From Lyngbya sp. HA4199-MV5 (GTDB lineage Bacteria; Cyanobacteriota; Cyanobacteriia; Leptolyngbyales; Leptolyngbyaceae), in assembly GCA_019359375.1 (NCBI GenBank), contig JAHHHL010000020.1:1-64000 (forward strand): DNA of 64,000 bases. Direction: 5' to 3'. The position numbers and the translations under genes are program-made. Below the pieces are notes generated by a model. That model had not been told where the DNA came from. It saw only the letters and a program-made list of their open reading frames with translations, and ran no database searches. Of the stretch, positions 1 to 64,000 are shown piece by piece; the first letter of the stretch is position 1; every line of letters begins with the position of its first letter.

Positions 1-1
1 G

Positions 2-106
2 TGGGCTGCCAGATTTTTTGAATGGTCGGTTGAAACCCCTACAGCTCAAAAAATTCCTTCAGAATTGCTAGACCTTTGGTCTGACCTACTCTGCTATGCT
101 GCGTGA
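2..106 (+). CDS. C-terminal end of an unidentified protein (partial)
   Basis: An open frame enters from the left edge and ends at TGA 104-106, giving 34 residues that begin WAARFFEWS and end LLCYAA. The composition (Trp, Leu, acidic residues) looks protein-like and codon use resembles the neighbours. No start is in the window and I do not recognise the family. It could also be a chance open frame, since only about 100 bases are visible. Confidence 0.4.
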   Translation, partial: WAARFFEWSVETPTAQKIPSELLDLWSDLLCYAA

Positions 107-121
107 TTGGCTAAAGTCGAG

Positions 122-227
122 CTTAGGATCGTGGATTAATTAACCTGAACCACTTCCCGTCTGTAGGGACGTTACATGTAACGTCTCTACAGAAAGAATT
201 ACACCTGATTAAATTCGCGTTCCTTAG
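122..227. repeat. Dispersed palindromic repeat, family B, copy 1
   Basis: This 106-bp unit starts CTTAGGATCGTGGATTAATT and ends GCGTTCCTTAG. It recurs almost identically at 54895-54989. Its ends are imperfect inverted repeats of about 20 bp. The core is a palindrome centred on TTACATGTAA with GTAGGGACG / CGTCTCTAC arms (one mismatch here, perfect in the other copy). It looks like a non-autonomous MITE-type element. The rest of the leader up to base 415 holds no recognisable gene. Confidence 0.75.
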
Positions 228-415
228 CTGGTTGATCGACCTTGGGGTCGGTGAGCGGCGATCCAGATCATTCTTTGATTTTGCAAGCGATCGACCAGCA
301 TCGATCTACGCTTAGATGGAATCATGATGGCACTGCATAGAACGCCATCGCTCAGCAAGTCGAGGCTAATGATGGTCAAGCACGCAAAAGAGCAGAGCCG
401 TAGGAGTCACAGTTG

Positions 416-2362
416 ATGGCTAAACGCATTCGTCCAGCAACGTACTATCGGCGACGGTTGGTTTGTTGGCTGCTAGAAGAGGATAAAGCGGTCAAAAAGG
501 GAGTGACCCGCACCGCAGAGCCGCATCGTCAGCATGAGTGGTGGCAGGTGATGTGTTTAACTGGGGTCGATTATTTCTCGACCCTGGGCTATCAACCCGG
601 CATTGCAGCCCTGGCAGCAGGGGCACTTTCTCCATTAGCAACATTGATTTTAGTCTTGCTAACTCTCTTTGGAGCCTTGCCTATCTACCGTCGAGTCGCT
701 GTGATGAGTCCGCATGGGGAAGGATCAATTTCCATGCTGGAGCACCTGCTGCCCTGGTGGCAAGGCAAGCTGTTTGTGCTCTGCCTTCTCGGCTTTGTAG
801 CGACAGACTTTATCATCACGATTACCCTCTCAGCCGCAGATGCCACTGCCCACATTGTAGAGAATCCTCTGGTGCCAGCATTCTTGCATGGACACGACAT
901 TGGGCTGACGCTGGTGCTGATAACATTGCTCAGTGCGGTTTTTTTGCGCGGCTTTCGGGAGGCGATCGGGTTAGCCGTCTTTTTAGTGGGCGCTTATTTG
1001 CTCTTGAACTTGATTACGATCGGAGTCGGTATCAGCCACATTCTAAGTCAACCGACTGTGGTGAGCGACTGGCGTGAAGCACTCTTCAAAAGTCATGGCA
1101 ACCCGTTGATGATGCTGGGTGTCAGCGCTTTGCTCTTTCCCAAACTGGCGCTGGGTTTGTCTGGCTTTGAGACAGGAGTGGCGGTCATGCCATTGGTACG
1201 CGGTCAGCGCAACGATACTGAAGAGGCTCCTGTCGGGCGGGTTCGCAATACACACAAGCTGCTAACCAGTGCGGCGGTGATCATGAGCTTTTTTCTGCTG
1301 ACGAGCAGTTTAGTCACCACGCTGTTGATTCCTGCTGCCGAGTTTCAGCCAGAAGGCAAAGCCAATGGTCGTGCCCTTGCCTATCTTGCTCATCAATTCA
1401 TGGGAGACGGGTTTGGAACGCTGTATGACCTCAGCACGATTTCAATTCTCTGGTTTGCAGGCGCATCGGCGATGGCAGGGCTGCTAAATATTGTGCCGCG
1501 CTACCTGCCTCGCTATGGTATGGCTCCTAACTGGGCACGGGCTACCCGTCCGCTGGTGCTGGTGTACACCACGATCGCCTTTGCTGTCACCATTCTGTTT
1601 AAGGCAAATGTCGAAGCGCAAGGGGGAGCCTACGCCACAGGTGTGCTGGTGCTCATGAGTTCAGCCGCCTTTGCCGTCACCTTGGCTGCTCGGCATCACG
1701 GTTCCAGGCGAGGCTTTTTAGCCTTTGGTGCCATTACGCTTGTGTTTCTGTACACGACCATTACTAATATCATTGAGCGACCAGAAGGCATCAGAATTGC
1801 AACCTTTTTCATTGGCACCATCATTGCCACCTCGCTCGTCTCACGGGTGTGGCGATCGACCGAATTGCGGGCAGAACGGATTGAAATGGATGAAACGGCT
1901 CATCAATTTATTGCCGAAACCAATCAGGCTGAGATTCGACTCATTGCCAATCGGCTGGGTGCTGGCGATGAACGGGAGTATTTCCTTAAAGAAAAGGAAG
2001 TTCGCGAAGATAACCATATTCCAGCAATGGATGCGGTGCTTTTCTTAGAAGTACAGATCTCGGATGCCTCAGAATTTGTGGATACCATTCGAGTCAGAGG
2101 TTTGCAAGTCGGCAAGTACCGCATTTTGCGGGCGGAGAGTGCGGCAGTACCCAATGCGATCGCGGCGATTCTGCTGCACCTTCGGGATCAAACGGGGAAC
2201 CTACCTCACGCCTATTTTGGCTGGGTTGAGGGCAACCCGGTTCAATACTTGATGCGTTTTATGTTGTTTGGGGAAGGCGATATTGCGGTCGTTACCCGCG
2301 AAGTGCTGCGTCGAGCTGAGAAAGATCCAGAGCGCCGCCCCATTCTCCATGTGGGTGGTTGA
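416..2362 (+). CDS. APC-superfamily permease with soluble C-terminal domain
   Basis: The 648-residue integral membrane protein has about 12 hydrophobic segments between residues 50 and 490, followed by a soluble tail of roughly 150 residues. The N-terminal part ([20 protein letters not shown], then [19 protein letters not shown]) matches the APC-type permeases annotated as amino acid transporters in actinobacteria and cyanobacteria. The substrate is unknown. I chose the ATG at 416 because GGAG lies 9 bases upstream; an adjacent TTG at 413 is in frame. The gene stands alone, with a MITE between it and the next transporter. Confidence 0.8.
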
Positions 2363-2385
2363 GCGGATAGCCGTGCCGCCTCCTG

Positions 2386-2516
2386 CTAGGGCGTATCATC
2401 AATTAGCTCTGAAACCTTGCAATATCAGCAGTGTCACGCCCGTCCCACCACACCAGGCTAGGGGCTGGAACCCTTGCTACAAGCAATATGTAGTATTAAT
2501 TGATGACAGCCCCTAG
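2386..2516. mobile_element. IS5-like MITE, family A, copy 1
   Basis: This 131-bp element includes CTAG duplications at 2386-2389 and 2513-2516. The terminal inverted repeats are GGGCGTATCATCAATTA and, at the other end in reverse complement, GGGCTGTCATCAATTA. Related copies lie at 16094-16224, 46672-46801 and 55329-56101. A CTAG (YTAR-type) duplication is what IS5-group transposases generate, so a resident IS5-like element probably mobilised it. It has no coding capacity. Confidence 0.85.
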
Positions 2517-2525
2517 AGTACCGCC

Positions 2526-3725
2526 ATGATCATTCTGCGCGCGATCGTCGTTTTACTCACCTACATTGGTTTAGGGCTGGGCTATCTGCCGGGATTACGC
2601 ATGAACCGGGCGACGATCGCGCTAGTGGGTGCCACCGCTCTAATCGCGTTAGGCATTCTGGATCTCAAAGCGGCGTGGAGCGCGATCGACTACAAAACGC
2701 TGGTCTTTCTCTTCGGCATGATGGTCATCAGCGCGAATCTGGCAACTGCTGGTTTTTTCCAATTGTCGCTCGACCACCTCATGCGGTACGTCCGCAGCCC
2801 CTTTGGTCTTGTCGTCGTGTTGACCTTTGGCAGCGGAACCCTGTCAGCCTTGTTTATGAACGACACGATCGCCTTGATCTTGACTCCGCTTGTCGTCACC
2901 TTGACCGTTGCTTTAACCCTGAACCCTATCCCCTATCTGCTGGCACTGGCAGGCGCAACCAATCTTGGCTCTGTGGCAACCCTCAGTGGCAATCCGCAAA
3001 ATATTCTCATTGGTTCGTTTTCGGGTATCAGCTATCTAGAGTTTGCCAAAGCGTTGACCCCGCTGGCGATCGTGGGTCTATGCCTTCAAGTAGGGCTGCT
3101 GTGGTGGCTGTATCCTGACGTGCGCTCTACCCAACCAACTCTCAAGCCAGAACATCTGCGCTACCGAGTATACAAACCATTGCTCACCAAAAGCTTACTG
3201 ATTACCGCTGGCTTACTCGTGGCGTTTCTTGTTGGTGTCCCGCCTGCCGAAGCCACCCTCATTGCAGCGGGGTTACTTCTGGTGACGCGTCGCCTCAAAC
3301 CAGAACGCACCCTGCAAAAAGTTGATTGGGACTTGCTGCTGATGTTTTCTGGTCTCTTCATCTTGACGGAAGGGGTGCAAAAACTTGGTACGCTGAATGG
3401 GTTGTCTCAGCTTGTGCAGACCCCCTTGAGCCTTTTGGGCATAACGGCGCTGTTGTCCAACCTGGTGTCGAATGTGCCAGCCATCTTGCTCCTGCATCAC
3501 CTCATGCCTCAACCCGATGCCCGAAACTGGCTATTGCTGGCAGCAGGTTCTACTCTGGCAGGAAATCTAACGCTGCTTGGCTCCGTCGCCAACCTTATCG
3601 TGGCAGAAGCCGCCCTCAAACATGGCTATCGCCTCACCTTTTGGGAACATTTGCGCTTTGGGTTGCCATTGACGGTTGTGACACTGGCGATCGCCTACTA
3701 TTGGCTTTCCTCAGGAGATTTCTAG
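2526..3725 (+). CDS. SLC13/ArsB-NhaD family ion permease
   Basis: The 399-residue protein is almost wholly hydrophobic, with about 11-12 membrane segments. Two half-repeats each carry a conserved loop: FMNDTIALILTPLVV near residue 113 and LVSNVPAILLLHH near residue 313. The latter is the N-V-P motif of ArsB/NhaD-type carriers. GATNLGSVATLSGNPQNI near residue 144 is a family signature. The likely role is export or exchange of an inorganic anion or dicarboxylate across the plasma membrane; the exact substrate cannot be read from sequence. The ATG at 2526 follows the MITE by 9 bases, so any original upstream signal has been replaced by element DNA. Confidence 0.85.
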   Translation: MIILRAIVVLLTYIGLGLGYLPGLRMNRATIALVGATALIALGILDLKAAWSAIDYKTLVFLFGMMVISANLATAGFFQLSLDHLMRYVRSPFGLVVVLTFGSGTLSALFMNDTIALILTPLVVTLTVALTLNPIPYLLALAGATNLGSVATLSGNPQNILIGSFSGISYLEFAKALTPLAIVGLCLQVGLLWWLYPDVRSTQPTLKPEHLRYRVYKPLLTKSLLITAGLLVAFLVGVPPAEATLIAAGLLLVTRRLKPERTLQKVDWDLLLMFSGLFILTEGVQKLGTLNGLSQLVQTPLSLLGITALLSNLVSNVPAILLLHHLMPQPDARNWLLLAAGSTLAGNLTLLGSVANLIVAEAALKHGYRLTFWEHLRFGLPLTVVTLAIAYYWLSSGDF

Positions 3726-3889
3726 CAAGCAAATATCCGTAGGGGCAGGTTTGACACAAACGCGATCGGCTGGAGGCAACGATAGCTTTATGAATTATCT
3801 ATCTTCGTAAAATTTATGTGTACCGTCATGAAAGGATCGTGATTTGCCGCATAGTCTCCGTAATTATCCTTAGTCATTAGTGGAGACTT

Positions 3890-4174
3890 ATGGATGCAAT
3901 ATGGGCGGCAATCATTTTATTTCTGATTGCCATTTTCAGTGGTGGTAATGGTGGCAATAATCAAGCCAACCAATCCAAGCGTCAAGCACACAAACCCTCG
4001 ATCGAACAACCCGCTCCAATTGTAATATCGCAGAATCAGGGCAACAAGCCAGATAAGCAGCCTGAAAAGCCGCCAACCTCTGTGCCTACGCCTGCCCTGC
4101 TCCCTGGCTTAATTGGACTGGGTGTCGCAGCCCTCCGCAAACAAAAGTTAGCAAAGGATGAGACATCTGTTTAA
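3890..4174 (+). CDS. Small protein with PTPA-CTERM-like sorting signal
   Basis: The 94-residue protein has an N-terminal hydrophobic segment (AAIILFLIAIFSGG) and a Gly/Asn-rich spacer. A Gln/Lys/Pro-rich middle leads into a C-terminal PTPALLPGLIGLGVAALRKQ segment. This order of Pro-Thr-Pro-Ala, short hydrophobic helix and basic tail is the PTPA-CTERM variant of PEP-CTERM sorting signals seen in cyanobacteria. The protein is probably processed or anchored at the cell surface by an archaeo/exosortase-like enzyme, which is not in this window. GGAG lies just upstream of the ATG. Confidence 0.7.
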   Translation: MDAIWAAIILFLIAIFSGGNGGNNQANQSKRQAHKPSIEQPAPIVISQNQGNKPDKQPEKPPTSVPTPALLPGLIGLGVAALRKQKLAKDETSV

Positions 4175-4331
4175 GCGGTTGGTTAAACGGCAATCCTCTT
4201 GCATGGGTGAACGGAACATTAACTTAGCCATCAGCTTTCAGCTCTACATAGCAAGCTGATGGTTGATGGCTTTTATAAAGGCGTACAGTTCCAAATGGTT
4301 TGGGGCTGTCATCTATCCACTTTCAACCTTG

Positions 4332-4354
4332 CCCCTGCCTAGTCAGGGGTTTTT
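4332..4354 (+). terminator. Rho-independent-type terminator
   Basis: A CCCCTG stem (4332-4337) pairs with CAGGGG (4344-4349) across a 6-base loop and is followed by five T. It lies downstream of the PTPA-CTERM gene and before the end of the convergent cheA-like gene. An imperfect hairpin built from CATCAGCTT / AAGCTGATG is also present near 4230-4262. Confidence 0.6.
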
Positions 4355-4471
4355 GTTGTCGGCTTTTGCGCTGGATGATTTTGGGTGATCATCACACCCT
4401 ACACCCCACACCCATCTTGAAAAGGCTGTGGCTTAGGAGACTATTCTCAATTGGTTTTGGTAAGGTTGAAT

Positions 4472-7400
4472 TTATGCCATGCGAGATTCTAGATTTGTTT
4501 TAATCGCCGCTAAAAACTCTTGTTCTAAATAAGGCTTTGTAAAGTAAGCCGCTGCGCCTAACTGCATGGCTAGCCAGCGGTGTTTTTCATTGCTGCGAGA
4601 AGTCAGCATCATGATTGGAATTTTGACAATTTGAGGATCTTGACGGCGATAGCTAAGAAATTCAAAGCCGTTCATGTTAGGCATTTCAATATCACAGATG
4701 ACGAGATCCACCGCTGAACGCTGGCACTGGTCGATCGCTTCTTGCCCATCACGCGCCTGTAAAACTCGGTAGCCTGCTCTTTCCAGCGATAGTGCTAAGG
4801 TTCGTCGTAAGGTGACGGCATCGTCCACAACTAGAATCGTCGTTGTTTGAATCGTCGCAATCATTGGCGCAGGCTTGCGACTGGAGGGTAAACCGTGGAT
4901 GCCTGGAAAGCGTTGTGATCCACCTGTGAAAGCGCTTTCAGCTGCCTTTTGCTCTCGCTCAAACGATAGCAAGGCACTGCTATCAATCACAGGAATCAGG
5001 CTTCCATCTCCCAAACTTGTACAGCCGTAAAGATAACTGGGAGGAGCAATGACAGCACCAAAGGATTTGATCACCAACTCCTGCTCTGTGATGAGTTGGT
5101 CAACCTCAACAGCAAACATTTGTTCTTGCTGTCGTAATACCAGCATGGGTGCTGTTCCTTTAGGCGTACCAACTGCGGACAGCGACTTGCTGATAGGCGC
5201 TTCGGGTAGGGGGCAGGCATAGCTTAAAAGGTCGGCAAGGCGATAGGCAGGAATAATTTGCTCTCGCCAATATAAAAGTTGTTGGTCTCCTGATAGCCGC
5301 ATTTGGCTGGGTTGAGGGTTGATAATTTCTTCAACGCTATCTACGGGTAAAGCAAGAGTGGTAGAGCCAACCGTGCAAATCACTAATTTAGTGTTCGTCA
5401 GCGTTAAGGGCAACCGCAGTGTAAAAGTTGCACCCTGCCGGGGTGATGATGTAACGGCAACCGTGCCCTTCATTGATTGCAGTTGCGATCGCACCACATC
5501 AAGCCCAATTCCTCGTCCAGACAATTCACTGACCTGTTGCGCGGTAGAAAATCCCGGCTCGAAAATGAGTTCAAAGAGCTGTGCTGGAGAAGCTGTCAGC
5601 AATTGCTCGGCTGAAAACCAACCGAGTTCAAAGGCACGACTACGAATGCGATCCAGGTTGAGTCCCTGCCCATCATCTTTAATCTCAATGATGGTTTGAT
5701 TGCCCTTGTAATACGCCCGAATTTCAATTTGACCATCAGTTGGTTTACCCAATTGCGATCGCACAGAGGAGGCTTCAATCCCGTGATCAAACGCATTGCG
5801 AAGCAGGTGCAGCAGTGGATCGTAGAGCTTTTCTAAAATGGCGCGATCGACCAGTAAACTGGTGCCCGTTAGCTTCAAACTCACTGGCTTGTGATAGGTA
5901 GTAGACAGATCGCGCAACACGCGAGGAAACCGATTCAGCACTTCCCCTAGCGGTATCATGCGTGCCTGAGTCAATTCATTGCCAAGTCCCGATAGCATGT
6001 GTCGCTGTTGGTCGAGCAAGCGATCGGACTGTCTGGCATAGAGCGTGACATCATCAACCGATTCGTCTAGCTGTACAAAGTTCTCAAGAATTTCTTGTAG
6101 CTGGGCGTGCAGAACTCCATAGCTATCCATCTCAAGCGAATCAAACCCAGCGGCTGAGCTAAATGATCCATCATTGGTGGTGCTAATTGGTTGGCTACCT
6201 GCTAGCGAACCGCCGCCATTTTCTATGAAGGCTGGGGTTGGCTTCAAGGGGCTATTCGAGCCCTGTGCGGAGTGTTGACGTTCTGGTGCCACCAGCATCT
6301 GGTCTAAGGATTCTCGCAAATGGCTCACCATATCTTCAAAGCGAGAAAACCGCCTCAGCAACTCGCGCAAGACACTCTGAAGCTGCTCGTTTTGCAGCGA
6401 GAGTCCATTGCGATTGATGGTGAGTTCACCCACAAGATTACTCATGCGCTCAAGTCGGTCTGAGTCAACCCGAACAGTGAGATTTGGCGTGCCCCGTTCT
6501 AGCTGACGAAATGGAGTTACCACCTGGTTTGAGCGGCGAACCGACTGGTGATGTGTCTGGCTAAGCTGCAACGCCCCTGGTTGACCGAGTGCAGCGGTGA
6601 CTAAGCTGCCTGGTTTAATGAATGGCTGTTCATCTACGTTTTGAGTTGCAACCCACTCAGCATCAATCACTTCAGCGAGGGGTGTATCCATTGCATCCAC
6701 ACCCATGGCAGCGGTATCCATGTCAGCCGCGTTCATGGCAATGGCATCCATGTCAGCGGCGATCGTCTGATCGTCGATCGTGGTGTCTAGCGGTTCGGTT
6801 ATAGCAACATCAGGCTTCTCTAGCGCGTCTTCTGGGTCGATGGCAAAGGGTTCAAAGATCGGTAGAACGCTAGTTTCCATCAGCTCATCCGGCTCTACCG
6901 CTGTTGGTTCCATCGCTGTTTCGGCGATCGCAGTATCACTAAACAGACCAAACAAACTTTCAAGCTGAGGCATCACCACTTTTAGTTGGTCGGTGGCTTC
7001 AACCTCACTTAATTGGTTGGTTGCTTCAACCTCAGCAAGTGGGACAGCGGTATCCACTTCAAGATAGTCCAGGTCTAAGGTGCTGCTTTTTGGAATGTTG
7101 ACCTTTGGCATGTATGGGTCTGCAATGCTGATGTTGGAAACGCTCACAGTTGAAACATCAGTTACTGAAGCATCTATAAATGAGGGCGGGGTCATTGCAC
7201 TTAAAGCCAACGCCACGAGAGCCGCAGAAGGTTCTAACCCTTTTGTTCGATCGCCCGCCAAAACGGCTTGACGACTGCGCTCCAGGTCAATTAGCGTGAG
7301 TTCTGTAATCTCTAAGGCACGATCGGGGTGAGCATTGAGCGCTTGTTGAGCCGTTTCAGCAATGGTTTTAAACTCTGGCAGGTTGAGTAGCTCGCCAAAC

Positions 7401-7978
7401 CCAATAAACACTTCAATTTGTGCTCGCAGTTCTCCGGCAACTTCATACTTGTGTGGGCGATCCAGCATGGCAGCGAGTCGTTCAAGTCCCTGCGCCACAT
7501 CCACCTCAAAAATGGATGTCACCATATCCACGCCAAGTTCGGCAGAACTGGGTAAATATGTCTCGGTCTGAAGCAATGCTTCGCCGCAGCGGTTTTCAAT
7601 GTGCGTGAAGATGGGATCGGCGATCGCCAGGGCTTCTGGGTTGAAAGCCCCGGTGGTAATCTGTTCCATCAACGGTAGCCGCAAACAGTCATAGGCTCGC
7701 AGCAGATCATTTTCCAGGGCTGTATCAATTTCCAAGGCATCGCTGTAGAGCGCCTTGAGGATGTTTTCGAGGCGGTGTGCCAGGGTTGCGATCGCGTCTA
7801 ACCCAACGCTGGCAGCGCCTCCTTTCAGTGAGTGAGCCGCCCGCATCAAATTGTGTACAGTGGCAGTATTGCGCTGTTTGAGGGTCAACAAGCCCACTTC
7901 CAGAATTTGCAGCAGTTCGGGTGCTTCTTCTGTAAAAAATTGATAGGCGTGGTCACGGATATCAGAGTTAATGGTCAT
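4472..7978 (-). CDS. CheA-type hybrid histidine kinase/response regulator (PixL/PilL-like)
   Basis: The protein has 1168 residues from the ATG at 7978. A GTG at 8071 would add 31 residues, but MTINSDIRDHAYQFFTEEAP is the usual start in this family. An Hpt domain at the N terminus carries the phosphorylatable His in AHSLKGGAA. A long acidic, low-complexity linker follows, containing near-repeats such as AEVEATNQLSEVEATDQL. Then come the dimerisation segment, an HATPase with HLLRNAFDHGIE and GRGIGLDVV, a CheW-like domain, and a C-terminal receiver with ILVVDD and VICDIEMPN. It is the kinase core of the chemotaxis/phototaxis operon encoded upstream. It receives signals through CheW from the MCPs and passes phosphate to the two receivers encoded at the start of the operon. 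Pix (phototaxis) and Pil (motility) paralogues cannot be separated from sequence alone. Confidence 0.9.
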   Translation of the reverse strand: MTINSDIRDHAYQFFTEEAPELLQILEVGLLTLKQRNTATVHNLMRAAHSLKGGAASVGLDAIATLAHRLENILKALYSDALEIDTALENDLLRAYDCLRLPLMEQITTGAFNPEALAIADPIFTHIENRCGEALLQTETYLPSSAELGVDMVTSIFEVDVAQGLERLAAMLDRPHKYEVAGELRAQIEVFIGFGELLNLPEFKTIAETAQQALNAHPDRALEITELTLIDLERSRQAVLAGDRTKGLEPSAALVALALSAMTPPSFIDASVTDVSTVSVSNISIADPYMPKVNIPKSSTLDLDYLEVDTAVPLAEVEATNQLSEVEATDQLKVVMPQLESLFGLFSDTAIAETAMEPTAVEPDELMETSVLPIFEPFAIDPEDALEKPDVAITEPLDTTIDDQTIAADMDAIAMNAADMDTAAMGVDAMDTPLAEVIDAEWVATQNVDEQPFIKPGSLVTAALGQPGALQLSQTHHQSVRRSNQVVTPFRQLERGTPNLTVRVDSDRLERMSNLVGELTINRNGLSLQNEQLQSVLRELLRRFSRFEDMVSHLRESLDQMLVAPERQHSAQGSNSPLKPTPAFIENGGGSLAGSQPISTTNDGSFSSAAGFDSLEMDSYGVLHAQLQEILENFVQLDESVDDVTLYARQSDRLLDQQRHMLSGLGNELTQARMIPLGEVLNRFPRVLRDLSTTYHKPVSLKLTGTSLLVDRAILEKLYDPLLHLLRNAFDHGIEASSVRSQLGKPTDGQIEIRAYYKGNQTIIEIKDDGQGLNLDRIRSRAFELGWFSAEQLLTASPAQLFELIFEPGFSTAQQVSELSGRGIGLDVVRSQLQSMKGTVAVTSSPRQGATFTLRLPLTLTNTKLVICTVGSTTLALPVDSVEEIINPQPSQMRLSGDQQLLYWREQIIPAYRLADLLSYACPLPEAPISKSLSAVGTPKGTAPMLVLRQQEQMFAVEVDQLITEQELVIKSFGAVIAPPSYLYGCTSLGDGSLIPVIDSSALLSFEREQKAAESAFTGGSQRFPGIHGLPSSRKPAPMIATIQTTTILVVDDAVTLRRTLALSLERAGYRVLQARDGQEAIDQCQRSAVDLVICDIEMPNMNGFEFLSYRRQDPQIVKIPIMMLTSRSNEKHRWLAMQLGAAAYFTKPYLEQEFLAAIKTNLESRMA

Positions 7979-8121
7979 TAGTTTATGGAGGTAGTCCTCA
8001 TTGTTTGGAGGGAGGGTTGATATGGATGTACCAAGACGTGAAATGCCTGTACGGATATTGACTCCCTCCACCCCAAAAAACGCTTTAGTGTGATGACGCT
8101 CAGCTACCTGGTTCCACTGCT

Positions 8122-9525
8122 TTAGCTGACTTCAAAGTCACGTTCCATCGCTTCAATAATCTGTGGCGATCGCCGTTGCAGCCGCGACGACAACCAGGCT
8201 CCAACACCTAGATAAACCAAAAACCCATACGGCAAAAAGTTGTAAGGGAAGGGGGGAATGGGAAAGAAGCTGGCAACAACTGGTGTCATCATAAACAGCA
8301 CAGCAGGCACCGCGATCGCCAGGTCACGAGAACGCAGCCGTTGTTGTCGGTAAAGCTCAAGCGGCGCTGCAATGGAAATCAACACATAGACCAGCAAAAA
8401 GCCATAGGTTGCCAGCGTTCCTAAGTAACCATAGATGTCGAGGATAGGGATCCCAACCAGCGACAAAGAGACTGGCACCAGAAATAAGATGAGTATCGAA
8501 AGAACGACAGCCACATGAGGCGTTTGGTTTTGCGGGTGCGTTGCACCTAATGCCCGGTGCAAAATACGCTGGTAGCCTAGCGAATACATGATGCGTGCGC
8601 CAGCCGTAATACTAGCCAGGGTGCAGGTAAAAAAGCTGAACACAACTCCCACAGAAATCGCCAAGCCCAATAGCTCAACACCCGATAGATTCGCCAAAAT
8701 CTCAAGTGGAATATCCGTTTTGTCCAGAGATGTTCCAGAGCCACGAAGACCGAGTACTTCTGTGTAAGAGACAAGAATGTAAAAGAGTCCTGATAGCACC
8801 GCACTCCATAGCACCGCTCGCGGTACTGACCGATAGGGGCGTTTCACTTCCTCTGCTAAAGTGGTTGCACTTTCAAACCCAACGTAACTAAAAATTGCTA
8901 GCACCAGACCCAATCGCAAGCCTTCAGGGGAGACATCTTGAAGTAGTAGCTGCGGTGTGTCGATCGTAAACCCATGCCCAACCAACACAATCACCGTCAA
9001 AAGTAGAATTAAGCTAATCGACGTTAACTCAAGCAACAGCATGAGCACGGTTGATAGTTGGATATCAGTGTAGGCGTAAAACCCGACAATGAGGGTACAA
9101 ATGGCGTAGAGAAGGAGTGAAGGAGCCTGAAACCCAAATTCACGCAGCACCACATTTGAGTAAATGACAAAACCTGACATCACCGTCATGCCTGTAAAAA
9201 GATAGGCTGCAATCAGCGCCCAGCCGGAGACAATGCCAGCGGTAGAACCCAAATTTTGACCAATGGCACCATAGAGGGTACCTGGAAGCGATAGGCGGCG
9301 GGCAAAGTGATTGATATTAAGGCTAACTAAAGCCAGCCCCGTCGTTGCAATCAGAAAGGTTAACCATGTGCCATTGCCTGCGCTGGCATACACCAACCCA
9401 ATGTTGAGCGAGGGCATCGCCACAGGAGCGATATTGCCAACCGATTGAGCAAAGGTTTCGGGAAAGGAAAGACAATCTGCGCGTAACCCAGAAGCACGTT
9501 GCTTTGCATTTGAAAACGTTGTCAT
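8122..9525 (-). CDS. APC family amino acid permease
   Basis: The 467-residue carrier has about 12 membrane segments. APC hallmarks include SVGNIAPVAMPSLNIGLVYA in the first helix region and FSYVGFESATTLAEEVKRP in the middle. The ATG at 9525 has AAGGG about 6 bases upstream; a TTG at 9531 is an alternative. It sits inside the chemotaxis operon, 63 bases after the MCP gene and before cheA, which is unusual. The receptor just upstream has a Cache domain of the kind that often binds amino acids, so sensing and uptake of the same ligand is a reasonable inference. It could also be an unrelated inserted gene. Confidence 0.85.
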   Translation of the reverse strand: MTTFSNAKQRASGLRADCLSFPETFAQSVGNIAPVAMPSLNIGLVYASAGNGTWLTFLIATTGLALVSLNINHFARRLSLPGTLYGAIGQNLGSTAGIVSGWALIAAYLFTGMTVMSGFVIYSNVVLREFGFQAPSLLLYAICTLIVGFYAYTDIQLSTVLMLLLELTSISLILLLTVIVLVGHGFTIDTPQLLLQDVSPEGLRLGLVLAIFSYVGFESATTLAEEVKRPYRSVPRAVLWSAVLSGLFYILVSYTEVLGLRGSGTSLDKTDIPLEILANLSGVELLGLAISVGVVFSFFTCTLASITAGARIMYSLGYQRILHRALGATHPQNQTPHVAVVLSILILFLVPVSLSLVGIPILDIYGYLGTLATYGFLLVYVLISIAAPLELYRQQRLRSRDLAIAVPAVLFMMTPVVASFFPIPPFPYNFLPYGFLVYLGVGAWLSSRLQRRSPQIIEAMERDFEVS

Positions 9526-9588
9526 GTTCAACCCTTTGCATGTGTGTTTTCCATGGTTTTTGCATGACCCTGATCTTTGGAAGAGGCA

Positions 9589-12459
9589 TCACACTTTAAA
9601 CTGACCCACTTCTGCCTGGAGCGTTTGTGCCACTTTGCGGAGTTGCTCAAATGACGACGACACTGCGCCTGCTTCTGTTGAAGTTCTGTTGGCGATCGCA
9701 GCCACGTCTTTCATGGTTTGCGTCACTTCTGCCGAAGCGTGCGACTGCACAACCGTTGCCTGCGCGATCGCCCTCACCAATCCGCTAATTTGAGCGCTCG
9801 CTTCGGTAATTTTATTCAAGCTCTGGCGGGTCTCCGTCACAAGCTGTGTTCCAATCACCACCTGCTCTGTGCCCGATTCCATCGCTGTCACCACTTCATT
9901 GGTTTCAGCCTGAATGCTAATGACCAGCTTTCTGATTTCTTCGGTTGCTTCTGCCGATTGCCTTGCCAGTGTGCGTACTTCGTCAGCGACTACCGCAAAG
10001 CCTCTGCCTTCTTCGCCAGCACGCGAAGCTTCGATCGCTGCATTCAGCGCCAACATATTGGTTTGAGCCGCAAAGCTACCAATCAAATCCACAACAGTAG
10101 AAATCTTTTGAGACGATTCTCCCAAATGTTTCACTTTTTTGGCGGTGTCTGCAACTGTGGCTCGAATCGCTAGAATGCCATCAACCGTGCGGTTCATAGC
10201 CGCATCCCCTTCTTCCACACTTTGCGCCGCCTGCTGCACAGCCATTTCTGCTTGTTCGGTGTTGTCTGCTACCTGGCGCACTACCGTTGCCGTTTCTTCA
10301 GCAACCCTTAACGCTGTAGTAATTGCCGCCGCCTGCCGCAACGCTTCCTCTGAGAGGGATTGAACGGAAAGTTGGCTCAAGGCAGTGGTGGTAGATACTT
10401 CATTCGCCGCCTCCTGCACCTGTCGCACAATTTTACGTAAGCTTTCTACCGTGGCATTGTAAGAGTCGGCGATCGTGCCGATTTCGTCTGCCGTCACTTT
10501 TGCCTGCGTGGTTAAATCACCTTTACTAATGGGATCAACTTCCAGCAGCAGCTCTAACGCTCGCTTTTGCAAACTTTCTTTGAGGTCACGCTGTTCTTCT
10601 GCCAGGTCAATCGTCTGTTCTAGCAGTTCCACCCGGTAGATAGAAAGCGCCAACTCATCCCCCAAGCGTTGCAGAAACTTGATTTCAGACTCCTGCCAGT
10701 CATGAGTAGTGGAGCAATAATGGGCAATCAGCAAGCCGTAAAGCTGACCTGCACCCGCAATCGGCGTAATCAAACTTGCTTTTACCTGTAGGCGTTTCAG
10801 CAAGTTGAGATGTTCTGGATGGAATGCCGTACTCGCGACATCATTAACAGCCACTACACGACCCGCTTGATAAGCAGCGATCAAATCGGCTGGAATACAG
10901 GAGTCACTAACATTCTCATCGAGAGCCGTTGCCCATTGGCTATCAACCGACTCTGCGACCACCCCAGTATGGGACGTTTTCTGAAAGCGATAGATGACCA
11001 CGCGATCGACGTTAAATAGCTGCCGTGCGCCTGCAACGACCTGTTCAAAAACGGGGAGTAGATCAGCCGACCGTACCACATTGGATCCTTTCGCCATTGT
11101 GAGTAAACGCTCTTGTGCGGCTTCAAACGCTTGCAAATTCAGCGAGTTTTGAAGCTGGCTTGCCATGCTGTTAATGTTGATGCCCAGCGACGCAATTTCG
11201 TCTTCCCCGTCTACTGCCACACGCGTCGCTAAATCGCCTTGCCCAATTTTTTCCACAGCTTCTGCGGCGGTTAACATAGGACGGGTCGCCCGATTGGCAA
11301 TACCAGTGGCGATCGCCGCCACAATCAACGCGATCGTGCCTGTGCCCAACAATGTTGTTAAGAGCAACTGCCGCTGTAGCACAAAGGCAATGTCTACAGG
11401 GCGGGAGACAAGCAGACCCCACTGGAGATTATAGTTTTTAGCAAGCTCCTGATTGGGTAAATAGGTGATCACCTCTCGGTTCTTGCCAGCGGCACGGGCA
11501 GCGATCGCCGTTTGCTTTTGCTCATTTTGAGTGATGGCGGGAAATTCATCCACTAACTTTTTTTGAATCAAGGCTGGGTCACTAGCGGCAATAATCTGTC
11601 CTCCAGATTCCTTTAAGAAAAAGGCTTCTCCTGGTAACAAATTTTCCCCAAACACGGGTCTAAACACACGTAAGGGAATGCGCGCCTGAATGATAGCAAC
11701 AGTCTTACCCGTTTCACTATCTTTAATAGGAGCAGCCGCAAAAAGACTAAATTCGTTTGAGAAAATAGATGTTTGGGGATAACCCACGATCGGCTTATCC
11801 GCCGTGCGAACAGCCTGAAAATAGTCTCGATCAGCAACTCTGGTCGGTTGAGGATTTTGAGGATTATCTTTTGTTTTCGCCAGAACATTCCCATCCAGAT
11901 CAGTGACTGCAATACTGTCGTAAACCTGTAAATTTCCAATTTTTGAAAAACGAGCATACTGCTCAAGAATTTTTTGCTTCTCGGCTAAAGATGCCGTATA
12001 TCGCAGCTTAGGATTGGCGAAAAGACTCAGTTGAGCAAACGATTGAATATCGCTGTAGCGCTCGGCAATGAAGTTATTCAATTTATCTTCCAGATTGAGC
12101 GCACCCGCTTCTTCCGCCTGGAGAACTTGACGCTGAATGCTTTGGTTCGTGACCAGGTAAGTGGTAGACCCTACCAGCAAAATCGGAAACGTGCCGATCG
12201 TCATCGCAATAAAGACGGCTTTCGTGCGGATACTCAAGCGCTGCCACCAACGGCTCGACCCTGGCTGGGGTGGCTGTAATGGCATCAGCGGTCTTTCCTT
12301 GCGTTCTGGCAAGCGGTCTAGGTCATGCCTTATGGGTTCGATCGACCATTGGGATGAGGCAGCAAGCGCTTGTGTCTTATCCTGATCGATTTGAACGCCA
12401 TCCAACGGTTGAGGCATAAGCCCGCTCTGAGGAGCCGAATTGGGAGACGTATGAGTCAT
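9589..12459 (-). CDS. Methyl-accepting chemotaxis protein (Cache-HAMP-GAF-HAMP-MCP)
   Basis: The protein has 956 residues from the ATG at 12459, which has AAAGG upstream; a TTG at 12528 would extend it. After a cytoplasmic lead there is a membrane helix ([19 protein letters not shown]). Next come an extracytoplasmic Cache-like domain of about 230 residues, a second helix ([19 protein letters not shown]) and HAMP. A GAF domain and a second HAMP-like segment precede the MCP hairpin with [20 protein letters not shown]. The GAF resembles the phototaxis GAFs of the PixJ group. At the position of the canonical chromophore Cys-His it has PEH, so it probably does not bind bilin in the normal way. A DSC tripeptide is present where DXCF would lie. 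It signals to CheA through the CheW encoded next door. Confidence 0.9.
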
Positions 12460-12541
12460 AGGTAAACCTTTAGGGCTGAGTAATCGACGAGTGGATTGAA
12501 ACGTGATTGATTCGTAGCGATGCTGCAAAAGTTACCGTGAC

Positions 12542-13096
12542 TCAGAGCGCGGCGACGCTGGCGATAATGGCTTCTGCTTCTAAAACCGCAAACACCGCAG
12601 CGTCAGTCTTCCACCAATACCCACGCAACAACAGAGCCAGCGCAGATGTCAGTGTGGCAGGAGGTAAGGGTTGAATCACGGCGGGATCACACCACTCAAC
12701 ATCTTCTACCTGATCCACCACCAGCCCCAAGGACGGACTCTCCTGAGTTGCGGCTTTGTCATGCTCCCGCAGCACGACCGCTGTATGGGTAATTCGCATT
12801 TTCTGCTGGTAGTAGGGAGTCAAGCCACACAAATGTCCTAAATCGATCATCCAAAGCACTTCACCACGCCAGTTGTATACCCCCATCACGCAGGCAGGCA
12901 TATCGGGAATGGGCACAATCTGCCCCACTGGGATCGTGAGCACTTCGCCTACTGCCTGAATCGGTAACAGGACTTTTGTATCGGGTACAAGATGCAGTCG
13001 TAGAAATTGTTCTTCGGCGCGATTACGGCTCACCAGTGCCTGATCAGCTATCTGCGTTGGTAAGGCATCAAAATTTGGAGTTGATCCGTCAGGCAT
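12542..13096 (-). CDS. CheW-like coupling protein (PixI/PilI-like)
   Basis: The 184-residue cytoplasmic adaptor has a CheW fold: LVPDTKVLLPIQAVGEVLTI, then PDMPACVMGVYNWRGEVLWM, then GLVVDQVEDVEW. The GVYNWRGEVLWMIDL stretch is the conserved CheW core that docks on the kinase and receptor. It lies between the CheY-like gene (17 bases upstream) and the MCP gene, all on the same strand, so it is almost certainly cotranscribed with both. Confidence 0.9.
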   Translation of the reverse strand: MPDGSTPNFDALPTQIADQALVSRNRAEEQFLRLHLVPDTKVLLPIQAVGEVLTIPVGQIVPIPDMPACVMGVYNWRGEVLWMIDLGHLCGLTPYYQQKMRITHTAVVLREHDKAATQESPSLGLVVDQVEDVEWCDPAVIQPLPPATLTSALALLLRGYWWKTDAAVFAVLEAEAIIASVAAL

Positions 13097-13112
13097 GGTG
13101 ATACGTCCAGTC

Positions 13113-13478
13113 CTAATGTTTAATGAATTGCTTAATCGTGTTCACAAACTCTTCCTGGTTAATCGGCTTGGCAATATAAGCATCGGCACCTTGTTTCATG
13201 CCCCAAAAACGATCCATCTCGCTGCCTTTGGTTGAGCACATGACGATCGGAATCTGATTAGTAGCCACTTCAGCTTTAAGCCGCCGACACACCTCAAACC
13301 CGCTACAGCCAGGTAGCACCACGTCTAAAACAATGACATCAGGCTTTTGTTTCATCACCGTCGCAAGGGCTTCTTCTCCACTTTGAGCAATGAGGACATT
13401 GATGCCTGCCTGCTGCAAGCAGCCAATGAGAATTTGCATCTCCGTCAACGAATCTTCAACGACTAAAGCTGTACTCAC
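13113..13478 (-). CDS. CheY-like response regulator (PixH/PilH-like)
   Basis: This single receiver domain has 121 residues. The phosphoacceptor Asp is in VIVLDVVLPG, acidic residues lie in VVEDS, and the Lys is in AYIAKPINQEEF. I chose GTG 13478, giving MSTALVVEDS, because AAGGT lies 8 bases upstream and family members start there; the longer frame begins with TTG codons. As second gene of the operon it is the likely soluble output or phosphate sink for the CheA-like kinase. Confidence 0.88.
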   Translation of the reverse strand: MSTALVVEDSLTEMQILIGCLQQAGINVLIAQSGEEALATVMKQKPDVIVLDVVLPGCSGFEVCRRLKAEVATNQIPIVMCSTKGSEMDRFWGMKQGADAYIAKPINQEEFVNTIKQFIKH

Positions 13479-13515
13479 TGTCTGTACCTTATGAATAAAC
13501 AACAAAAATGATTCA

Positions 13516-14679
13516 TTAACGAGCCGTGATGGAAAGATTAGTCGCGTTAGGCTCTAAATGTTTACGAATCTCACCTAACACCGTTTCAGCATTCAGGGGT
13601 TTGCTGAGGAACCCGGATGCTTTGGCAAAGCTAGCTCGGAGGCGATTGGAATAGCCGTCGTTCCCCGTTAAGATCACGATCGGTGTTTGACGAAAACTCG
13701 AAAGCTTGCGTAACTGCTCGCACACTTCATACCCATTTGCGTCTGGCATCACCAGGTCTAAAAAGATCAAATCCGGCTTCCGTGCTAACAACACACTGAT
13801 GGCTCGCAACGCGCTCTCTATGCCCAAAAACTGATAGCCAGCCGATGTTAGCAGTGTTTCCATCGTATTGCGGACTAACGCGCTATCATCGACACAAGCA
13901 ATCAACGCCTTGGGCGGAAAGACTGGCGGCAGTGTTTTACTTGTATGACGAGGATAAATCAGGGCGGGTAAATCAGGAATGTTAATCAGCTCTACCCAGC
14001 CCAATTGCATAAACGGTAAGAGTAACGCCGTTACCTCTACCACATCACGCTGCATTTGCGTCGCCAGATCATACAAAGTCTGTTGCCCATTGAGTCGTTG
14101 CACCAACATTTGATAGAACTGTGGTGAACACTGTTCTTGTAATGCGTCCGGTTGCTTGATAATGGGTGCTTTGTGCGGCGAGTAATCCGCCAGCCTAGCA
14201 TCCTGCCACCGTTGCCAGCGCCATTGAGTTTTAGTAATCACATCTTCAACCTGAATGCAGCCAACTTGCGTTATGTCTAAAGCATCATGCCGAATTTGCT
14301 TGCTGATAGACCCTGCTTGCAACACATCAAACAACAGGTCAATCAAGGTTGAAAAAACCATGTTAGCCGCTTGTTCCGGGGTGATTCTTTGTCTTGCGAC
14401 CCATAGGTTTAACAGCGTGTACTCCCAACCGATGGTGGAAGTTGCCGAGCCAACGCTCGCTAAATCAGCCTGCCACCCTAAGCGATGGGTGGGTAAGCGA
14501 GGACAGTGGATCGCTAAATTTCTACGCCAGCGACGCATGGGATGCACTCCACCTGTAGCATAGACAAGATTGCCCTTCAGTAGATGGAATATCCACCGCT
14601 GACCATTTCCATCACTCCACTCAAGTTGACCACTAAACTGAAGCGGTTTCAAATCTCTGAGAAATTGAGCGTGTTCCAA
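13516..14679 (-). CDS. PatA/PixG-like response regulator (PATAN/DUF4388 + REC)
   Basis: The 387-residue protein has an N-terminal PATAN/DUF4388-type domain (FSGQLEWSDGNGQRWIFHL, LKGNLVYATGG). A helical middle follows, then a C-terminal receiver with IACVDDSALVR, LIFLDLVMPDANGYEV and a Lys in FLSKPL. The start is TTG at 14679, supported by AGGGG 9 bases upstream. Domain order and position, first in an operon before cheY and cheW, match PixG/PilG. It probably directs the pilus motor in twitching motility or phototaxis. Confidence 0.88.
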   Translation of the reverse strand: MEHAQFLRDLKPLQFSGQLEWSDGNGQRWIFHLLKGNLVYATGGVHPMRRWRRNLAIHCPRLPTHRLGWQADLASVGSATSTIGWEYTLLNLWVARQRITPEQAANMVFSTLIDLLFDVLQAGSISKQIRHDALDITQVGCIQVEDVITKTQWRWQRWQDARLADYSPHKAPIIKQPDALQEQCSPQFYQMLVQRLNGQQTLYDLATQMQRDVVEVTALLLPFMQLGWVELINIPDLPALIYPRHTSKTLPPVFPPKALIACVDDSALVRNTMETLLTSAGYQFLGIESALRAISVLLARKPDLIFLDLVMPDANGYEVCEQLRKLSSFRQTPIVILTGNDGYSNRLRASFAKASGFLSKPLNAETVLGEIRKHLEPNATNLSITAR

Positions 14680-16093
14680 CCTAATAGACCCCTTTCTTAG
14701 ACGTTCATCAGCGGTCTACACAAAAAATAAACAAGCTACAGCAATTTTCAAGCAAGTGAAGTACAGATCCTTGCAGGGAGTCAAGGAGTCAAGAAAGTAA
14801 GGTGTACCTCAGCAAATTGGAAAACGCTGTATGTTAAGACGATCGCCTGCAATGCGTACCATTCACTGGTACAGACTACAAGGCTGCTTCGCGAGATCAG
14901 TATAGTTTTCGCAACGAATAAACCAAATGGCTGAGCGCGGTTTAACCGATCGCCTTCAGCCATCATCAGCGTCAACTTCATCTACCCGCACGATCGTGCT
15001 GAGAGATGAGGTGCGGTAAGAAACAACCAAGGCTCAGGCTTGAGCCATTCACCACCACGTATGCTTAACACCCGACGACGATCGTCCTGAACGCTGCTCT
15101 GGTAGATGTAAAAAGTCTTTCGTTAGACCTTCACCTGGATCGTGAAGCGGTTGATGCAGAAGCCCTTACGTACAACATCGTTGGAGTGCCATCTATTCCA
15201 GTCTATACTCTAACCTCGGCTAGTATTTGACAATTAAGGTTGCAGCAGTTTACTGAATCTTTATAGTATGGAAATCGATTCCTTGGCATTGATCAGGAGA
15301 AATTTAGCATTGTTTTTGCGGGTCAAATATTGTTAATGTTTTATTCGAGTCTTTTTCTGGGGGAACGGAAGACGATCGCCTTACGCGTCATAAACCTGTA
15401 AGCGCTGTATGCACGTCATCGCGTGATGGTTAAACCATTTAAGTAAGATGGTCGCTGCACCCATAATTTAGTCTTGAAAATGAATTTTTTTGATGAGCAG
15501 ATTACATTAATAAAGATTCTGTGAAGGTAATGTTGCAAGATTCCTAACCAGCAAGGCTTCGCTGTAAGCTCGGACACAAAGCGTCATACAAATCTCAGCG
15601 ATAGTCAAGCTTTTTAGTGATGATTCCGACCGTGATGATTTCAGTAGCAAGAGGTTTTGCTGACGACTTGCTCATGACGCAACCCCAGGGTGATTTAGTG
15701 TTCGCTTCAAGCTTGGGTGTTCTCCCGGTGGTCTTTAAGGTACTGCTCAAATCAGCTTTTTCCAGCCATCTGCTCTGGTAGGCGATCGTCTTACGATGTA
15801 AGGCAACCGCGGTTTTGGAAGACGATCCGAGTGTTTGTCTTGCTGCTATAGCCACGGCGCTGGCGATCGTTGCCAGGTGGTGTCGTTGCACCTCACGAAT
15901 TTTTTCTATATTAAGGGATGGAAATTAAATAACTTCAATTACCTCAGTCTTTAATTGTACGGGCGCGGCAGGCGGCAGATCACTCTGGACGAAGGTGAGG
16001 ACTTTCTACCGCATGCCACGCCCCTACGAATAGGATGACACCTTAATAAATCCACAATCCTAAGTAATTTATCAAAAACCGCTGAGTGAACCG
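14680..16093. other. 1.4-kb gene-free region between divergent signalling genes
   Basis: I see no convincing gene here. Two small minus-strand frames (14781-14981 and 15595-15891) lack ribosome sites and recognisable motifs. The region presumably carries the promoters of the minus-strand chemotaxis operon and of the plus-strand MCP. TTGACA occurs at 15227-15232 without a well-spaced -10. A degraded family-B end (AAATCCACAATCCTAAG) sits near 16048-16065, and a MITE follows at once. Confidence 0.5.
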
Positions 16094-16224
16094 CTAGGGT
16101 GCGTCATCAACTCAGCTCCAAAACCGTATGGCATCAGCATGGTCGCGCCCGTCCAAACACACCAGGTTAGGGGCTGAAACCTCTACTGCAAGAAATATGT
16201 AGCCGTCATTGATGACAGCCCTTA
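16094..16224. mobile_element. IS5-like MITE, family A, copy 2 (diverged)
   Basis: It has the same architecture as the 2386 copy: left end CTAGGGTGCGTCATCAA, right end TTGATGACAGCCC, and the shared internal CACCAGGTTAGGGGCTG core. The right CTAG has drifted to CTTA. Divergence from the other copies is visibly greater, so this is an older insertion. It lies about 90 bases before the MCP start and may affect its promoter region. Confidence 0.8.
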
Positions 16225-16316
16225 CTATTCGCTTTGCTAGCATGAACGTTGCTCGATAACGGTGCTCATCTACGAACTCCATAATGACTATTTATCTGAT
16301 CTGAGACTCCGTTCTT

Positions 16317-19043
16317 ATGACGAATCCATTACCCAATCAAGTGCAACCCGTGTTTGAAGCCGGTGAGCCGACCCAATCAATCGCTTCTGAAGCATCACCC
16401 ACTCTGAGTGCCGACCAACAGAAGACAGTCGATCGCCAGTCGTCATCTTCCCTGGGGCAGTGGTTTAGTGCTCAGGCAGTGCAGCACAAATACGTTCTTG
16501 GTTGGTTCACGTCAGGCATCTTGTCGGTTGCAAGCATTGCCGGTGCCGGAGTATGGTTCACAACCGCTGCGAATCAGGTGCCAGTGACCCATCAACCTGG
16601 AACCGGGCAAACGCAGACCGAAGCGTCTCAACGAGCGGCACTGGAGCAACGTTTCTGGCAGCAGCAATTATTGGCGATCGCCCTGGTGCTGGCAACCAAT
16701 ACGGGCGTGATGCTGTTGCTTTATCGCATGATTGCAAAACCCGTCAAACGACTTCAGCAAGATACCCGAATGTTTTCTCTGGGCGATCGTGAGATTCGAG
16801 CGGAGGTCAAAGCGGCTGATGAAATCGGCAAAATTGCTCAAACCTTCAATCAGCTAGCAGACAACACGGTCGCAGTAGAAACGTTGCTGTCGAAACAAAC
16901 CCGCCAGCAGGAAAGTAGGGTGAAGGAAACTCAACTCATCCGTCAGCTCGCTGGTGCGCGTGTGCAGACAGGGCAAGATTTAGAGGCGGTCTTCGAGCAA
17001 GCGGTTCAAGGTGCAAAGGTCACTTTAAACGTCGATCGCGTCGTGATTTATCGCTTCAACCCTGATTGGAGTGGCTTGGTCGCAGCGGAAGCCGTCGCGC
17101 TGGGAAACCCATCTGCCCTGGAAATTACCCTTGAAGATGCCTATAGCGGGGATGACGTTATTGCCGCGTATCGGCAAGGGCAGGTTGTAGCAACGGATGA
17201 TGTGTTGAAAGCTGGGTTCCATCCCGCGCACTTAACGCTGCTGAAACGGCTGCATGTCAAAGCCAGTCTGGTTGCGCCTCTTTTGCAGGACGATCGGCTT
17301 TACGGCTTGCTCATTGCGCATCAGTGCGCGGCACCCTATCAGTGGCATTCAGACGAAATTGACGTTCTTAAGGCACTGGCTAGTCAACTTGGATTGGTTT
17401 GTGATCAATGGGCGTTTGCAACTCAGGAAAAGGCTGAAACAGACCGTGTCCAGCAGCTTTATCAGCAAACAAAGATTGAAGTTGAACGAGCACAAGCGCT
17501 TTATCACATGAGCTTGCGCCTGCGGAGTGCCTTTACCCACCAGGAAATTTACAACACAGCGGTTCGTGGCGTACAGGAGCTGTTGAGCACCGATCGTGCG
17601 ATCGTCTATTTGTTTGATCCAATGTGGAAAGGCTCGATCGTTGCAGAAGTTGTGAATCCAGAATACCCCAGTGCGCTTGGCACCGCGATCGCCGACCCCT
17701 GTTTTGCTGAACGGTACGTGGAAAAGTACCAACAAGGGCGCGTGCAGGCATGGGAAGATATTGCCAAGGCTGGACTGACCCAATGCCATTTGGCTCAATT
17801 GGAACCCTTCAAGATCAAAGCCAGCCTGGTGGCACCCATTCTGACGACCAATACGCTGCATGCCTTACTGGTCACGCATCAGTGCTCTCATACGCGATCG
17901 TGGGAAGCAGCAGAAATCGCCTGCTTTCAAGAGACTGCGGTTCAAATGGGGTTGGCGCTCGACCTGGCGGATGTGTTACACCAGTTGGAACGATCGCGCC
18001 AGCAGGCCGAACAGTTGGCAGACGAGCAGCGCCACCAGCGAGAAGCATTGCAGAGTCAACTGGTGAGCCTACTCGACCAGGTAGAAGGTGTCGCCTCTGG
18101 CAACCTGACGGTGCGAGCAGAGGTAACCGATGGTGAACTGGGCACCGTGGCTGATTTCTTTAATGCGCTGGTCGAAAGTCTGCGCCAAATTGTATTGCAG
18201 GTGAAGCGATCGACCACGCAAGTCAACACGGCGCTGGGCGAAAGTGAACTAACCATTCAGCAACTGGTAGCGGAAGCGCTGCAACAGTCAGAAGACATTA
18301 CCCAAACGCTTAGCTCCGTTGATCAAATGACGACTTCCATCCAGGCGGTGGCAGAAAGCTCTCGTCAGGCGGCGGCTGTCACCCACACGGCTTCATCCAC
18401 CGCAGAGGCAAGTCAGGTGGCGATCGATTTCACCGTTCACAGCATGTTTGAACTCCGCGAAACCATGTCTGAAACGGCTCAGAAAATGAAACGACTCGGC
18501 GAATCGTCGCAGGCAATTTCAAAAGTGATCTCTTTAATCAATCAAATTGCGCTCAAAACCAACATGCTGGCGCTCAATGCGGGGATTGAAGCCGCACGCA
18601 CGGGTGAAAATGGCGCAGGTTTCGCAGTCGTTGCCGAAGAAGTGGGAGAACTCGCCATTCAGTCTGCCTCTGCTACAAAAGAAATTGAACAACTGGTCGA
18701 AGACATTCAGCGAGGCACGCGTCAGGTACTGGAAGTGATGGAAAAAGGCACCACGCAAATGGTGAAAGGCACGCGACTGGTGGAAGATGCCAAGCAAAAC
18801 CTGGGACAACTGCGCCAGTTATCACAACAAACCGATCAGCTTGTGCAATCCATTTCAGAAGCGACGATCGCCCAGACGCAAATTTCCCAAACCGTGGTGC
18901 AGTTGATGCAAAAACTCGCCCACCGATCGCAACAAACAGCCAGCATCTCGCAACACGTCACCGAATCGCTGCAAGACACGGTTGACATTGCTCAGGCATT
19001 AGAACTATCGGTCGGTGCGTTCACGGTCGAAGAGTTGAATTAG
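16317..19043 (+). CDS. pixJ: MCP with tandem GAF domains, one a DXCF cyanobacteriochrome (PixJ-like)
   Basis: The 908-residue protein has two membrane helices (about residues 60-83 and 116-136), a HAMP domain, GAF1 (about 220-365), GAF2 (about 400-560), a second HAMP-like region and an MCP hairpin. GAF2 has ADPCF with Cys462 and TQCH with Cys490. This is the two-cysteine signature of DXCF cyanobacteriochromes, which bind phycocyanobilin/phycoviolobilin and sense blue/green light in PixJ. GAF1 has PAH in place of the Cys-His and is probably not a chromophore site. In the MCP tip the usual AAIEASR is AGIEAART. It is divergent from, and likely partner to, the CheA operon, acting as the light input for phototaxis. 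Confidence 0.88.
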
Positions 19044-19403
19044 CCTATCGCAAGCAGCAACGCTTTACGGCTAACGCCAAAGATCCCTGTTTTTTACGAT
19101 CGGGTTTGGCTCATGGTTGAGCTTAAGCCAAAAGTTGAGGATCTGAGCATCGGCTAACACACTGATGCCCACAACTGCGGTGTGCAGAGGAGGAGCGATC
19201 GTCCTCCTTAATCGTGTTGTCATCTTACATGAGTATTTAATGAAGCCCGGATCGATCGTGTTGTTGGTAGTAAAACTGTAGATGAGCTTCAGTGAGTAAG
19301 CTGCAGGGTTGCACAGCAAACGATCGTGGTTAGAACCTCGCCCACTGTGGGCATGCTTTAGACAGTTAGCTTCGCTCAGACAGCCCTTACATCCTCTTTA
19401 TCC
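19044..19403. other. Gene-free interval at the left edge of the accessory island
   Basis: These 360 bases hold no supported gene, RNA or attachment site. Small frames on both strands lack ribosome sites and motifs. The interval separates the phototaxis receptor from the ParA-type pair and marks the start of the accessory region. Confidence 0.4.
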
Positions 19404-20762
19404 ATGCCATCCATTAGCTTGCAAGCGGCTCTGCAAAGTCTTCCAGCAGATGCTCAAGAAGCAGTTGTTGATCATCAATTTATTCAGCCCGCTTTCCTGG
19501 CAGCATTAGGCTTTAAGACAGGCGAAGTTTATCCTCAATACGACACTGGAAAAGGGCTAGTTGATTATGCTGCTCGTAAGGATTATGAGGGTGATGTCTT
19601 TGTTAATACCAGATCTAATCCTTATCTCTTAATCGAACTTAAAGGGCAAGATATCAATTTATGTGAGGGTTCAGCAGGTTACAGGAGAACAGTTGAGCAG
19701 CTAAAGGGCTATTTGTTAGCCAGTAATTGTCACGCTGCACAATGGGGCATCCTTACTAACTCTGTCCACGTTCAGCTTTTCCGTAAACACGGTAAGGTGG
19801 TTCACCCTGCAACAGCGTGTCTTGAAATTACTCCAGAGAACGCAGATAAACTCATTGCCTCACTGCGCCGACAGATTGAACAGCCCGTTAAGGCGTTAAC
19901 AGTTGCGGTCTACAACAATAAAGGTGGCGTGGGCAAAACAACCACAACGGTTAACCTTGCTGCTATTCTTACCCTATTGGGCAAGAAGGTCTTGGTTGTA
20001 GATTGCGATCCTAATCAGCAGGATCTCACCAGTTCTTTAGGGCTGGCAGCAAATGAAGGTGATGTTTCTGAGGCGCTAATGACTCGAAATGGCGACCTTA
20101 AACCAGCGATTAAGCCATTTACAGTAACATCCAGGGCATTAGGTAAAGCGTTCTCGTTTGATGTCATTCCCGCCGATAAACGATTCGTTGAGGACGTTGA
20201 TCAGGAGAGGAAGCAACTTGATGAAGTCTCACTTCGTCAAAAATTGAAGCCTGAATACTTGCGTCGCAGCTTAGAGCCACTCAAGTCTGAATATGATTAT
20301 ATTTTGGTTGACGCACCACCCAACTGGCGCATTTTCAGTCAACTAGCTGTCTATGCTGCTGATGTGGTTTTGATGCCAACAAAGCACAATAACCTGTTCT
20401 CTCTAGAGAATGCTGCACTTGCGATGAAGAAATTCATTCCTGAAGCCCAAAAGCAGCGAGGCGATGCTACTCCGATTGCACTACCCATCTTCTTCAACGG
20501 CGAGAAGATAACCCCATACCAATTGCTTGCTGCTCAAAAAGAGATCAACAACATCATCAGGCAAGCTCAAAGAGATGGATTTAATCTCTTGCCGTACTTC
20601 TACCCTCGGCATACTCGTGCCAAAGAGAACCTTCATGTCTTTGAAGTACCCAGCTACGCAAACATTGCTAACGCTGCATTCTCACGTATTCCTGCGGCGT
20701 ATCGCGATAAAACTGCTTATGACTATTATTCTGCTCTAGCAAAGGAGTACTTTCTACAATGA
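19404..20762 (+). CDS. PD-(D/E)XK-like (HsdR_N-type) domain fused to ParA ATPase
   Basis: The protein has 452 residues. Residues 1-160 resemble the N-terminal nuclease-like domain of type I restriction HsdR. VDYAARKDYEGDVF is followed by YLLIELKGQ, where D...E-x-K can form a PD-(D/E)XK site, and then by EQLKGYLLASNCHAAQWGIL. Residues 165-450 are a ParA/MinD-type ATPase: deviant Walker A NNKGGVGKTTTT, VVDCDPNQQDLT, and DYILVDAPPNW as Walker B. The following gene overlaps by four bases (ATGA), so the two form a translationally coupled pair. The pairing resembles partition systems, but fusion to a nuclease-like domain hints at defence or element maintenance. Catalytic activity is not provable from sequence. 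Confidence 0.8.
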   Translation: MPSISLQAALQSLPADAQEAVVDHQFIQPAFLAALGFKTGEVYPQYDTGKGLVDYAARKDYEGDVFVNTRSNPYLLIELKGQDINLCEGSAGYRRTVEQLKGYLLASNCHAAQWGILTNSVHVQLFRKHGKVVHPATACLEITPENADKLIASLRRQIEQPVKALTVAVYNNKGGVGKTTTTVNLAAILTLLGKKVLVVDCDPNQQDLTSSLGLAANEGDVSEALMTRNGDLKPAIKPFTVTSRALGKAFSFDVIPADKRFVEDVDQERKQLDEVSLRQKLKPEYLRRSLEPLKSEYDYILVDAPPNWRIFSQLAVYAADVVLMPTKHNNLFSLENAALAMKKFIPEAQKQRGDATPIALPIFFNGEKITPYQLLAAQKEINNIIRQAQRDGFNLLPYFYPRHTRAKENLHVFEVPSYANIANAAFSRIPAAYRDKTAYDYYSALAKEYFLQ

Positions 20763-21442
20763 GCGACTTTACCGATGTTGGGAATCTCATGCATTTGTAT
20801 CTAGATGAAATTGATCCGGGGGAAGGCACGAATGCACCAGAATTTTTAATTACAGCAACAGCCAAGCAACTGAATGAAGCAGGTGGTCGTAACTGGCTGC
20901 CTGTCATTGTGAGAGAAACAGATAAAGATCAGTATGAAGTCATTGGCAATACCTTTATCTATGCGGTGGCAGAAGCGGCAGGCTTAGAGCGAGTTTGGTG
21001 CATTATTGCCGACTCTAGCGAGGAAACCGCTAACATTGCTAAGCTGCTTGCAGGTGAAGCCATTCCTAAAGTGAATCTCTCAACCGCTTCTAGAGATGAC
21101 ATTCTGGCAGCACTAGAGTATCTGATTGAACAACCTGCCAGTGCCCTGAAAGGCGTAAAGCCCTCAGTGGCAACCAATCGCATTGAAGAAGCCCCACGTC
21201 AATATTGGAAAACCTTTGATGCGATCGTGGCTCTTAAGTGCGGCATCACCAAAGGCAAGAAACTTGATGCTCTGAAGCAAGTGTTTTATTTAACACCACA
21301 GCCATTGCCTGCGGTGATTAAAGATCCTGCTCTTCTACAGACTCTAACGACAGCAGAATTAAAGGCGATGGCAAAGAAACGGGAACTAGCAGGCTATACC
21401 AAGTTGAAAAAACCTGAATTGGTTGACCTACTAAGTCAGTAA
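20759..21442 (+). CDS. ParB-like protein with C-terminal Rho_N domain
   Basis: The protein has 227 residues. Residues 45-90 (WLPVIVRET, QYEVIGNTFIYAVAEAAGLE, VWCIIAD) resemble the ParB/sulfiredoxin-type N-terminal fold, but the usual G-x-x-R box reads GNTF. The middle is helical and uncharacterised. The last 38 residues (LLQTLTTAELKAMAKK, then YTKLKKPELVDLLS) match the Rho termination factor N-terminal/SAP-like nucleic-acid-binding motif. The start overlaps the ParA-fusion stop. By context it is the partner or DNA adaptor of that ATPase. No obvious parS-like inverted repeats are visible beside it. Confidence 0.7.
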   Translation: MSDFTDVGNLMHLYLDEIDPGEGTNAPEFLITATAKQLNEAGGRNWLPVIVRETDKDQYEVIGNTFIYAVAEAAGLERVWCIIADSSEETANIAKLLAGEAIPKVNLSTASRDDILAALEYLIEQPASALKGVKPSVATNRIEEAPRQYWKTFDAIVALKCGITKGKKLDALKQVFYLTPQPLPAVIKDPALLQTLTTAELKAMAKKRELAGYTKLKKPELVDLLSQ

Positions 21443-21451
21443 TGAGCAAAG

Positions 21452-21556
21452 AGTTTCTGCACCGATCGTCTCCTCCTTCAACGGGTCGGTGGGCGCTATC
21501 GGTTCATTCACAAGTCCTTGCAGGAGCATTTTGCCAATATGGGGAGTAGGGTGTAG
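21452..21556 (+). pseudogene. Relic Q1: 3' end of a NACHT/STAND ATPase gene
   Basis: In the frame through 21461 the sequence reads TDRLLLQRVGGRYRFIHKSL, continues QEHFANM and stops at TAG 21554-21556. The Y-R-F-I-H-x-S-L-x-E-H-F-A motif is the characteristic C-terminal signature of cyanobacterial NACHT/STAND ATPases. No upstream ATPase exists; the frame starts just after the ParB-like gene. The same relic recurs at 22187, 23068 and, truncated, at 23969, each time at the edge of a toxin-antitoxin module. Confidence 0.65.
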
Positions 21557-21617
21557 GGAGTCGGACAGATAGAGTAGAACAAGATATAGAATCAATCAAG
21601 GCGCGAGCTTCAGAATC

Positions 21618-21833
21618 ATGAACACTCAACTGGTCGAATCCTTAGTTCAAGTGATTTTTTCATTGTCATCCGACGAGCAGGTATTACTTGAAGACAGGCT
21701 TTTTGGAAATTTGCCTTACCCCTCCACTCAAGAACTGACTCACCTGACTGAGCAGGGGCAAGTCTTTGAGTTTCTGAAGGATGAACCCGACCTTTATACA
21801 CTCGATGATGGCGAACCAGTTGAATGGCACTAA
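21618..21833 (+). CDS. Antitoxin partner of the MazF-like toxin
   Basis: The 71-residue acidic protein (DEQVLLEDRLF, LDDGEPVEW) begins MNTQLVESLVQVIFSLSSDE. Its last ten bases overlap the start of the PemK/MazF-type toxin gene, the normal antitoxin-first arrangement. No DNA-binding fold is recognisable at this length, so function is inferred from position, size and charge. Confidence 0.7.
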   Translation: MNTQLVESLVQVIFSLSSDEQVLLEDRLFGNLPYPSTQELTHLTEQGQVFEFLKDEPDLYTLDDGEPVEWH

Positions 21834-22186
21834 ACAAAGGCGATATCGTCCTCGTTGAATTTCCGTTTACAGACCTCAGCCAAACCAAACTGCGTCCTGA
21901 GATCGTCCTTTCGGTCAGTACCCGGTTTGATGAGATTACGCTTTGTTTTGTATCGTCTCAAGCTGTTGATGCTCTGGAGTTAAATGAGTTTGCGCTGAAC
22001 ACAACTGATCCAGAATTCGCCGAAACAGGATTGCGTGTTACCTCAAGAGTTAGGGTAACAAGAATAACAACGCTGAACAGTTTGTTAATCAAAAGACGCT
22101 TGGGTAAGCTGGGTTCTCGGTATACGCAAGCATTGAATGAGTATCTGCTACAAGCTTTTCGATTACAACGTCCTGATGAAGAGTGA
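21824..22186 (+). CDS. PemK/MazF family toxin (endoribonuclease)
   Basis: The 120-residue protein begins MALNKGDIVLVEFPFTDLS, followed by TKLRPEIVLSVS. That is the conserved start of PemK/MazF toxins, which cut mRNA at short sequences. The fold-specific K-x-R-P and the downstream TSRVRVTRITTL strand are present and the length is normal, so this toxin looks intact. It is translationally coupled to the small acidic antitoxin upstream. Confidence 0.88.
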   Translation: MALNKGDIVLVEFPFTDLSQTKLRPEIVLSVSTRFDEITLCFVSSQAVDALELNEFALNTTDPEFAETGLRVTSRVRVTRITTLNSLLIKRRLGKLGSRYTQALNEYLLQAFRLQRPDEE

Positions 22187-22271
22187 AGGCGGTACTTACT
22201 TCAGCAGTAGTGGGCGCGATCGGTTTGTTCACAAGTCCTTGCAGGAGCATTTTGCCAACATGAGGGAATAG
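22187..22271 (+). pseudogene. Relic Q2: NACHT/STAND 3' end
   Basis: GRDRFVHKSLQEHFANM is readable from 22212 to a TAG at 22269-22271. The preceding bases (CTTCAGCAGTAGTGGGCGC) align with the LLLQRVGG part of relic Q1 after a small indel, which puts them out of frame. It lies directly behind the MazF-type toxin stop. Confidence 0.65.
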
Positions 22272-22337
22272 GGTGTAGGGTGTGAGGTGTAGGGACAATA
22301 ATGAGAATTAAGGCTGGAAGTAACTCTGAGAGTAGCT

Positions 22338-22640
22338 ATGAACCCGATCGCTCAAACCCAAAACGTCTTGACGCTTGAAGAAGTCGCGGCTTATTTAAGA
22401 TTGCCGACTGAAACCGTTCTGCATCAGGCGACTCAAGGAAAACTTCCGGGACGCAAAATTGAAGATACCTGGCGCTTTCTGCAAGCCGCGATCGATGACT
22501 GGTTGCGATCGCAAGACAATCGCACCGTTCTACTGCAACAAGCAGGAGCCTTTTCGGATGACGAATCGCTAGTGGACTTGAGAGCAGAAATCTATCAAGC
22601 ACGAGGACGCTCAGAATTAGATGAAGGCTCTGATCGTTGA
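22338..22640 (+). CDS. Excisionase-type HTH protein, antitoxin of a PIN toxin
   Basis: The 100-residue protein has a MerR/excisionase-like helix-turn-helix at residues 9-60: LTLEEVAAYLRLPTETVL, then GKLPGRKIEDTWRFLQAAID. An acidic C-terminal tail follows. Its TGA overlaps the ATG of the PIN-domain frame (TGATG), so it is the antitoxin half of a VapBC-like pair. The partner toxin is broken, leaving this frame as an orphan. Confidence 0.8.
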   Translation: MNPIAQTQNVLTLEEVAAYLRLPTETVLHQATQGKLPGRKIEDTWRFLQAAIDDWLRSQDNRTVLLQQAGAFSDDESLVDLRAEIYQARGRSELDEGSDR

Positions 22641-23059
22641 TGCATCTACTCGACACTGAGACACTTACTTATCTACATGCAGGGCACCCTAAAGTCATTG
22701 AACGGCTGAGTGGTCTAGCAGATCCTGATGTTGGGATCACGATCATCACAAAGATTGAAGTTCTACGTGGTCGCATGGATTACGTACTGAAAGCATAAAC
22801 AGGAACGAGTTTGCTACGACCACAAGAACTTTTAGAACGGACTGAAGCATTGCTTGCTCAGATTCTCACGCTTCCTCTCGATTTAAAAGCAGCGAAACAG
22901 TTTGATAGTCTGCGATCGGTCAGCAGTTTTCGCAAAATTGGACGGGCAGATCTGCTCATTGCGAGTATCGCTCTAGCCAACCAAGCAGTTTTGGTAACTC
23001 GTAATACGCGCCACTTCAAGCAAATTCCTCAGCTTCGAGTAGTGAACTGGGTAGACTGA
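22640..23059 (+). pseudogene. PIN-domain (VapC-like) toxin interrupted by an in-frame TAA
   Basis: From the ATG at 22640 the frame gives MHLLDTETLTYLHAGHP and KIEVLRGRMDYVLKA, then TAA at 22796-22798. The same frame continues without a shift through TGTSLLRPQELLERTEA, RKIGRADLLIASIALAN and QAVLVTRNTRHFKQI to a stop at 23059. The PIN acidic residues (D near the start, E in KIEVLRG, D in GRADLLIA) are all present. A single-base change of a serine TCA to TAA would explain the break. The full frame would be 139 codons, normal for this family. Confidence 0.85.
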
Positions 23060-23067
23060 ATGTTTTA

Positions 23068-23127
23068 GAGCCGGGTCGCTTTATTCACAAGTCCCTACAG
23101 GAACATTTTGCGAGCATGGGAGAATAG
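23068..23127 (+). pseudogene. Relic Q3: NACHT/STAND 3' end
   Basis: PGRFIHKSLQEHFASMGE ends at TAG 23125-23127, homologous to relics Q1 and Q2. It follows the broken PIN toxin by a few bases and precedes the next toxin-antitoxin pair. Confidence 0.65.
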
Positions 23128-23211
23128 GGCGTAGGACAAGAAGAAGGGCAGGCGTTAGCAGTGGGCAGGTTAGACTAAGGCATAGTCTTGGAGCGTAGGA
23201 AGAGTTGCGCA

Positions 23212-23430
23212 ATGCAAGTGAAAGATTTGACGACTGAAGAACTCAAGGCGTTGATTCGAGAAGCGGTGATGGAGACGCTAGAAGACTTGCTGGACGACCC
23301 CGACGAAGGGAGAGAAATTCGACCAGAAATCAAGCAACAACTGCTTGAGTCTCGTCAGCGCAGAGCAGGAGGTGAGCGGGGAATTCCGGCTGAAGAAGTC
23401 GCTAAACGCTTTGGTTTGACCTGGGAATGA
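23212..23430 (+). CDS. Antitoxin of the RelE/ParE-type toxin
   Basis: The 72-residue protein starts MQVKDLTTEELKALIREAV, is strongly acidic in the middle (DLLDDPDEGRE) and ends AEEVAKRFGLTWE. The ATG at 23212 is preferred over an upstream TTG; AGGA lies 12 bases upstream. The stop overlaps the toxin start by four bases. It resembles the small RelB-like antitoxins common in cyanobacteria. Confidence 0.75.
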   Translation: MQVKDLTTEELKALIREAVMETLEDLLDDPDEGREIRPEIKQQLLESRQRRAGGERGIPAEEVAKRFGLTWE

Positions 23431-23687
23431 GCTATTTAGTTGAGTTTGAACCCGCAGCTTTCAATGATTTTGAAGCACTTGATACGGCTGTGCGCGATCG
23501 CATTCTTAAAAAAATTAACTGGTTAGCTAAAAACTTCGATCAGATTACCCCTCAAGCTTTGACGGGTGATTTGGCAGACTTTTTTAAGCTCAGAGTGGGT
23601 GACTATCGCGTTCTCTACGACTTCAGTCGAGAAGATCAGATCATTGCCATCATTCGAGTGAGGCATCGTAGAAACGTCTACACATAA
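23427..23687 (+). CDS. RelE/ParE family toxin
   Basis: The 86-residue protein has the RelE pattern: YLVEFEPAAFNDFEALD, then KINWLAKNFDQI. The basic C-terminal strand pair is FFKLRVGDYRVLYDFS and IIRVRHRRNVY. All core residues of the family are present and there is no internal stop, so the toxin appears functional. It is coupled to the acidic partner upstream. Confidence 0.88.
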   Translation: MSYLVEFEPAAFNDFEALDTAVRDRILKKINWLAKNFDQITPQALTGDLADFFKLRVGDYRVLYDFSREDQIIAIIRVRHRRNVYT

Positions 23688-23722
23688 GCTGTGAAGTCTG
23701 ATAGCGCAAGGAAACTCAACCG

Positions 23723-23965
23723 ATGACTACCAAGACCTACGAGAAATCGTTTATCAGCCTTAAGCGGCATCTGGCTGACTATTTACCTCAGCTAGAGCAA
23801 GCGATTTCTGCCATCAGAGTTCTTGAAACAACTGCTCTAGACCCCGAAGCACTCAGTCAAGCACTTGCTGATTTACACGTCGCATCAACCGTTCTGGAAC
23901 CTTACTTCGAAGGAATGCGAGAGGCGATCGACCAGTTTACAGAAAGCCGCTCCGATGAAGCGTGA
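23723..23965 (+). CDS. Hypothetical helical protein in the toxin-antitoxin array
   Basis: The 80-residue, mostly helical, acidic protein starts MTTKTYEKSFISLKRHLADY and ends AIDQFTESRSDEA. AAGGA lies upstream of the ATG. I do not recognise the family. It sits 35 bases after the RelE-type gene and directly before a truncated NACHT relic, so it belongs physically to the array. It could be a third component or an orphan antitoxin. Confidence 0.55.
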   Translation: MTTKTYEKSFISLKRHLADYLPQLEQAISAIRVLETTALDPEALSQALADLHVASTVLEPYFEGMREAIDQFTESRSDEA

Positions 23966-23968
23966 CGG

Positions 23969-24006
23969 CGATGCTTGCTTCAGCGTGTCGGTAGGCACGA
24001 TCGCAA
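23969..24006 (+). pseudogene. Relic Q4: truncated NACHT/STAND 3' end
   Basis: The bases read CLLLQRVGG-like as RCLLQRVGRHDR, matching LLLQRVGGRYR of relic Q1 (about 21 of 27 aligned bases identical). The homology ends where the 3' end of the beta-glucosidase gene begins, so the relic was cut by whatever placed that gene here. It is short, so the assignment rests on its fit to the pattern of the other three. Confidence 0.45.
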
Positions 24007-24012
24007 AGCGCT

Positions 24013-25386
24013 TCAAACCACTCGGTTCTGCCGAACGCATTCGGTGTACCAGTGAAAGCTGGCTTTGGGAATCCGTTTTTGGGTGCGATAGTCAATGTAG
24101 ATGATGCCAAAGCGGCGATCGTACCCCCATGCCCATTCAAAGTTATCCAGCAGGCTCCAAACAAAGTAGCCGTGTAGGGGATAGCCCTCTGCGACCGCAC
24201 GATGAACCGCTTTTAGGTACTGTCGCAGATAGGCAATGCGTTCCAGATCAATGACTTCACCCTGCGCGGTTACGGTATCCTGGGCAGCACAGCCATTTTC
24301 CGTGATGAAGAGGGGCAAATCCGATCGTCCTAACGTTTCGCTGATATGACGTGCGCCCCAATAGAGGGATTCTGGCAGCATCCAGAGCCAGGGCATGTTG
24401 AGGCGTGGGTAGCTGTCACGAAAGTTGAGAGATTCGTAGCCGCCAGAATTGTTTGCAGCTCTTACATACGTCCCGGTGTAGATATTCAGCCCTAGCGCAT
24501 CCAACGGTTGATGAATGATCTCTAAATCGCCTGCCTGAATGTCTGGTGCATCGCGTCCCAGTTGTTCTAACAGCACTGGACTGTAAGCACCTGTCAGCAC
24601 CGGATACAGAATGCCGCCGTTTGCCCAGGAGAGGGGAAAGGCTTTTTGGGCAGCGACAATGTGGTCTGGTGTTTCAGCGATCGGCACCGTCACGGCGGGA
24701 TTATCCACCAGGGCGATCGAGCAAGGAAGCGGGGTTGCAGCGCGAATTGCCTGACAGCCCATGCCGTGCGCCAGAATCGCATGATGGCTGGTTTGCCAAA
24801 CGTCCTTAAGCCTTTTAACACGAGTTCCCGGTGCGTGGGGCGGCTCGGCATTCACGGCATAGCCCAGATGGGTAAAGCACGAAATTTCGTTGAGGGTCAT
24901 CCAGCTTGTGATGCGATCGCCCAACCGACTCACTACAGCCGTAACGTAATCCGCAAAATCCTGTGCCATCTCCCGACTGCGCCAGGAACCGTAGCGATCC
25001 TCCAACGCCTGGGGACTATCCCAATGAAACAGGGTGGCGTGGGGCGTAATGCCATGCTCACGCAAACAATCTACCAATCGCCTGTAGAAATCCACGCCTG
25101 CTTCATTGACCGCTCCCCTGCCATCGGGAATGATGCGCGTCCAGGCAATGCTAAAGCGGTAATGCTTGATGCCCAGTGCTGCCATGAGCTTCACATCGCT
25201 TTCGTAACGGTGGTAGTGGTCGCAGGCGATCGCACCCGTATCACCATTGAGCGTGCGTCCGCGCTTCGCACTAAAGGTATCCCACACGCTCGGCTTGCGC
25301 CCATCCTCCTTTACGGCACCTTCAATTTGATAGGAGGCAGTAGCGGCACCCCACAGAAAATTTTCAGGAAACTGGTAGCTGGTCAT
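24013..25386 (-). CDS. GH1 family beta-glucosidase
   Basis: The 457-residue cytoplasmic glycoside hydrolase starts MTSYQFPENFLWGAATASYQ, the classic GH1 start. YRFSIAWTRIIPDG and FHWDSPQALEDRYG follow. The catalytic nucleophile lies in PLFITENG and the aglycone-site WSLLDNFEWAWGYDRRFG is near the end. The acid/base motif reads TLNEIS rather than the usual T-x-N-E-P; the Glu is retained. It is the only metabolic gene in the toxin-antitoxin island and runs against its neighbours, suggesting separate arrival. Confidence 0.92.
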   Translation of the reverse strand: MTSYQFPENFLWGAATASYQIEGAVKEDGRKPSVWDTFSAKRGRTLNGDTGAIACDHYHRYESDVKLMAALGIKHYRFSIAWTRIIPDGRGAVNEAGVDFYRRLVDCLREHGITPHATLFHWDSPQALEDRYGSWRSREMAQDFADYVTAVVSRLGDRITSWMTLNEISCFTHLGYAVNAEPPHAPGTRVKRLKDVWQTSHHAILAHGMGCQAIRAATPLPCSIALVDNPAVTVPIAETPDHIVAAQKAFPLSWANGGILYPVLTGAYSPVLLEQLGRDAPDIQAGDLEIIHQPLDALGLNIYTGTYVRAANNSGGYESLNFRDSYPRLNMPWLWMLPESLYWGARHISETLGRSDLPLFITENGCAAQDTVTAQGEVIDLERIAYLRQYLKAVHRAVAEGYPLHGYFVWSLLDNFEWAWGYDRRFGIIYIDYRTQKRIPKASFHWYTECVRQNRVV

Positions 25387-25482
25387 CGATTCGCTTGAAC
25401 ACTGCTCTCATTACTCTAGTCGTTCGACTCTCTGGGATGTGAATGCGATAGTAGAGAGAGCGTTCAACATCTTTAGTGCAAT

Positions 25483-28365
25483 ATGTTGGAATGGTTGCTG
25501 ACGATCGGCGCAACAGGGCTGGGCAAAGCCGTCTTTGAGCAGGGCTTGAAGTTGGGGCAGACGGCTGCGGAAGATTACGTGAAGGATTTCTTCAAGGGCT
25601 GTTTGAAGGAAGGAGTGGCAGCAGCAAAACCAGAGGTGGCAAAGAAAGCGGTTGCTGAAGCATTGCAGGCGTTTTTGCTGCTGGTGACGGATGAGCTGGA
25701 GGATCAGGAGTTATCGAAGGCAGAAATCCGTGATCGCTACGACCCCGCTCTCATTCAGTTTGTCAAAGACGCATCTGTGAAGCCCATTCTCGGTCAGGCG
25801 TTTGAGAAAGAGTGCAGCGCGATCGACAGTGCCACTCTAGCCAGCCTTTGGGCACGATCGACCCTACGGGGCAACCCGTTTCCAGCAATGCCACCAGGAT
25901 TTGACTGGCAACGTATCGGCAGCGAATATCTCAAAAAAGTGCGCCGGATTGTGCGTGAAACACCCGAATTGCGATCGCTCCTCGAAACCGCACTCCTGGA
26001 AGACATCGCTCGGAATACCGCTCAAATCTCTCCAGGTTTCGATGTTGCCAGGTATCGAGAAAGTTTGCAAAGCAGCTATGGCTACCTGAAGCTATCCACG
26101 ATCGACACGACCGATCAGCAGTATCGTGTCAAGCTCTGGAAGATGTTCATCGAACAAACGGTGCGCGAAGACATCCGGCAGACTTCCGAGGTCTCAGAAC
26201 TGGAGGGCGATCGGCGTGAGTCTTTCCAGCAACCGTCGCGGAAGGTGTTGTCTATCGTCGGTGCGCTGCATGAAACATCCCTACGGGCAGTCATTTTAGG
26301 CGATCCGGGTGCGGGCAAGTCTACCTTATTGCAGTATCTCGCGTTGGAATGGGTAGAATCCCAGACCTCGGAGGTTTTGGAAACCTCCGAGGTCTCAGCG
26401 CGATTGCCGTTGCTGATTGAGTTGCGGGAATATGCTATCGCCCAAACCAACAGTTTCCTCGAATTTCTGCATCGGGGGCGCGGCGTTGATTGGCAGTTTG
26501 ACCAACAGCAGCTGCATCAGTATTTGCAGGAGCATCCCACCCTAGTGATGTTTGATGGGCTGGATGAAGTGTTCGATCGCCCCACCCAAGCCGCTATCAC
26601 CGACGACATTATCCGCTTTGCCCAGCAGTATCCTCACGCGCAAATTCTCATCACCTCGCGCATTATTGGCTATAGCCCCGAACGCCTGCAACATGCTGGT
26701 TTCCGTCACTTCACCATCCAACCGTTAGATACCGACGAAATTCACGAATTCATCGAGCGCTGGTACACCCTCGCCCTCGGCAACGACTCCGACAAGCCTC
26801 GTTTGGTGACCCGCCTGAAGGACGCGATCGCCAACTCTCCAGCCATCCGCAACCTGGCAGACAATCCCCTGCTGCTGACCATGATGGCAATCCTCAACCG
26901 ACGACAGGAGCTACCCCGCGATCGCGCCGACCTCTACGATCAAGCATCGCGGGTGCTGCTCTACCACTGGGATATGGATCACAAAAAGCTGAACCTGCCC
27001 CTGGATACCATTGGGCGACGCGAAAAGCAGGAAATGCTGCGCCTGATCGCCTACGACATGCAGGCAGGCGACGAAGGACTGAAGGGGAATCTCATTAGCG
27101 CCGATCGCCTCACCCGCATTCTGACCGATTATTTGCGCGACCAGGGCTTCAGCGAACCCCGCGAGAAAGCCAACAAACTCATCGATCAATTACGTCATCG
27201 CAACTTTATCCTGTGCGATCGGGGAGCCGACACCTACGGCTTCGTCCACCGCACCTTTTTAGAATATTTCTGCGCCGTCGAAATCGTGAACCGCTTTGAG
27301 AAACAACGCACCCTCACCTTTGAACAGTTGCGTGATGAGGTCTTCGGAAACCACTGGCAAGACGAAACCTGGCATGAAGTGTTGAATTTAATTTGTGAGA
27401 TGATAGCAGAAGATACAGCAGCAGCACTAATAGACTTTTTGATTCAACAGGATACCAATGAAATTTATGGAAAATGTTTAATTGCTTTACCTATAAGAAT
27501 CGATAATTTACTGTTGGCTTCTAGGTGTTTATCACATGTTAAAAATCATTCTAAAAAGAGCGTATCTACAGGACTGCTTAAAACTCTAAAACAGATAGCT
27601 GAATTAGTTGGCGATGTAGATAAAATGCTTCTCCGAAAGGTTCTCACAGAGATTCTGACCACATGGAAAAGTAATTCTGATGTTGTGGATTGGCTGAAAA
27701 AATTCTCAAATTCACAGAATCTTTATGTCCAGGGAATTGCAATAGATCATATTGCTCAACACTTGAAAAGCGAAGATGTCTGGGTCTGGCTAAGAGAAAT
27801 GGCAGAATCTACAAACATGCTAGAGCGAGCGGCAGCGTTGTCGAATCTGATTAGAAATTGGAAAAGCCATCCCGAATTCTTATCTGTTTTGCAGATCTGC
27901 ATGTGGGATAAGAATCGAGCAATACGAATGATGGCGGTATCATCAATAAATGAAAAATGGCAGAATGACGTATTTAACTATTTTCAAGTCACAACTAGAT
28001 ATATTCAATGGGAAAATGATTCGGATCTAAAATGTTTGGGGCTGCAAGCGATATTTAAAAATCATCAGGGTCGGCTCGATGTCTTTGAATTTCTGTTTTC
28101 CTGCGCTAGAAATGATGGATTTGAACGCACATACGACTTTGAGAAGAATCCAAGATTTGTTGCTCTGGTTGAGGTTGTTAAACACTGTTCCACGCATCCC
28201 AAAACGCTTGAACTGTTGCGCGACAGGGCAGAACATGACCCCGACGAGCAACTGCGGCAATGGGCGCAGGAACAATTAAAGGAAAGAGGAATGATTGGAA
28301 GCAAATATCGAAACGCGAGCGAGACGCTCGCACTGATGGTGGGATGGGGCGATCGTTGGCAATGA
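25483..28365 (+). CDS. NACHT-domain STAND ATPase with C-terminal repeat region
   Basis: The protein has 960 residues. A helical N-terminal domain of about 230 residues precedes the NACHT module: Walker A GDPGAGKSTLL near residue 273, Walker B LVMFDGLDEV near 358, ILITSRIIGY as sensor, and LADNPLLLTMMA in the helical domain. The C-terminal 300 residues are HEAT-like helical repeats. From about base 27380 codon use turns markedly AT-rich, then returns to the usual composition near 28190. That suggests the sensor region was exchanged. Bacterial NACHT proteins are known antiphage defence proteins; the ligand is unknown. The last 18 residues are encoded partly by a REP palindrome. Its 3' end is the parent type of relics R1-R3 downstream. 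Confidence 0.88.
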   Translation: MLEWLLTIGATGLGKAVFEQGLKLGQTAAEDYVKDFFKGCLKEGVAAAKPEVAKKAVAEALQAFLLLVTDELEDQELSKAEIRDRYDPALIQFVKDASVKPILGQAFEKECSAIDSATLASLWARSTLRGNPFPAMPPGFDWQRIGSEYLKKVRRIVRETPELRSLLETALLEDIARNTAQISPGFDVARYRESLQSSYGYLKLSTIDTTDQQYRVKLWKMFIEQTVREDIRQTSEVSELEGDRRESFQQPSRKVLSIVGALHETSLRAVILGDPGAGKSTLLQYLALEWVESQTSEVLETSEVSARLPLLIELREYAIAQTNSFLEFLHRGRGVDWQFDQQQLHQYLQEHPTLVMFDGLDEVFDRPTQAAITDDIIRFAQQYPHAQILITSRIIGYSPERLQHAGFRHFTIQPLDTDEIHEFIERWYTLALGNDSDKPRLVTRLKDAIANSPAIRNLADNPLLLTMMAILNRRQELPRDRADLYDQASRVLLYHWDMDHKKLNLPLDTIGRREKQEMLRLIAYDMQAGDEGLKGNLISADRLTRILTDYLRDQGFSEPREKANKLIDQLRHRNFILCDRGADTYGFVHRTFLEYFCAVEIVNRFEKQRTLTFEQLRDEVFGNHWQDETWHEVLNLICEMIAEDTAAALIDFLIQQDTNEIYGKCLIALPIRIDNLLLASRCLSHVKNHSKKSVSTGLLKTLKQIAELVGDVDKMLLRKVLTEILTTWKSNSDVVDWLKKFSNSQNLYVQGIAIDHIAQHLKSEDVWVWLREMAESTNMLERAAALSNLIRNWKSHPEFLSVLQICMWDKNRAIRMMAVSSINEKWQNDVFNYFQVTTRYIQWENDSDLKCLGLQAIFKNHQGRLDVFEFLFSCARNDGFERTYDFEKNPRFVALVEVVKHCSTHPKTLELLRDRAEHDPDEQLRQWAQEQLKERGMIGSKYRNASETLALMVGWGDRWQ
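26180..26194. repeat. Short palindrome inside the NACHT gene
   Basis: AGACTTCCGAGGTCT is a near-perfect palindrome encoding TSEVS. It resembles each arm of the larger hairpin at 26363-26395 in the same gene, so it is probably a decayed half of the same dispersed repeat. Confidence 0.5.
26363..26395. repeat. Perfect hairpin repeat embedded in frame in the NACHT gene
   Basis: AGACCTCGGAGGTTT and AAACCTCCGAGGTCT form perfect 15-bp arms around a 3-base loop. The repeat is read as QTSEVLETSEVS, breaking an otherwise continuous helical stretch between Walker A and the next conserved block. This AGACCTC...GAGGTCT hairpin type is known as a dispersed repeat in cyanobacterial genomes. It does not disturb the frame. 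Confidence 0.75.
28312..28335. repeat. REP palindrome, left flank of the RAYT gene
   Basis: This 24-bp sequence contains GCGAGCGAGACGCTCGC and is the exact reverse complement of 28841-28864. It is read within the NACHT gene as part of its C-terminal tail (NASETLAL). It is paired with the REP on the other side of the RAYT gene. Confidence 0.8.
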
Positions 28366-28418
28366 ATGGAGGGAACCATGTGAAGGTAAATACACGATGC
28401 TGATTCTCACAGAATTGT

Positions 28419-28886
28419 ATGAAGTCAATCTATTTTGTTACCTTCTGTACCTGGGAGCGTCTTGAGTTAAATTTTGCCGCACGGCAGGTTGTAATGGAAG
28501 CTTGCCAACATTTTCATGGAGAACGGTACACCATTTTTGTAGGTGTTGTCATGCCCGATCATGTGCATTTATTAATCCAGCCATTGCTGAAGGACACAGG
28601 GAAATTTTGGACGATCGGCAGCATTTTGCATAGTATTAAGGGTTTCAGTGCCAGACAAGTACCAATGGTGATGCCTCATATCGATAAGTTGTGGCAGGAC
28701 GGTCGTCATGAACGGCTGATTTTGGGCGATCGCCACTTCCACGCCACTGTGGAGTATATCTATCAAAACCCAATAGTAGCTCATATTATTAAACCTTCAG
28801 AAACCTATCCTTATGTTTGGAGTAATCCTTCCATCGAAAACAGTGCGAGCGTCTCGCTCGCGTTCAAAGAAAACAGGCAACGTTAG
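28419..28886 (+). CDS. REP-associated tyrosine transposase (RAYT, Y1/HUH family)
   Basis: The 155-residue protein begins MKSIYFVTFCTWERLELNF. The HUH motif is in VMPDHVHLLIQPL and the catalytic Tyr in ATVEYIYQNPI. RAYTs are single-copy relatives of IS200 transposases that act on REP palindromes. Here exact inverted REPs flank the gene (28312-28335 and 28841-28864). The right one lies inside the reading frame and encodes the ASVSLAF tail. All catalytic residues are present. It is inserted between the NACHT gene and a truncated higB. Confidence 0.85.
   Translation: MKSIYFVTFCTWERLELNFAARQVVMEACQHFHGERYTIFVGVVMPDHVHLLIQPLLKDTGKFWTIGSILHSIKGFSARQVPMVMPHIDKLWQDGRHERLILGDRHFHATVEYIYQNPIVAHIIKPSETYPYVWSNPSIENSASVSLAFKENRQR
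28841..28864. repeat. REP palindrome, right flank of the RAYT gene
   Basis: It contains GCGAGCGTCTCGCTCGC, the inverse of the left REP with no mismatch over 24 bases. It is read in the RAYT frame as NSASVSLAF. A related double copy lies at 62129-62165. Confidence 0.8.
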
Positions 28887-29017
28887 AAGCTCTACTCTTC
28901 AATATTGGAGGTAACAAAGTTCGACTCATTGTCACTATTCACTACAATCGTAATAAAATCTACATTCGAGCTGTACTCACTCACGCAGAATACGATGAAG
29001 AGAGGTGGAAAGAATAA
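28886..29017 (+). pseudogene. C-terminal fragment of a HigB-type toxin
   Basis: The frame reads LFNIGGNKVRLIVTIHYN, then YIRAVLTHAEYDEERWKE, and stops at TAA 29015-29017. The FNIGGNK-x-RL...THAEYD pattern is the second half of HigB-family mRNA interferases. The first half is absent. The homology begins about 10 bases after the RAYT stop, so the RAYT insertion or an accompanying deletion removed it. Confidence 0.8.
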
Positions 29018-29250
29018 TGCAAAGTCTCAATCTAGATCAAACGATCGCCGCTTGGTCATCGATCGCTGAAACGGTCTTCGTTCCTCATACTGAAAAGGAA
29101 TATGAGCATTTAGTCGAACTGCTGAATAGCCTCATTGATCAAGTAGGCGAAGATGAAACTCATCCTCTTGCTTCCATGATGGACGTGATTGGGGTCTTAA
29201 TTGAAAACTATGAAACCGAGCATATTCCTGAGCTAGAAGAGGTTACTTGA
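29017..29250 (+). CDS. HigA-like antitoxin (orphaned)
   Basis: The 77-residue acidic protein has YEHLVELLNSLIDQVGEDE and HPLASMMDVIGVLIENYETE. This is the pattern of the short HigA-type partners that follow higB in cyanobacteria. The ATG overlaps the stop of the higB fragment (TAATG), the normal toxin-first order of higBA. The frame is intact although the toxin is truncated. Confidence 0.72.
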   Translation: MQSLNLDQTIAAWSSIAETVFVPHTEKEYEHLVELLNSLIDQVGEDETHPLASMMDVIGVLIENYETEHIPELEEVT

Positions 29251-29258
29251 ACTCACTA

Positions 29259-29378
29259 TTCCACCCATCTGAAATTCTCGAACTGTTGCGTGTTCACATT
29301 AGTGTGTGCGAAGCATATATCGAGCAGAAAATGACCCCGATGAGCAACTGCGACAATGGGCACAAGAGCAATTGAAAC
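29259..29378 (+). pseudogene. Relic R1: copy of the NACHT gene 3' end
   Basis: It is homologous to 28188-28280 of the intact NACHT gene: a HP.EILELLR part, then in another frame ENDPDEQLRQWAQEQLKL. Relative to the gene it has a net insertion of 26 bases containing TTCACATTAGTGTGTGCGAA, which throws the two halves out of frame. The same insertion occurs in relics R2 and R3, so these three share an ancestor. It follows the HigA-like stop directly. Confidence 0.75.
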
Positions 29379-29412
29379 TGCAAACTGTAAAACTAGAAAC
29401 AAAGGAAACACC

Positions 29413-29709
29413 ATGACATCGCAACTTCAGCAAGCAATTCAAATGATGCAGTCGCTTTCATCAGTAGAGCAAGTAGAGTTATTGAAACTTCTGTCAGGGA
29501 CTGTTCAACAAACTCATTCACTGGAAGAACAAAATAAGCACTTTTGGCGTTCTCGTTCAGTCGATAAGTTGATTCAGGAACAACAGCCTCCTATTTTTGT
29601 AGAGCCTAGTTCGCTTACTGTCGACTTTTGGGACAGCAATGAATCAACGGATGAATTCCTGACCTTTCTGCGCCAACAACGGAGTATTGAACCCATTGAG
29701 ACTTTATGA
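29413..29709 (+). CDS. Antitoxin of a PIN-domain toxin
   Basis: The 98-residue protein starts MTSQLQQAIQMMQSLSSVEQ and has a second half ending DEFLTFLRQQRSIEPIETL. The ATG at 29413 is chosen over an upstream in-frame codon that lies in relic DNA. The stop overlaps the toxin start (ATGA). It resembles the small antitoxins that precede VapC genes in cyanobacteria. Confidence 0.7.
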   Translation: MTSQLQQAIQMMQSLSSVEQVELLKLLSGTVQQTHSLEEQNKHFWRSRSVDKLIQEQQPPIFVEPSSLTVDFWDSNESTDEFLTFLRQQRSIEPIETL

Positions 29710-30104
29710 GTGTTCTCCTAGTCGATACTGATGTCGTATCCTTTCTTTTTAAGCAAGACAGCCGTGCTGAAAGCTACGCCACAATTTTGCAGGGCAATCA
29801 ACTAGCGCTCTCCTTTATGACGGTTGCCGAGCCTTTTCAGTGGGCTGCTATCCGTAAGTGGGGTGAATCTCGTACCAGCCAGCTTGAGCGATCGCTGACC
29901 AACTATCTCATCATTCCAGTCGATGTTGAATTGTGTCGTTGTTGGGGAAACCTGCGAGCAGAATTGCAAATAATAGGCAAACAAATTTCTGCTCAAGATG
30001 CCTGGATTGCAGCAACAGCAATCCGTCATAATCTTCCACTGGTAAGCCACAATGCGAAAGACTTTTCAGGCATTCCGGCATTAGAGGTTCGGACATGCTC
30101 ATAG
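29706..30104 (+). CDS. PIN-domain ribonuclease toxin (VapC-like)
   Basis: The 132-residue protein starts MSVLLVDTDVVSFLFKQDS with the first acidic residue. FMTVAEPFQWA carries the second, and AQDAWIAATAIRHNLPLVSH the C-terminal acidic and Asn/His block. Length and motifs are complete, so this is one of the few intact toxins of the array. Confidence 0.85.
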   Translation: MSVLLVDTDVVSFLFKQDSRAESYATILQGNQLALSFMTVAEPFQWAAIRKWGESRTSQLERSLTNYLIIPVDVELCRCWGNLRAELQIIGKQISAQDAWIAATAIRHNLPLVSHNAKDFSGIPALEVRTCS

Positions 30105-30109
30105 AAACA

Positions 30110-30226
30110 TTCGCTCATCCCAAAACGCTCGAATTGTTGCGCGTTCACATTAGTGTGTGCGAAGCATGTATCGGGCAGAAAATGACCCCGATGAGCAACT
30201 GCGACAATGGGCACAAGAGCAGTTAA
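30110..30226 (+). pseudogene. Relic R2: copy of the NACHT gene 3' end
   Basis: HPKTLELLR is followed by the same net 26-base insertion as in R1 and then by ENDPDEQLRQWAQEQL in a shifted frame. It lies between the VapC-type stop and the next antitoxin. Confidence 0.75.
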
Positions 30227-30291
30227 CTCAGCGCAACAAAGAATGAACGATCGACGTTTGATACCCTAAAGCTACTACGCACACCACAACT

Positions 30292-30537
30292 ATGAAAGCC
30301 TACGAATTTTCCACCATGATCGCGCCAGACGGCAAACTTGAACTCCCTGATCATTTGAAGAATCGTCAAGTTAGAGTGATTGTTCTCGTTGAAGAACTTC
30401 CTGATTCTCAGGCAGAAGATGAAGATGATATCAGCGTGGAAGAAATCGCAGCCAGTCTTCGCAGAGCACTTCATGAAGTCAAGACTGGACAAACAAAACC
30501 CATTGCTCAACTCTGGGATAGTTTGGATGAAGACTGA
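30292..30537 (+). CDS. Antitoxin of a RelE-type toxin (orphaned)
   Basis: The 81-residue protein has an AbrB/DUF104-like N-terminal strand set (MKAYEFSTMIAPDGKLELPD, VRVIVLVEEL). An acidic, helical C-terminal part follows (EEIAASLRRALHEVKTG, AQLWDSLDED). The toxin frame starts inside its last codons at 30527. The toxin is interrupted, but this frame is open and of normal length. Confidence 0.72.
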   Translation: MKAYEFSTMIAPDGKLELPDHLKNRQVRVIVLVEELPDSQAEDEDDISVEEIAASLRRALHEVKTGQTKPIAQLWDSLDED

Positions 30538-30904
30538 GCCACCCACTATTCAGGTTGAATTTGCGCCAGATTTTGAGCGTCAACTTCGCATTCTATACAA
30601 ACGCTATCGCCAAATTCGTTCAGATGTTCAAACAGTAGTCGAACAGCTGCAAATCGGAGAACTTCCAGGCGATCGGCTACCAGAATTGAGTGTCACTGCT
30701 TTCAAGGTTTGAGTCAAGAACAGCAATATCCAAAAAGGCAAAAGCGCAGGCTACCGCATGATTTATCAGGTTGAGACACCAACTAAAATCACCCTGCTCA
30801 CGATCTACTCCAAATCTGATCAATCCAACATTGATGCAAAGGAACTGGAGCAAATTGTTGAAGCCGTTAAAAGACAAAATGAAGAAAATGTTGATTTCTC
30901 TTAG
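30527..30904 (+). pseudogene. RelE-family toxin interrupted by an in-frame TGA
   Basis: From the ATG at 30527 the frame gives IQVEFAPDFERQLRILYKRY and ELSVTAFKV, then TGA at 30710-30712. It continues in the same frame as VKNSNIQKGKSAGYRMIYQV and ITLLTIYSKSDQSNI to TAG 30902-30904. Family members read K-V-R-V-K-N-S at the break, so a CGA to TGA transition accounts for it. The rest is undamaged, so the lesion appears recent. Confidence 0.85.
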
Positions 30905-30952
30905 GAATTGCTTTCTAATCAATTCGGTTGACTCTATCCAGCGAGAGAACCT

Positions 30953-31165
30953 ATGACAGACTCCATCCAAAACATGAACGATTCTCAACTTCGAGTGAAA
31001 GCGATCGCCGCCCTTAAGAAAGAATTGGGTGTGGCAGAGACATTACGCTTCCTTGCATTGCTCAATCAAAACCCAACGGACTACGTAGAGATCTCTCGTC
31101 AACTCTACGAAGAGCAACAGCTAGACGAAATCTTTGCTAGAGCCAAGCAAAATTGGCAGGGTTAG
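30953..31165 (+). CDS. Small hypothetical protein, antitoxin-like
   Basis: The 70-residue protein contains SQLRVKAIAALKKELGVAET and DYVEISRQLYEEQ and ends DEIFARAKQNWQG. I recognise the pattern as one common beside toxin genes in cyanobacteria, but no function is established. It has no toxin of its own here: upstream is the broken RelE gene, downstream relic R3. Confidence 0.6.
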   Translation: MTDSIQNMNDSQLRVKAIAALKKELGVAETLRFLALLNQNPTDYVEISRQLYEEQQLDEIFARAKQNWQG

Positions 31166-31170
31166 CTGTA

Positions 31171-31290
31171 TTCCACCCATCCTAAAACGCTTGAACTGTT
31201 GCGCCTTCACATTAGTGTGTGCGAAGCATGTATCGGGCAGAAAATGACCTCGACGAGCAACTGCGGCAATGGGCGCAAGAACAACTGAAA
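31171..31290 (+). pseudogene. Relic R3: copy of the NACHT gene 3' end
   Basis: HPKTLELLR, the shared net 26-base insertion, then DEQLRQWAQEQLKM. In the last third it is closer to the intact gene (GACGAGCAACTGCGGCAATG) than R1 and R2 are. A ten-base match to the relic start (TTCCACCCAT) recurs at 31789-31798, possibly a fourth, nearly erased copy. Confidence 0.75.
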
Positions 31291-31330
31291 ATGCAAAATA
31301 TAGCCTTAGAAAAGGAGGCTGGTTAACCAT

Positions 31331-31573
31331 ATGCAGCAGCTTGTAGAAGCAGTGTACGAGAATGGTGTTTTTCGCCCTTTAAAGGCACCAGAACTCTCTG
31401 AAGGATAAGAAATGCAGCTCATCATCCAGTCAAAAAATCAGGTTTCACCCAGTCAAATGCTCCAATTAGCGGCTGAAGTCTATCAGGGGTTTTCTGATGA
31501 GCAGATTCAGAATATTAAACACATCGCGCTTGAACGCCAAAACTTTTTTACCAAAACGATTATCGAGCAATGA
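31331..31573 (+). pseudogene. DUF104-type antitoxin interrupted by an in-frame TAA
   Basis: MQQLVEAVYENGVFRPLKAP, then ELSEG and TAA at 31406-31408. The same frame continues as EMQLIIQSKNQVSPSQMLQL to TGA 31571-31573, giving 80 codons in total. Relatives have G-Q at the break, so CAA to TAA explains it. Confidence 0.75.
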
Positions 31574-31780
31574 CCGTATTACCCACTCTGCCGAAGACTG
31601 ATATTCTGTCCGCTATCATGCGTCAAGATTCGGTGTTATCCTCAACGCACAGGAATACTTGGTCGCCCACGATCGCGTTACCTTCTCTATCATCACTCAC
31701 TACGAAATTCTCCTATAGTGCAAGATTAGGCGCTCCAACAATGAATTTCATCGAGTTTGCTGAGACTGTCCGCTGTTGAA
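31570..31780 (+). pseudogene. Degraded PIN-domain (VapC-like) toxin
   Basis: The frame starts TDILSAIMRQDSV. It then shifts, and the continuation AQEYLVAHDRVTFSIITHYE lies in another frame that soon meets a stop. The order and motifs are those of VapC toxins with the EYLA...FTFSIITRYEIL core. The C-terminal half is missing. It overlaps the end of the broken antitoxin by four bases, as in an intact operon. Confidence 0.7.
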
Positions 31781-31819
31781 GGTGTTGTTCCACCCATTTA
31801 AATGACAGATTAAATGGCA

Positions 31820-31845
31820 GAGGGGCACAGTAAACTATGCCCCTC
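31820..31845 (-). terminator. Hairpin downstream of rpoC2
   Basis: GAGGGGCA (31820-31827) pairs with TGCCCCTC (31838-31845) over a 10-base loop, 29 bases after the rpoC2 stop. The following T content on the minus strand is modest, so it is a plausible but not classic terminator of the rpoBC operon. Confidence 0.55.
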
Positions 31846-31873
31846 CATCACCAAACGTTTATGATGCTAGACG

Positions 31874-34800
31874 TTATTCGTCATCCATATCGATGCCCAC
31901 ATCATCGACATCCACATCATCCACATCGTCGCTGATGAGGTCGTCATCTTCCAGGATGGGCGAGAATGGCTCTGCATCAGCGGCACCCACACCAAAGTTA
32001 TCAAAGGTGTAGCTGGGGCGTTCGTCGAAGCTGTCTAGCCCATAGGAACGAGCGGTGCGATCGTCCAGCACCACGTCCTTCAGATCCGCATCATCGTCAA
32101 ACACGCCAATGCCGTCATAGGACAGATCAATGTCAGGGCTGGTCTGCTCTTCGTACGCATTGAAGCCTGTTCCCGCTGGAATCAAGCGTCCAATGATCAC
32201 GTTTTCCTTCAAACCGCGCAACCAGTCAGATTTACCTTCGATTGCCGCTTCCGTCAGTACCCGTGTGGTTTCCTGGAAGCTAGCCGCCGAGATAAAGCTA
32301 TCGGTATTCAGCGATGCCTTGGTGATACCCAGCAGCACTGGCGTATATTCGGCGGGCGCACCCCCCGTAATTGCCATTGCCTCATTGACCTGCTCTACCT
32401 GATACAGTTCTACCAATTCGCCAGGTAGCATCGTGGTATCCCCACCATCATCCACCCGTGCTTTGGAGGTCATCTGGCGCACGACCACTTCAATGTGCTT
32501 GTCCGAAATATCAACCCCTTGAGACTGATACACCGACTGCACTTCGTTCACCAGGAAAGTTTGCACCATCTGCAAGCTCACCAGAGCCGCATCATGCACC
32601 CCATCGGTTTCCCGCTTGTATTTGAAGAAGACCTCCAGAATCTCGTGGGGGTTAGCGGGACCATCCGTGAGCGGTTCCGCAGCCAGCACGTCCTGCCCAT
32701 CCGACACAATGACGTTTTGCCCCGGTCCAATCAGGTACTCCGCAATCACGCCATCGGTTTCAATCACCTTAACCTTTACCGAGTCATCATCACCGTAGAC
32801 GACTTGCGCCGTTCCGGGACGTGCTGCCAGGACACAGGCTTCTTTGGGTTTCCGCGCTTCCAGCAGTTCTTCAATCCGGGGCAGCCCCTGAATGATGTCC
32901 CCTGTCTTCGTGCGCTCAAACACCAGAATGACCAGGTTGTCACCCCGCTGCACCAGATCGCCGTCATCAATGTGAAGGACGGCTCCAGGGGATACGCGAT
33001 AGGGACGAGCATGGCGGAGCGTGACATCGGCATCGCCCACACTCACAACCTGACCAGATTCCTGTAAGGTTACTCCAGACGCAATCTCAGACCCTGCGAC
33101 CAGTAGATCGCCTACTTTTACCGTTGGTGCTTTGCCTTTAGTCGTCACCGTCACCATATCCGCTGTGCGAACCACGAGAATTCGACGAATCGCTTCGGCA
33201 GCTTCACGAATCCCCTGGACTTCACCTGCTTCTTTACAGAGGATTTCCGTCCGAGCAACCACGGCTCCGGGCGCAATTTGGTCGCCGTCTTTAACCAGAA
33301 CGCGGGTTCGTGTGGGTCCCTGGGTCGGATCAGCCGCAATATCGCGTCGGATCACCAGCGATTCGAGGATCACCAGTTGAAGCCGCATCGTTTCAGCATC
33401 GGTTTCGTCGGGCACCAGTTCAATATCCGCCGCCAGTTGAGGTGCGTCTTGCCCAATCTCCAGCACAAGCTGAATTTTCAGCAGTTCCAGCCCTTCTACC
33501 GATTTGACGCGCTCACCGTCTTTGTAAGGAAGGCGTTGGACAGCTCGCAAGCGGATCGATCGCCCTGATTCCTCATTGGTCGATTCCTGGCTGGGCACCG
33601 AAGGCTCATCCGGTACGGCAAATTCGGTCACGGGACGCAGCAACATCGCTGGACCTTCAGGGGTTTCGACATACTCGGCATAGCGAAGTTCATCGACCGT
33701 TAGCCCTGCCATGACGGTTTGACCAGGATTCACCAGGATGCTTTCCTTGGTGATGAGGTCATCCAGGTTATCCACCATGTGCAGATCGCCAGGTTTGATG
33801 ACGATTTCGCGCAAGATGTCATTTTTCTGAGTGACTTCAACGACACCATTGCTCTGGCAGAAGATGTCTTTGACTACTTCGGTGCCCGCTTCGACGTATT
33901 GACCGTCTTCCACCATCAGCAGCGAAATATCCTTGTTGACTTCGTGAGCCTCTTCAGGAATCCACAGCAGGGTGCCACCTTTAACGACTTCGTACCCTTG
34001 CTTCGCTTTGCCGCGCTTGGCGACTTCAACCCCAGAGTATTTGATGATGCCGCCTGTTTGCGTCCGGTAATGGTCGTCAATGAGTTCTGCAACCACCTGA
34101 TTATTGGTGACTTTGGTACCTGGAGTCGCTTTGAGCGAGAAAAGCTGATTGTAGTTGGTTTCGATCAGGTAGTGATCGCGTCCCTGGTAGCTTTCTGCAC
34201 GCACTTTCGCTTCGTCCAGCAAGACCGAGGCAGTGATAATTTCTACTTCTCGCCCACCTTTACCATCCGCATCCGCAGGCAAGCGCACAACTCCACCGTG
34301 TTCGGTGACGAGCTTGGTCTCTGCGATGACTCCGTTGGCATCAATACGATCGCTATTTTTGACGATCGGCTCAGCACCCGGGGGCAGGTTGTAGACTTCA
34401 CCCGATCGAATCCAGACCAGACCACCCCGTTGTGCAATGCGGGTGGTGTTGCCCTGACGGTCTTTTTTCTCTTCTGGCACCAGATCCGCAAAGCGCACTT
34501 CTCCAGCCATATCGGAAGCCACGTCTTTGGCAGCTTTTTCAGTGGTCTTGCGTGCGCGTCCTGTGAGAGGCACTTCGGCAAGAATTTGCCCTTCCTTCAC
34601 CTTCTGTCCATCCTTTACCAGAAGGGTTGCGCCTTGGAGGACGGAGAAAGACTGCTGACGACCATCCTTCGCTTCGAGCGTCAGCTTCGAGTTTGCGTCA
34701 ACCGATTCAACGGTATAAGCATCTTCACCGTGACGGGTGCGATAGGGACGAATCCGCAGTTTCTTCGGAAACTTCAGCGTGCCATCAAACTGCGCTTTTT

Positions 34801-35866
34801 CTTGCCGCGCCATCTCGCCAGTGAACACCCCGCCCGTGTGGAAGGTCCGCATGGTGAGCTGAGTGCCCGGTTCACCGATCGACTGAGCGGCAATAATCCC
34901 CACTGCTTCCCCAATGTCTACCATGTGCGCGTGTGCCAAACTCCAGCCGTAGCAGTGCTGACACACTGATCGCGTGGCTTCGCAGGTGAGGGGCGATCGC
35001 ACCATCACTTCTTCTAGCTTTGCCTTGCCAACCTGCTCTGCCATGTCATCGGTAATGGACTGGTTCCGCGCCACGATGACCTCACCCGTGATGGGATCAA
35101 CCATATCTTCCGCCGCCACTCGTCCCAGCAGACGGTTTTTTAGCGGAATGAGGACGCGATCGCCATCCATCATGCTTCGTACCGGAATGCCGCGCTGGGT
35201 GCCGCAATCCAGTTCCCGGATAATAACATCTTGTGAAACGTCTACTAGACGGCGGGTTAGATAACCAGAGTCCGCCGTGCGGAGAGCGGTATCTACTAGA
35301 CCTTTGCGCGCGCCATACGACGAGATGATGTACTCCGTCACCGTCAACCCTTCACGGAAGTTGGTCTTAATGGGCAGGTCAATGATTTCTCCTTGAGGAT
35401 CCGCCATCAGACCGCGCATCCCGACCAACTGACGCACCTGGGAGATGTTCCCCCGCGCTCCTGAGAACGCCATCATGTAGACCGAGTTAAGCGGATTGTT
35501 TGACCGAAAGTGGCGTACCACCTCATCTTTCAACTCTTCGCTGGCACCATTCCAGGTATCAATGACCTTTTGAAAGCGCTCAACTTCGGTAATTTCGCCG
35601 CGCGTGTAGCGTTCTTCTGTTTCTCGAATCGTTTCTTCAGCCGCTTCTAGCAGTTTGCGCTTGGTTGGAGGTATTTGCAGGTCATCCACACTAATGGACA
35701 CCCCTGCTCTCGTGGCATAGCGAAACCCCAGATCCTTCAGCAAATCTGCCATCTGGGCTGTACGAGCCGATCCATGTGTGGTAAATGCCCAAGAGATCAA
35801 CTTTCGGAGTTGTCCCTTATCCACAACGCGATTACGAAACACTGGTTGGTTATGTTGCTCGACCAT
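31874..35866 (-). CDS. rpoC2: DNA-directed RNA polymerase subunit beta''
   Basis: The 1330-residue protein is the C-terminal half of the beta-prime subunit, split in cyanobacteria and plastids. The start [40 protein letters not shown] (bridge/trigger region) and [17 protein letters not shown] (trigger loop) are diagnostic. A zinc site is formed by [14 protein letters not shown], with CGTQRG upstream. The long lineage-specific insertion with repeated beta-barrel hybrid motifs follows in the middle. The very acidic C-terminal tail ([17 protein letters not shown]) is low complexity. It is the last gene of the rpoB-rpoC1-rpoC2 cluster, 93 bases after rpoC1. Confidence 0.97.
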
Positions 35867-35959
35867 GAGTTACCCCGCCTCTCCCATGAATGAAGTTCAG
35901 ACGTTAGAGCGTTGTCGGTAGCACCGCTCAACTCTAACGTCGCTAATCTAAAAACTGCC

Positions 35960-37834
35960 TTAAACTGCCAAAGCATCCTGGATCGCTTTGTTGTAGATGA
36001 TCCGTCCTGGCGTGGTCTGAATGTATTGCGAAATCAAGTTGCCGTCTGCGTCGTACCGCGATCGACGAAACTTGTAGGTTTTCGTCACCGCACCATCATC
36101 AGAGGTCTGCTCTTCCACGACTTCTGTATCGGGTTCATCCGTTTCGACATCGCCATCAAAGCGCACCCAAACATGATCATGGATCTCGACCTGCTTCTGC
36201 TCATACGCTGTAATCGCATCATCCAGGCTGGAGAAGTAGCGATACGTGCCTTTGCTTGCGCCTGGATTTTCTGCCGTCAGGTAGTAGCAGCCCAACACCA
36301 TATCCTGGCTCGGAGTGATAATGGGACGACCCGTTGCAGGCGACAAAATGTTGTTGGAGGCTAGCATCAATAAGCGAGCTTCTGCCTGTGATTCGATCGA
36401 CAGCGGCACATGCACTGCCATCTGATCTCCGTCAAAGTCAGCGTTGAAAGCTGGGCACACCAGGGGATGCAACTGGATGGCACGTCCTTCTACCAGAATT
36501 GGCTCAAAGGCTTGAATCCCCAAACGGTGAAGGGTCGGTGCCCGGTTCAGGAGCACGGGATGCCCGTCAATCACCTCTTCCAAGACATCCCAAACGGTGG
36601 GATCATTCCGCTGGATGAGCTTCTTCGCCGCCTTGATGTTGTTCACCAAGCCCTGACGGATTAAGCGATGGATGACGAACGGCTGGAACAGTTCGATCGC
36701 CATTTCTCTGGGCAAGCCACACTGATGGATTTTTAGCTTGGGACCGACCACGATGACCGATCGACCAGAGTAATCTACCCGCTTACCCAACAGGTTTTGG
36801 CGGAACCGTCCCTGCTTCCCTTCAATGATGTCGGAAAGGGATTTCAGCGGACGATTGTTCGCGCCCACGACGGTACGACCCCGACGACCGTTATCAATCA
36901 GCGCATCCACCGCTTCTTGCAGCATCCGCTTTTCATTACGGACGATGATTTCAGGCGCAAGAATTTCCTGCAAGCGCGCCAGACGGTTGTTGCGGTTAAT
37001 GACGCGGCGGTACAGGTCATTTAAGTCAGAGGTAGCAAACCGTCCACCGTCCAACTGCACCATTGGGCGCAGGTCGGGCGGAATCACCGGAATCACAGAT
37101 AGCACCATCCAGTCAGGTTGTGAACCTGTGGCAATGAAGTTGTCGATGACCCGCAAGCGCTTGATGAGCTTTGCCCGCTTCTGCCCCTTGGAGGTCGCAA
37201 TTTCTTCCCGGAGTTGCTCAGCGACTTTTTCCAGATCAATATCTTGCAGGAGTCGTTGCAGTGCTTCCGCGCCAATGCCGACTTCAATTCCTGACAGCTT
37301 CGAGTCTTCGCTATACAGTTCATCCTCAATTTCAATCCACTGATCTTCGGTCAGCAGTTGTTTGTAGGTCAGGTTCTCGGCATTACCAGGATCAAGCACC
37401 ACATAGGCATTGAAGTAGACGATTTGCTCTACGTCTCGCAGGGGCATGTCCAGCAAAATTGCCATGTAGCTGGGGATGCCTTTGAGGTACCACACATGGG
37501 CTACCGGAGCCGCTAGCTTGATGTAGCCCATGCGATGCCGTCTCACGCGCGATTCGGTGACTTCTACACCGCAACGTTCGCAGACAATGCCCCGATGGCG
37601 TACCCGCTTGTATTTCCCACAGTGGCATTCCCAATCTTTTGCGGGACCAAAAATGCGTTCGCAGAACAAGCCATCCATTTCAGGCTTTAGCGTGCGGTAG
37701 TTGATAGTTTCTGGCTTGGTGACTTCGCCCACCACCTGACCATTCGGCAAGGTGCGTTCGCCCCACTGACGAATTCGTTCTGGAGATGCCAGACCAATCT
37801 TCACGTAGTCAAACCGCTGCTCTATTTTTGGCAT
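35960..37834 (-). CDS. rpoC1: DNA-directed RNA polymerase subunit gamma (beta')
   Basis: The 624-residue protein is the N-terminal half of beta-prime. It has the zinc-binding [20 protein letters not shown] near residue 70, the clamp, and the catalytic [12 protein letters not shown] that holds the active-site magnesium. [20 protein letters not shown] precedes it. Length and start ([20 protein letters not shown]) are as in other cyanobacteria. It is preceded by rpoB with a 142-base gap carrying short TTTTTAG direct repeats. Confidence 0.98.
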
Positions 37835-37976
37835 CGTGTCTTTCCCTGTATCAGTTTTTAGTTTTTAGTTTTTAGTTGTTAGGAGAAAGCAGTTTGCGCT
37901 TAGATGCCAGTTGTTAGCGATCGGTGTTTGCAGATTAGTGTTTGCAAAGACGAATGACTAACAACTAACAACTTCA

Positions 37977-40900
37977 TTACTCGTCGCTCTCGTCCATCTC
38001 ATCTCTGGAGATCGATTCATAGGTGGGTCGAGAAGGTGCGCGCCTACTGCTCACGTCCGCCATGAGATCCACTTCGCTGTCACGACTGGTACCATCTTCG
38101 CGGGTATCGAGCTTATGCACCGCCACATCCAGACAGAGCGATTGAAGCTCGCGCATCAGCACCTTGAAGGATTCGGGAGTACCCGGTCGGGGAATGGCTT
38201 TGCCTTTGACGATCGCATTCAGCGCTTCGTTGCGACCCTGCATATCGTCTGACTTAACGGTCAACAGTTCTTGCAAGGTGTAGGCGGCACCAAAAGCTTC
38301 CAGCGCCCACACTTCCATCTCACCAAAGCGCTGACCACCCTGTTGCGCTTTACCACCCAGGGGTTGCTGCGTCACCAGTGAGTACGGTCCCGTCGAACGC
38401 GCGTGAATCTTGTCATCGACCAGATGCACCAGCTTCAGCATGTATGCTTTGCCCACCGTAACCGGGCGATCGAACGCTTCGCCTGTCCGCCCGTCATACA
38501 CCAGCGTCTTGCCAGCATTGTCTGGCTCAAACAGCCAGTCTTTTGCCAGAATTTCGCTGGCTTCATTCAGCTTGCCGTGAACGGTTTCGCGGGATTTTTC
38601 CTCACCGTGCATTTCGTCAAACGGCACCACCTTGAAGCGCACGTCCAGATTCTCGCCAGCCCAACCCAGTAGGCACTCGTAAACCTGTCCCACGTTCATC
38701 CGGGATGGTACCCCTAGCGGGTTTAGCACAATATCGACTGGCGTACCATCAGGTAGATAGGGCATGTCTTCCGTCGGCAAGATGCGGGAAATAATACCCT
38801 TGTTGCCGTGGCGACCCGCCATCTTGTCGCCCACCTGAATCTTGCGCTTCTGGGCGACGTAGACCCGCACCACCATGTTGGCTCCGGGCGGCAGTTCATC
38901 CCCTTGTTCACGGGTAAAGACGCGCACATCGACAACGCGACCTTTCTCACCATTAGGAACACGCAGAGAGTTATCGCGTACATCTCTGGCTTTCTCACCA
39001 AAGATGGCACGCAGCAGTTTCTCTTCCGGTGGCTGGTCTGATTCCCCTTTGGGGGTGACTTTACCGACCAAAATATCGCCCGCTTCCACCCAGGCACCGA
39101 TGCGAATAATCCCCGTTTCATCCAACTGGCGGAGGGAGTCTTCACCCACGTTGGGAATTTCACGGGTAATTTCTTCAGGTCCCAATTTGGTTTGTCGTGC
39201 CTCAATCTCAAATTTTTCAATGTGGATCGAGGTGTACGTATCGTTGGAAACCAACCGTTCGCAAATCAGGATGGCATCCTCGTAGTTGTAGCCTTCCCAG
39301 GGCATATAGGCGACCAGGATGTTTTGCCCCAGTGCCAATTCGCCCTTCTCAGTAGCAGAGCCATCTGCCAAAACCTGACCCGTCACCACCTTGTCGCCCA
39401 CAAAGACGATCGGGCGCTGGTTCAAGCAAGTGTCCTGGTTCGAGCGCTGATACTTCTGGAGTTGGTATTCAATTTCGCGTCCTTCAGGATTTCGCACCCG
39501 TAGACGATCGGCAGACACATAGGTCACTTCGCCATCGGTACGACTCACGATCACCATCCCGGAGTCCCGCGCTGCCTGTGCCTCTAACCCCGTACCCACC
39601 AATGGGCGCTCTGGACGCAAGAGGGGCACTGCTTGGCGCTGCATGTTTGACCCCATCAGCGCCCGGTTTGCATCATCGTGCTCCAGGAACGGAATCAACG
39701 AGGTTGCCACCGAAATGATCTGCACTGGGGAAACCGCGACATAATCCACTTCATCCCGTGTGGTGGTCGTGAACTCTTGGCGATAGCGCACAGGCACCGT
39801 TTCACCCAGAATGTTACCCGCTTCATCCATCGTGACATCGCCTGCCGCCACGCGCAGATCATCCTCTTCATCCGCCGTCATATAGACAGGAGGGCGATCT
39901 TTGATGATCCGTCCATTTTCGACCGGGTAGAAGGGTGTTTCAATAAAGCCGTAGGCATTCACCCGCGCATGGGTTGCCAGAGAGCCAATCAAGCCAGCGT
40001 TCGGACCTTCTGGCGTTTCGATCGGGCAGATGCGACCGTAGTGAGAGGGATGGATATCTCGCACCGCAAAGCCCGCACGTTCCCGCGTCAGACCACCCGG
40101 TCCAAGAGCACTGAGACGACGCTTGTGAGTCAACTCTGCCAGTGGATTCGTTTGATCCATAAACTGAGAGAGCTGCGAGGAGCCAAAGAACTCCTTAATG
40201 GCTGCCACCAGGGGCTTCGGGTTCACCAACGATGCAGGCGTGAGGGATTCGGCATCCGAAACGGTCATCCGCTCTCGAATGATGCGCTCCAAGCGGTTGA
40301 GACCCACACGCACCTGGTTTTGCAACAGTTCCCCAACCGATCGCACGCGTCGATTGCCCAAATGGTCGATATCGTCGATGCTGCCGATGTCAAATTCCAG
40401 GTTGATGAGATAGTCGATCGCCGCCAGAATATCCTGCGGGGTCAGCACACGAGTGGGTTCTGGGACATTCAGACGCAGCTTTTTGTTGAGCTTATAGCGT
40501 CCCACCTTACCCAGGTCATACCGCTTTGGATCAAAGAAGCGAGAATCGAGCAACTGCTGCCCCCCTGAAACCGTGGGAGGCTCACCGGGACGCAGCTTGC
40601 GGTACAGTTCCATCAGCGCTTCTTCTTCGCCGAACTGCCCTTCTTTTTCGATCGTCTTCTGGAAATACTCAGGGTGACGCAGCGCATCAAAAATTTCGCC
40701 ATCGCTCAAGCCCAGCGCTTTGAGCAGCACTTGCGCCGACAGCTTGCGGGTTTTGTCGATCCGTACCCACACCAGGTCGTTTTTATCCGTCTCAAACTTC
40801 AGCCACGCACCCCGGTTGGGAATCAGGCTGGCATTGTACGTCCGACGACCATTCTTGTCGGTTTCTGACTTGTAGTACACACCAGGGCTGCGGACGATCT

Positions 40901-41276
40901 GGTTGACGATCACGCGCTCTGCACCGTTGATGATGAAGGTGCCGCGATCGGTCATGAGCGGCAAATCACCGATGAAGACTTCCTGCTCCTTAATCTCACC
41001 CGTCTCTTTATTAATCAAACGAGTGGGAACATACATCTGCACGGCATAGGTGCTATCGCGCCGTTTCGCTTCATCTACGTCGTACTTCGGGCGTTTCAGC
41101 TTATAGTCTTTGCCCAGGAAATGGAGTTCCAGCTTGCCTGTGTAGTCTGTAATCGGCGAGAAACTATCGAGTTCTTCAATCAGTCCTTCTTCTAGAAACC
41201 AACGGAAGCTCGCCCGCTGAATTTCAACCAGGTCTGGTAACGTAAAGGCGGGGGGGGTATAAGTCTGCTCAGTCAT
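37977..41276 (-). CDS. rpoB: DNA-directed RNA polymerase subunit beta
   Basis: The 1099-residue protein starts at ATG 41276 ([20 protein letters not shown]), with GAGGAG 7 bases upstream; a GTG at 41297 is also open but less likely. Landmarks are [20 protein letters not shown] (rifampicin region), [45 protein letters not shown] and [20 protein letters not shown]. It is the first polymerase gene of the cluster and pairs with the split beta-prime subunits downstream. Confidence 0.98.
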
Positions 41277-41731
41277 GCGTCTCCTCAAAGGGGTCACGCC
41301 CAGCGCGAGTCCCAGATTTTACGTGGTTTGTACAAAAACGTCAATACAAAATGCCTGGATTCCAGCAAGAACCCAAGAGACAGGGGTATTCAGTTAAAGA
41401 GGTATTTGACAGCTCAGGGCAGTCTCCGATAGTGAATAGGTGATAGACGCGGCATGTGCATCATTCATTAAACGTTTCAAGCGCTCGCCTTGGGAAACAA
41501 TGAATCCAGGAGTACCCGCTCACACGTAGTTACTCCAACAGCAGAAGAGGATGGGTAGGAGTGGCAAACCCTTTCATACAGCAAGTCATTATGCAATAGA
41601 CAAATCCTCATTACATTATGGCGCAGAGAACCACGTTTTGTGTGGTAAGCAATAGCAAAATTTTGCAACTCAGTCAACAGTGCCGTAACGAATCCTGAAA
41701 CATGTGGGTGAAATGACCGCCTCGCAGAGGA
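41277..41731. other. Gene-free interval upstream of rpoB
   Basis: These 455 bases between tatD and rpoB presumably hold the rpoB promoter and a long leader. I see no RNA gene, no strong hairpin with T-tract and no supported ORF; minus-strand frames at 41477-41889 lack motifs. In other cyanobacteria tatD lies close to rpoB as well, so the spacing is not unusual. Confidence 0.4.
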
Positions 41732-42538
41732 TTAGCTAGCCGCGATCGCCAGATCAGGTATCGGCAGACCAAACAGACGGCAGGCGTTTTGAGTCGTTTG
41801 CGCTGCCAATGCCTCCAAAGACACGTCCCGTAACTGAGCCACCTGTGCCGCAACATGCTGGACATAAGCAGGCTCATTGCGTTTACCACGCTGAGGCACT
41901 GGAGCCAGAAAGGGGCAATCCGTTTCGATGAGCAAGCGATCGCTGGGCACCATTTGCGCCGACTGATGAATTTGGGTTGCTTTGGGAAACGTGACCGTAC
42001 CGCTAAAGCTAATCCAAAGACCCAGATCCAGGAACCATTGGGTTTCTTCGGGAGTGCCGCCCCAGCAGTGCATCACACCCTTTACAGAACCGTGCTGGCT
42101 CCAGAAGTTTTTCAGGAGAACCGCCATCGGTTCTGCCGCGTCTCGACAGTGAATGATAACCGGGAGATTCAACTGTTGAGCAATCTTTAGCTGCGACTCA
42201 AAGGCGAGTTGCTGTTGCTCAACGTTGTTCGCCTTGAAGAAATCCAAACCTGTCTCACCAATGGCAACCACTCGGCGATCAGACTGAGCTAACCTCAAGA
42301 TTTCATGAGCAGAGATAGCCGTCCACTTCTCTTCAACATCTAGCGGATGCAGTCCCACAGCAAAAAAAAGTTCTGGAAACCGATCGGCTAACGACCGAAT
42401 CACCGGAAACTCAGACGGCTCAACGCACGAATGCACCAGGCGAACAACGCCAGCCGATCGCCAACGAGTCGCAACCGCATCTAAGTCCGGCTGAAACGAA
42501 TCGAAGTTAATGTGTACATGAGTATCGATCAACTGCAT
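41732..42538 (-). CDS. tatD: TatD family metal-dependent hydrolase/DNase
   Basis: The 268-residue TIM-barrel hydrolase has DTHVHINFD (metal HxH), [41 protein letters not shown] and [11 protein letters not shown]. All metal ligands are present. Family members act as 3'-5' exonucleases or deoxyribonucleases. It lies between rpsT and rpoB on the same strand, the conserved cyanobacterial order. Confidence 0.93.
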
Positions 42539-42622
42539 GAAACAAACGTTAGGGACTGGCGGCTGAGATCAGGGCAGCAACTCAAAAGGTAGCTACCTCC
42601 ATTGGCACCTGAAACCTAATCT

Positions 42623-42925
42623 TCAAGAAACTGACCGAGCGGGTTCATGTTTTTTCAAAGCGCGTGCAATCAGCGACTTCTTACGAGCACCAGTGTTTGG
42701 GTGCAACGCACCACGCTTAATCGCTTTGTCGATCTTGCTGTAAGCCTCTGCCTGAGCCTTTTGAACCTCTTGCTCTAGTTCAGAGGTTGGACTAGCAGCG
42801 TACTTACTTACTGCGGCAAGATATTTCTTGGTCAGCGTCTTCACGGCTGACTTATAGCTTTTATTGCGTAGGCGATTGCGTTCAGCGATTTCGACGCGCT
42901 TAATAGCAGACTTAATATTAGCCAC
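42623..42925 (-). CDS. rpsT: 30S ribosomal protein S20
   Basis: The protein has 100 residues from GTG 42925 ([20 protein letters not shown]), with AGGA 8 bases upstream; the longer upstream frame is not used. It has the typical Lys-rich helical pattern and [16 protein letters not shown] near the end. S20 binds 16S rRNA early in small-subunit assembly. It heads the rpsT-tatD-rpoBC cluster and is divergent from hisD. Confidence 0.96.
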
Positions 42926-43147
42926 AGTTAAATCCTGAGATCCCTTCGATTGAATATGGATGACGTGAGCGTACCAGACGCTAGACAAATAACTATAGCA
43001 TCTCCTTTTCAGGATAGCGTGATCCCCAAAAAATCCAGGTTAAGCTAGAGTAGCGAATACAGATGTGTCTGTCATCCAGCGTTTTTCGCAATGCCCCTTC
43101 ACCTCTGTTTTCGCAAGGCAATCTCTTAAGTCTGGCACTCCTACTCC

Positions 43148-44461
43148 ATGCTGCGAATCATCACTCAGCGGGCTGAGGCACGAACTGAATTGCGACGGAT
43201 CTGCGATCGCATTCACGATGATCAGGTCGTTCACAAAGAAGCGACGGTACGAGAAGTGCTTCAGGCTGTGAAGCGCCAGGGTGACCGGGCTGTACTGCAC
43301 TATACCGCTGAATTCGATCGCCTCACCTTGAAGCCTGAAGACCTACGCATCAGTGGGTCTGAGCTGGATGCGGCGTATCAACAGGTGTCTAAAGAACTGC
43401 TGGACGCGATTCGGTTGGCTTGTCGCAAGATCGAAGCCTTTCACCGTCAACGGATGCCCAAGAGCTGGGTGCAGTTTGAAGAGGACGAGGTCGTGCTGGG
43501 CAAGCGCTACACCCCGGTTGATTGCGCGGGGTTGTATGTACCGGGTGGACAAGCCGCTTATCCCAGCACTGTGCTCATGAATGCGGTGCCCGCCAAGGTA
43601 GCCAACGTCCCTCGGATTGTGATGGTGACACCGCCCAGCGCCGAAAAAACCATTCATCCCGCTGTTTTGGTAGCGGCACAAGAGGCGGGGGTTGAAGAAA
43701 TCTATCGGGTGGGGGGTGCCCAGGCGATCGCGGCGCTTGCTTTTGGAACAGAGACCATTCCGAAAGTGGATGTGATCACGGGACCTGGCAATATTTACGT
43801 TACGCTTGCCAAGAAGTTGGTGTACGGCACGGTGGGGATCGACTCTTTAGCAGGTCCCTCGGAAGTGCTGATCATTGCTGATAAGGTGGCGAACCCAGTG
43901 CATGTCGCGGCGGATATGTTGGCGCAGGCAGAACACGACCAAATGGCTGCTGCAATCTTGCTGACCGATGACTCGGTGCTGGCGCGCAAGGTGGTAGATG
44001 AAGTGGAACGTCAATTGATTGACCACCCGCGACGGCTGCTCACCGAAAAAGCGATCGCTCATTATGGGCTGGTAGTGGTGGTGGAATCACTGGCAGATGC
44101 AGCGGAGTTATCCAACGAGTTTGCGCCTGAACACCTGGAGCTTGAAATCGCTGATCCCTGGGGCTTACTGGAAAAGATTCGTCATGCTGGCGCAATCTTT
44201 CTGGGCTGCTCGACCCCCGAAGCGGTGGGAGACTATCTGGCTGGTCCGAACCATACCTTACCAACATCAGGTTCTGCTCGATACGCATCAGCTTTGAGCG
44301 TGGAAACCTTTATGAAGCACTCTAGCCTGGTGCAATATTCTCAGACCGCCTTACAAAAAGTGGCGGGCGCGATCGATGTGCTGGCAACGGCAGAAGGGTT
44401 GTATTCTCATGCGGCTTCGATACGCTACCGGGTACGGGGTAATCTCAACCCGGAAGCGTAA
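43148..44461 (+). CDS. hisD: Histidinol dehydrogenase
   Basis: The 437-residue enzyme catalyses the last two steps of histidine synthesis (histidinol to histidine, NAD-dependent, zinc). Signatures are YVPGGQAAYPSTVLMNA, EIYRVGGAQAIAALAFGTE, VDVITGPGNIYVTLAKK, IDSLAGPSEVLIIAD and PNHTLPTSGSARY. The length is normal. It is divergent from rpsT. Its product acts in the same pathway as the hisG gene near 56.6 kb, but the two are not linked. Confidence 0.97.
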   Translation: MLRIITQRAEARTELRRICDRIHDDQVVHKEATVREVLQAVKRQGDRAVLHYTAEFDRLTLKPEDLRISGSELDAAYQQVSKELLDAIRLACRKIEAFHRQRMPKSWVQFEEDEVVLGKRYTPVDCAGLYVPGGQAAYPSTVLMNAVPAKVANVPRIVMVTPPSAEKTIHPAVLVAAQEAGVEEIYRVGGAQAIAALAFGTETIPKVDVITGPGNIYVTLAKKLVYGTVGIDSLAGPSEVLIIADKVANPVHVAADMLAQAEHDQMAAAILLTDDSVLARKVVDEVERQLIDHPRRLLTEKAIAHYGLVVVVESLADAAELSNEFAPEHLELEIADPWGLLEKIRHAGAIFLGCSTPEAVGDYLAGPNHTLPTSGSARYASALSVETFMKHSSLVQYSQTALQKVAGAIDVLATAEGLYSHAASIRYRVRGNLNPEA

Positions 44462-44503
44462 GGAGATTTCTAGCAAACAAGATCCCTTACTCAGCCGCAC
44501 ATT

Positions 44504-44528
44504 CCTTAGTAAATCCACGATCCTAAGG
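44504..44528. repeat. Short inverted repeat, remnant of family B
   Basis: CCTTAG and CCTAAGG flank TAAATCCACGAT. The right part is the inverse of the family-B left end, so this is a solo end left after internal deletion. It lies between the hisD stop and the end of the convergent thioredoxin gene and may act as a hairpin there. Confidence 0.5.
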
Positions 44529-44540
44529 TGCGCCAACGGG

Positions 44541-45023
44541 CTAGAAGCTGCGTGATCCCTTATAGCCAGAGGCGTTTGCAAGATCGATGAGTCCTTGCGT
44601 CCCTTCATAGGTCTTACCCTTGATCTTCCAGGTCGGATAGCCTTCGATTTTTGCTGCTTTGCAGAGGGCAGGGCGGGCATTTTTGCCGTCTTCAGCACAT
44701 TCGATGTAGGGCAGTTGAGCCGCTGCTTTGTTCCCAAAGAGTTGGAGTTGCTCATGGCAGTGCGGACACCAGTAGGCTCCATACATTTTGGCTCCGACAC
44801 GTTTTAAATGCTTTGCCAGCTCGATCGCAGCCGCACTAGAGGTTGTTGTCACAGGAGGCACTGTTGCGCTTGCTTGAGCGATCACTGCTGGCGCGATCGC
44901 TGTTTCCGGCGCTTTCTCCTTGATGCCAGCGCTATCTACCCTCAACTGCACACTGCCGATCGCAAGTCCTAACCCTGCACCCACAAACGCAACTACCAGG
45001 CCAAAAGCATACACTGGTTTCAT
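44541..45023 (-). CDS. Membrane-anchored thioredoxin-fold protein with CPHC motif
   Basis: The 160-residue protein has an N-terminal signal or anchor helix (AFGLVVAFVGAGLGLAIG) and an Ala/Thr/Pro-rich spacer. The C-terminal thioredoxin-like domain has KMYGAYWCPHCHEQLQLFG and a cis-Pro in IEGYPTWKIKGKTYEG. It closely resembles the thioredoxin domain fused to VKOR-type disulphide reductases in cyanobacteria, but here it stands alone. It likely handles disulphides on the periplasmic or lumenal side. Its partner is not in the window. Confidence 0.8.
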   Translation of the reverse strand: MKPVYAFGLVVAFVGAGLGLAIGSVQLRVDSAGIKEKAPETAIAPAVIAQASATVPPVTTTSSAAAIELAKHLKRVGAKMYGAYWCPHCHEQLQLFGNKAAAQLPYIECAEDGKNARPALCKAAKIEGYPTWKIKGKTYEGTQGLIDLANASGYKGSRSF

Positions 45024-45130
45024 AAACGCTTCCTCAAATCTGAACGCTTGCTGCTTGCTTAAGCTTTATCCTGTAGAGACTAACCCATCAAAAAGGCTTT
45101 AGCGCAAGAACTGTTGTAACGTCACCCAGA

Positions 45131-45508
45131 TCACTCTGCGAGAAACTGACGGAGGCGCAGCAAGGTAGCCGTCTGAGCCAGATTGAGTGGCAAAAGGGAG
45201 ATTCCTTCCAGCCGAGATTGCACCCAGCCATCGCCCCAGTACCACTCGTGAAACCCATCAATGCCCTTGCTTAAAAGCAACTGCAGACAATCGGTTTCGA
45301 CCTGTTCGACCACTTGCTGAATGGCGATCGGTCCTGCCCAAGTCGTAAATGTTAAACCGGGATGCAGATGTTCGGGTAGCCCTCGATCCAGGCGCAAAGG
45401 CGATAACCACTGCTGCAACTTGGCTGAATCAGTCAAACTTTGGCGTAGCGTCTGCTCTGATGCGGCTACTTCGATTCGGAGGCTACTTTGCTGAAAGGTA
45501 CCAAGCAT
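45131..45508 (-). CDS. Hypothetical protein, possibly SRPBCC-like
   Basis: The 125-residue soluble protein begins MLGTFQQSSLRIEVAASEQT. It continues AKLQQWLSPLRLDRGLPEHL, FTTWAGPIAIQQVVEQVE, and a Trp-rich EWYWGDGWVQSRLEGISLLP, then a C-terminal helix. The layout (strand, helix, meandering strands, C-terminal helix) resembles SRPBCC/START-like folds, but I cannot assign a family with certainty. It is divergent from hslO, 261 bases away. Confidence 0.6.
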   Translation of the reverse strand: MLGTFQQSSLRIEVAASEQTLRQSLTDSAKLQQWLSPLRLDRGLPEHLHPGLTFTTWAGPIAIQQVVEQVETDCLQLLLSKGIDGFHEWYWGDGWVQSRLEGISLLPLNLAQTATLLRLRQFLAE

Positions 45509-45769
45509 AGGGAAGGGGCGATCGCCAAAAGGACTCTTTATAGTATGCCAAACATCGTGGAAGCGCGTTTCTGCGCCTACAGCCCCCGACGACGCAGACC
45601 TCCTAACGTAAAGCCGTTTGGTTCGTCAGGATGACGCGCCCCTAGAGGATCCCATCTTCAAAGCTGCGATCGTGCGGATTCAGCAACTCAGCGTGTTCAT
45701 CTCCGCCTGCTCTGCACACAGCGTCTTAGAATAGATAAGAAAGACTATTAAGAAACGTAAGGAATTTTC

Positions 45770-46675
45770 ATGGCTGATCAGCTCATGCGTGCAACCGCCG
45801 CCAGGGGAGGTATCCGAGCCGTGGGAGCCATCACCCCTCGACTTACCGAAGAAGCAAGACGGCGGCATAATCTTTCCTATGTTGCCACTGCCGCGTTAGG
45901 TCGTACGATGACTGCCGGACTGCTCCTCGCATCTAGCATGAAGCGTCCAGAGTCAAGAGTCAACATTCGTGTGCGTGGCAATGGTCCATTGGGTGGCATT
46001 TTGATCGACGCGGGTCTGGATGGCACAGTACGCGGCTATGTGGATCGCCCCACGATCGAGTTGCCTCCTAATGCCAAAGGGAAGCTAGATGTAGGGGGCG
46101 CAGTTGGGCAGGAGGGCTATGTCTATGTGGTGCGCGATGTTGGCTATGGCTACCCGTATTCGAGTACTGTAGAGTTGGTTTCGGGCGAAATTGGTGACGA
46201 TCTCACCCATTACCTCGTCACATCTGAGCAAACGCCTTCAGCGCTTGTCTTAGGGGTCTTTGTTGAAGAAAGTGGCGTGACGGCAGCGGGTGGGTTGCTC
46301 ATTCAAGTCTTGCCAAAAGCAGCTAGCGACGAGGCACTGGTCGAACTGTTGGAATCCCGGATCTCATCGCTCTCAGGCTTTACCCCTTTGTTGCAAGAAG
46401 GCAAAACGCTGGCTGACATTTTTGAGCAGCTTTTAGGTGACGTGGGGCTAGAGATTTTACCAGAGGTGCAACTGCTGAGATTTCACTGCCGTTGCTCGTT
46501 CGATCGTGCTCTTGGCGCGCTGAAGCTGTTTAGTACAACCGAGTTACAAGACATGATTGAGCAAGACAATGGCGCAGAAGCCATTTGCCATTTCTGCGGG
46601 AACGTTTATCGGGCAAGCAGCGAAGAACTCGCCCAAATCATCGACGATCGCCAGACGGAAACGTCACAGGGCTAG
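45770..46675 (+). CDS. hslO: Redox-regulated chaperone Hsp33
   Basis: The 301-residue holdase starts MADQLMRATAARGGIRAVGA and has the core NIRVRGNGPLGGILIDA. The C-terminal zinc switch is FHCRCSFDRA plus EAICHFCGNVY (CxC and CxxC), all four cysteines intact. Oxidation releases zinc and activates the chaperone. The TAG stop is the target duplication of the MITE that follows, and the same stop would exist without the insertion. Confidence 0.95.
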   Translation: MADQLMRATAARGGIRAVGAITPRLTEEARRRHNLSYVATAALGRTMTAGLLLASSMKRPESRVNIRVRGNGPLGGILIDAGLDGTVRGYVDRPTIELPPNAKGKLDVGGAVGQEGYVYVVRDVGYGYPYSSTVELVSGEIGDDLTHYLVTSEQTPSALVLGVFVEESGVTAAGGLLIQVLPKAASDEALVELLESRISSLSGFTPLLQEGKTLADIFEQLLGDVGLEILPEVQLLRFHCRCSFDRALGALKLFSTTELQDMIEQDNGAEAICHFCGNVYRASSEELAQIIDDRQTETSQG

Positions 46676-46801
46676 GGCGTGTCATCAATTAGCTCTGAAA
46701 CCTTGCGATATCAGCAGTGTCACGCCCGTCCCAACACACCAGGCTAGGGGCTGGAACCCTTACTGCAAGCAATGTGTAGAGTAATTGATGACAGCCCCTA
46801 G
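46672..46801. mobile_element. IS5-like MITE, family A, copy 3
   Basis: This 130-bp copy has intact CTAG duplications (46672-46675, 46798-46801) and ends GGGCGTGTCATCAATTA / GGGCTGTCATCAATTA. It is very close to copy 1, so both insertions are young. It abuts the hslO stop. Confidence 0.85.
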
Positions 46802-46883
46802 CTTACTCTCGGCAAGCTCGCCCAGGGAAAAACTAGCTCAAAGGTTAGTTACCGTTCGAGTCAGGGTCTGGTCGAACTTTAAT

Positions 46884-47075
46884 CTAGCTAAAAATGGCGC
46901 TATTCAAGCTGAAGGTTTGATTCCTCACGGCATTCCAGGCGATCTTGTGCGCTTTTGCTTCCTCGCCGTACCATTGAATAGCGCAGTTAAATGCAACCCG
47001 GTAAAGGTTTTGCGATGCTTCTGAGAGACGATCGCGAACACCACTAGGCAAATCTTGATTTGAGATGTAAGACAT
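46884..47075 (-). CDS. chaB: ChaB family protein
   Basis: The 63-residue protein begins MSYISNQDLPSGVRDRLSEA, then QNLYRVAFNCAIQWYGEEAK and AHKIAWNAVRNQTF. This is the ChaB fold pattern (D-L-P at the start, A-F-N helix, A-H-x-x-A-W-x-A-V at the end). The cellular role is unclear; ChaB is named from the E. coli cation-transport region. It is convergent with hslO and divergent from hemL. Confidence 0.8.
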   Translation of the reverse strand: MSYISNQDLPSGVRDRLSEASQNLYRVAFNCAIQWYGEEAKAHKIAWNAVRNQTFSLNSAIFS

Positions 47076-47205
47076 GACGATTACCCCGTCCTGGCAAATG
47101 GGATAATGGCATGATAATTCGTCGCCAAGAATTGTACACCCTCTTTAGACTGAGACTTTGTTCTTAAAGTGGAAAGTTCAGTCCAGGAATGTTAAGGAGA
47201 TCACT

Positions 47206-48504
47206 TTGATTACTAGCAGCTTGAATACAACCAAATCAGAAGAAATTTTTGCCGTCGCCCAAAAACTCATGCCCGGAGGGGTTAGCTCTCCTGTACGTGC
47301 CTTCAAGTCTGTGGGCGGACAGCCGATCGTGTTTGACCACGTTAAAGGAGCCTATGCCTGGGACGTAGATGGGAACCGCTACATCGATTACATCGGCACC
47401 TGGGGACCTGCGATCTGCGGTCATGCCCATCCTGCGGTGCTGCAAGCGCTACATGAGGCGCTGGAGAAAGGGACGAGTTTTGGTGCTCCCTCTAGCCTGG
47501 AAAATGTCCTGGCAGAGATGGTCATTGATGCGGTTCCTGGCATTGAAATGGTGCGCTTTGTAAACTCCGGCACCGAAGCCTGCATGTCGGTGTTGCGTCT
47601 GATGCGTGCCTTCACAGGGAGAGAGAAAATCATCAAGTTTGAAGGGTGCTATCACGGGCACGCCGACATGTTTCTGGTGAAAGCGGGATCGGGTGTCGCC
47701 ACGCTGGGACTCCCCGACTCTCCTGGTGTGCCTAAATCGACGACCGATAACACGCTCACCGCTCCTTTTAATAATTTGGAAGCCGTTAAAGCTTTATTTG
47801 AAGCGAATCCTGGTGCGATCGCAGGGGTGATCTTGGAGCCGATCGTGGGCAACGCAGGCTTTATCCCACCTGATGCAGGCTTTCTGCCAGGGTTGCAGGA
47901 AATTGCCCGTGAGCATGGCGCACTCCTGGTCTTTGATGAAGTCATGACAGGCTTCCGCATTGCCTATGGTGGCGCTCAAGAAAAGTTTGGTATTACCCCA
48001 GACCTCACCACTTTGGGCAAGATCATTGGCGGCGGTTTACCCGTTGGTGCCTATGGCGGACGGCGAGACATTATGGCAATGGTTGCCCCGGCTGGACCCA
48101 TGTATCAGGCTGGCACCCTATCAGGAAATCCACTGGCAATGACAGCAGGCATCAAAACCCTGGAGCTACTGCGTCAACCAGGTACCTATGATCAGCTCGA
48201 TCGCATTACAAAGCGGCTGGCAACTGGGCTGCTCGACATCGCTAAAGAAACGGGACATGCAGCCTGCGGTGGACAAATCAGCGGCATGTTTGGCTTTTTC
48301 TTCACCGAAGGTCCGGTACACAATTACGAAGATGCCAAACAGTCTGATCTAGGCAAGTTCAGCCGTTTCCACCGTGGCATGTTAGAGCGTGGCGTTTATC
48401 TGGCACCCTCCCAATTTGAAGCGGGCTTTACCTCGCTGGCGCATACGGATGCAGACGTTGACCATACGTTAGAAGCTGCAAGAGCGGTATTATCGAGCCT
48501 TTAG
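47206..48504 (+). CDS. hemL: Glutamate-1-semialdehyde 2,1-aminomutase
   Basis: The 432-residue PLP enzyme makes 5-aminolevulinate for haem and chlorophyll. I chose TTG 47206 ([15 protein letters not shown]) because AAGGAG lies 6 bases upstream and relatives begin there; the open frame extends to 47158 without support. Motifs are [57 protein letters not shown] and [16 protein letters not shown] with the PLP lysine. Confidence 0.95.
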
Positions 48505-48526
48505 GTTTCGTACACCCTTGAGTTGA

Positions 48527-48590
48527 GGCAGAGGGCAGGAGGCAGAAGGCAAACCTTAGTCTTCTTTACTTCCGCCCTCTGCCTTCTGCC
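48527..48590. terminator. Inverted GGCAGA-type repeat between convergent genes
   Basis: GGCAGAGGGC (48527-48536) pairs with GCCCTCTGCC (48574-48583), and GGCAGAAGGC (48541-48550) with GCCTTCTGCC (48581-48590), each 10 bp perfect. The heptamer-like GGCAGAG/GGCAGAA units are short repeats typical of cyanobacteria. It sits between the stops of hemL and the glycosyltransferase and could end transcription from both sides. Confidence 0.5.
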
Positions 48591-48627
48591 TGTTCGCGAC
48601 GGTACTCTACTTGACTTCTAATCGTCC

Positions 48628-49773
48628 CTATTCCAACTGGCTAATGAGACCATCCCCTTCAACCCGCAGTTGTCGTCCACGCCAATAGACACCCTGACCA
48701 AACGCGCCCATTAACCAAACGAGAAAACTCAGCGCATCGCGTAGAGGCAATGCCCAAAGCCATCTGACCAGTTTCGGACACGTCATGCTAGAAACTGCCA
48801 GCAGCACTTGCACGTAGCGCACCACAAAGGTAGCCAGACTGAGCACGATCGCCCAATGTGAAAACTCCGTCAGCCATAGCAGCGGAAGGCAATAGACCGT
48901 TCCATAACAGAACACCATGCTGTAATATTGGGCACCACGATTGAACCGGATCGTTCTTGCCCAGCGGAGTTCTCGTCGAAAAACCTGGGCGATGCTTTCC
49001 TGCCCTGTGTCTGATTCCAACACGTAACGAGACAGTTCAATGCGGTAGCCTGCTTGAGCAGCCCGTTTGCCCAGGTTATAGTCAGACCCAATGCGGTTAA
49101 AGTGTAGTCCACCAAAACTAGCCAGCGTTGCCTTGCGAGTGGCGATCGTGGCTCCCACTGCACACCGCAAACCGCGATCGAGCGTGCGGGCAATCAGTAA
49201 ACTGGGAATAAAGTCAAAACAGCGCCCAAACGATGCGATCGCGGCTCCTAGCGATTGAGGCTGATAACCAATAAAGGCACAGGTCACTAACCCCACCTTT
49301 TCATCCGCCAAGGGAGTCGTAACGGTTTGAATATAGTCGGCATGGACACGAATGTCGCTATCGGCAAAGATAATCAGCTCATGACGCGCTTCTTCCAACA
49401 AGTAGCTGAGATTGCTGTCTTTGTAATTAATGCCGCGTGGTTTGAGTCCATAGAACAAGCGCGCGCGATCGGCATAGGTTTCAACCACCCGCTGTAAGAC
49501 CGGAATGGCTGGATCGTGTGGATCGGTCACGCCAAACAAAACTTCATAGGCTGGATAGGTTTGTAGGCAAAACGACGACCAGTTATCCCACGCACCTGCA
49601 TCAAGACCGCAAACCGGAATAAGGATTGAAACAGGCGGCTTACCCTCCGGTGGCACACTGGCAGCGTTAATAGCAGGTGTAAAGAACTGGTGAGTGAAGA
49701 CGGCGCAGGTGAAATAGAACACGATCGAGCCGCCGATTAAAAAAATAAGTAAACATTCCAGAAGCGTAGTCAT
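48628..49773 (-). CDS. GT21-type glycosyltransferase (HpnI/ceramide glucosyltransferase-like)
   Basis: The 381-residue membrane protein has an N-terminal anchor (LLIFLIGGSIVFYFTC). A GT-A domain follows with VSILIPVCGLDAG, ELIIFADSDIRVH (DxD-type), GGLHFNRIGSDYNLGKRA and RRELRWARTIRFNRG (R-x-x-R-W). C-terminal membrane helices complete it. This D1-D2-D3-(Q/R)xxRW layout is that of GT21 enzymes acting on membrane lipids, such as HpnI in hopanoid modification. The lipid acceptor here is unknown. Confidence 0.85.
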   Translation of the reverse strand: MTTLLECLLIFLIGGSIVFYFTCAVFTHQFFTPAINAASVPPEGKPPVSILIPVCGLDAGAWDNWSSFCLQTYPAYEVLFGVTDPHDPAIPVLQRVVETYADRARLFYGLKPRGINYKDSNLSYLLEEARHELIIFADSDIRVHADYIQTVTTPLADEKVGLVTCAFIGYQPQSLGAAIASFGRCFDFIPSLLIARTLDRGLRCAVGATIATRKATLASFGGLHFNRIGSDYNLGKRAAQAGYRIELSRYVLESDTGQESIAQVFRRELRWARTIRFNRGAQYYSMVFCYGTVYCLPLLWLTEFSHWAIVLSLATFVVRYVQVLLAVSSMTCPKLVRWLWALPLRDALSFLVWLMGAFGQGVYWRGRQLRVEGDGLISQLE

Positions 49774-50121
49774 CGTTCCTTGGCGTTGAACATCATCAGC
49801 AGAGAGTTGAGTCAGCTTAAGAGGATGTAAAGCAAATTAGTAAAGGACTCTTTAACTTGAGCCACACACATTAACCATGCACATTAAAAAACAGTAGTTG
49901 TGTCTGTCCAAAACACCCAATGTTGAACATTGCAAAAAGCAGCCAGGACAAACGTTAGCTATTTAAGGCAGCGTGAAATAGAAAAACCCGTTTGACACAA
50001 ACAATACCGTTTACACCGATGTTTGACTAGATCCAGTCATACCACCATCTTCCTTTGAAGGTCTACCGCTGCAAAGGTTGCTCAAAGAACGGCAGACAAC
50101 GTTACTTTGCTGAGATGAAAA
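49774..50121. other. Gene-free interval
   Basis: These 348 bases lie between two minus-strand genes. They presumably contain the promoter of the glycosyltransferase and the 3' region of the ABC exporter. I see no ORF, RNA gene or strong terminator. Confidence 0.35.
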
Positions 50122-51768
50122 TTAGTCTAATGTGTTTAATCGTGACTCATGGTGTTGGAAAGATTCAATCTGTCCGTAGTTCAGTTTTAGAACGCGATCG
50201 CCCAAGTGAAAGTAGTGATCATCGTGACTAATCACCAGCACTGTTTTTCCCTGTTGCCGCAATTGGGGCAAAAATTCTCGGTAAAACAGGTCTTTAAACG
50301 TTGGGTCCTGGTCTGCTGCCCATTCGTCAAATACGTAAAGCGGACGATTCTCTAGATAGGCAGTGAGCAGCGTCAGCCGCTTCCGCTGACCTTGAGACAG
50401 GGCGGTGGTCGATAGCTTCCCCTCAACGACCTTTACCTTATGGTCGAGACGCAGGCGTTTGAGATAACGCTGTGCCTGAGCATCCAGATCAGTCTGGTCT
50501 AAGCCCAACAGGCGATCGAACAGATAGAAATCGGCAAACACTACCGAGAAATGCTGACGATACCACTCCTGATGATCGGCATCAATCACCTGTCTATCCA
50601 GATAAAGTTCACCCCCTTCAGGTCGATACAGCCCGGTGATGAGCTTTGCCAGCGTCGATTTACCACTACCGTTGCCGCCCACAATAAAGATGATTTCGCC
50701 TTGATGGAGCGTCAGGTCGATCGGACCCAACACAAAGCAGGCATCCTCCTGATCGGTTTGATAGGTATACGTAACACCTTTCAGCCTTAGCGTTTCCCAC
50801 TGTTGACGGGCAGGTGCGGGTACAACCATTGCTTCTGTCCGGCTTGCCAGCGACAACCCCAGCGAGTCAATCTTATCGAGCGCAATGCCGGCACGGCTAA
50901 TCGTCGGCAACTGATTCACCAACCGATCCATTGGCAGCATCAAATAGGTAAAGGTGAGGACGTACCCCGAAACGGTTTGTGGCTCCAGCGTCATAAATTT
51001 GGGTAGCGCAAACAGCACAAACCCCACGGCAAAGAAAAAGATGAGCTTACCCCAACTTGCGGTAATGGCAAACATCGTCAACCCACGCACGCTAAAGCGG
51101 CGAAAGGCTGAAGCTGTTGGCTGTAAATCTTCTTGTAAAAAGGCTTGCCGCCGCCAGTAGTGCAGTTTTAGCTCTTTGGTACCTTCCGTGACCGTCCGAA
51201 AATGCTGGAACAGATGATCCTGCTCGTCGCGGGCATGCGCCAGTAATTTTTTGCCCCGACTCAACAACCAGGTACAACTGCTGAGCGCGGCGATCGTCAA
51301 CCCAACTACTAGAAAAAAGACCTGCCAGGAGAGCCAGCCAATGTAGACAAGGCACCCTGCAACCGTGGCGAGATCAATGCAAAAAAACGGCACTAACCGT
51401 ACCGCATCCGTTACTGCTTGTATGTCATCAGTGAGCGTGGCGAGAATGCGCGGTGCGCCCAATTTTTCCAAATGAGCCAGTTCAGATGCAAGCAGTTGGC
51501 GGCTCAGGCTCAGGCGTAGTTGAAACACGGCATCTTGCGCTAACTGAATCAACATCAGTTGCGAAATCACGCTCGTCACCAGGGCTATCAGCGCCAGACC
51601 GACAAAGACCCAGGCGATCGCCGTCAATGAATACAGTGACCCCTGACCCAGCGATCGACTGATCAGCGCAATCAAACTTGCGGTGCTACCACCGCTCAGA
51701 AAGCCCGTTAAGATAGCGATCGCCACCATCCACCAGGAAGAACGCAGTAGAAAAACAATTAAACTCAT
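50122..51768 (-). CDS. Cyclic peptide export-type ABC transporter (fused permease-ATPase)
   Basis: The protein has 548 residues. The N-terminal six-helix permease is followed by an ATPase with Walker A VGGNGSGKSTLAKLI, signature TALSQGQRKRLTLLTAY, Walker B PLYVFDEWAADQDP and switch His in LVISHDDHYFHLGD. The DEWAADQDP variant and the whole layout match the PvdE/SyrD-like cyclic peptide or siderophore exporters. No peptide synthetase is nearby, so the substrate is unknown. Confidence 0.88.
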   Translation of the reverse strand: MSLIVFLLRSSWWMVAIAILTGFLSGGSTASLIALISRSLGQGSLYSLTAIAWVFVGLALIALVTSVISQLMLIQLAQDAVFQLRLSLSRQLLASELAHLEKLGAPRILATLTDDIQAVTDAVRLVPFFCIDLATVAGCLVYIGWLSWQVFFLVVGLTIAALSSCTWLLSRGKKLLAHARDEQDHLFQHFRTVTEGTKELKLHYWRRQAFLQEDLQPTASAFRRFSVRGLTMFAITASWGKLIFFFAVGFVLFALPKFMTLEPQTVSGYVLTFTYLMLPMDRLVNQLPTISRAGIALDKIDSLGLSLASRTEAMVVPAPARQQWETLRLKGVTYTYQTDQEDACFVLGPIDLTLHQGEIIFIVGGNGSGKSTLAKLITGLYRPEGGELYLDRQVIDADHQEWYRQHFSVVFADFYLFDRLLGLDQTDLDAQAQRYLKRLRLDHKVKVVEGKLSTTALSQGQRKRLTLLTAYLENRPLYVFDEWAADQDPTFKDLFYREFLPQLRQQGKTVLVISHDDHYFHLGDRVLKLNYGQIESFQHHESRLNTLD

Positions 51769-52126
51769 GAGCTAAGTAGAAACATCGAATCAATCAGACG
51801 ACATCAATCAGAGAGGGTTAACGGTTCAGTCGCTTTTAATCGTTAGCTTTGAGCAATCTACTTTCAGCCCTCAGTCGTGGTGACTACAGCTTTGGTGACT
51901 ACGTTCATCTATTTACACCTACTTAGCAGCAAACTCCGCTCCAGCATCACCGGGAGACAAAAAGCACTTTACACTCAGAAGCGCTTAGTCATATTATCGT
52001 GTCACCTTCAGGTCAAGAATGGAAGATAGCTCAAATTCGAGCCTGACCGATCGTAGTTTAAAGACTTCATTCGCTGCCATTTCGTTCTAAATGCACCTTC
52101 CCCTCCGCACTTAACAGGAGTCGCCA
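51769..52126. other. Intergenic region between divergent ABC exporter and glycosyltransferase
   Basis: These 358 bases should carry two divergent promoters. AGGAG lies 7 bases before the glycosyltransferase ATG. I see no gene or repeat. Confidence 0.35.
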
Positions 52127-53155
52127 ATGCTGTCGGCAGTGCCCGCAACTAACAAACGACCGAGTTTTTCTTTAGTGTTAGAGACTGAAAATCTAGCGAA
52201 TGCTGATCTAGAAGGCTTGGCACAGTCTTTAGCCTCACTGTCACAGCAAGACCTTCCGTTAACGGCAGCGAACGAGGTGCTGATTGTAGATAGTGGCAAT
52301 ACGCCAACCCAGTTGTTGACGGCATTGTGCGATCGCCACCCCTGGCTGAAAGTCCACCAGGCACCGCCTGAAACGGGCTATTACAAAGCAAAAATGCTCG
52401 GTGCCGCATTGACCACTGGAGAAATTGTTGTCTACTGCGATTCAGACTGCGCCTACGAACCACACTGGTTACGCTCTCTTTTAGAGCCGTTTGCAAAAGA
52501 GCCTGCGATCCAAATTGTGGCGGGCGAAACGATGACTCGCGGGGTTGGGGTTTACGGTACTGCGATGGCGCTGACGTATATTTTTCCGCAATATTCTGGA
52601 GAGCAAGCGCTGGCTCCCGTGGCTCAGTATTTTCTGAACAATGTTGCCTTTCGGCGCGAGTTTCTGTTGAAGCAGCCGATTCCAACCGCGTTGCCGCTGT
52701 ATCGTGGGAACTGCGTGATCCATGCCAAGGGTCTACGGCAACAGGGGTACACCATCTGGCGGCAACCTCAAGCAAGAGCCACCCATGCCGCACCCAGCGA
52801 CCTCTCTCACTTTTTCTGGCGGTTTTTGCTGATTGGGCACGATTATTACTGGCAACAGCAGCTATCAGCCCCCTTTCAGGAAGACCCAAAACATTTGCCT
52901 GCTAGCAGCGATCGCGATCCCACCACCAGCTTCCAGGGCAAAGTCGAGATCTTCTTCGATCGCATCCGCAAGATGGTACGACACGATCGTCGCCATCTGC
53001 TTTACTTCCCCTTTGCCATACCCGTGGCAATGGTCTCTATCCTGCTGATTTTTATTGGGTATCTCATTACCACCCGCCAACCAGATTATTTGCTCAAGAC
53101 GTATGAGCGGATTCTTGAGAGGCAGCTCACGATTTCGCAGGGAGGTTACATGTAA
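52127..53155 (+). CDS. Family 2 glycosyltransferase
   Basis: The 342-residue protein has a GT-A domain: FSLVLETENLANADLEGLAQ, EVLIVDSGNTP, GAALTTGEIVVYCDSDCAYE (DxD) and LYRGNCVIHAKGLRQQGYTI. C-terminal membrane helices follow (AIPVAMVSILLIFIGYLI), so it is membrane-attached and probably acts in polysaccharide or lipid glycosylation. The final GGYM and its stop are encoded by a dispersed palindrome (53141-53166), so the original C terminus has been replaced. Confidence 0.85.
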   Translation: MLSAVPATNKRPSFSLVLETENLANADLEGLAQSLASLSQQDLPLTAANEVLIVDSGNTPTQLLTALCDRHPWLKVHQAPPETGYYKAKMLGAALTTGEIVVYCDSDCAYEPHWLRSLLEPFAKEPAIQIVAGETMTRGVGVYGTAMALTYIFPQYSGEQALAPVAQYFLNNVAFRREFLLKQPIPTALPLYRGNCVIHAKGLRQQGYTIWRQPQARATHAAPSDLSHFFWRFLLIGHDYYWQQQLSAPFQEDPKHLPASSDRDPTTSFQGKVEIFFDRIRKMVRHDRRHLLYFPFAIPVAMVSILLIFIGYLITTRQPDYLLKTYERILERQLTISQGGYM

Positions 53156-53166
53156 CGTCCCTACGG
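53141..53166. repeat. Palindrome related to the family-B core
   Basis: GGAGGTTACATGTAACGTCC lies within a larger match to the 28-bp core of family B. It encodes the last codons and stop of the glycosyltransferase. The outer family-B ends are absent. Confidence 0.6.
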
Positions 53167-53210
53167 ATCGCCGACCACACGTTTGAAACACGACCCAAAG
53201 CCAAAGCGCT

Positions 53211-53600
53211 CTACTGCTGAATTGGAATCTTAACGCCACCATCCAAGGCAGGAGGCTTAAAGAAGTCGATCGGGTCAATCGTCGTCGTGCGCTTGGGCGT
53301 AGAAACCGAGAAGCGTTGGATAAGCGATTCGATCGAATTTTTGGGTGCAGGCTGAGTTGGTTGAGGGTTTGCTTGCATCGTGCCCAAAATACTGTTGAGT
53401 TGGTCAGTGGTGTAGGGCTTGGCAGAACGACCCGCATCAACGGAGATTGGCTTAAGAGAGGCGGGCTGAGTCACCAGCGGCGCACTCTGTACCCTTGCAG
53501 GCTTAGCAGCATTAGGCGTAACGGTTTGAGCATGAACGATCGCGCTCTGAGTGGCGATCGTGGTGATTGTAACCAGCGCACCAACCAGCAAGTTTTTCAT
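53211..53600 (-). CDS. Secreted hypothetical protein
   Basis: The 129-residue protein starts at ATG 53600, 8 bases after GAGGAG. A second ATG at 53606 is too close to the ribosome site. It has a signal peptide (MKNLLVGALVTITTIATQS, cleavage near VHAQT). A Pro/Ala-rich body contains KPYTTDQLNSILGTMQAN and IDPIDFFKPPALDGGVKI. I do not recognise the family. A 15-bp tandem repeat lies directly upstream. Confidence 0.65.
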   Translation of the reverse strand: MKNLLVGALVTITTIATQSAIVHAQTVTPNAAKPARVQSAPLVTQPASLKPISVDAGRSAKPYTTDQLNSILGTMQANPQPTQPAPKNSIESLIQRFSVSTPKRTTTIDPIDFFKPPALDGGVKIPIQQ

Positions 53601-53630
53601 CAGCATGGCTCCTCTATGTGCCTGAATGTT

Positions 53631-53700
53631 GTGCCCGAATCAAGTGCCCGAATCAAGTGTGCCCAAATCAAGTGTGCCCAAACCAAGTGTGCCCGGATCG
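53631..53700. repeat. Tandem 13-15-bp repeat upstream of a secreted-protein gene
   Basis: About five units of the type TCAAGTGTGCCCAAA follow one another, some of 13 and some of 15 bases. It lies in the leader or promoter region of the minus-strand gene ending at 53211. There is no coding frame through it. Copy-number changes by slippage could affect that promoter. Confidence 0.7.
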
Positions 53701-54101
53701 ATTGGACATGAAGCCAATCAGCATTCCTTCAACCATAATCCATTTACAGCTATCTTCATGGCATTCACACACTCGATACCTTAGACCCTAAACCCATCTC
53801 GATAAGACTTGTGCTGAATCGATGAAGAACCGCTGTAAGCCTCGACTATTGGTGGTGGTTAACAGTGCTTCAGGTGCATACGGGGCAGTTGCCCTTGGTC
53901 TAGGCAACATATTAGTCTAGGCAACATAGGAAGAGATCGGTCAAGAGATGCTCGCGATCGACGATCGCCTTCAGGTCTTCGTGTAGTGCGATATAGCCGC
54001 CACCGGATGAAACTTTATGACAGGAGTTTACCTTACTCAACCGCCATTTTGAGCCATCCAAACATCTGATTCGCGGTTAGTTCTGGCGATCGTGTGCAGC
54101 A
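53701..54101. other. Gene-free interval
   Basis: These 401 bases contain no supported ORF or RNA. A short direct repeat (GTCTAGGCAACAT, twice near 53900-53930) is the only structure I noticed. Confidence 0.35.
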
Positions 54102-54737
54102 CTAATTCGCGATCGGTACGTTCTTAAAGCCCTGTGTTTCTTTCATCAGTAGATCAACAGTATTGACCCCTTCCGGGATTTTCATCCAAACATAGCCATC
54201 GACTGAAGCATTCACCGCAAGCAAGTTAATTGAAAAGGGACTGGTCGTGCGCTTTAGCGGATCAACAGCTTCATAGGTTTCGCTAGTATCTGGATTGCGA
54301 GCGGCTGTCTCAGCGGGATTAAAAATCTGATTTAGTGCGGGTGGAGACTTATCAGACAACCGACGCAAGCGAAACTGAACATTGACAACATCTTGCTTGC
54401 CAGTGGCTGGATCTTGAATTCGCTTGACTGAAAGCAGTTCAACTTCACCAATGCTGCCAAACGCAGGTTGCACAAACTGCTTGGGCTGAATGCCTGCTGT
54501 TGCCGCAGTCGGCGATGAGATAGACTCTGATGGCGAAGGGGAGGCAATCTGAGGCGCAGTGGTAGGAGTAGGCTGTGGCTGCTGAGGTGCCGTATTGTTC
54601 GGAACTACTGCATTAGAGGTAGCTGAAGTTTGTCGCAGCGCTAGTGTTTGATAGAGCGCAAAGCCGCTGATTAACAGTGCCAGAACTGATGTTGCAAAGG
54701 CAAGCTTTGAAATTGAATTAGGATTTGGATCTCTCAT
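54102..54737 (-). CDS. Membrane-anchored hypothetical protein
   Basis: The 211-residue protein starts at ATG 54737 with GGAGGA 8 bases upstream (MRDPNPNSISKLAFATSVLA). A longer frame to 54833 has no ribosome site. One N-terminal membrane helix is followed by a Pro/Thr/Ser/Gln-rich linker. The extracytoplasmic beta-rich domain contains FGSIGEVELLSVKRIQDPAT, VNVQFRLRRLSD and ASVDGYVWMKIPEGVNTVDL, resembling DUF4352-type immunoglobulin-like folds. The function is unknown. Confidence 0.7.
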   Translation of the reverse strand: MRDPNPNSISKLAFATSVLALLISGFALYQTLALRQTSATSNAVVPNNTAPQQPQPTPTTAPQIASPSPSESISSPTAATAGIQPKQFVQPAFGSIGEVELLSVKRIQDPATGKQDVVNVQFRLRRLSDKSPPALNQIFNPAETAARNPDTSETYEAVDPLKRTTSPFSINLLAVNASVDGYVWMKIPEGVNTVDLLMKETQGFKNVPIAN

Positions 54738-54894
54738 TATAAATGTCCTCCCCTTCCACTTTTCTACTGCTCTTCTGACAGTCAAGATTAAATGTTTATG
54801 GTGTGATTCGTAAGGATAATTCTCTCCCACCAAGTTTTAGTACAAGGTTAATTTCCCTTTGCGCTGGATACCTGATGTCGATCACTTAGGATCG

Positions 54895-54989
54895 TGGATT
54901 AATTAACCTGAGCAACTTCCCGCCTGTAGGGACGTTACATGTAACGTCCCTACAGAAGAATTACACCTGATTAAATTCGCGTTCCTTAG
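54895..54989. repeat. Dispersed palindromic repeat, family B, copy 2
   Basis: The 95-bp copy matches 122-227 nearly base for base. It contains a perfect 28-bp palindrome whose centre is TTACATGTAA and whose arms begin GTAGGGACG. The region from 54990 to 55239 has no recognisable gene. Confidence 0.8.
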
Positions 54990-55349
54990 TGCTTCTAGCT
55001 CAGGCTGACATGCCATAAACCAATGCCATCTAACGCTCATCGATTCTAAACGGAGTATCTGGTGCAGATTACCTTACGTTAGGTAGATTCTGACCACATG
55101 TTTACCTCGAAAGCAAAATTTCAATGATCCAGACAGGCGGTCTCAACGTTGACAGGCACCTCACCACTATTAACAAACGGAGTACGCTGCCATTGAAAGA
55201 AGTTCGCCCGCCTCATGGAGACTGTGTTGGCACGATCGCTTACTTTGCTTCCAGACGAATTTCTTGCAAAATTTGGGCGACTTCTTCTTTTGAATGATGA
55301 TGTCGTGCCAGCACTTTGGCAGTTGAATCTAGGGGCTGTCATCAATTAC

Positions 55350-56003
55350 GATTACACATCAGTTAAATCACCTCCGGCAAAGCCGGAGGCTTATCATCTG
55401 TTAGCCCCCCAAGGGGGCAAGTTTATGCGTCTCCCAAGGAGACCCTGCCTCAGCGCAAGGGTAAGTTAAGTTGCTCCAACCGCTCATCCTCCTCTTCTTG
55501 CTTGCGAATCTAAGCACGCACGACCTGCTCATCGAGTCCCACCGTGGAAACATAGTAACCACGTGCCCAAAAACTCTCACCTGTGTAGTTGCGGGTTTTA
55601 CCAGCAAACTGGCGGGCAATTGCAATGGCGCTTTTGCCTTTGACATACCCCACAATCGCCGAAACCGCATACTTAGGTGGAATACTGATGCAGATATGTA
55701 CGTGGTCTTTGAGTAGATGCCCTTCGACAATCTCACACTCCTTTTGCCGTGCGAGTGCATGAAAGATCTCACCCATGTACTGCCGCAGTTCACCAAAGAT
55801 CACCTTCTTCCGCCGTTTCGGCATGAACACAATGTGATACTTGCAATGCCACGTCGTGTGATTTAGCTTCTGATAATCCATTTCAATTCTCCTGAACACG
55901 CGAAAGCACTTGTGCTTTCAAACAGGAGAATTTTTCTGCTATGGCTGCACCCAGTCAAACTTTTGAGCGGCTCCCCGGCAAAGCCGGGGGCTTACCCGAT
56001 TTA
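55350..56003 (-). mobile_element. IS200/IS605-type insertion sequence inside the MITE
   Basis: The element is about 650 bp and encodes a single TnpA. It is flanked on both sides by TTAC, the kind of tetranucleotide target such elements use. Subterminal hairpins CCTCCGGC/GCCGGAGG (55371-55389) and CCCCGGC/GCCGGGG (55973-55989) are the expected imperfect-palindrome ends bound by TnpA. No TnpB is present. The exact tips are uncertain by a few bases. Confidence 0.75.
55450..55881 (-). pseudogene. tnpA: IS200/IS605 TnpA with TAG at the catalytic tyrosine
   Basis: From ATG 55881 (AGGAG upstream; MDYQKLNHTTWHCKYHIVFM) the frame has the HUH motif LLKDHVHICISIPPKY at residues 57-71 and WARGYYVSTVGLDEQVVRA, then TAG at 55512-55510. 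The same frame continues IRKQEEEDERLEQLNLPLR to TGA 55452-55450. Relatives have A-Y-I-R-x-Q here. The Tyr is the DNA-attacking nucleophile and the Gln four residues on is a metal ligand. The TAG therefore removes both, and the protein should be catalytically dead unless the codon is suppressed. Confidence 0.88.
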
Positions 56004-56316
56004 GTTACAGCAAGGGTTCCAGCCCCTAGCCTGGTGTGTTGGGGCGGGCGCGACAATGCTGATACCGCAAGATTTTGGAGCTAGTTGATGACGCGCCCTA
56101 GCACTTGATTTGCAAGCAGTTGACTCAAATCCTGACGCAGACATTTGCCGATATAGAGCTTCAGCAAAGCATCCAATGCCATGTCTCGCTGCTCTGCTAC
56201 CTTCTTGAGCGATGCCAACGTATCTTTAGGAATCTGTAGAGAAACTGTTTCAGCTTCTCGTGGTCGGACTTTCAACTCTAGAGTGTCCTCGAATTCCAGA
56301 GAATCATCAAGATTGT

Positions 56317-56958
56317 TCATACGATCGCCACTGCCGATCGCAGTTTTTCCACCCATTCACCCACACCATCAGCATTGAGGCGGTAGCTGAGCGGATGAGC
56401 AATCAAGCGGGCAGTGGTTTCAAACAGGATATCGGTTTCGATTAAGCCATTCTCGCGGAGAGTGGTGCCTGTGGCGACGAGATCAACGATCGCTTCTGAC
56501 ATCCCTGTAATAGGACCCAATTCCACCGAACCGTAGAGCGGCACAATCTCCACAGGCAAATCTAGGCTATCGAAATATTCGCGGGCACAGTGGACAAACT
56601 TGGAAGCAACCCGTCCATAGAGCGGGAGTTCCAGCGCCGATCGGTAGGGGCTGGTCTCCTTCACGGCGACTGACATGCGGCATTTGCCAAAGCCCAAATC
56701 TGCCAGATGTGCCACAGGTGGCGTTTTTTCACGCAGCACATCGTAGCCAATGATGCCCAGTTGAGCCTGCCCATATTCCACATAGACGGGCACATCGTAA
56801 TTTCGCACCAACAGCGCTTTTGCCGTCCCGGTTGGGTCAGTAATTTGCAGCAGGCGGTTGGCTGGGTCGAGAAAGGCGCTAAAGTTCAACCCGACAGACT
56901 TTAACAATCGGATACTGTCGGAAAGTAGTGCGCCTTTAGGCAGTGCAACGGTGATCAT
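56317..56958 (-). CDS. hisG: ATP phosphoribosyltransferase catalytic subunit (short form)
   Basis: The protein has 213 residues from ATG 56958 ([20 protein letters not shown]). It catalyses the first step of histidine synthesis. Motifs are [36 protein letters not shown] and [20 protein letters not shown] with the PRPP loop. It has the short HisG form without the regulatory C-terminal domain, so it should need a HisZ partner, which is not in the window. A longer upstream frame is composed of GGGAGT-type repeats and is rejected. Confidence 0.95.
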
Positions 56959-57237
56959 GGGGAATGGGGAGTAGGGAGTGGGGAGTAGGGGGTGAGAGGA
57001 AGGGAGTTTTGAGTTTCGTGGATCTGCCGCAATCGCCGCTTCACAGCCACTTTTGTTTTCATCCACCACACCCTACACCCCACATCCGTTTTTACAAAAC
57101 TGTAGCTTACTCGACCAAGCAACGCTGTAATTACCAGTTACACGTTTGTGTGAAAGGTGTTTTGAGCTTTGATAGAGAAGAAGGTAACTCCTTACTCCTC
57201 ACTCCTCACCCCTTACTCCTCACTCCTCACTTTCAAC
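56959..57237. repeat. Intergenic heptamer-type tandem repeats between hisG and the rppA-like gene
   Basis: Short GGGGAGT/GGGAGTA units (56958-56998) and ACTCCTC/ACTCCTTACTCC units (57189-57233) form two imperfect tandem tracts of opposite strand sense. These are the short tandem repeats common in cyanobacterial intergenic DNA. They could pair over a distance. The promoters of both divergent genes must lie here. Confidence 0.6.
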
Positions 57238-57930
57238 ATGCGGATTCTTTTGGTCGATGACGAAGTGGAAATGGCAGACCCGTTGAGCCTCATTTTAACC
57301 CGCGAAGGCTATACGGTGGATGTGGCATATGATGGCGATCGCGGCAACCAGTTAGCGCAGCAGTCACGTTACGATTTGCTGATTCTGGACTGGATGATGC
57401 CCCATTATTCGGGACTGGAGATTTGCCAGCAGGCGCGATCGCGCGGTGATACAACGCCTGTGCTCTTTCTCACGGCGAAAGATACGGTGGACGATCGGGT
57501 GCAGGGACTTGATGCAGGCGCGGATGATTACATCATCAAACCCTTTGAACTGCGAGAACTGCTGGCAAGAGTGCGGGCATTGTTGCGCCGTCCCACCACG
57601 CTAGAGCCTGTCGCTCCTGTCCAGCGTTTGCGGGTGGATGATTTGGAACTTGATCTCAGCAATCAGTTGGCATATCGACACGGACGAGCGATCGAGCTTT
57701 CTGAGAAAGAAACGCAACTGCTGGAATACTTGATGCGTTCTCCTAACCAGATTCTGACCCATGAACAAATTCACCAGTACCTCTGGGGAGACAGCGCCGA
57801 AAAACCAACCAGCAACGCGCTGGCGGCTCAAGTGCGGCTCCTGCGACGCAAAATTGAGGCGGAGGGCGATCCCCCTTTGATTAACACGGTGTATGGCAAG
57901 GGATACCGCTTTGGCTTTCCAACAGAGTAG
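57238..57930 (+). CDS. rppA: OmpR-family response regulator (RppA-like)
   Basis: The protein has 230 residues from ATG 57238. The receiver has MRILLVDDEVEMADPLSLIL, the phosphorylated Asp in LLILDWMMPHYSGLEI and a Lys in DDYIIKPFELREL. The winged-helix output domain has ELSEKETQLLEYLMRSPNQI and INTVYGKGYRFGFP. It is very similar to RppA-type regulators, which control redox- or metal-responsive genes. Its cognate kinase is usually adjacent but is absent here, so it is an orphan locally. Confidence 0.85.
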   Translation: MRILLVDDEVEMADPLSLILTREGYTVDVAYDGDRGNQLAQQSRYDLLILDWMMPHYSGLEICQQARSRGDTTPVLFLTAKDTVDDRVQGLDAGADDYIIKPFELRELLARVRALLRRPTTLEPVAPVQRLRVDDLELDLSNQLAYRHGRAIELSEKETQLLEYLMRSPNQILTHEQIHQYLWGDSAEKPTSNALAAQVRLLRRKIEAEGDPPLINTVYGKGYRFGFPTE

Positions 57931-57967
57931 AGGCACGGCAATGCCGTGCCTCTACTCTGCGTTTTTT
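57924..57967 (+). terminator. Long perfect hairpin and T-tract after the rppA-like gene
   Basis: AGAGTAGAGGCACGGCA (57924-57940) and TGCCGTGCCTCTACTCT (57942-57958) are 17-base inverted arms around one base, followed by T6 at 57962-57967. The left arm contains the TAG stop of the gene. It can serve as terminator, but the exactness and size suggest a mobile palindrome that landed at the gene end. Confidence 0.7.
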
Positions 57968-58060
57968 GGTTTTGATAGTGCGATCGGAACCTGCGATCAT
58001 CGCCTGATGAAGCGCTCAAGAGGGAGTTGAAGTCATCCCTCTTCTAAAAGAACCGTCTTG

Positions 58061-60313
58061 CTAAGACTCAATTTTCAACGCTTTGCCCTGTACCGTTGAA
58101 GCCGATTTCACACCCAGCAATTGATTGATCGTTGGTGCTACATCAATATTGCGAACCTGATTCAATCTGCCGCGACGGATGTCTGGTCCTGCTGCAAAGA
58201 AAATGGCGCTCATGTTGGGCGTGCTGGGGTCATAGCCATGCGCGCCGTAGAAGTTAGGCACCGAAAGAATTGGCGTGGTGGCAGGAGTCGCAGGCGCATC
58301 GCCTAACCGCACGACAACGGGCGTTTGAAGACCGTCAAAGTTGTAACCCTGTGTCAGCGTTGCATAGACATCGCCAGAGTCTTGCCCGATGAATTCGTTG
58401 GTACCCAACCCAAAGGTGGGATCATTCAGGTTGCTGGGCAGTGGACGAGGGTAGATTTGGTCAAAGATTGGCTTCCCTTCACGTTTGGCGTAATTGGGAT
58501 TTGTCTCCTTCAGATCTTCAAGGATTTTGACCAGTTGCTTCTGAAGCACCACATATTCGTCTGGCGTTACGGTGCCGTCTGGTTCTCGCCCTTTGAGGTT
58601 GATGTAGAGGTTGGTTGCAGGACCAGAGGTAATGGCACGTACCTTGGTAGAGTCGATGTTGTTGGCTCTTAGCAGCGCATTGAAGTTCACAGTGGTGTGG
58701 AAGGGCGCAAAGCCATGATCGGAAACCACGATGATGTTGCTCCTGGGAGTGCCGTTGCGTGTGGTGCCTACCGCTTCAATGATGTCTTGCACAGCACGAT
58801 CGGCAACGCGGTAGGCGCGCTGAACGTAGGTTTCGTAGCGGGCAAGTTTTGCCTGATCTTGTCCTGACCCGATCGTATTAGGGTCGCTGGGATTTGTCGC
58901 TTGTCGGGGATCAATGGTCAGAAATTGGTGTTCGGAACCATCGGGCTGCTCGATGTAGGTGAGGACGAGATCTGCGTTTGGGTTCTGGGCGATCGCGCGT
59001 AGCACCACGCGAGTTTGATACGCCACAAAGGTACGCACCTGGTCTTCGTAGATGGCTTCTAGCTCAGCATCAGGGAAGGTTGTAAACCCAGGACTCAGCC
59101 GCTGAGGAATGCGAAAATCGGGCTGGGGTGCCCAGAAGCCCACATTGTTATTGATGTCGTCCACATCTTGCAGGACAGGAGCATTGCGCGGAATGGCGTT
59201 CGCCGAGTAGCGGGTAAGGCGCACGGTGGACAGATCCGGTGCCAGTGCGCTGATGTAGAACCCAACTCCTGCTTTGTTAGCGCTCCCTTCCAGATAAAAC
59301 GGAGCCGAGACGCGATCGCTCGCTTTCACGTAAGCAGGACCCGTAGAAGGCAGACTAAACGGACCAGGTTGAATACCTGTCGTCGCATCAAAGAAAACCA
59401 GCGTATCGTAGTTGCCCTGGTTATCATCGGTGGTATCCAATGCTGCCACCTGAATGGAGTAGGAAACGCTGCCGATCGCCAATGTCTCCAGCGCCGTTGT
59501 TTTCTGCAAAATGGGGCTGTACGACTTCTTACCAGCCGCTTCAAGCTGCGTGATAGTTTGTCCGGGTGCTGGTGTAAATTCGGTGGCAGTAAGGCTAAAC
59601 CCTTGAGCACCTGCCCCCGCAAACGCGCCAAAGGGAACGGTGTAATCGACCGTGCGATCAGCCGCGCTTTGAATGACAGGAGTACCTGCTCCTGCGATCG
59701 TAATGGTCGCCCCATCAGCACCAGGGAACGTCGCGGCAACCACTTTCTTACCGTTTTGTCGTAGCTTTACCCACAGGGGTTCTGCGAGGGGTTGGGCGGC
59801 TGGTCCAACAGGGTTAACCGTATAGCCGCCGATCGGTGCTGCAAACCCACTGATGTTGCGGGCGAAGGGGCTGGCGACCAAATGAAAGCTATTCGCCACC
59901 ACATCGGTTTTCACGGGTGTCGAACCCGTGCCAATGCTAACGTGGCAGGCAGCCGTCAAAGAGGGATTGCAGGTCAGATTGCGACGCGCCACAATGCCCC
60001 GCTTTTTGAGCAGCCCTAACCCTGTATTGGAGTCAAGCACGCCACGATTCAAATAGTCGTCAATCAGCCCAGGTGTGGCACCATCCAGGGAGATGAGCAC
60101 TACCTTAGGGCGACCACTGGCAGCAGTGCCTTGCGCGACGACGGCGTGGGTCGTAACGACGAGAAGAAAGACGCTCACAATAACGACCATTAAGCGCCTT
60201 AACGAGTGCCGTTGCCAAAACTGATTGATAGCATGAAGGGCTGTTCTTGATCGGCGGAAGATGCTTTGAATCAACGTGAGTTGACTGAACCCACTCCAGA
60301 GTTTGCTGCTCAT
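58061..60313 (-). CDS. Secreted alkaline phosphatase-superfamily phosphodiesterase
   Basis: The protein has about 750 residues; ATG 60313 (MSSKLWSGFSQLTLIQ) or a GTG 12 bases earlier could be used. A hydrophobic signal/anchor (LMVVIVSVFLLVVTTHAVVA) is followed by KVVLISLDGATPGLIDDYLN (metal Asp). TCNPSLTAACHVSIGTGSTP holds the nucleophile, IIVVSDHGFAPFHT and FYGAHGYDP the remaining ligands. This is the nucleotide pyrophosphatase/phosphodiesterase layout. A large insertion (about residues 180-380) looks beta-rich. It is probably periplasmic phosphate scavenging. Confidence 0.88.
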   Translation of the reverse strand: MSSKLWSGFSQLTLIQSIFRRSRTALHAINQFWQRHSLRRLMVVIVSVFLLVVTTHAVVAQGTAASGRPKVVLISLDGATPGLIDDYLNRGVLDSNTGLGLLKKRGIVARRNLTCNPSLTAACHVSIGTGSTPVKTDVVANSFHLVASPFARNISGFAAPIGGYTVNPVGPAAQPLAEPLWVKLRQNGKKVVAATFPGADGATITIAGAGTPVIQSAADRTVDYTVPFGAFAGAGAQGFSLTATEFTPAPGQTITQLEAAGKKSYSPILQKTTALETLAIGSVSYSIQVAALDTTDDNQGNYDTLVFFDATTGIQPGPFSLPSTGPAYVKASDRVSAPFYLEGSANKAGVGFYISALAPDLSTVRLTRYSANAIPRNAPVLQDVDDINNNVGFWAPQPDFRIPQRLSPGFTTFPDAELEAIYEDQVRTFVAYQTRVVLRAIAQNPNADLVLTYIEQPDGSEHQFLTIDPRQATNPSDPNTIGSGQDQAKLARYETYVQRAYRVADRAVQDIIEAVGTTRNGTPRSNIIVVSDHGFAPFHTTVNFNALLRANNIDSTKVRAITSGPATNLYINLKGREPDGTVTPDEYVVLQKQLVKILEDLKETNPNYAKREGKPIFDQIYPRPLPSNLNDPTFGLGTNEFIGQDSGDVYATLTQGYNFDGLQTPVVVRLGDAPATPATTPILSVPNFYGAHGYDPSTPNMSAIFFAAGPDIRRGRLNQVRNIDVAPTINQLLGVKSASTVQGKALKIES

Positions 60314-60410
60314 TAAAAGTGCCACAGGGTAGAAACGCTGAACAGTTCATCAGATTATCAGCTCAGGTTTAAGTGAATGCTATGAGCGCATTAACAAGCA
60401 CCGCGCAAAA

Positions 60411-60502
60411 GTAGGGGCAAAGCATATCCTACGGGAAGCAAGCTACGAGTGACGATTTTCTGCTGTTGCCGAGCGCTTGTTTGCCGAATGCTTTGCCCCT
60501 AC
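60411..60502. repeat. 92-bp element with 15-bp perfect inverted ends
   Basis: GTAGGGGCAAAGCAT (60411-60425) and ATGCTTTGCCCCTAC (60488-60502) bracket 62 bases without coding potential. It has the look of a small MITE or palindromic repeat. It lies between the start of the phosphodiesterase gene and the end of the next gene. Confidence 0.6.
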
Positions 60503-60510
60503 AGATCGCT

Positions 60511-61170
60511 TTAATCCCGCGAGTCATCCGCTTGTGGAATCGCTAACGGATTGGGTGAACTTGAAGGGTTGGGTGAGCCTGGAGAACTGCTCGGTGAGGC
60601 AGTGGGAGATGGTTGTACAGTCGTCGATCGATCGGGTACGCCCGTTAAAGAGCCAGCTGTTGGTTGTGGGGTTGGTCTGGTCGGCGTTGCTTGAGGCGCT
60701 GGTGGGTTGATGGACGATGGGTTGGTGGGCGATGGGCTGATGGGCGATGGGCTGGTGGGCGATTGATTGGTAGGCGATTGATTGGTAGGCGATTGATTGG
60801 TAGACGATCGTGGTGAGGGAACCATCTGAGGGCTAGATGCAGACGCTGGTGGATCATCATCATCGTCATCCGTCACTGGTCGGGCTGTTGCTCTTGGCAG
60901 ACTGCGGGAGGGCGGTGGCGTGAGCGGTTTTTTGCCGCACAAACGACGCAGATCTCTGATCTGCCCATTCTCTAGCTGGATGTAACAAACAGGCACAGAA
61001 GCGTTGGATAGCGGATCACTAGCAGTTGGGGCACTGTCAGTTTGTCCATTGGCAGTTGGTTGCTGAACCTGACTGATGAGATGGGGCAACGACTGGCTAT
61101 GCACCATAACAGCCGTGAGTGGAGTTGCTGCTGCGATCAGTACAAGTCGGGAGGAAAGCCTGCTCAGCAT
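60511..61170 (-). CDS. Secreted Pro/Ser-rich hypothetical protein
   Basis: The protein has 219 residues from ATG 61170 (AAGGTG upstream). A signal peptide (LVLIAAATPLTAVMVHSQ) precedes a short conserved part with VPVCYIQLENGQIRDLRRLC and GKK. The remainder is low complexity: DDDDDDP, then NQSPTNQSPTNQSPT and a long Ser/Pro/Thr tract. Only the VCYIQLENG-x-I-x-DL-x-x-LC segment looks family-specific and recurs in cyanobacterial secreted proteins. The function is unknown. Confidence 0.65.
   Translation of the reverse strand: MLSRLSSRLVLIAAATPLTAVMVHSQSLPHLISQVQQPTANGQTDSAPTASDPLSNASVPVCYIQLENGQIRDLRRLCGKKPLTPPPSRSLPRATARPVTDDDDDDPPASASSPQMVPSPRSSTNQSPTNQSPTNQSPTSPSPISPSPTNPSSINPPAPQATPTRPTPQPTAGSLTGVPDRSTTVQPSPTASPSSSPGSPNPSSSPNPLAIPQADDSRD
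60712..60808. repeat. In-frame tandem repeats in the Pro/Ser-rich gene
   Basis: Three copies of GGCGATTGATTGGTA (15 bp, encoding TNQSP on the minus strand) are preceded by related GGGCTGATGGGCGAT units. The period is a multiple of three, so copy number can change without breaking the frame. Confidence 0.7.
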
Positions 61171-61392
61171 ACGCACACCTTGGCGATGGATGAGAACAAT
61201 CGTTTGACTAAACTGCCGTCTTACAGCCATTTTCCTGCGCATTCACCACACCCGATACCCAACACTCGCCTCAGACAAGACTGTGTCTGTCTCGGTTAAG
61301 AACCGCTGTAAGAGCCGTCGCGATCGTTTTTTGTGCCTCTATCGTTTTTTGTGCCTCTATTGTCTCAGGATTTTGCACGATCGACTGAGAGA

Positions 61393-61854
61393 TTAAATCG
61401 TTTGTCCTGGCATCGGCACGATATAGCATCCACTGATTTTCCAGGTGCCATCCGCTTGCTTCTCCATCAGATAAAGTGCTTTCACTAGATCGCCATTGGG
61501 ATCAAGCAATACCACTTCCTGGGTGGGAATCCCCTCCACCGTGACGAGCTTCTCAAACATAACCGATCGCGGACGATAGACAGCGGCATAGCTCGTTTTA
61601 ACCGCCTGAAAGAAATTTTTAGCTGTCCCAAACTTTGCGCGAATTTCAGGACTAGCATACGCAAACGCCTCCTCCGCATCGTCCTTTTGAAATGCCTGTA
61701 GCTGCCGCTGGATCACAGCACGAATGGCATCGCGATCGGAGGGAATCCCAGTCATCTGCTGAGCTTTAACAGAAAGAGTAAGGAGCAGTAAGGCAAAGCT
61801 GATCTGAGTCAACCAACGGGGCAAACTCCCAAACTGGAAAGACACCAGGCGCAT
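61393..61854 (-). CDS. DUF4864 domain-containing secreted protein
   Basis: The 153-residue protein has an N-terminal signal (LTQISFALLLLTLSVKAQQ). The DUF4864-like domain contains DRDAIRAVIQRQLQAFQKDD, EEAFAYASPEIRAKFGTAKN, PRSVMFEKLVTVEGIPTQEV and ALYLMEKQADGTWKISGCYI. The fold is cystatin/NTF2-like and the function is unknown. It is transcribed alone. Confidence 0.85.
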   Translation of the reverse strand: MRLVSFQFGSLPRWLTQISFALLLLTLSVKAQQMTGIPSDRDAIRAVIQRQLQAFQKDDAEEAFAYASPEIRAKFGTAKNFFQAVKTSYAAVYRPRSVMFEKLVTVEGIPTQEVVLLDPNGDLVKALYLMEKQADGTWKISGCYIVPMPGQTI

Positions 61855-62238
61855 GGAAGAAGGTTAGTAAACAAACGCTTACCGTTTAACACTACAGCGC
61901 GACGCGTTGATCAGTCTGCTAGCTGGATTACCACTAGACGTAAGCATTCGTATAGCTTCCGGTTTCAGGTACATTGACTATAGCAATGGTCGTCATTGCC
62001 TGTACACCAAACGCGATCGCTCTGTTTTGAGCCGTCGCGATCGCCCTCTGTAGCTTCTTCCTCTTTACGCCTGCCCCTCCCCATCATGAGGAAATGCGAT
62101 CGAGTACATCCCAGTTTTGTATTAAATAGTGCGAGCGTCTCGCTCGCGAGCGAGACGCTCGTACTTCCAAAAACCTTGACCCGCAAAACTAAGATGCACT
62201 CAATGCGATTAGCCTTTAAACCGCTCTAGTTGGCTGCC
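61855..62238. other. Gene-free interval containing a REP doublet
   Basis: These 384 bases have no supported gene. The notable structure is the REP doublet at 62129-62165. The rest presumably holds the promoter of the DUF4864 gene. Confidence 0.4.
62129..62165. repeat. REP doublet (REPIN-like)
   Basis: GCGAGCGTCTCGCTCGC is directly followed by its inverse (GCGAGCGAGACGCTCG), giving one long cruciform. The unit is that of the REPs flanking the RAYT gene at 28.3-28.9 kb, so this is probably a product of that transposase. Confidence 0.75.
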
Positions 62239-62580
62239 CTACTTGTAAGTATAAGAACCGAGTTCGCACAGATTAAGCTGACGTTCATCAAGCTTAGAAC
62301 CATCGGCGAACACGCCCAAAATATCGTAAGTGCAGGTGGTGCGTCCATCGGCGATCGTGACCGTTCCAGCTTCTCCAGGCGCAACCGCTTCACTGAGCAA
62401 GTTTTCACCCCAGCTAGATTCCGCAGAATCTTCGACGTAAAACTCGACCAAGGGACTATCGCTGCTGTTTTTGAGTGTAAAAGCGAGATCTTCTGCTAGA
62501 GCGCTCTGACCGAACATGGTCACGACAGGTACTGCTAGGGCTGTAGCAAGTAGGACTTTAGGCAAGGAAAGATTAATCAC
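62239..62580 (-). CDS. Secreted hypothetical protein
   Basis: The 113-residue protein begins at GTG 62580 (AGGAG 7 bases upstream). It has a clear signal peptide (VLLATALAVPVVTMFGQS, cleavage near ALAED). The mature part LAFTLKNSSDSPLVEFYVED, SSWGENLL and TCTYDILGVFADGSKLDERQ is a small beta-sandwich-like domain with two Cys. It resembles small periplasmic proteins of cyanobacteria of unknown role. Confidence 0.75.
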   Translation of the reverse strand: MINLSLPKVLLATALAVPVVTMFGQSALAEDLAFTLKNSSDSPLVEFYVEDSAESSWGENLLSEAVAPGEAGTVTIADGRTTCTYDILGVFADGSKLDERQLNLCELGSYTYK

Positions 62581-62864
62581 TCAAGACTCCTAATAGGTGG
62601 TAAGAGCGCAGCATCAACCTACGGCTCCACTACCAGTTAAGTAATCTTCAACACTAACAACATCGCTATTTATACGGTCTTCCCAAGGGTAGTAAAGCGA
62701 AAAAATTCCGCAGATTGCAGCTTGACGATCGTAGTCTGACAACCGTTGAGGCGCTAAATCCGATTGCAATACGTTTTACCTTCACCAAATAGACACTAGA
62801 AGATCGGCATGAAGCCTGTTCTAGTACCCTCACGGCATCTCAAGGTTGTATCGAATCAATTTGC

Positions 62865-64000
62865 TCAGGCAGCATCCTGCAACTCAGCCGTTTTGATCGG
62901 TAGCTGCTTCGTGATATCACCCCGCTGCACTTTAACCTGTAGCGTTTGACCGAGGCGACTATTTTCCACGATCGTCTGAAGTTGTTCTGCTGTTGTAATG
63001 GGTTGGGCATCCACCTGGGTAATCACATCACCACGACGCAGACCCGCTTTTGCAGCCGGAGTGTCAGGCAGCACCCGCACGACAATCACGCCATTCACCT
63101 CTGGCACCATAAATGCCGAGTTTGGATCGCTATTGTTCTGTTTAGCCAGTTCTGGCGTGAGGATGGTCATTTGTACACCCAGATATGGATGCACAATGCG
63201 TTCACCGTTTGCCAGTTGGTCTTTGATGGTTTTCGCTTTATTGATCGGAATGGCAAACCCAATGCCCATCGCGCCAGCCCGAATCGCGGTGTTGATCCCA
63301 ATCACTTGCCCCTGATCGTTGACCAGCGGACCACCAGAGTTGCCAGGGTTGATCGCAGCGTCGGTTTGAATGAAATCCAGACGCTTATCGGGAATACCAA
63401 CTTGGGCGCTGGAGCGTTTCAGGGTGCTGACAATGCCCAGCGTGACGGTGTTGTCTAACCCCAGCGGATTGCCCACCGCGATCGCCCAGTCTCCCACCTG
63501 AATCTGGTCAGAGTTACCGAGCGAGGCGACGGGCAAATCACTGCCGTCGATTTTTACAACCGCTAAATCGGTGACTTCATCTGCACCGCGTACTTTACCT
63601 TCAAACGTGCGTCCGTCCTTCAATGTCACCGTTACCTTATCGGCTCCATTCACCACATGAGAGTTCGTCAAGATCACGCCGCCACGATCGATAATAAAGC
63701 CCGATCCCTGACCCCTCAGATGCTCTTCACGAGGTGACTGCGGAAACCCTTCTTCGCCAAAAAAGCGCCGAAAGAAGGGGTCTTCCATGAGCGGATCAGG
63801 GCTACTGCGGCGAGTCACCGTCCGCTCAGTGTCAATGCGTACCACGGCTGGACCAACCTGGTTGACTGCTTTAGCAACAAAGCTGCCCTGTCCAGTTGCC
63901 TCAGGTAGCTGTGCTGGGTTAACTGCCGCGATCGGGCTGGCAGCGATCGTAGACGTGAGCAAACCCGCCTGAGCCGGCAACCCCAACGTAAACAGCGTTA
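62865..64000 (-). CDS. HtrA/Deg-family serine protease (partial, N terminus outside)
   Basis: At least 378 residues are visible; the frame is still open at the window edge, where a signal-peptide-like stretch ([15 protein letters not shown]) begins. The trypsin-like domain has the catalytic His in [17 protein letters not shown], Asp in [16 protein letters not shown] and Ser in [20 protein letters not shown]. One C-terminal PDZ domain has [20 protein letters not shown]. This is the HhoA/HhoB/HtrA type of periplasmic quality-control protease in cyanobacteria; I cannot say which of the three. Confidence 0.93.

Follow-up and report, generated by a model that had tools for sequence, protein, structure and literature searches.

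The gene at 16317-19043 of the window (the whole stretch analyzed, 64,000 nucleotides of contig JAHHHL010000020.1 of Lyngbya sp. HA4199-MV5) is, as judged from its predicted product, an ordinary PixJ-type light-taxis receptor with a putative role in phototaxis. The real twist lies in one of its two GAF domains, which belongs to the DXCIP lineage of cyanobacteriochromes minus the only chromophore-attaching Cys of that lineage, in a gene that has been duplicated. We call the receptor ordinary because a single light-sensing GAF out of two is already published for Synechocystis PixJ1, in which the chromophore is located only at the second GAF (PMC5812497, available part). Taken as a whole, the explanation that we favor, a PixJ receptor that senses light through GAF2 and holds GAF1 as a Cys-less DXCIP spacer following a pixJ duplication, seems probable. 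Coordinates are collected in Table 1.

Table 1. Features of the window concerned with the PixJ-type receptor and the divergent Che operon.
Feature	Position	Strand	Basis
CheA hybrid (Hpt, dimerization, HATPase, CheW, REC), PixL-like	4472..8071	-	
Amino-acid permease within the Che operon	8122..9531	-	
dCache-HAMP-GAF-MCP receptor, GAF with DSCIP...HPEH (Cys codon 10899-10897)	9589..12459	-	
CheW, PixI-like	12542..13096	-	
REC response regulator, PixH-like	13113..13505	-	
PATAN-like (DUF4388, below cut-off) plus REC response regulator, PixG-like	13516..14679	-	
PixJ-type receptor ORF, 908 aa	16317..19043	+	ATG start, no internal stop
Two TM segments of the PixJ-type receptor	near aa 59-84, aa 116-138	+	Read by eye
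HAMP domain, aa 134-184	16716..16868	+	Pfam PF00672
GAF1, aa 210-365, DXCIP-clade GAF without attachment Cys	16944..17411	+	Pfam, tree, model
Tyr276 (TAT) at the DXC-Cys position of GAF1	17142..17144	+	Script check, alignment
Ala304-His305 at the canonical Cys-His position of GAF1	17226..17231	+	Script check
GAF2, aa 400-556, DXCF-type two-Cys cyanobacteriochrome GAF	17514..17984	+	Motifs, tree, TePixJ match
Cys462 codon (DPCF, second Cys; equivalent of TePixJ C494)	17700..17702	+	Script check, 3vv4 alignment
Cys490 codon (TQCH, canonical Cys; equivalent of TePixJ C522)	17784..17786	+	Script check, 3vv4 alignment
MCP signalling domain (MCPsignal), aa 715-869	18459..18923	+	Pfam PF00015

A sequence-only reading had described the product as a tandem-GAF phototaxis-type receptor, and this was supported by Pfam, with two GAF stretches, and by eye for the TM segments, the domains following one another in the order TM-HAMP-GAF1-GAF2-MCP that is proper to the PixJ type. 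Two further marks of this type were present: GAF2 shares a clade with a known PixJ photosensory GAF, that of Thermosynechococcus elongatus PixJ (TePixJ), and genes for PATAN-REC, REC, CheW and CheA lie alongside, adjoining and divergent, as they also do in Stenomitos rutilans. The motifs given in that reading were correct in every detail covered by a script check of the codons. Nothing was found in the window with Rfam, and in the three proteins tested with NCBIfam no model was above the cut-off among the matches listed (the best 25 of 89 for the third protein).

GAF2 contains ADPCF (aa 459-463) and TQCH (aa 488-491), so that it has a Cys in the DXCF motif (C462) and a canonical Cys-His (C490-H491), separated by 28 residues as in TePixJ. 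Both GAFs matched the TePixJ GAF (3vv4) over the whole domain (135 bits and E 3e-38 for GAF2; E 8e-35 for GAF1 by itself), and neither motif is therefore a chance hit. In a tree calculated without the six diagnostic columns, GAF2 grouped with TePixJ in a two-Cys clade (97% support). The domain had been proposed to be of the DXCF blue/green type; the two-Cys DXCF assignment stood, whereas the color cannot be read from two Cys alone, since the partners of blue vary among DXCF domains, with green, teal, yellow or orange photoproducts (PMC5240096, available part). Blue/green is likely, as the best guess offered by a clade that contains TePixJ. The genome has three bilin-reductase genes.

In GAF1, the expected PAH was confirmed at the canonical site (HPAH, aa 302-305, with A304 in the place of Cys), and the DXCF place also was without Cys (D274-A275-Y276-S277). 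The earlier label of an empty GAF was accurate as regards the missing attachment Cys, but the domain is not a generic GAF, since it descends from the DXCIP lineage (99% clade). DXCIP domains are described as having no canonical Cys, attaching the chromophore solely through the Cys in their DXCIP motif, and absorbing green in the dark state (PMC5578081 and PMC6628166, available parts). GAF1 shares with them the clade and the lack of the canonical Cys (A304) and differs in the motif Cys (Tyr276). The possibility that the lone-Cys GAF1 class was undescribed was dropped, as it matches this published lineage in the same parts of the two papers. Tree and alignment point to GAF1 as a descendant of the DXCIP cyanobacteriochromes that has lost its sole Cys. 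With Tyr276 and Ala304 at the two positions it would be unable to attach a bilin in the way its relatives do, and, since the one Cys of its family is lost, light is probably sensed by the second GAF only. The inverse loss was observed in another PixJ-type receptor (L013, 9669-13214), whose second GAF is without both Cys (DPSF, TESY) and whose lone-Cys GAF1 is intact, a mirror image of the window's case.

DXCIP cyanobacteriochromes are reportedly the subject of Fushimi et al., in Biochemistry in 2016. The DXC Cys was kept in 69 of 70 non-redundant GAFs with P-x-H and a non-canonical residue in place of the canonical Cys, window GAF1 being the single exception. Members of this set came from a similarity search with the window protein and from two DNA patterns, one with the Cys fixed (386 cyanobacterial genomes surveyed) and one with the Cys codon open (matches in 65 of 388 genomes); P-x-H was obligatory, and GAFs that lost that too are missed. 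Three GAF1s without either Cys were met in the lone-Cys clade (L109, L249 and L250). The codon-open pattern, with six listed matches left out because their printed letters contain an in-frame stop, gave 61 GAF matches with the Cys, at most three of them from genomes contributed solely by the Cys-fixed pattern, and one without, the window's, after removal of two non-GAF matches. In the fetched loci the same pattern gave 86 distinct DNA matches, 85 of them stop-free: 62 with the Cys and a non-canonical site (one, L172, without a GAF), 21 with two Cys, one with Ser (L157, no GAF) and one with Tyr (the window). Glu or Asp occupied the canonical site in 58 of the 70 class members, and the motif was spelled CIP in 43, CIS in 21, CIG in 4, CFP in 1 and YSG in 1, the last being the window.

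The tree comprised 117 GAFs, with many forks open, and took in 47 of the 70 class members, after thinning at 72% identity and omission of short ones. These formed one clade, window GAF1 included (SH-aLRT 99), separate from that of TePixJ and window GAF2 (97); the clade was equated with DXCIP by its motif and missing canonical Cys, the characterized DXCIP proteins being outside the tree. L109 was an extra row inside the GAF1 clade. The GAF1s of four genomes of genus g8 were two-Cys (G014, G080) or degenerate (G076, G093), and degenerate ones of two genomes of this genus fell in the GAF1 clade on a long branch. At a further locus (L107), three tandem MCP receptors beside CheA (11664-14633, 8678-11611 and 5759-8617) each displayed one lone-Cys GAF and no two-Cys GAF, and that Che operon is apparently served solely by DXCIP-type GAFs.

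A second stand-alone PixJ was found in the genome on contig C86 (68% identity), together with a second complete pix-type operon on contig C24 (three-GAF receptor, CheW, REC, PATAN-REC and CheA; L113). Both GAFs are intact in, among other relatives, the C86 paralogue and the S. rutilans orthologue, whose GAF1 motifs read DACI...HPEH and DGCI...HPEH, respectively; the receptor of the window operon presents DSCI...HPEH. The window PixJ and its S. rutilans partner paired with 100/100 support within a 100/100 group of congeneric PixJ (including the uncultured PMM_0085), and the C86 copy paired with a different S. rutilans copy. Across ten genomes from the genus and family, a copy more than 65% identical to the window PixJ appeared only in S. 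rutilans (G474). The window gene is thus an extra PixJ copy, present, among the same-genus genomes searched, only here and in S. rutilans, and the Cys was lost on the window's branch, since GAF1 of S. rutilans keeps it.

The window receptor and that of S. rutilans were 65% (GAF1), 82% (GAF2) and 93% (MCP region) identical, with pairwise dN/dS of about 0.20, 0.09 and 0.08, respectively, at dS near or above 1. Private changes in GAF1 were balanced (19 in the window vs. 16 in S. rutilans), and relaxed selection as a sign of decay was unsupported in this comparison. At the 25 most conserved columns of the class, GAF1 differed in three, namely the Cys, the following Ile and one Arg. The GAF1 model (pLDDT 89.7, lowest at residues 61-70, the block with the lost motif) superimposed on the TePixJ structure with Z 24.3 and rmsd 1.6 over 150 aligned residues; its input alignment drew 48 sequences from 62 listed GAF1 stretches, and the window itself is among the 62 (L001) and was entered from the window. 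GAF1 is thus less constrained than GAF2 in both species, yet it is not a wreck. Some function beyond spacing is possible, given the lack of fast decay, the dN/dS of about 0.20 and the change of only three of the 25 conserved columns.

As had been stated in the sequence-only reading, the gene is transcribed away from the CheA operon, whose pix-type genes are all on the minus strand, and this gene order is the same in S. rutilans (L009, L195). The GAF of the operon's own receptor has the DXCIP motif, no canonical Cys and a place in the DXCIP clade; this receptor is predicted to be a light sensor and not a blind GAF, because the DSCIP motif is intact and the DXCIP group binds its chromophore by that Cys. 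The permease between the MCP and CheA genes was also kept in several other genomes (L179, L191, L195, L198 and L231). The spacer between pixJ and the operon (about 1.6 kb) had no convincing gene; a small ORF at 15595-15891 (minus strand) is not claimed, as its match in S. rutilans was partial and in two pieces. Two repeats were observed there. A dispersed one of about 130 bases (16092-16227) gave 40 scored genome matches, its own included, from 315 first-look candidates; the remaining matches were 80-85% identical, and single-strand folding of the repeat did not go beyond that of shuffles (z -1.1). The other, of about 95 bases (about 14734-14831), was 93% identical to two places on the contig of the second operon.

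Beyond pixJ, positions 19404-21442 encode a ParA-like ATPase with an N-terminal extension and then a small protein that matches ParB_N and Rho_N weakly, a pair that also adjoins pixJ in S. rutilans (L009). A PemK/MazF-like toxin of a type II toxin-antitoxin system lies at 21824-22186, and a NACHT NTPase with an NNH2 N-terminal domain and HEAT-like repeats at 25483-28365, presumably of a kind known among bacterial STAND/defence proteins.

In the working that we propose, a phycocyanobilin-derived bilin would be carried on C490 of GAF2, and C462 would add to it and then leave in a blue/green-type photocycle, as suggested by TePixJ. The change in GAF2 would pass along the coiled coil to the MCP tip and set the activity of a PixL-type CheA, by analogy with the Pix pathway, where PATAN-REC and REC regulators would steer type IV pili (PMC5812497, available part). 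The CheA addressed is most likely that of the adjoining divergent operon. GAF1, placed between HAMP and GAF2 and hence off the route that a signal from GAF2 would take to the MCP tip, is most likely kept as a folded spacer and dimerization domain. One of two ancestral light channels would have been lost after the lineage-specific duplication of pixJ, the other light channel being supplied, on prediction, by the dCache receptor of the operon with its intact DXCIP GAF.

The window receptor would most likely feed the neighboring CheA, but the genome also holds the second pix-type operon, with its own receptor and another CheA, and the second stand-alone PixJ. The receptor might serve that other operon or both, the divergent operon taking its input chiefly from its own dCache receptor. 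The completeness of the operon on C24, from three-GAF receptor through CheA, agrees with this, as does the finding of no pixJ beside the related operon in five other genomes (L179, L191, L197, L198 and L231; limited stretches, that of L197 short of a permease); the gene order kept with the divergent operon in S. rutilans and the 72-80% identity of parts of the spacer between the two species argue against it, and we consider it fairly unlikely. An error of assembly or sequencing would account for a Cys-less GAF1 in one genome only. One wrong base is insufficient, however, as several neighboring residues were changed with the frame intact (D-A-Y-S-G in the window vs. D-G-C-I-S in S. rutilans, both followed by DD), and an Arg at a conserved site was also altered to Gln, which makes such an error scarcely credible.

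GAF1 could alternatively be a second sensor, with a bilin or some other small ligand bound non-covalently. The preserved fold, the purifying selection on the domain and the retention of the pocket Asp, Tyr and His (TePixJ D492, Y503 and H523 by alignment) are consistent with this, but both attachment positions are gone, the class-conserved Arg at the position of TePixJ R507 is the one replaced by Gln, and GAF1 has Val, where 89% of the class has Leu, at the position of TePixJ W499, a residue in contact with the B-ring propionate (PMC6955287). We regard it as distinctly unlikely. A color split after duplication, in which the window pixJ lost its green DXCIP channel, the dCache receptor kept one and GAF1 turned to a non-covalent input, is more doubtful still.

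Three known systems come closest to the receptor and its GAFs. Synechocystis PixJ1 (TaxD1, sll0041) has likewise TM, two GAFs and an MCP output and, in the available part of its description, a chromophore on the second GAF alone, as predicted here; in contrast, its gene lies within the tax1 cluster with Che genes, whereas the window gene is divergent from them. TePixJ (PDB 3vv4, 4glq and 6p58) shares the DXCF GAF, the two Cys with their spacing and the MCP output, but a TePixJ locus (L236, GAF 100% identical) gave one GAF match only vs. two in the window receptor, and its H498-W499 pair corresponds to Arg466-Tyr467 in GAF2. GAF1 resembles the DXCIP cyanobacteriochromes in its clade and its want of a canonical Cys, and departs from them at their defining single Cys, a motif kept by the GAF of the operon receptor.

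The window offers a well-placed case of a photosensor that lost its chromophore site while the rest of the receptor stayed intact. Relatives that still bear the Cys exist in the same genome (the C86 paralogue) and in a sister species, and these would provide a natural comparison for the contribution of the DXCIP GAF to PixJ signalling. The operon receptor, for its part, looks blind when only the canonical Cys is searched for, yet it is probably a photoreceptor.
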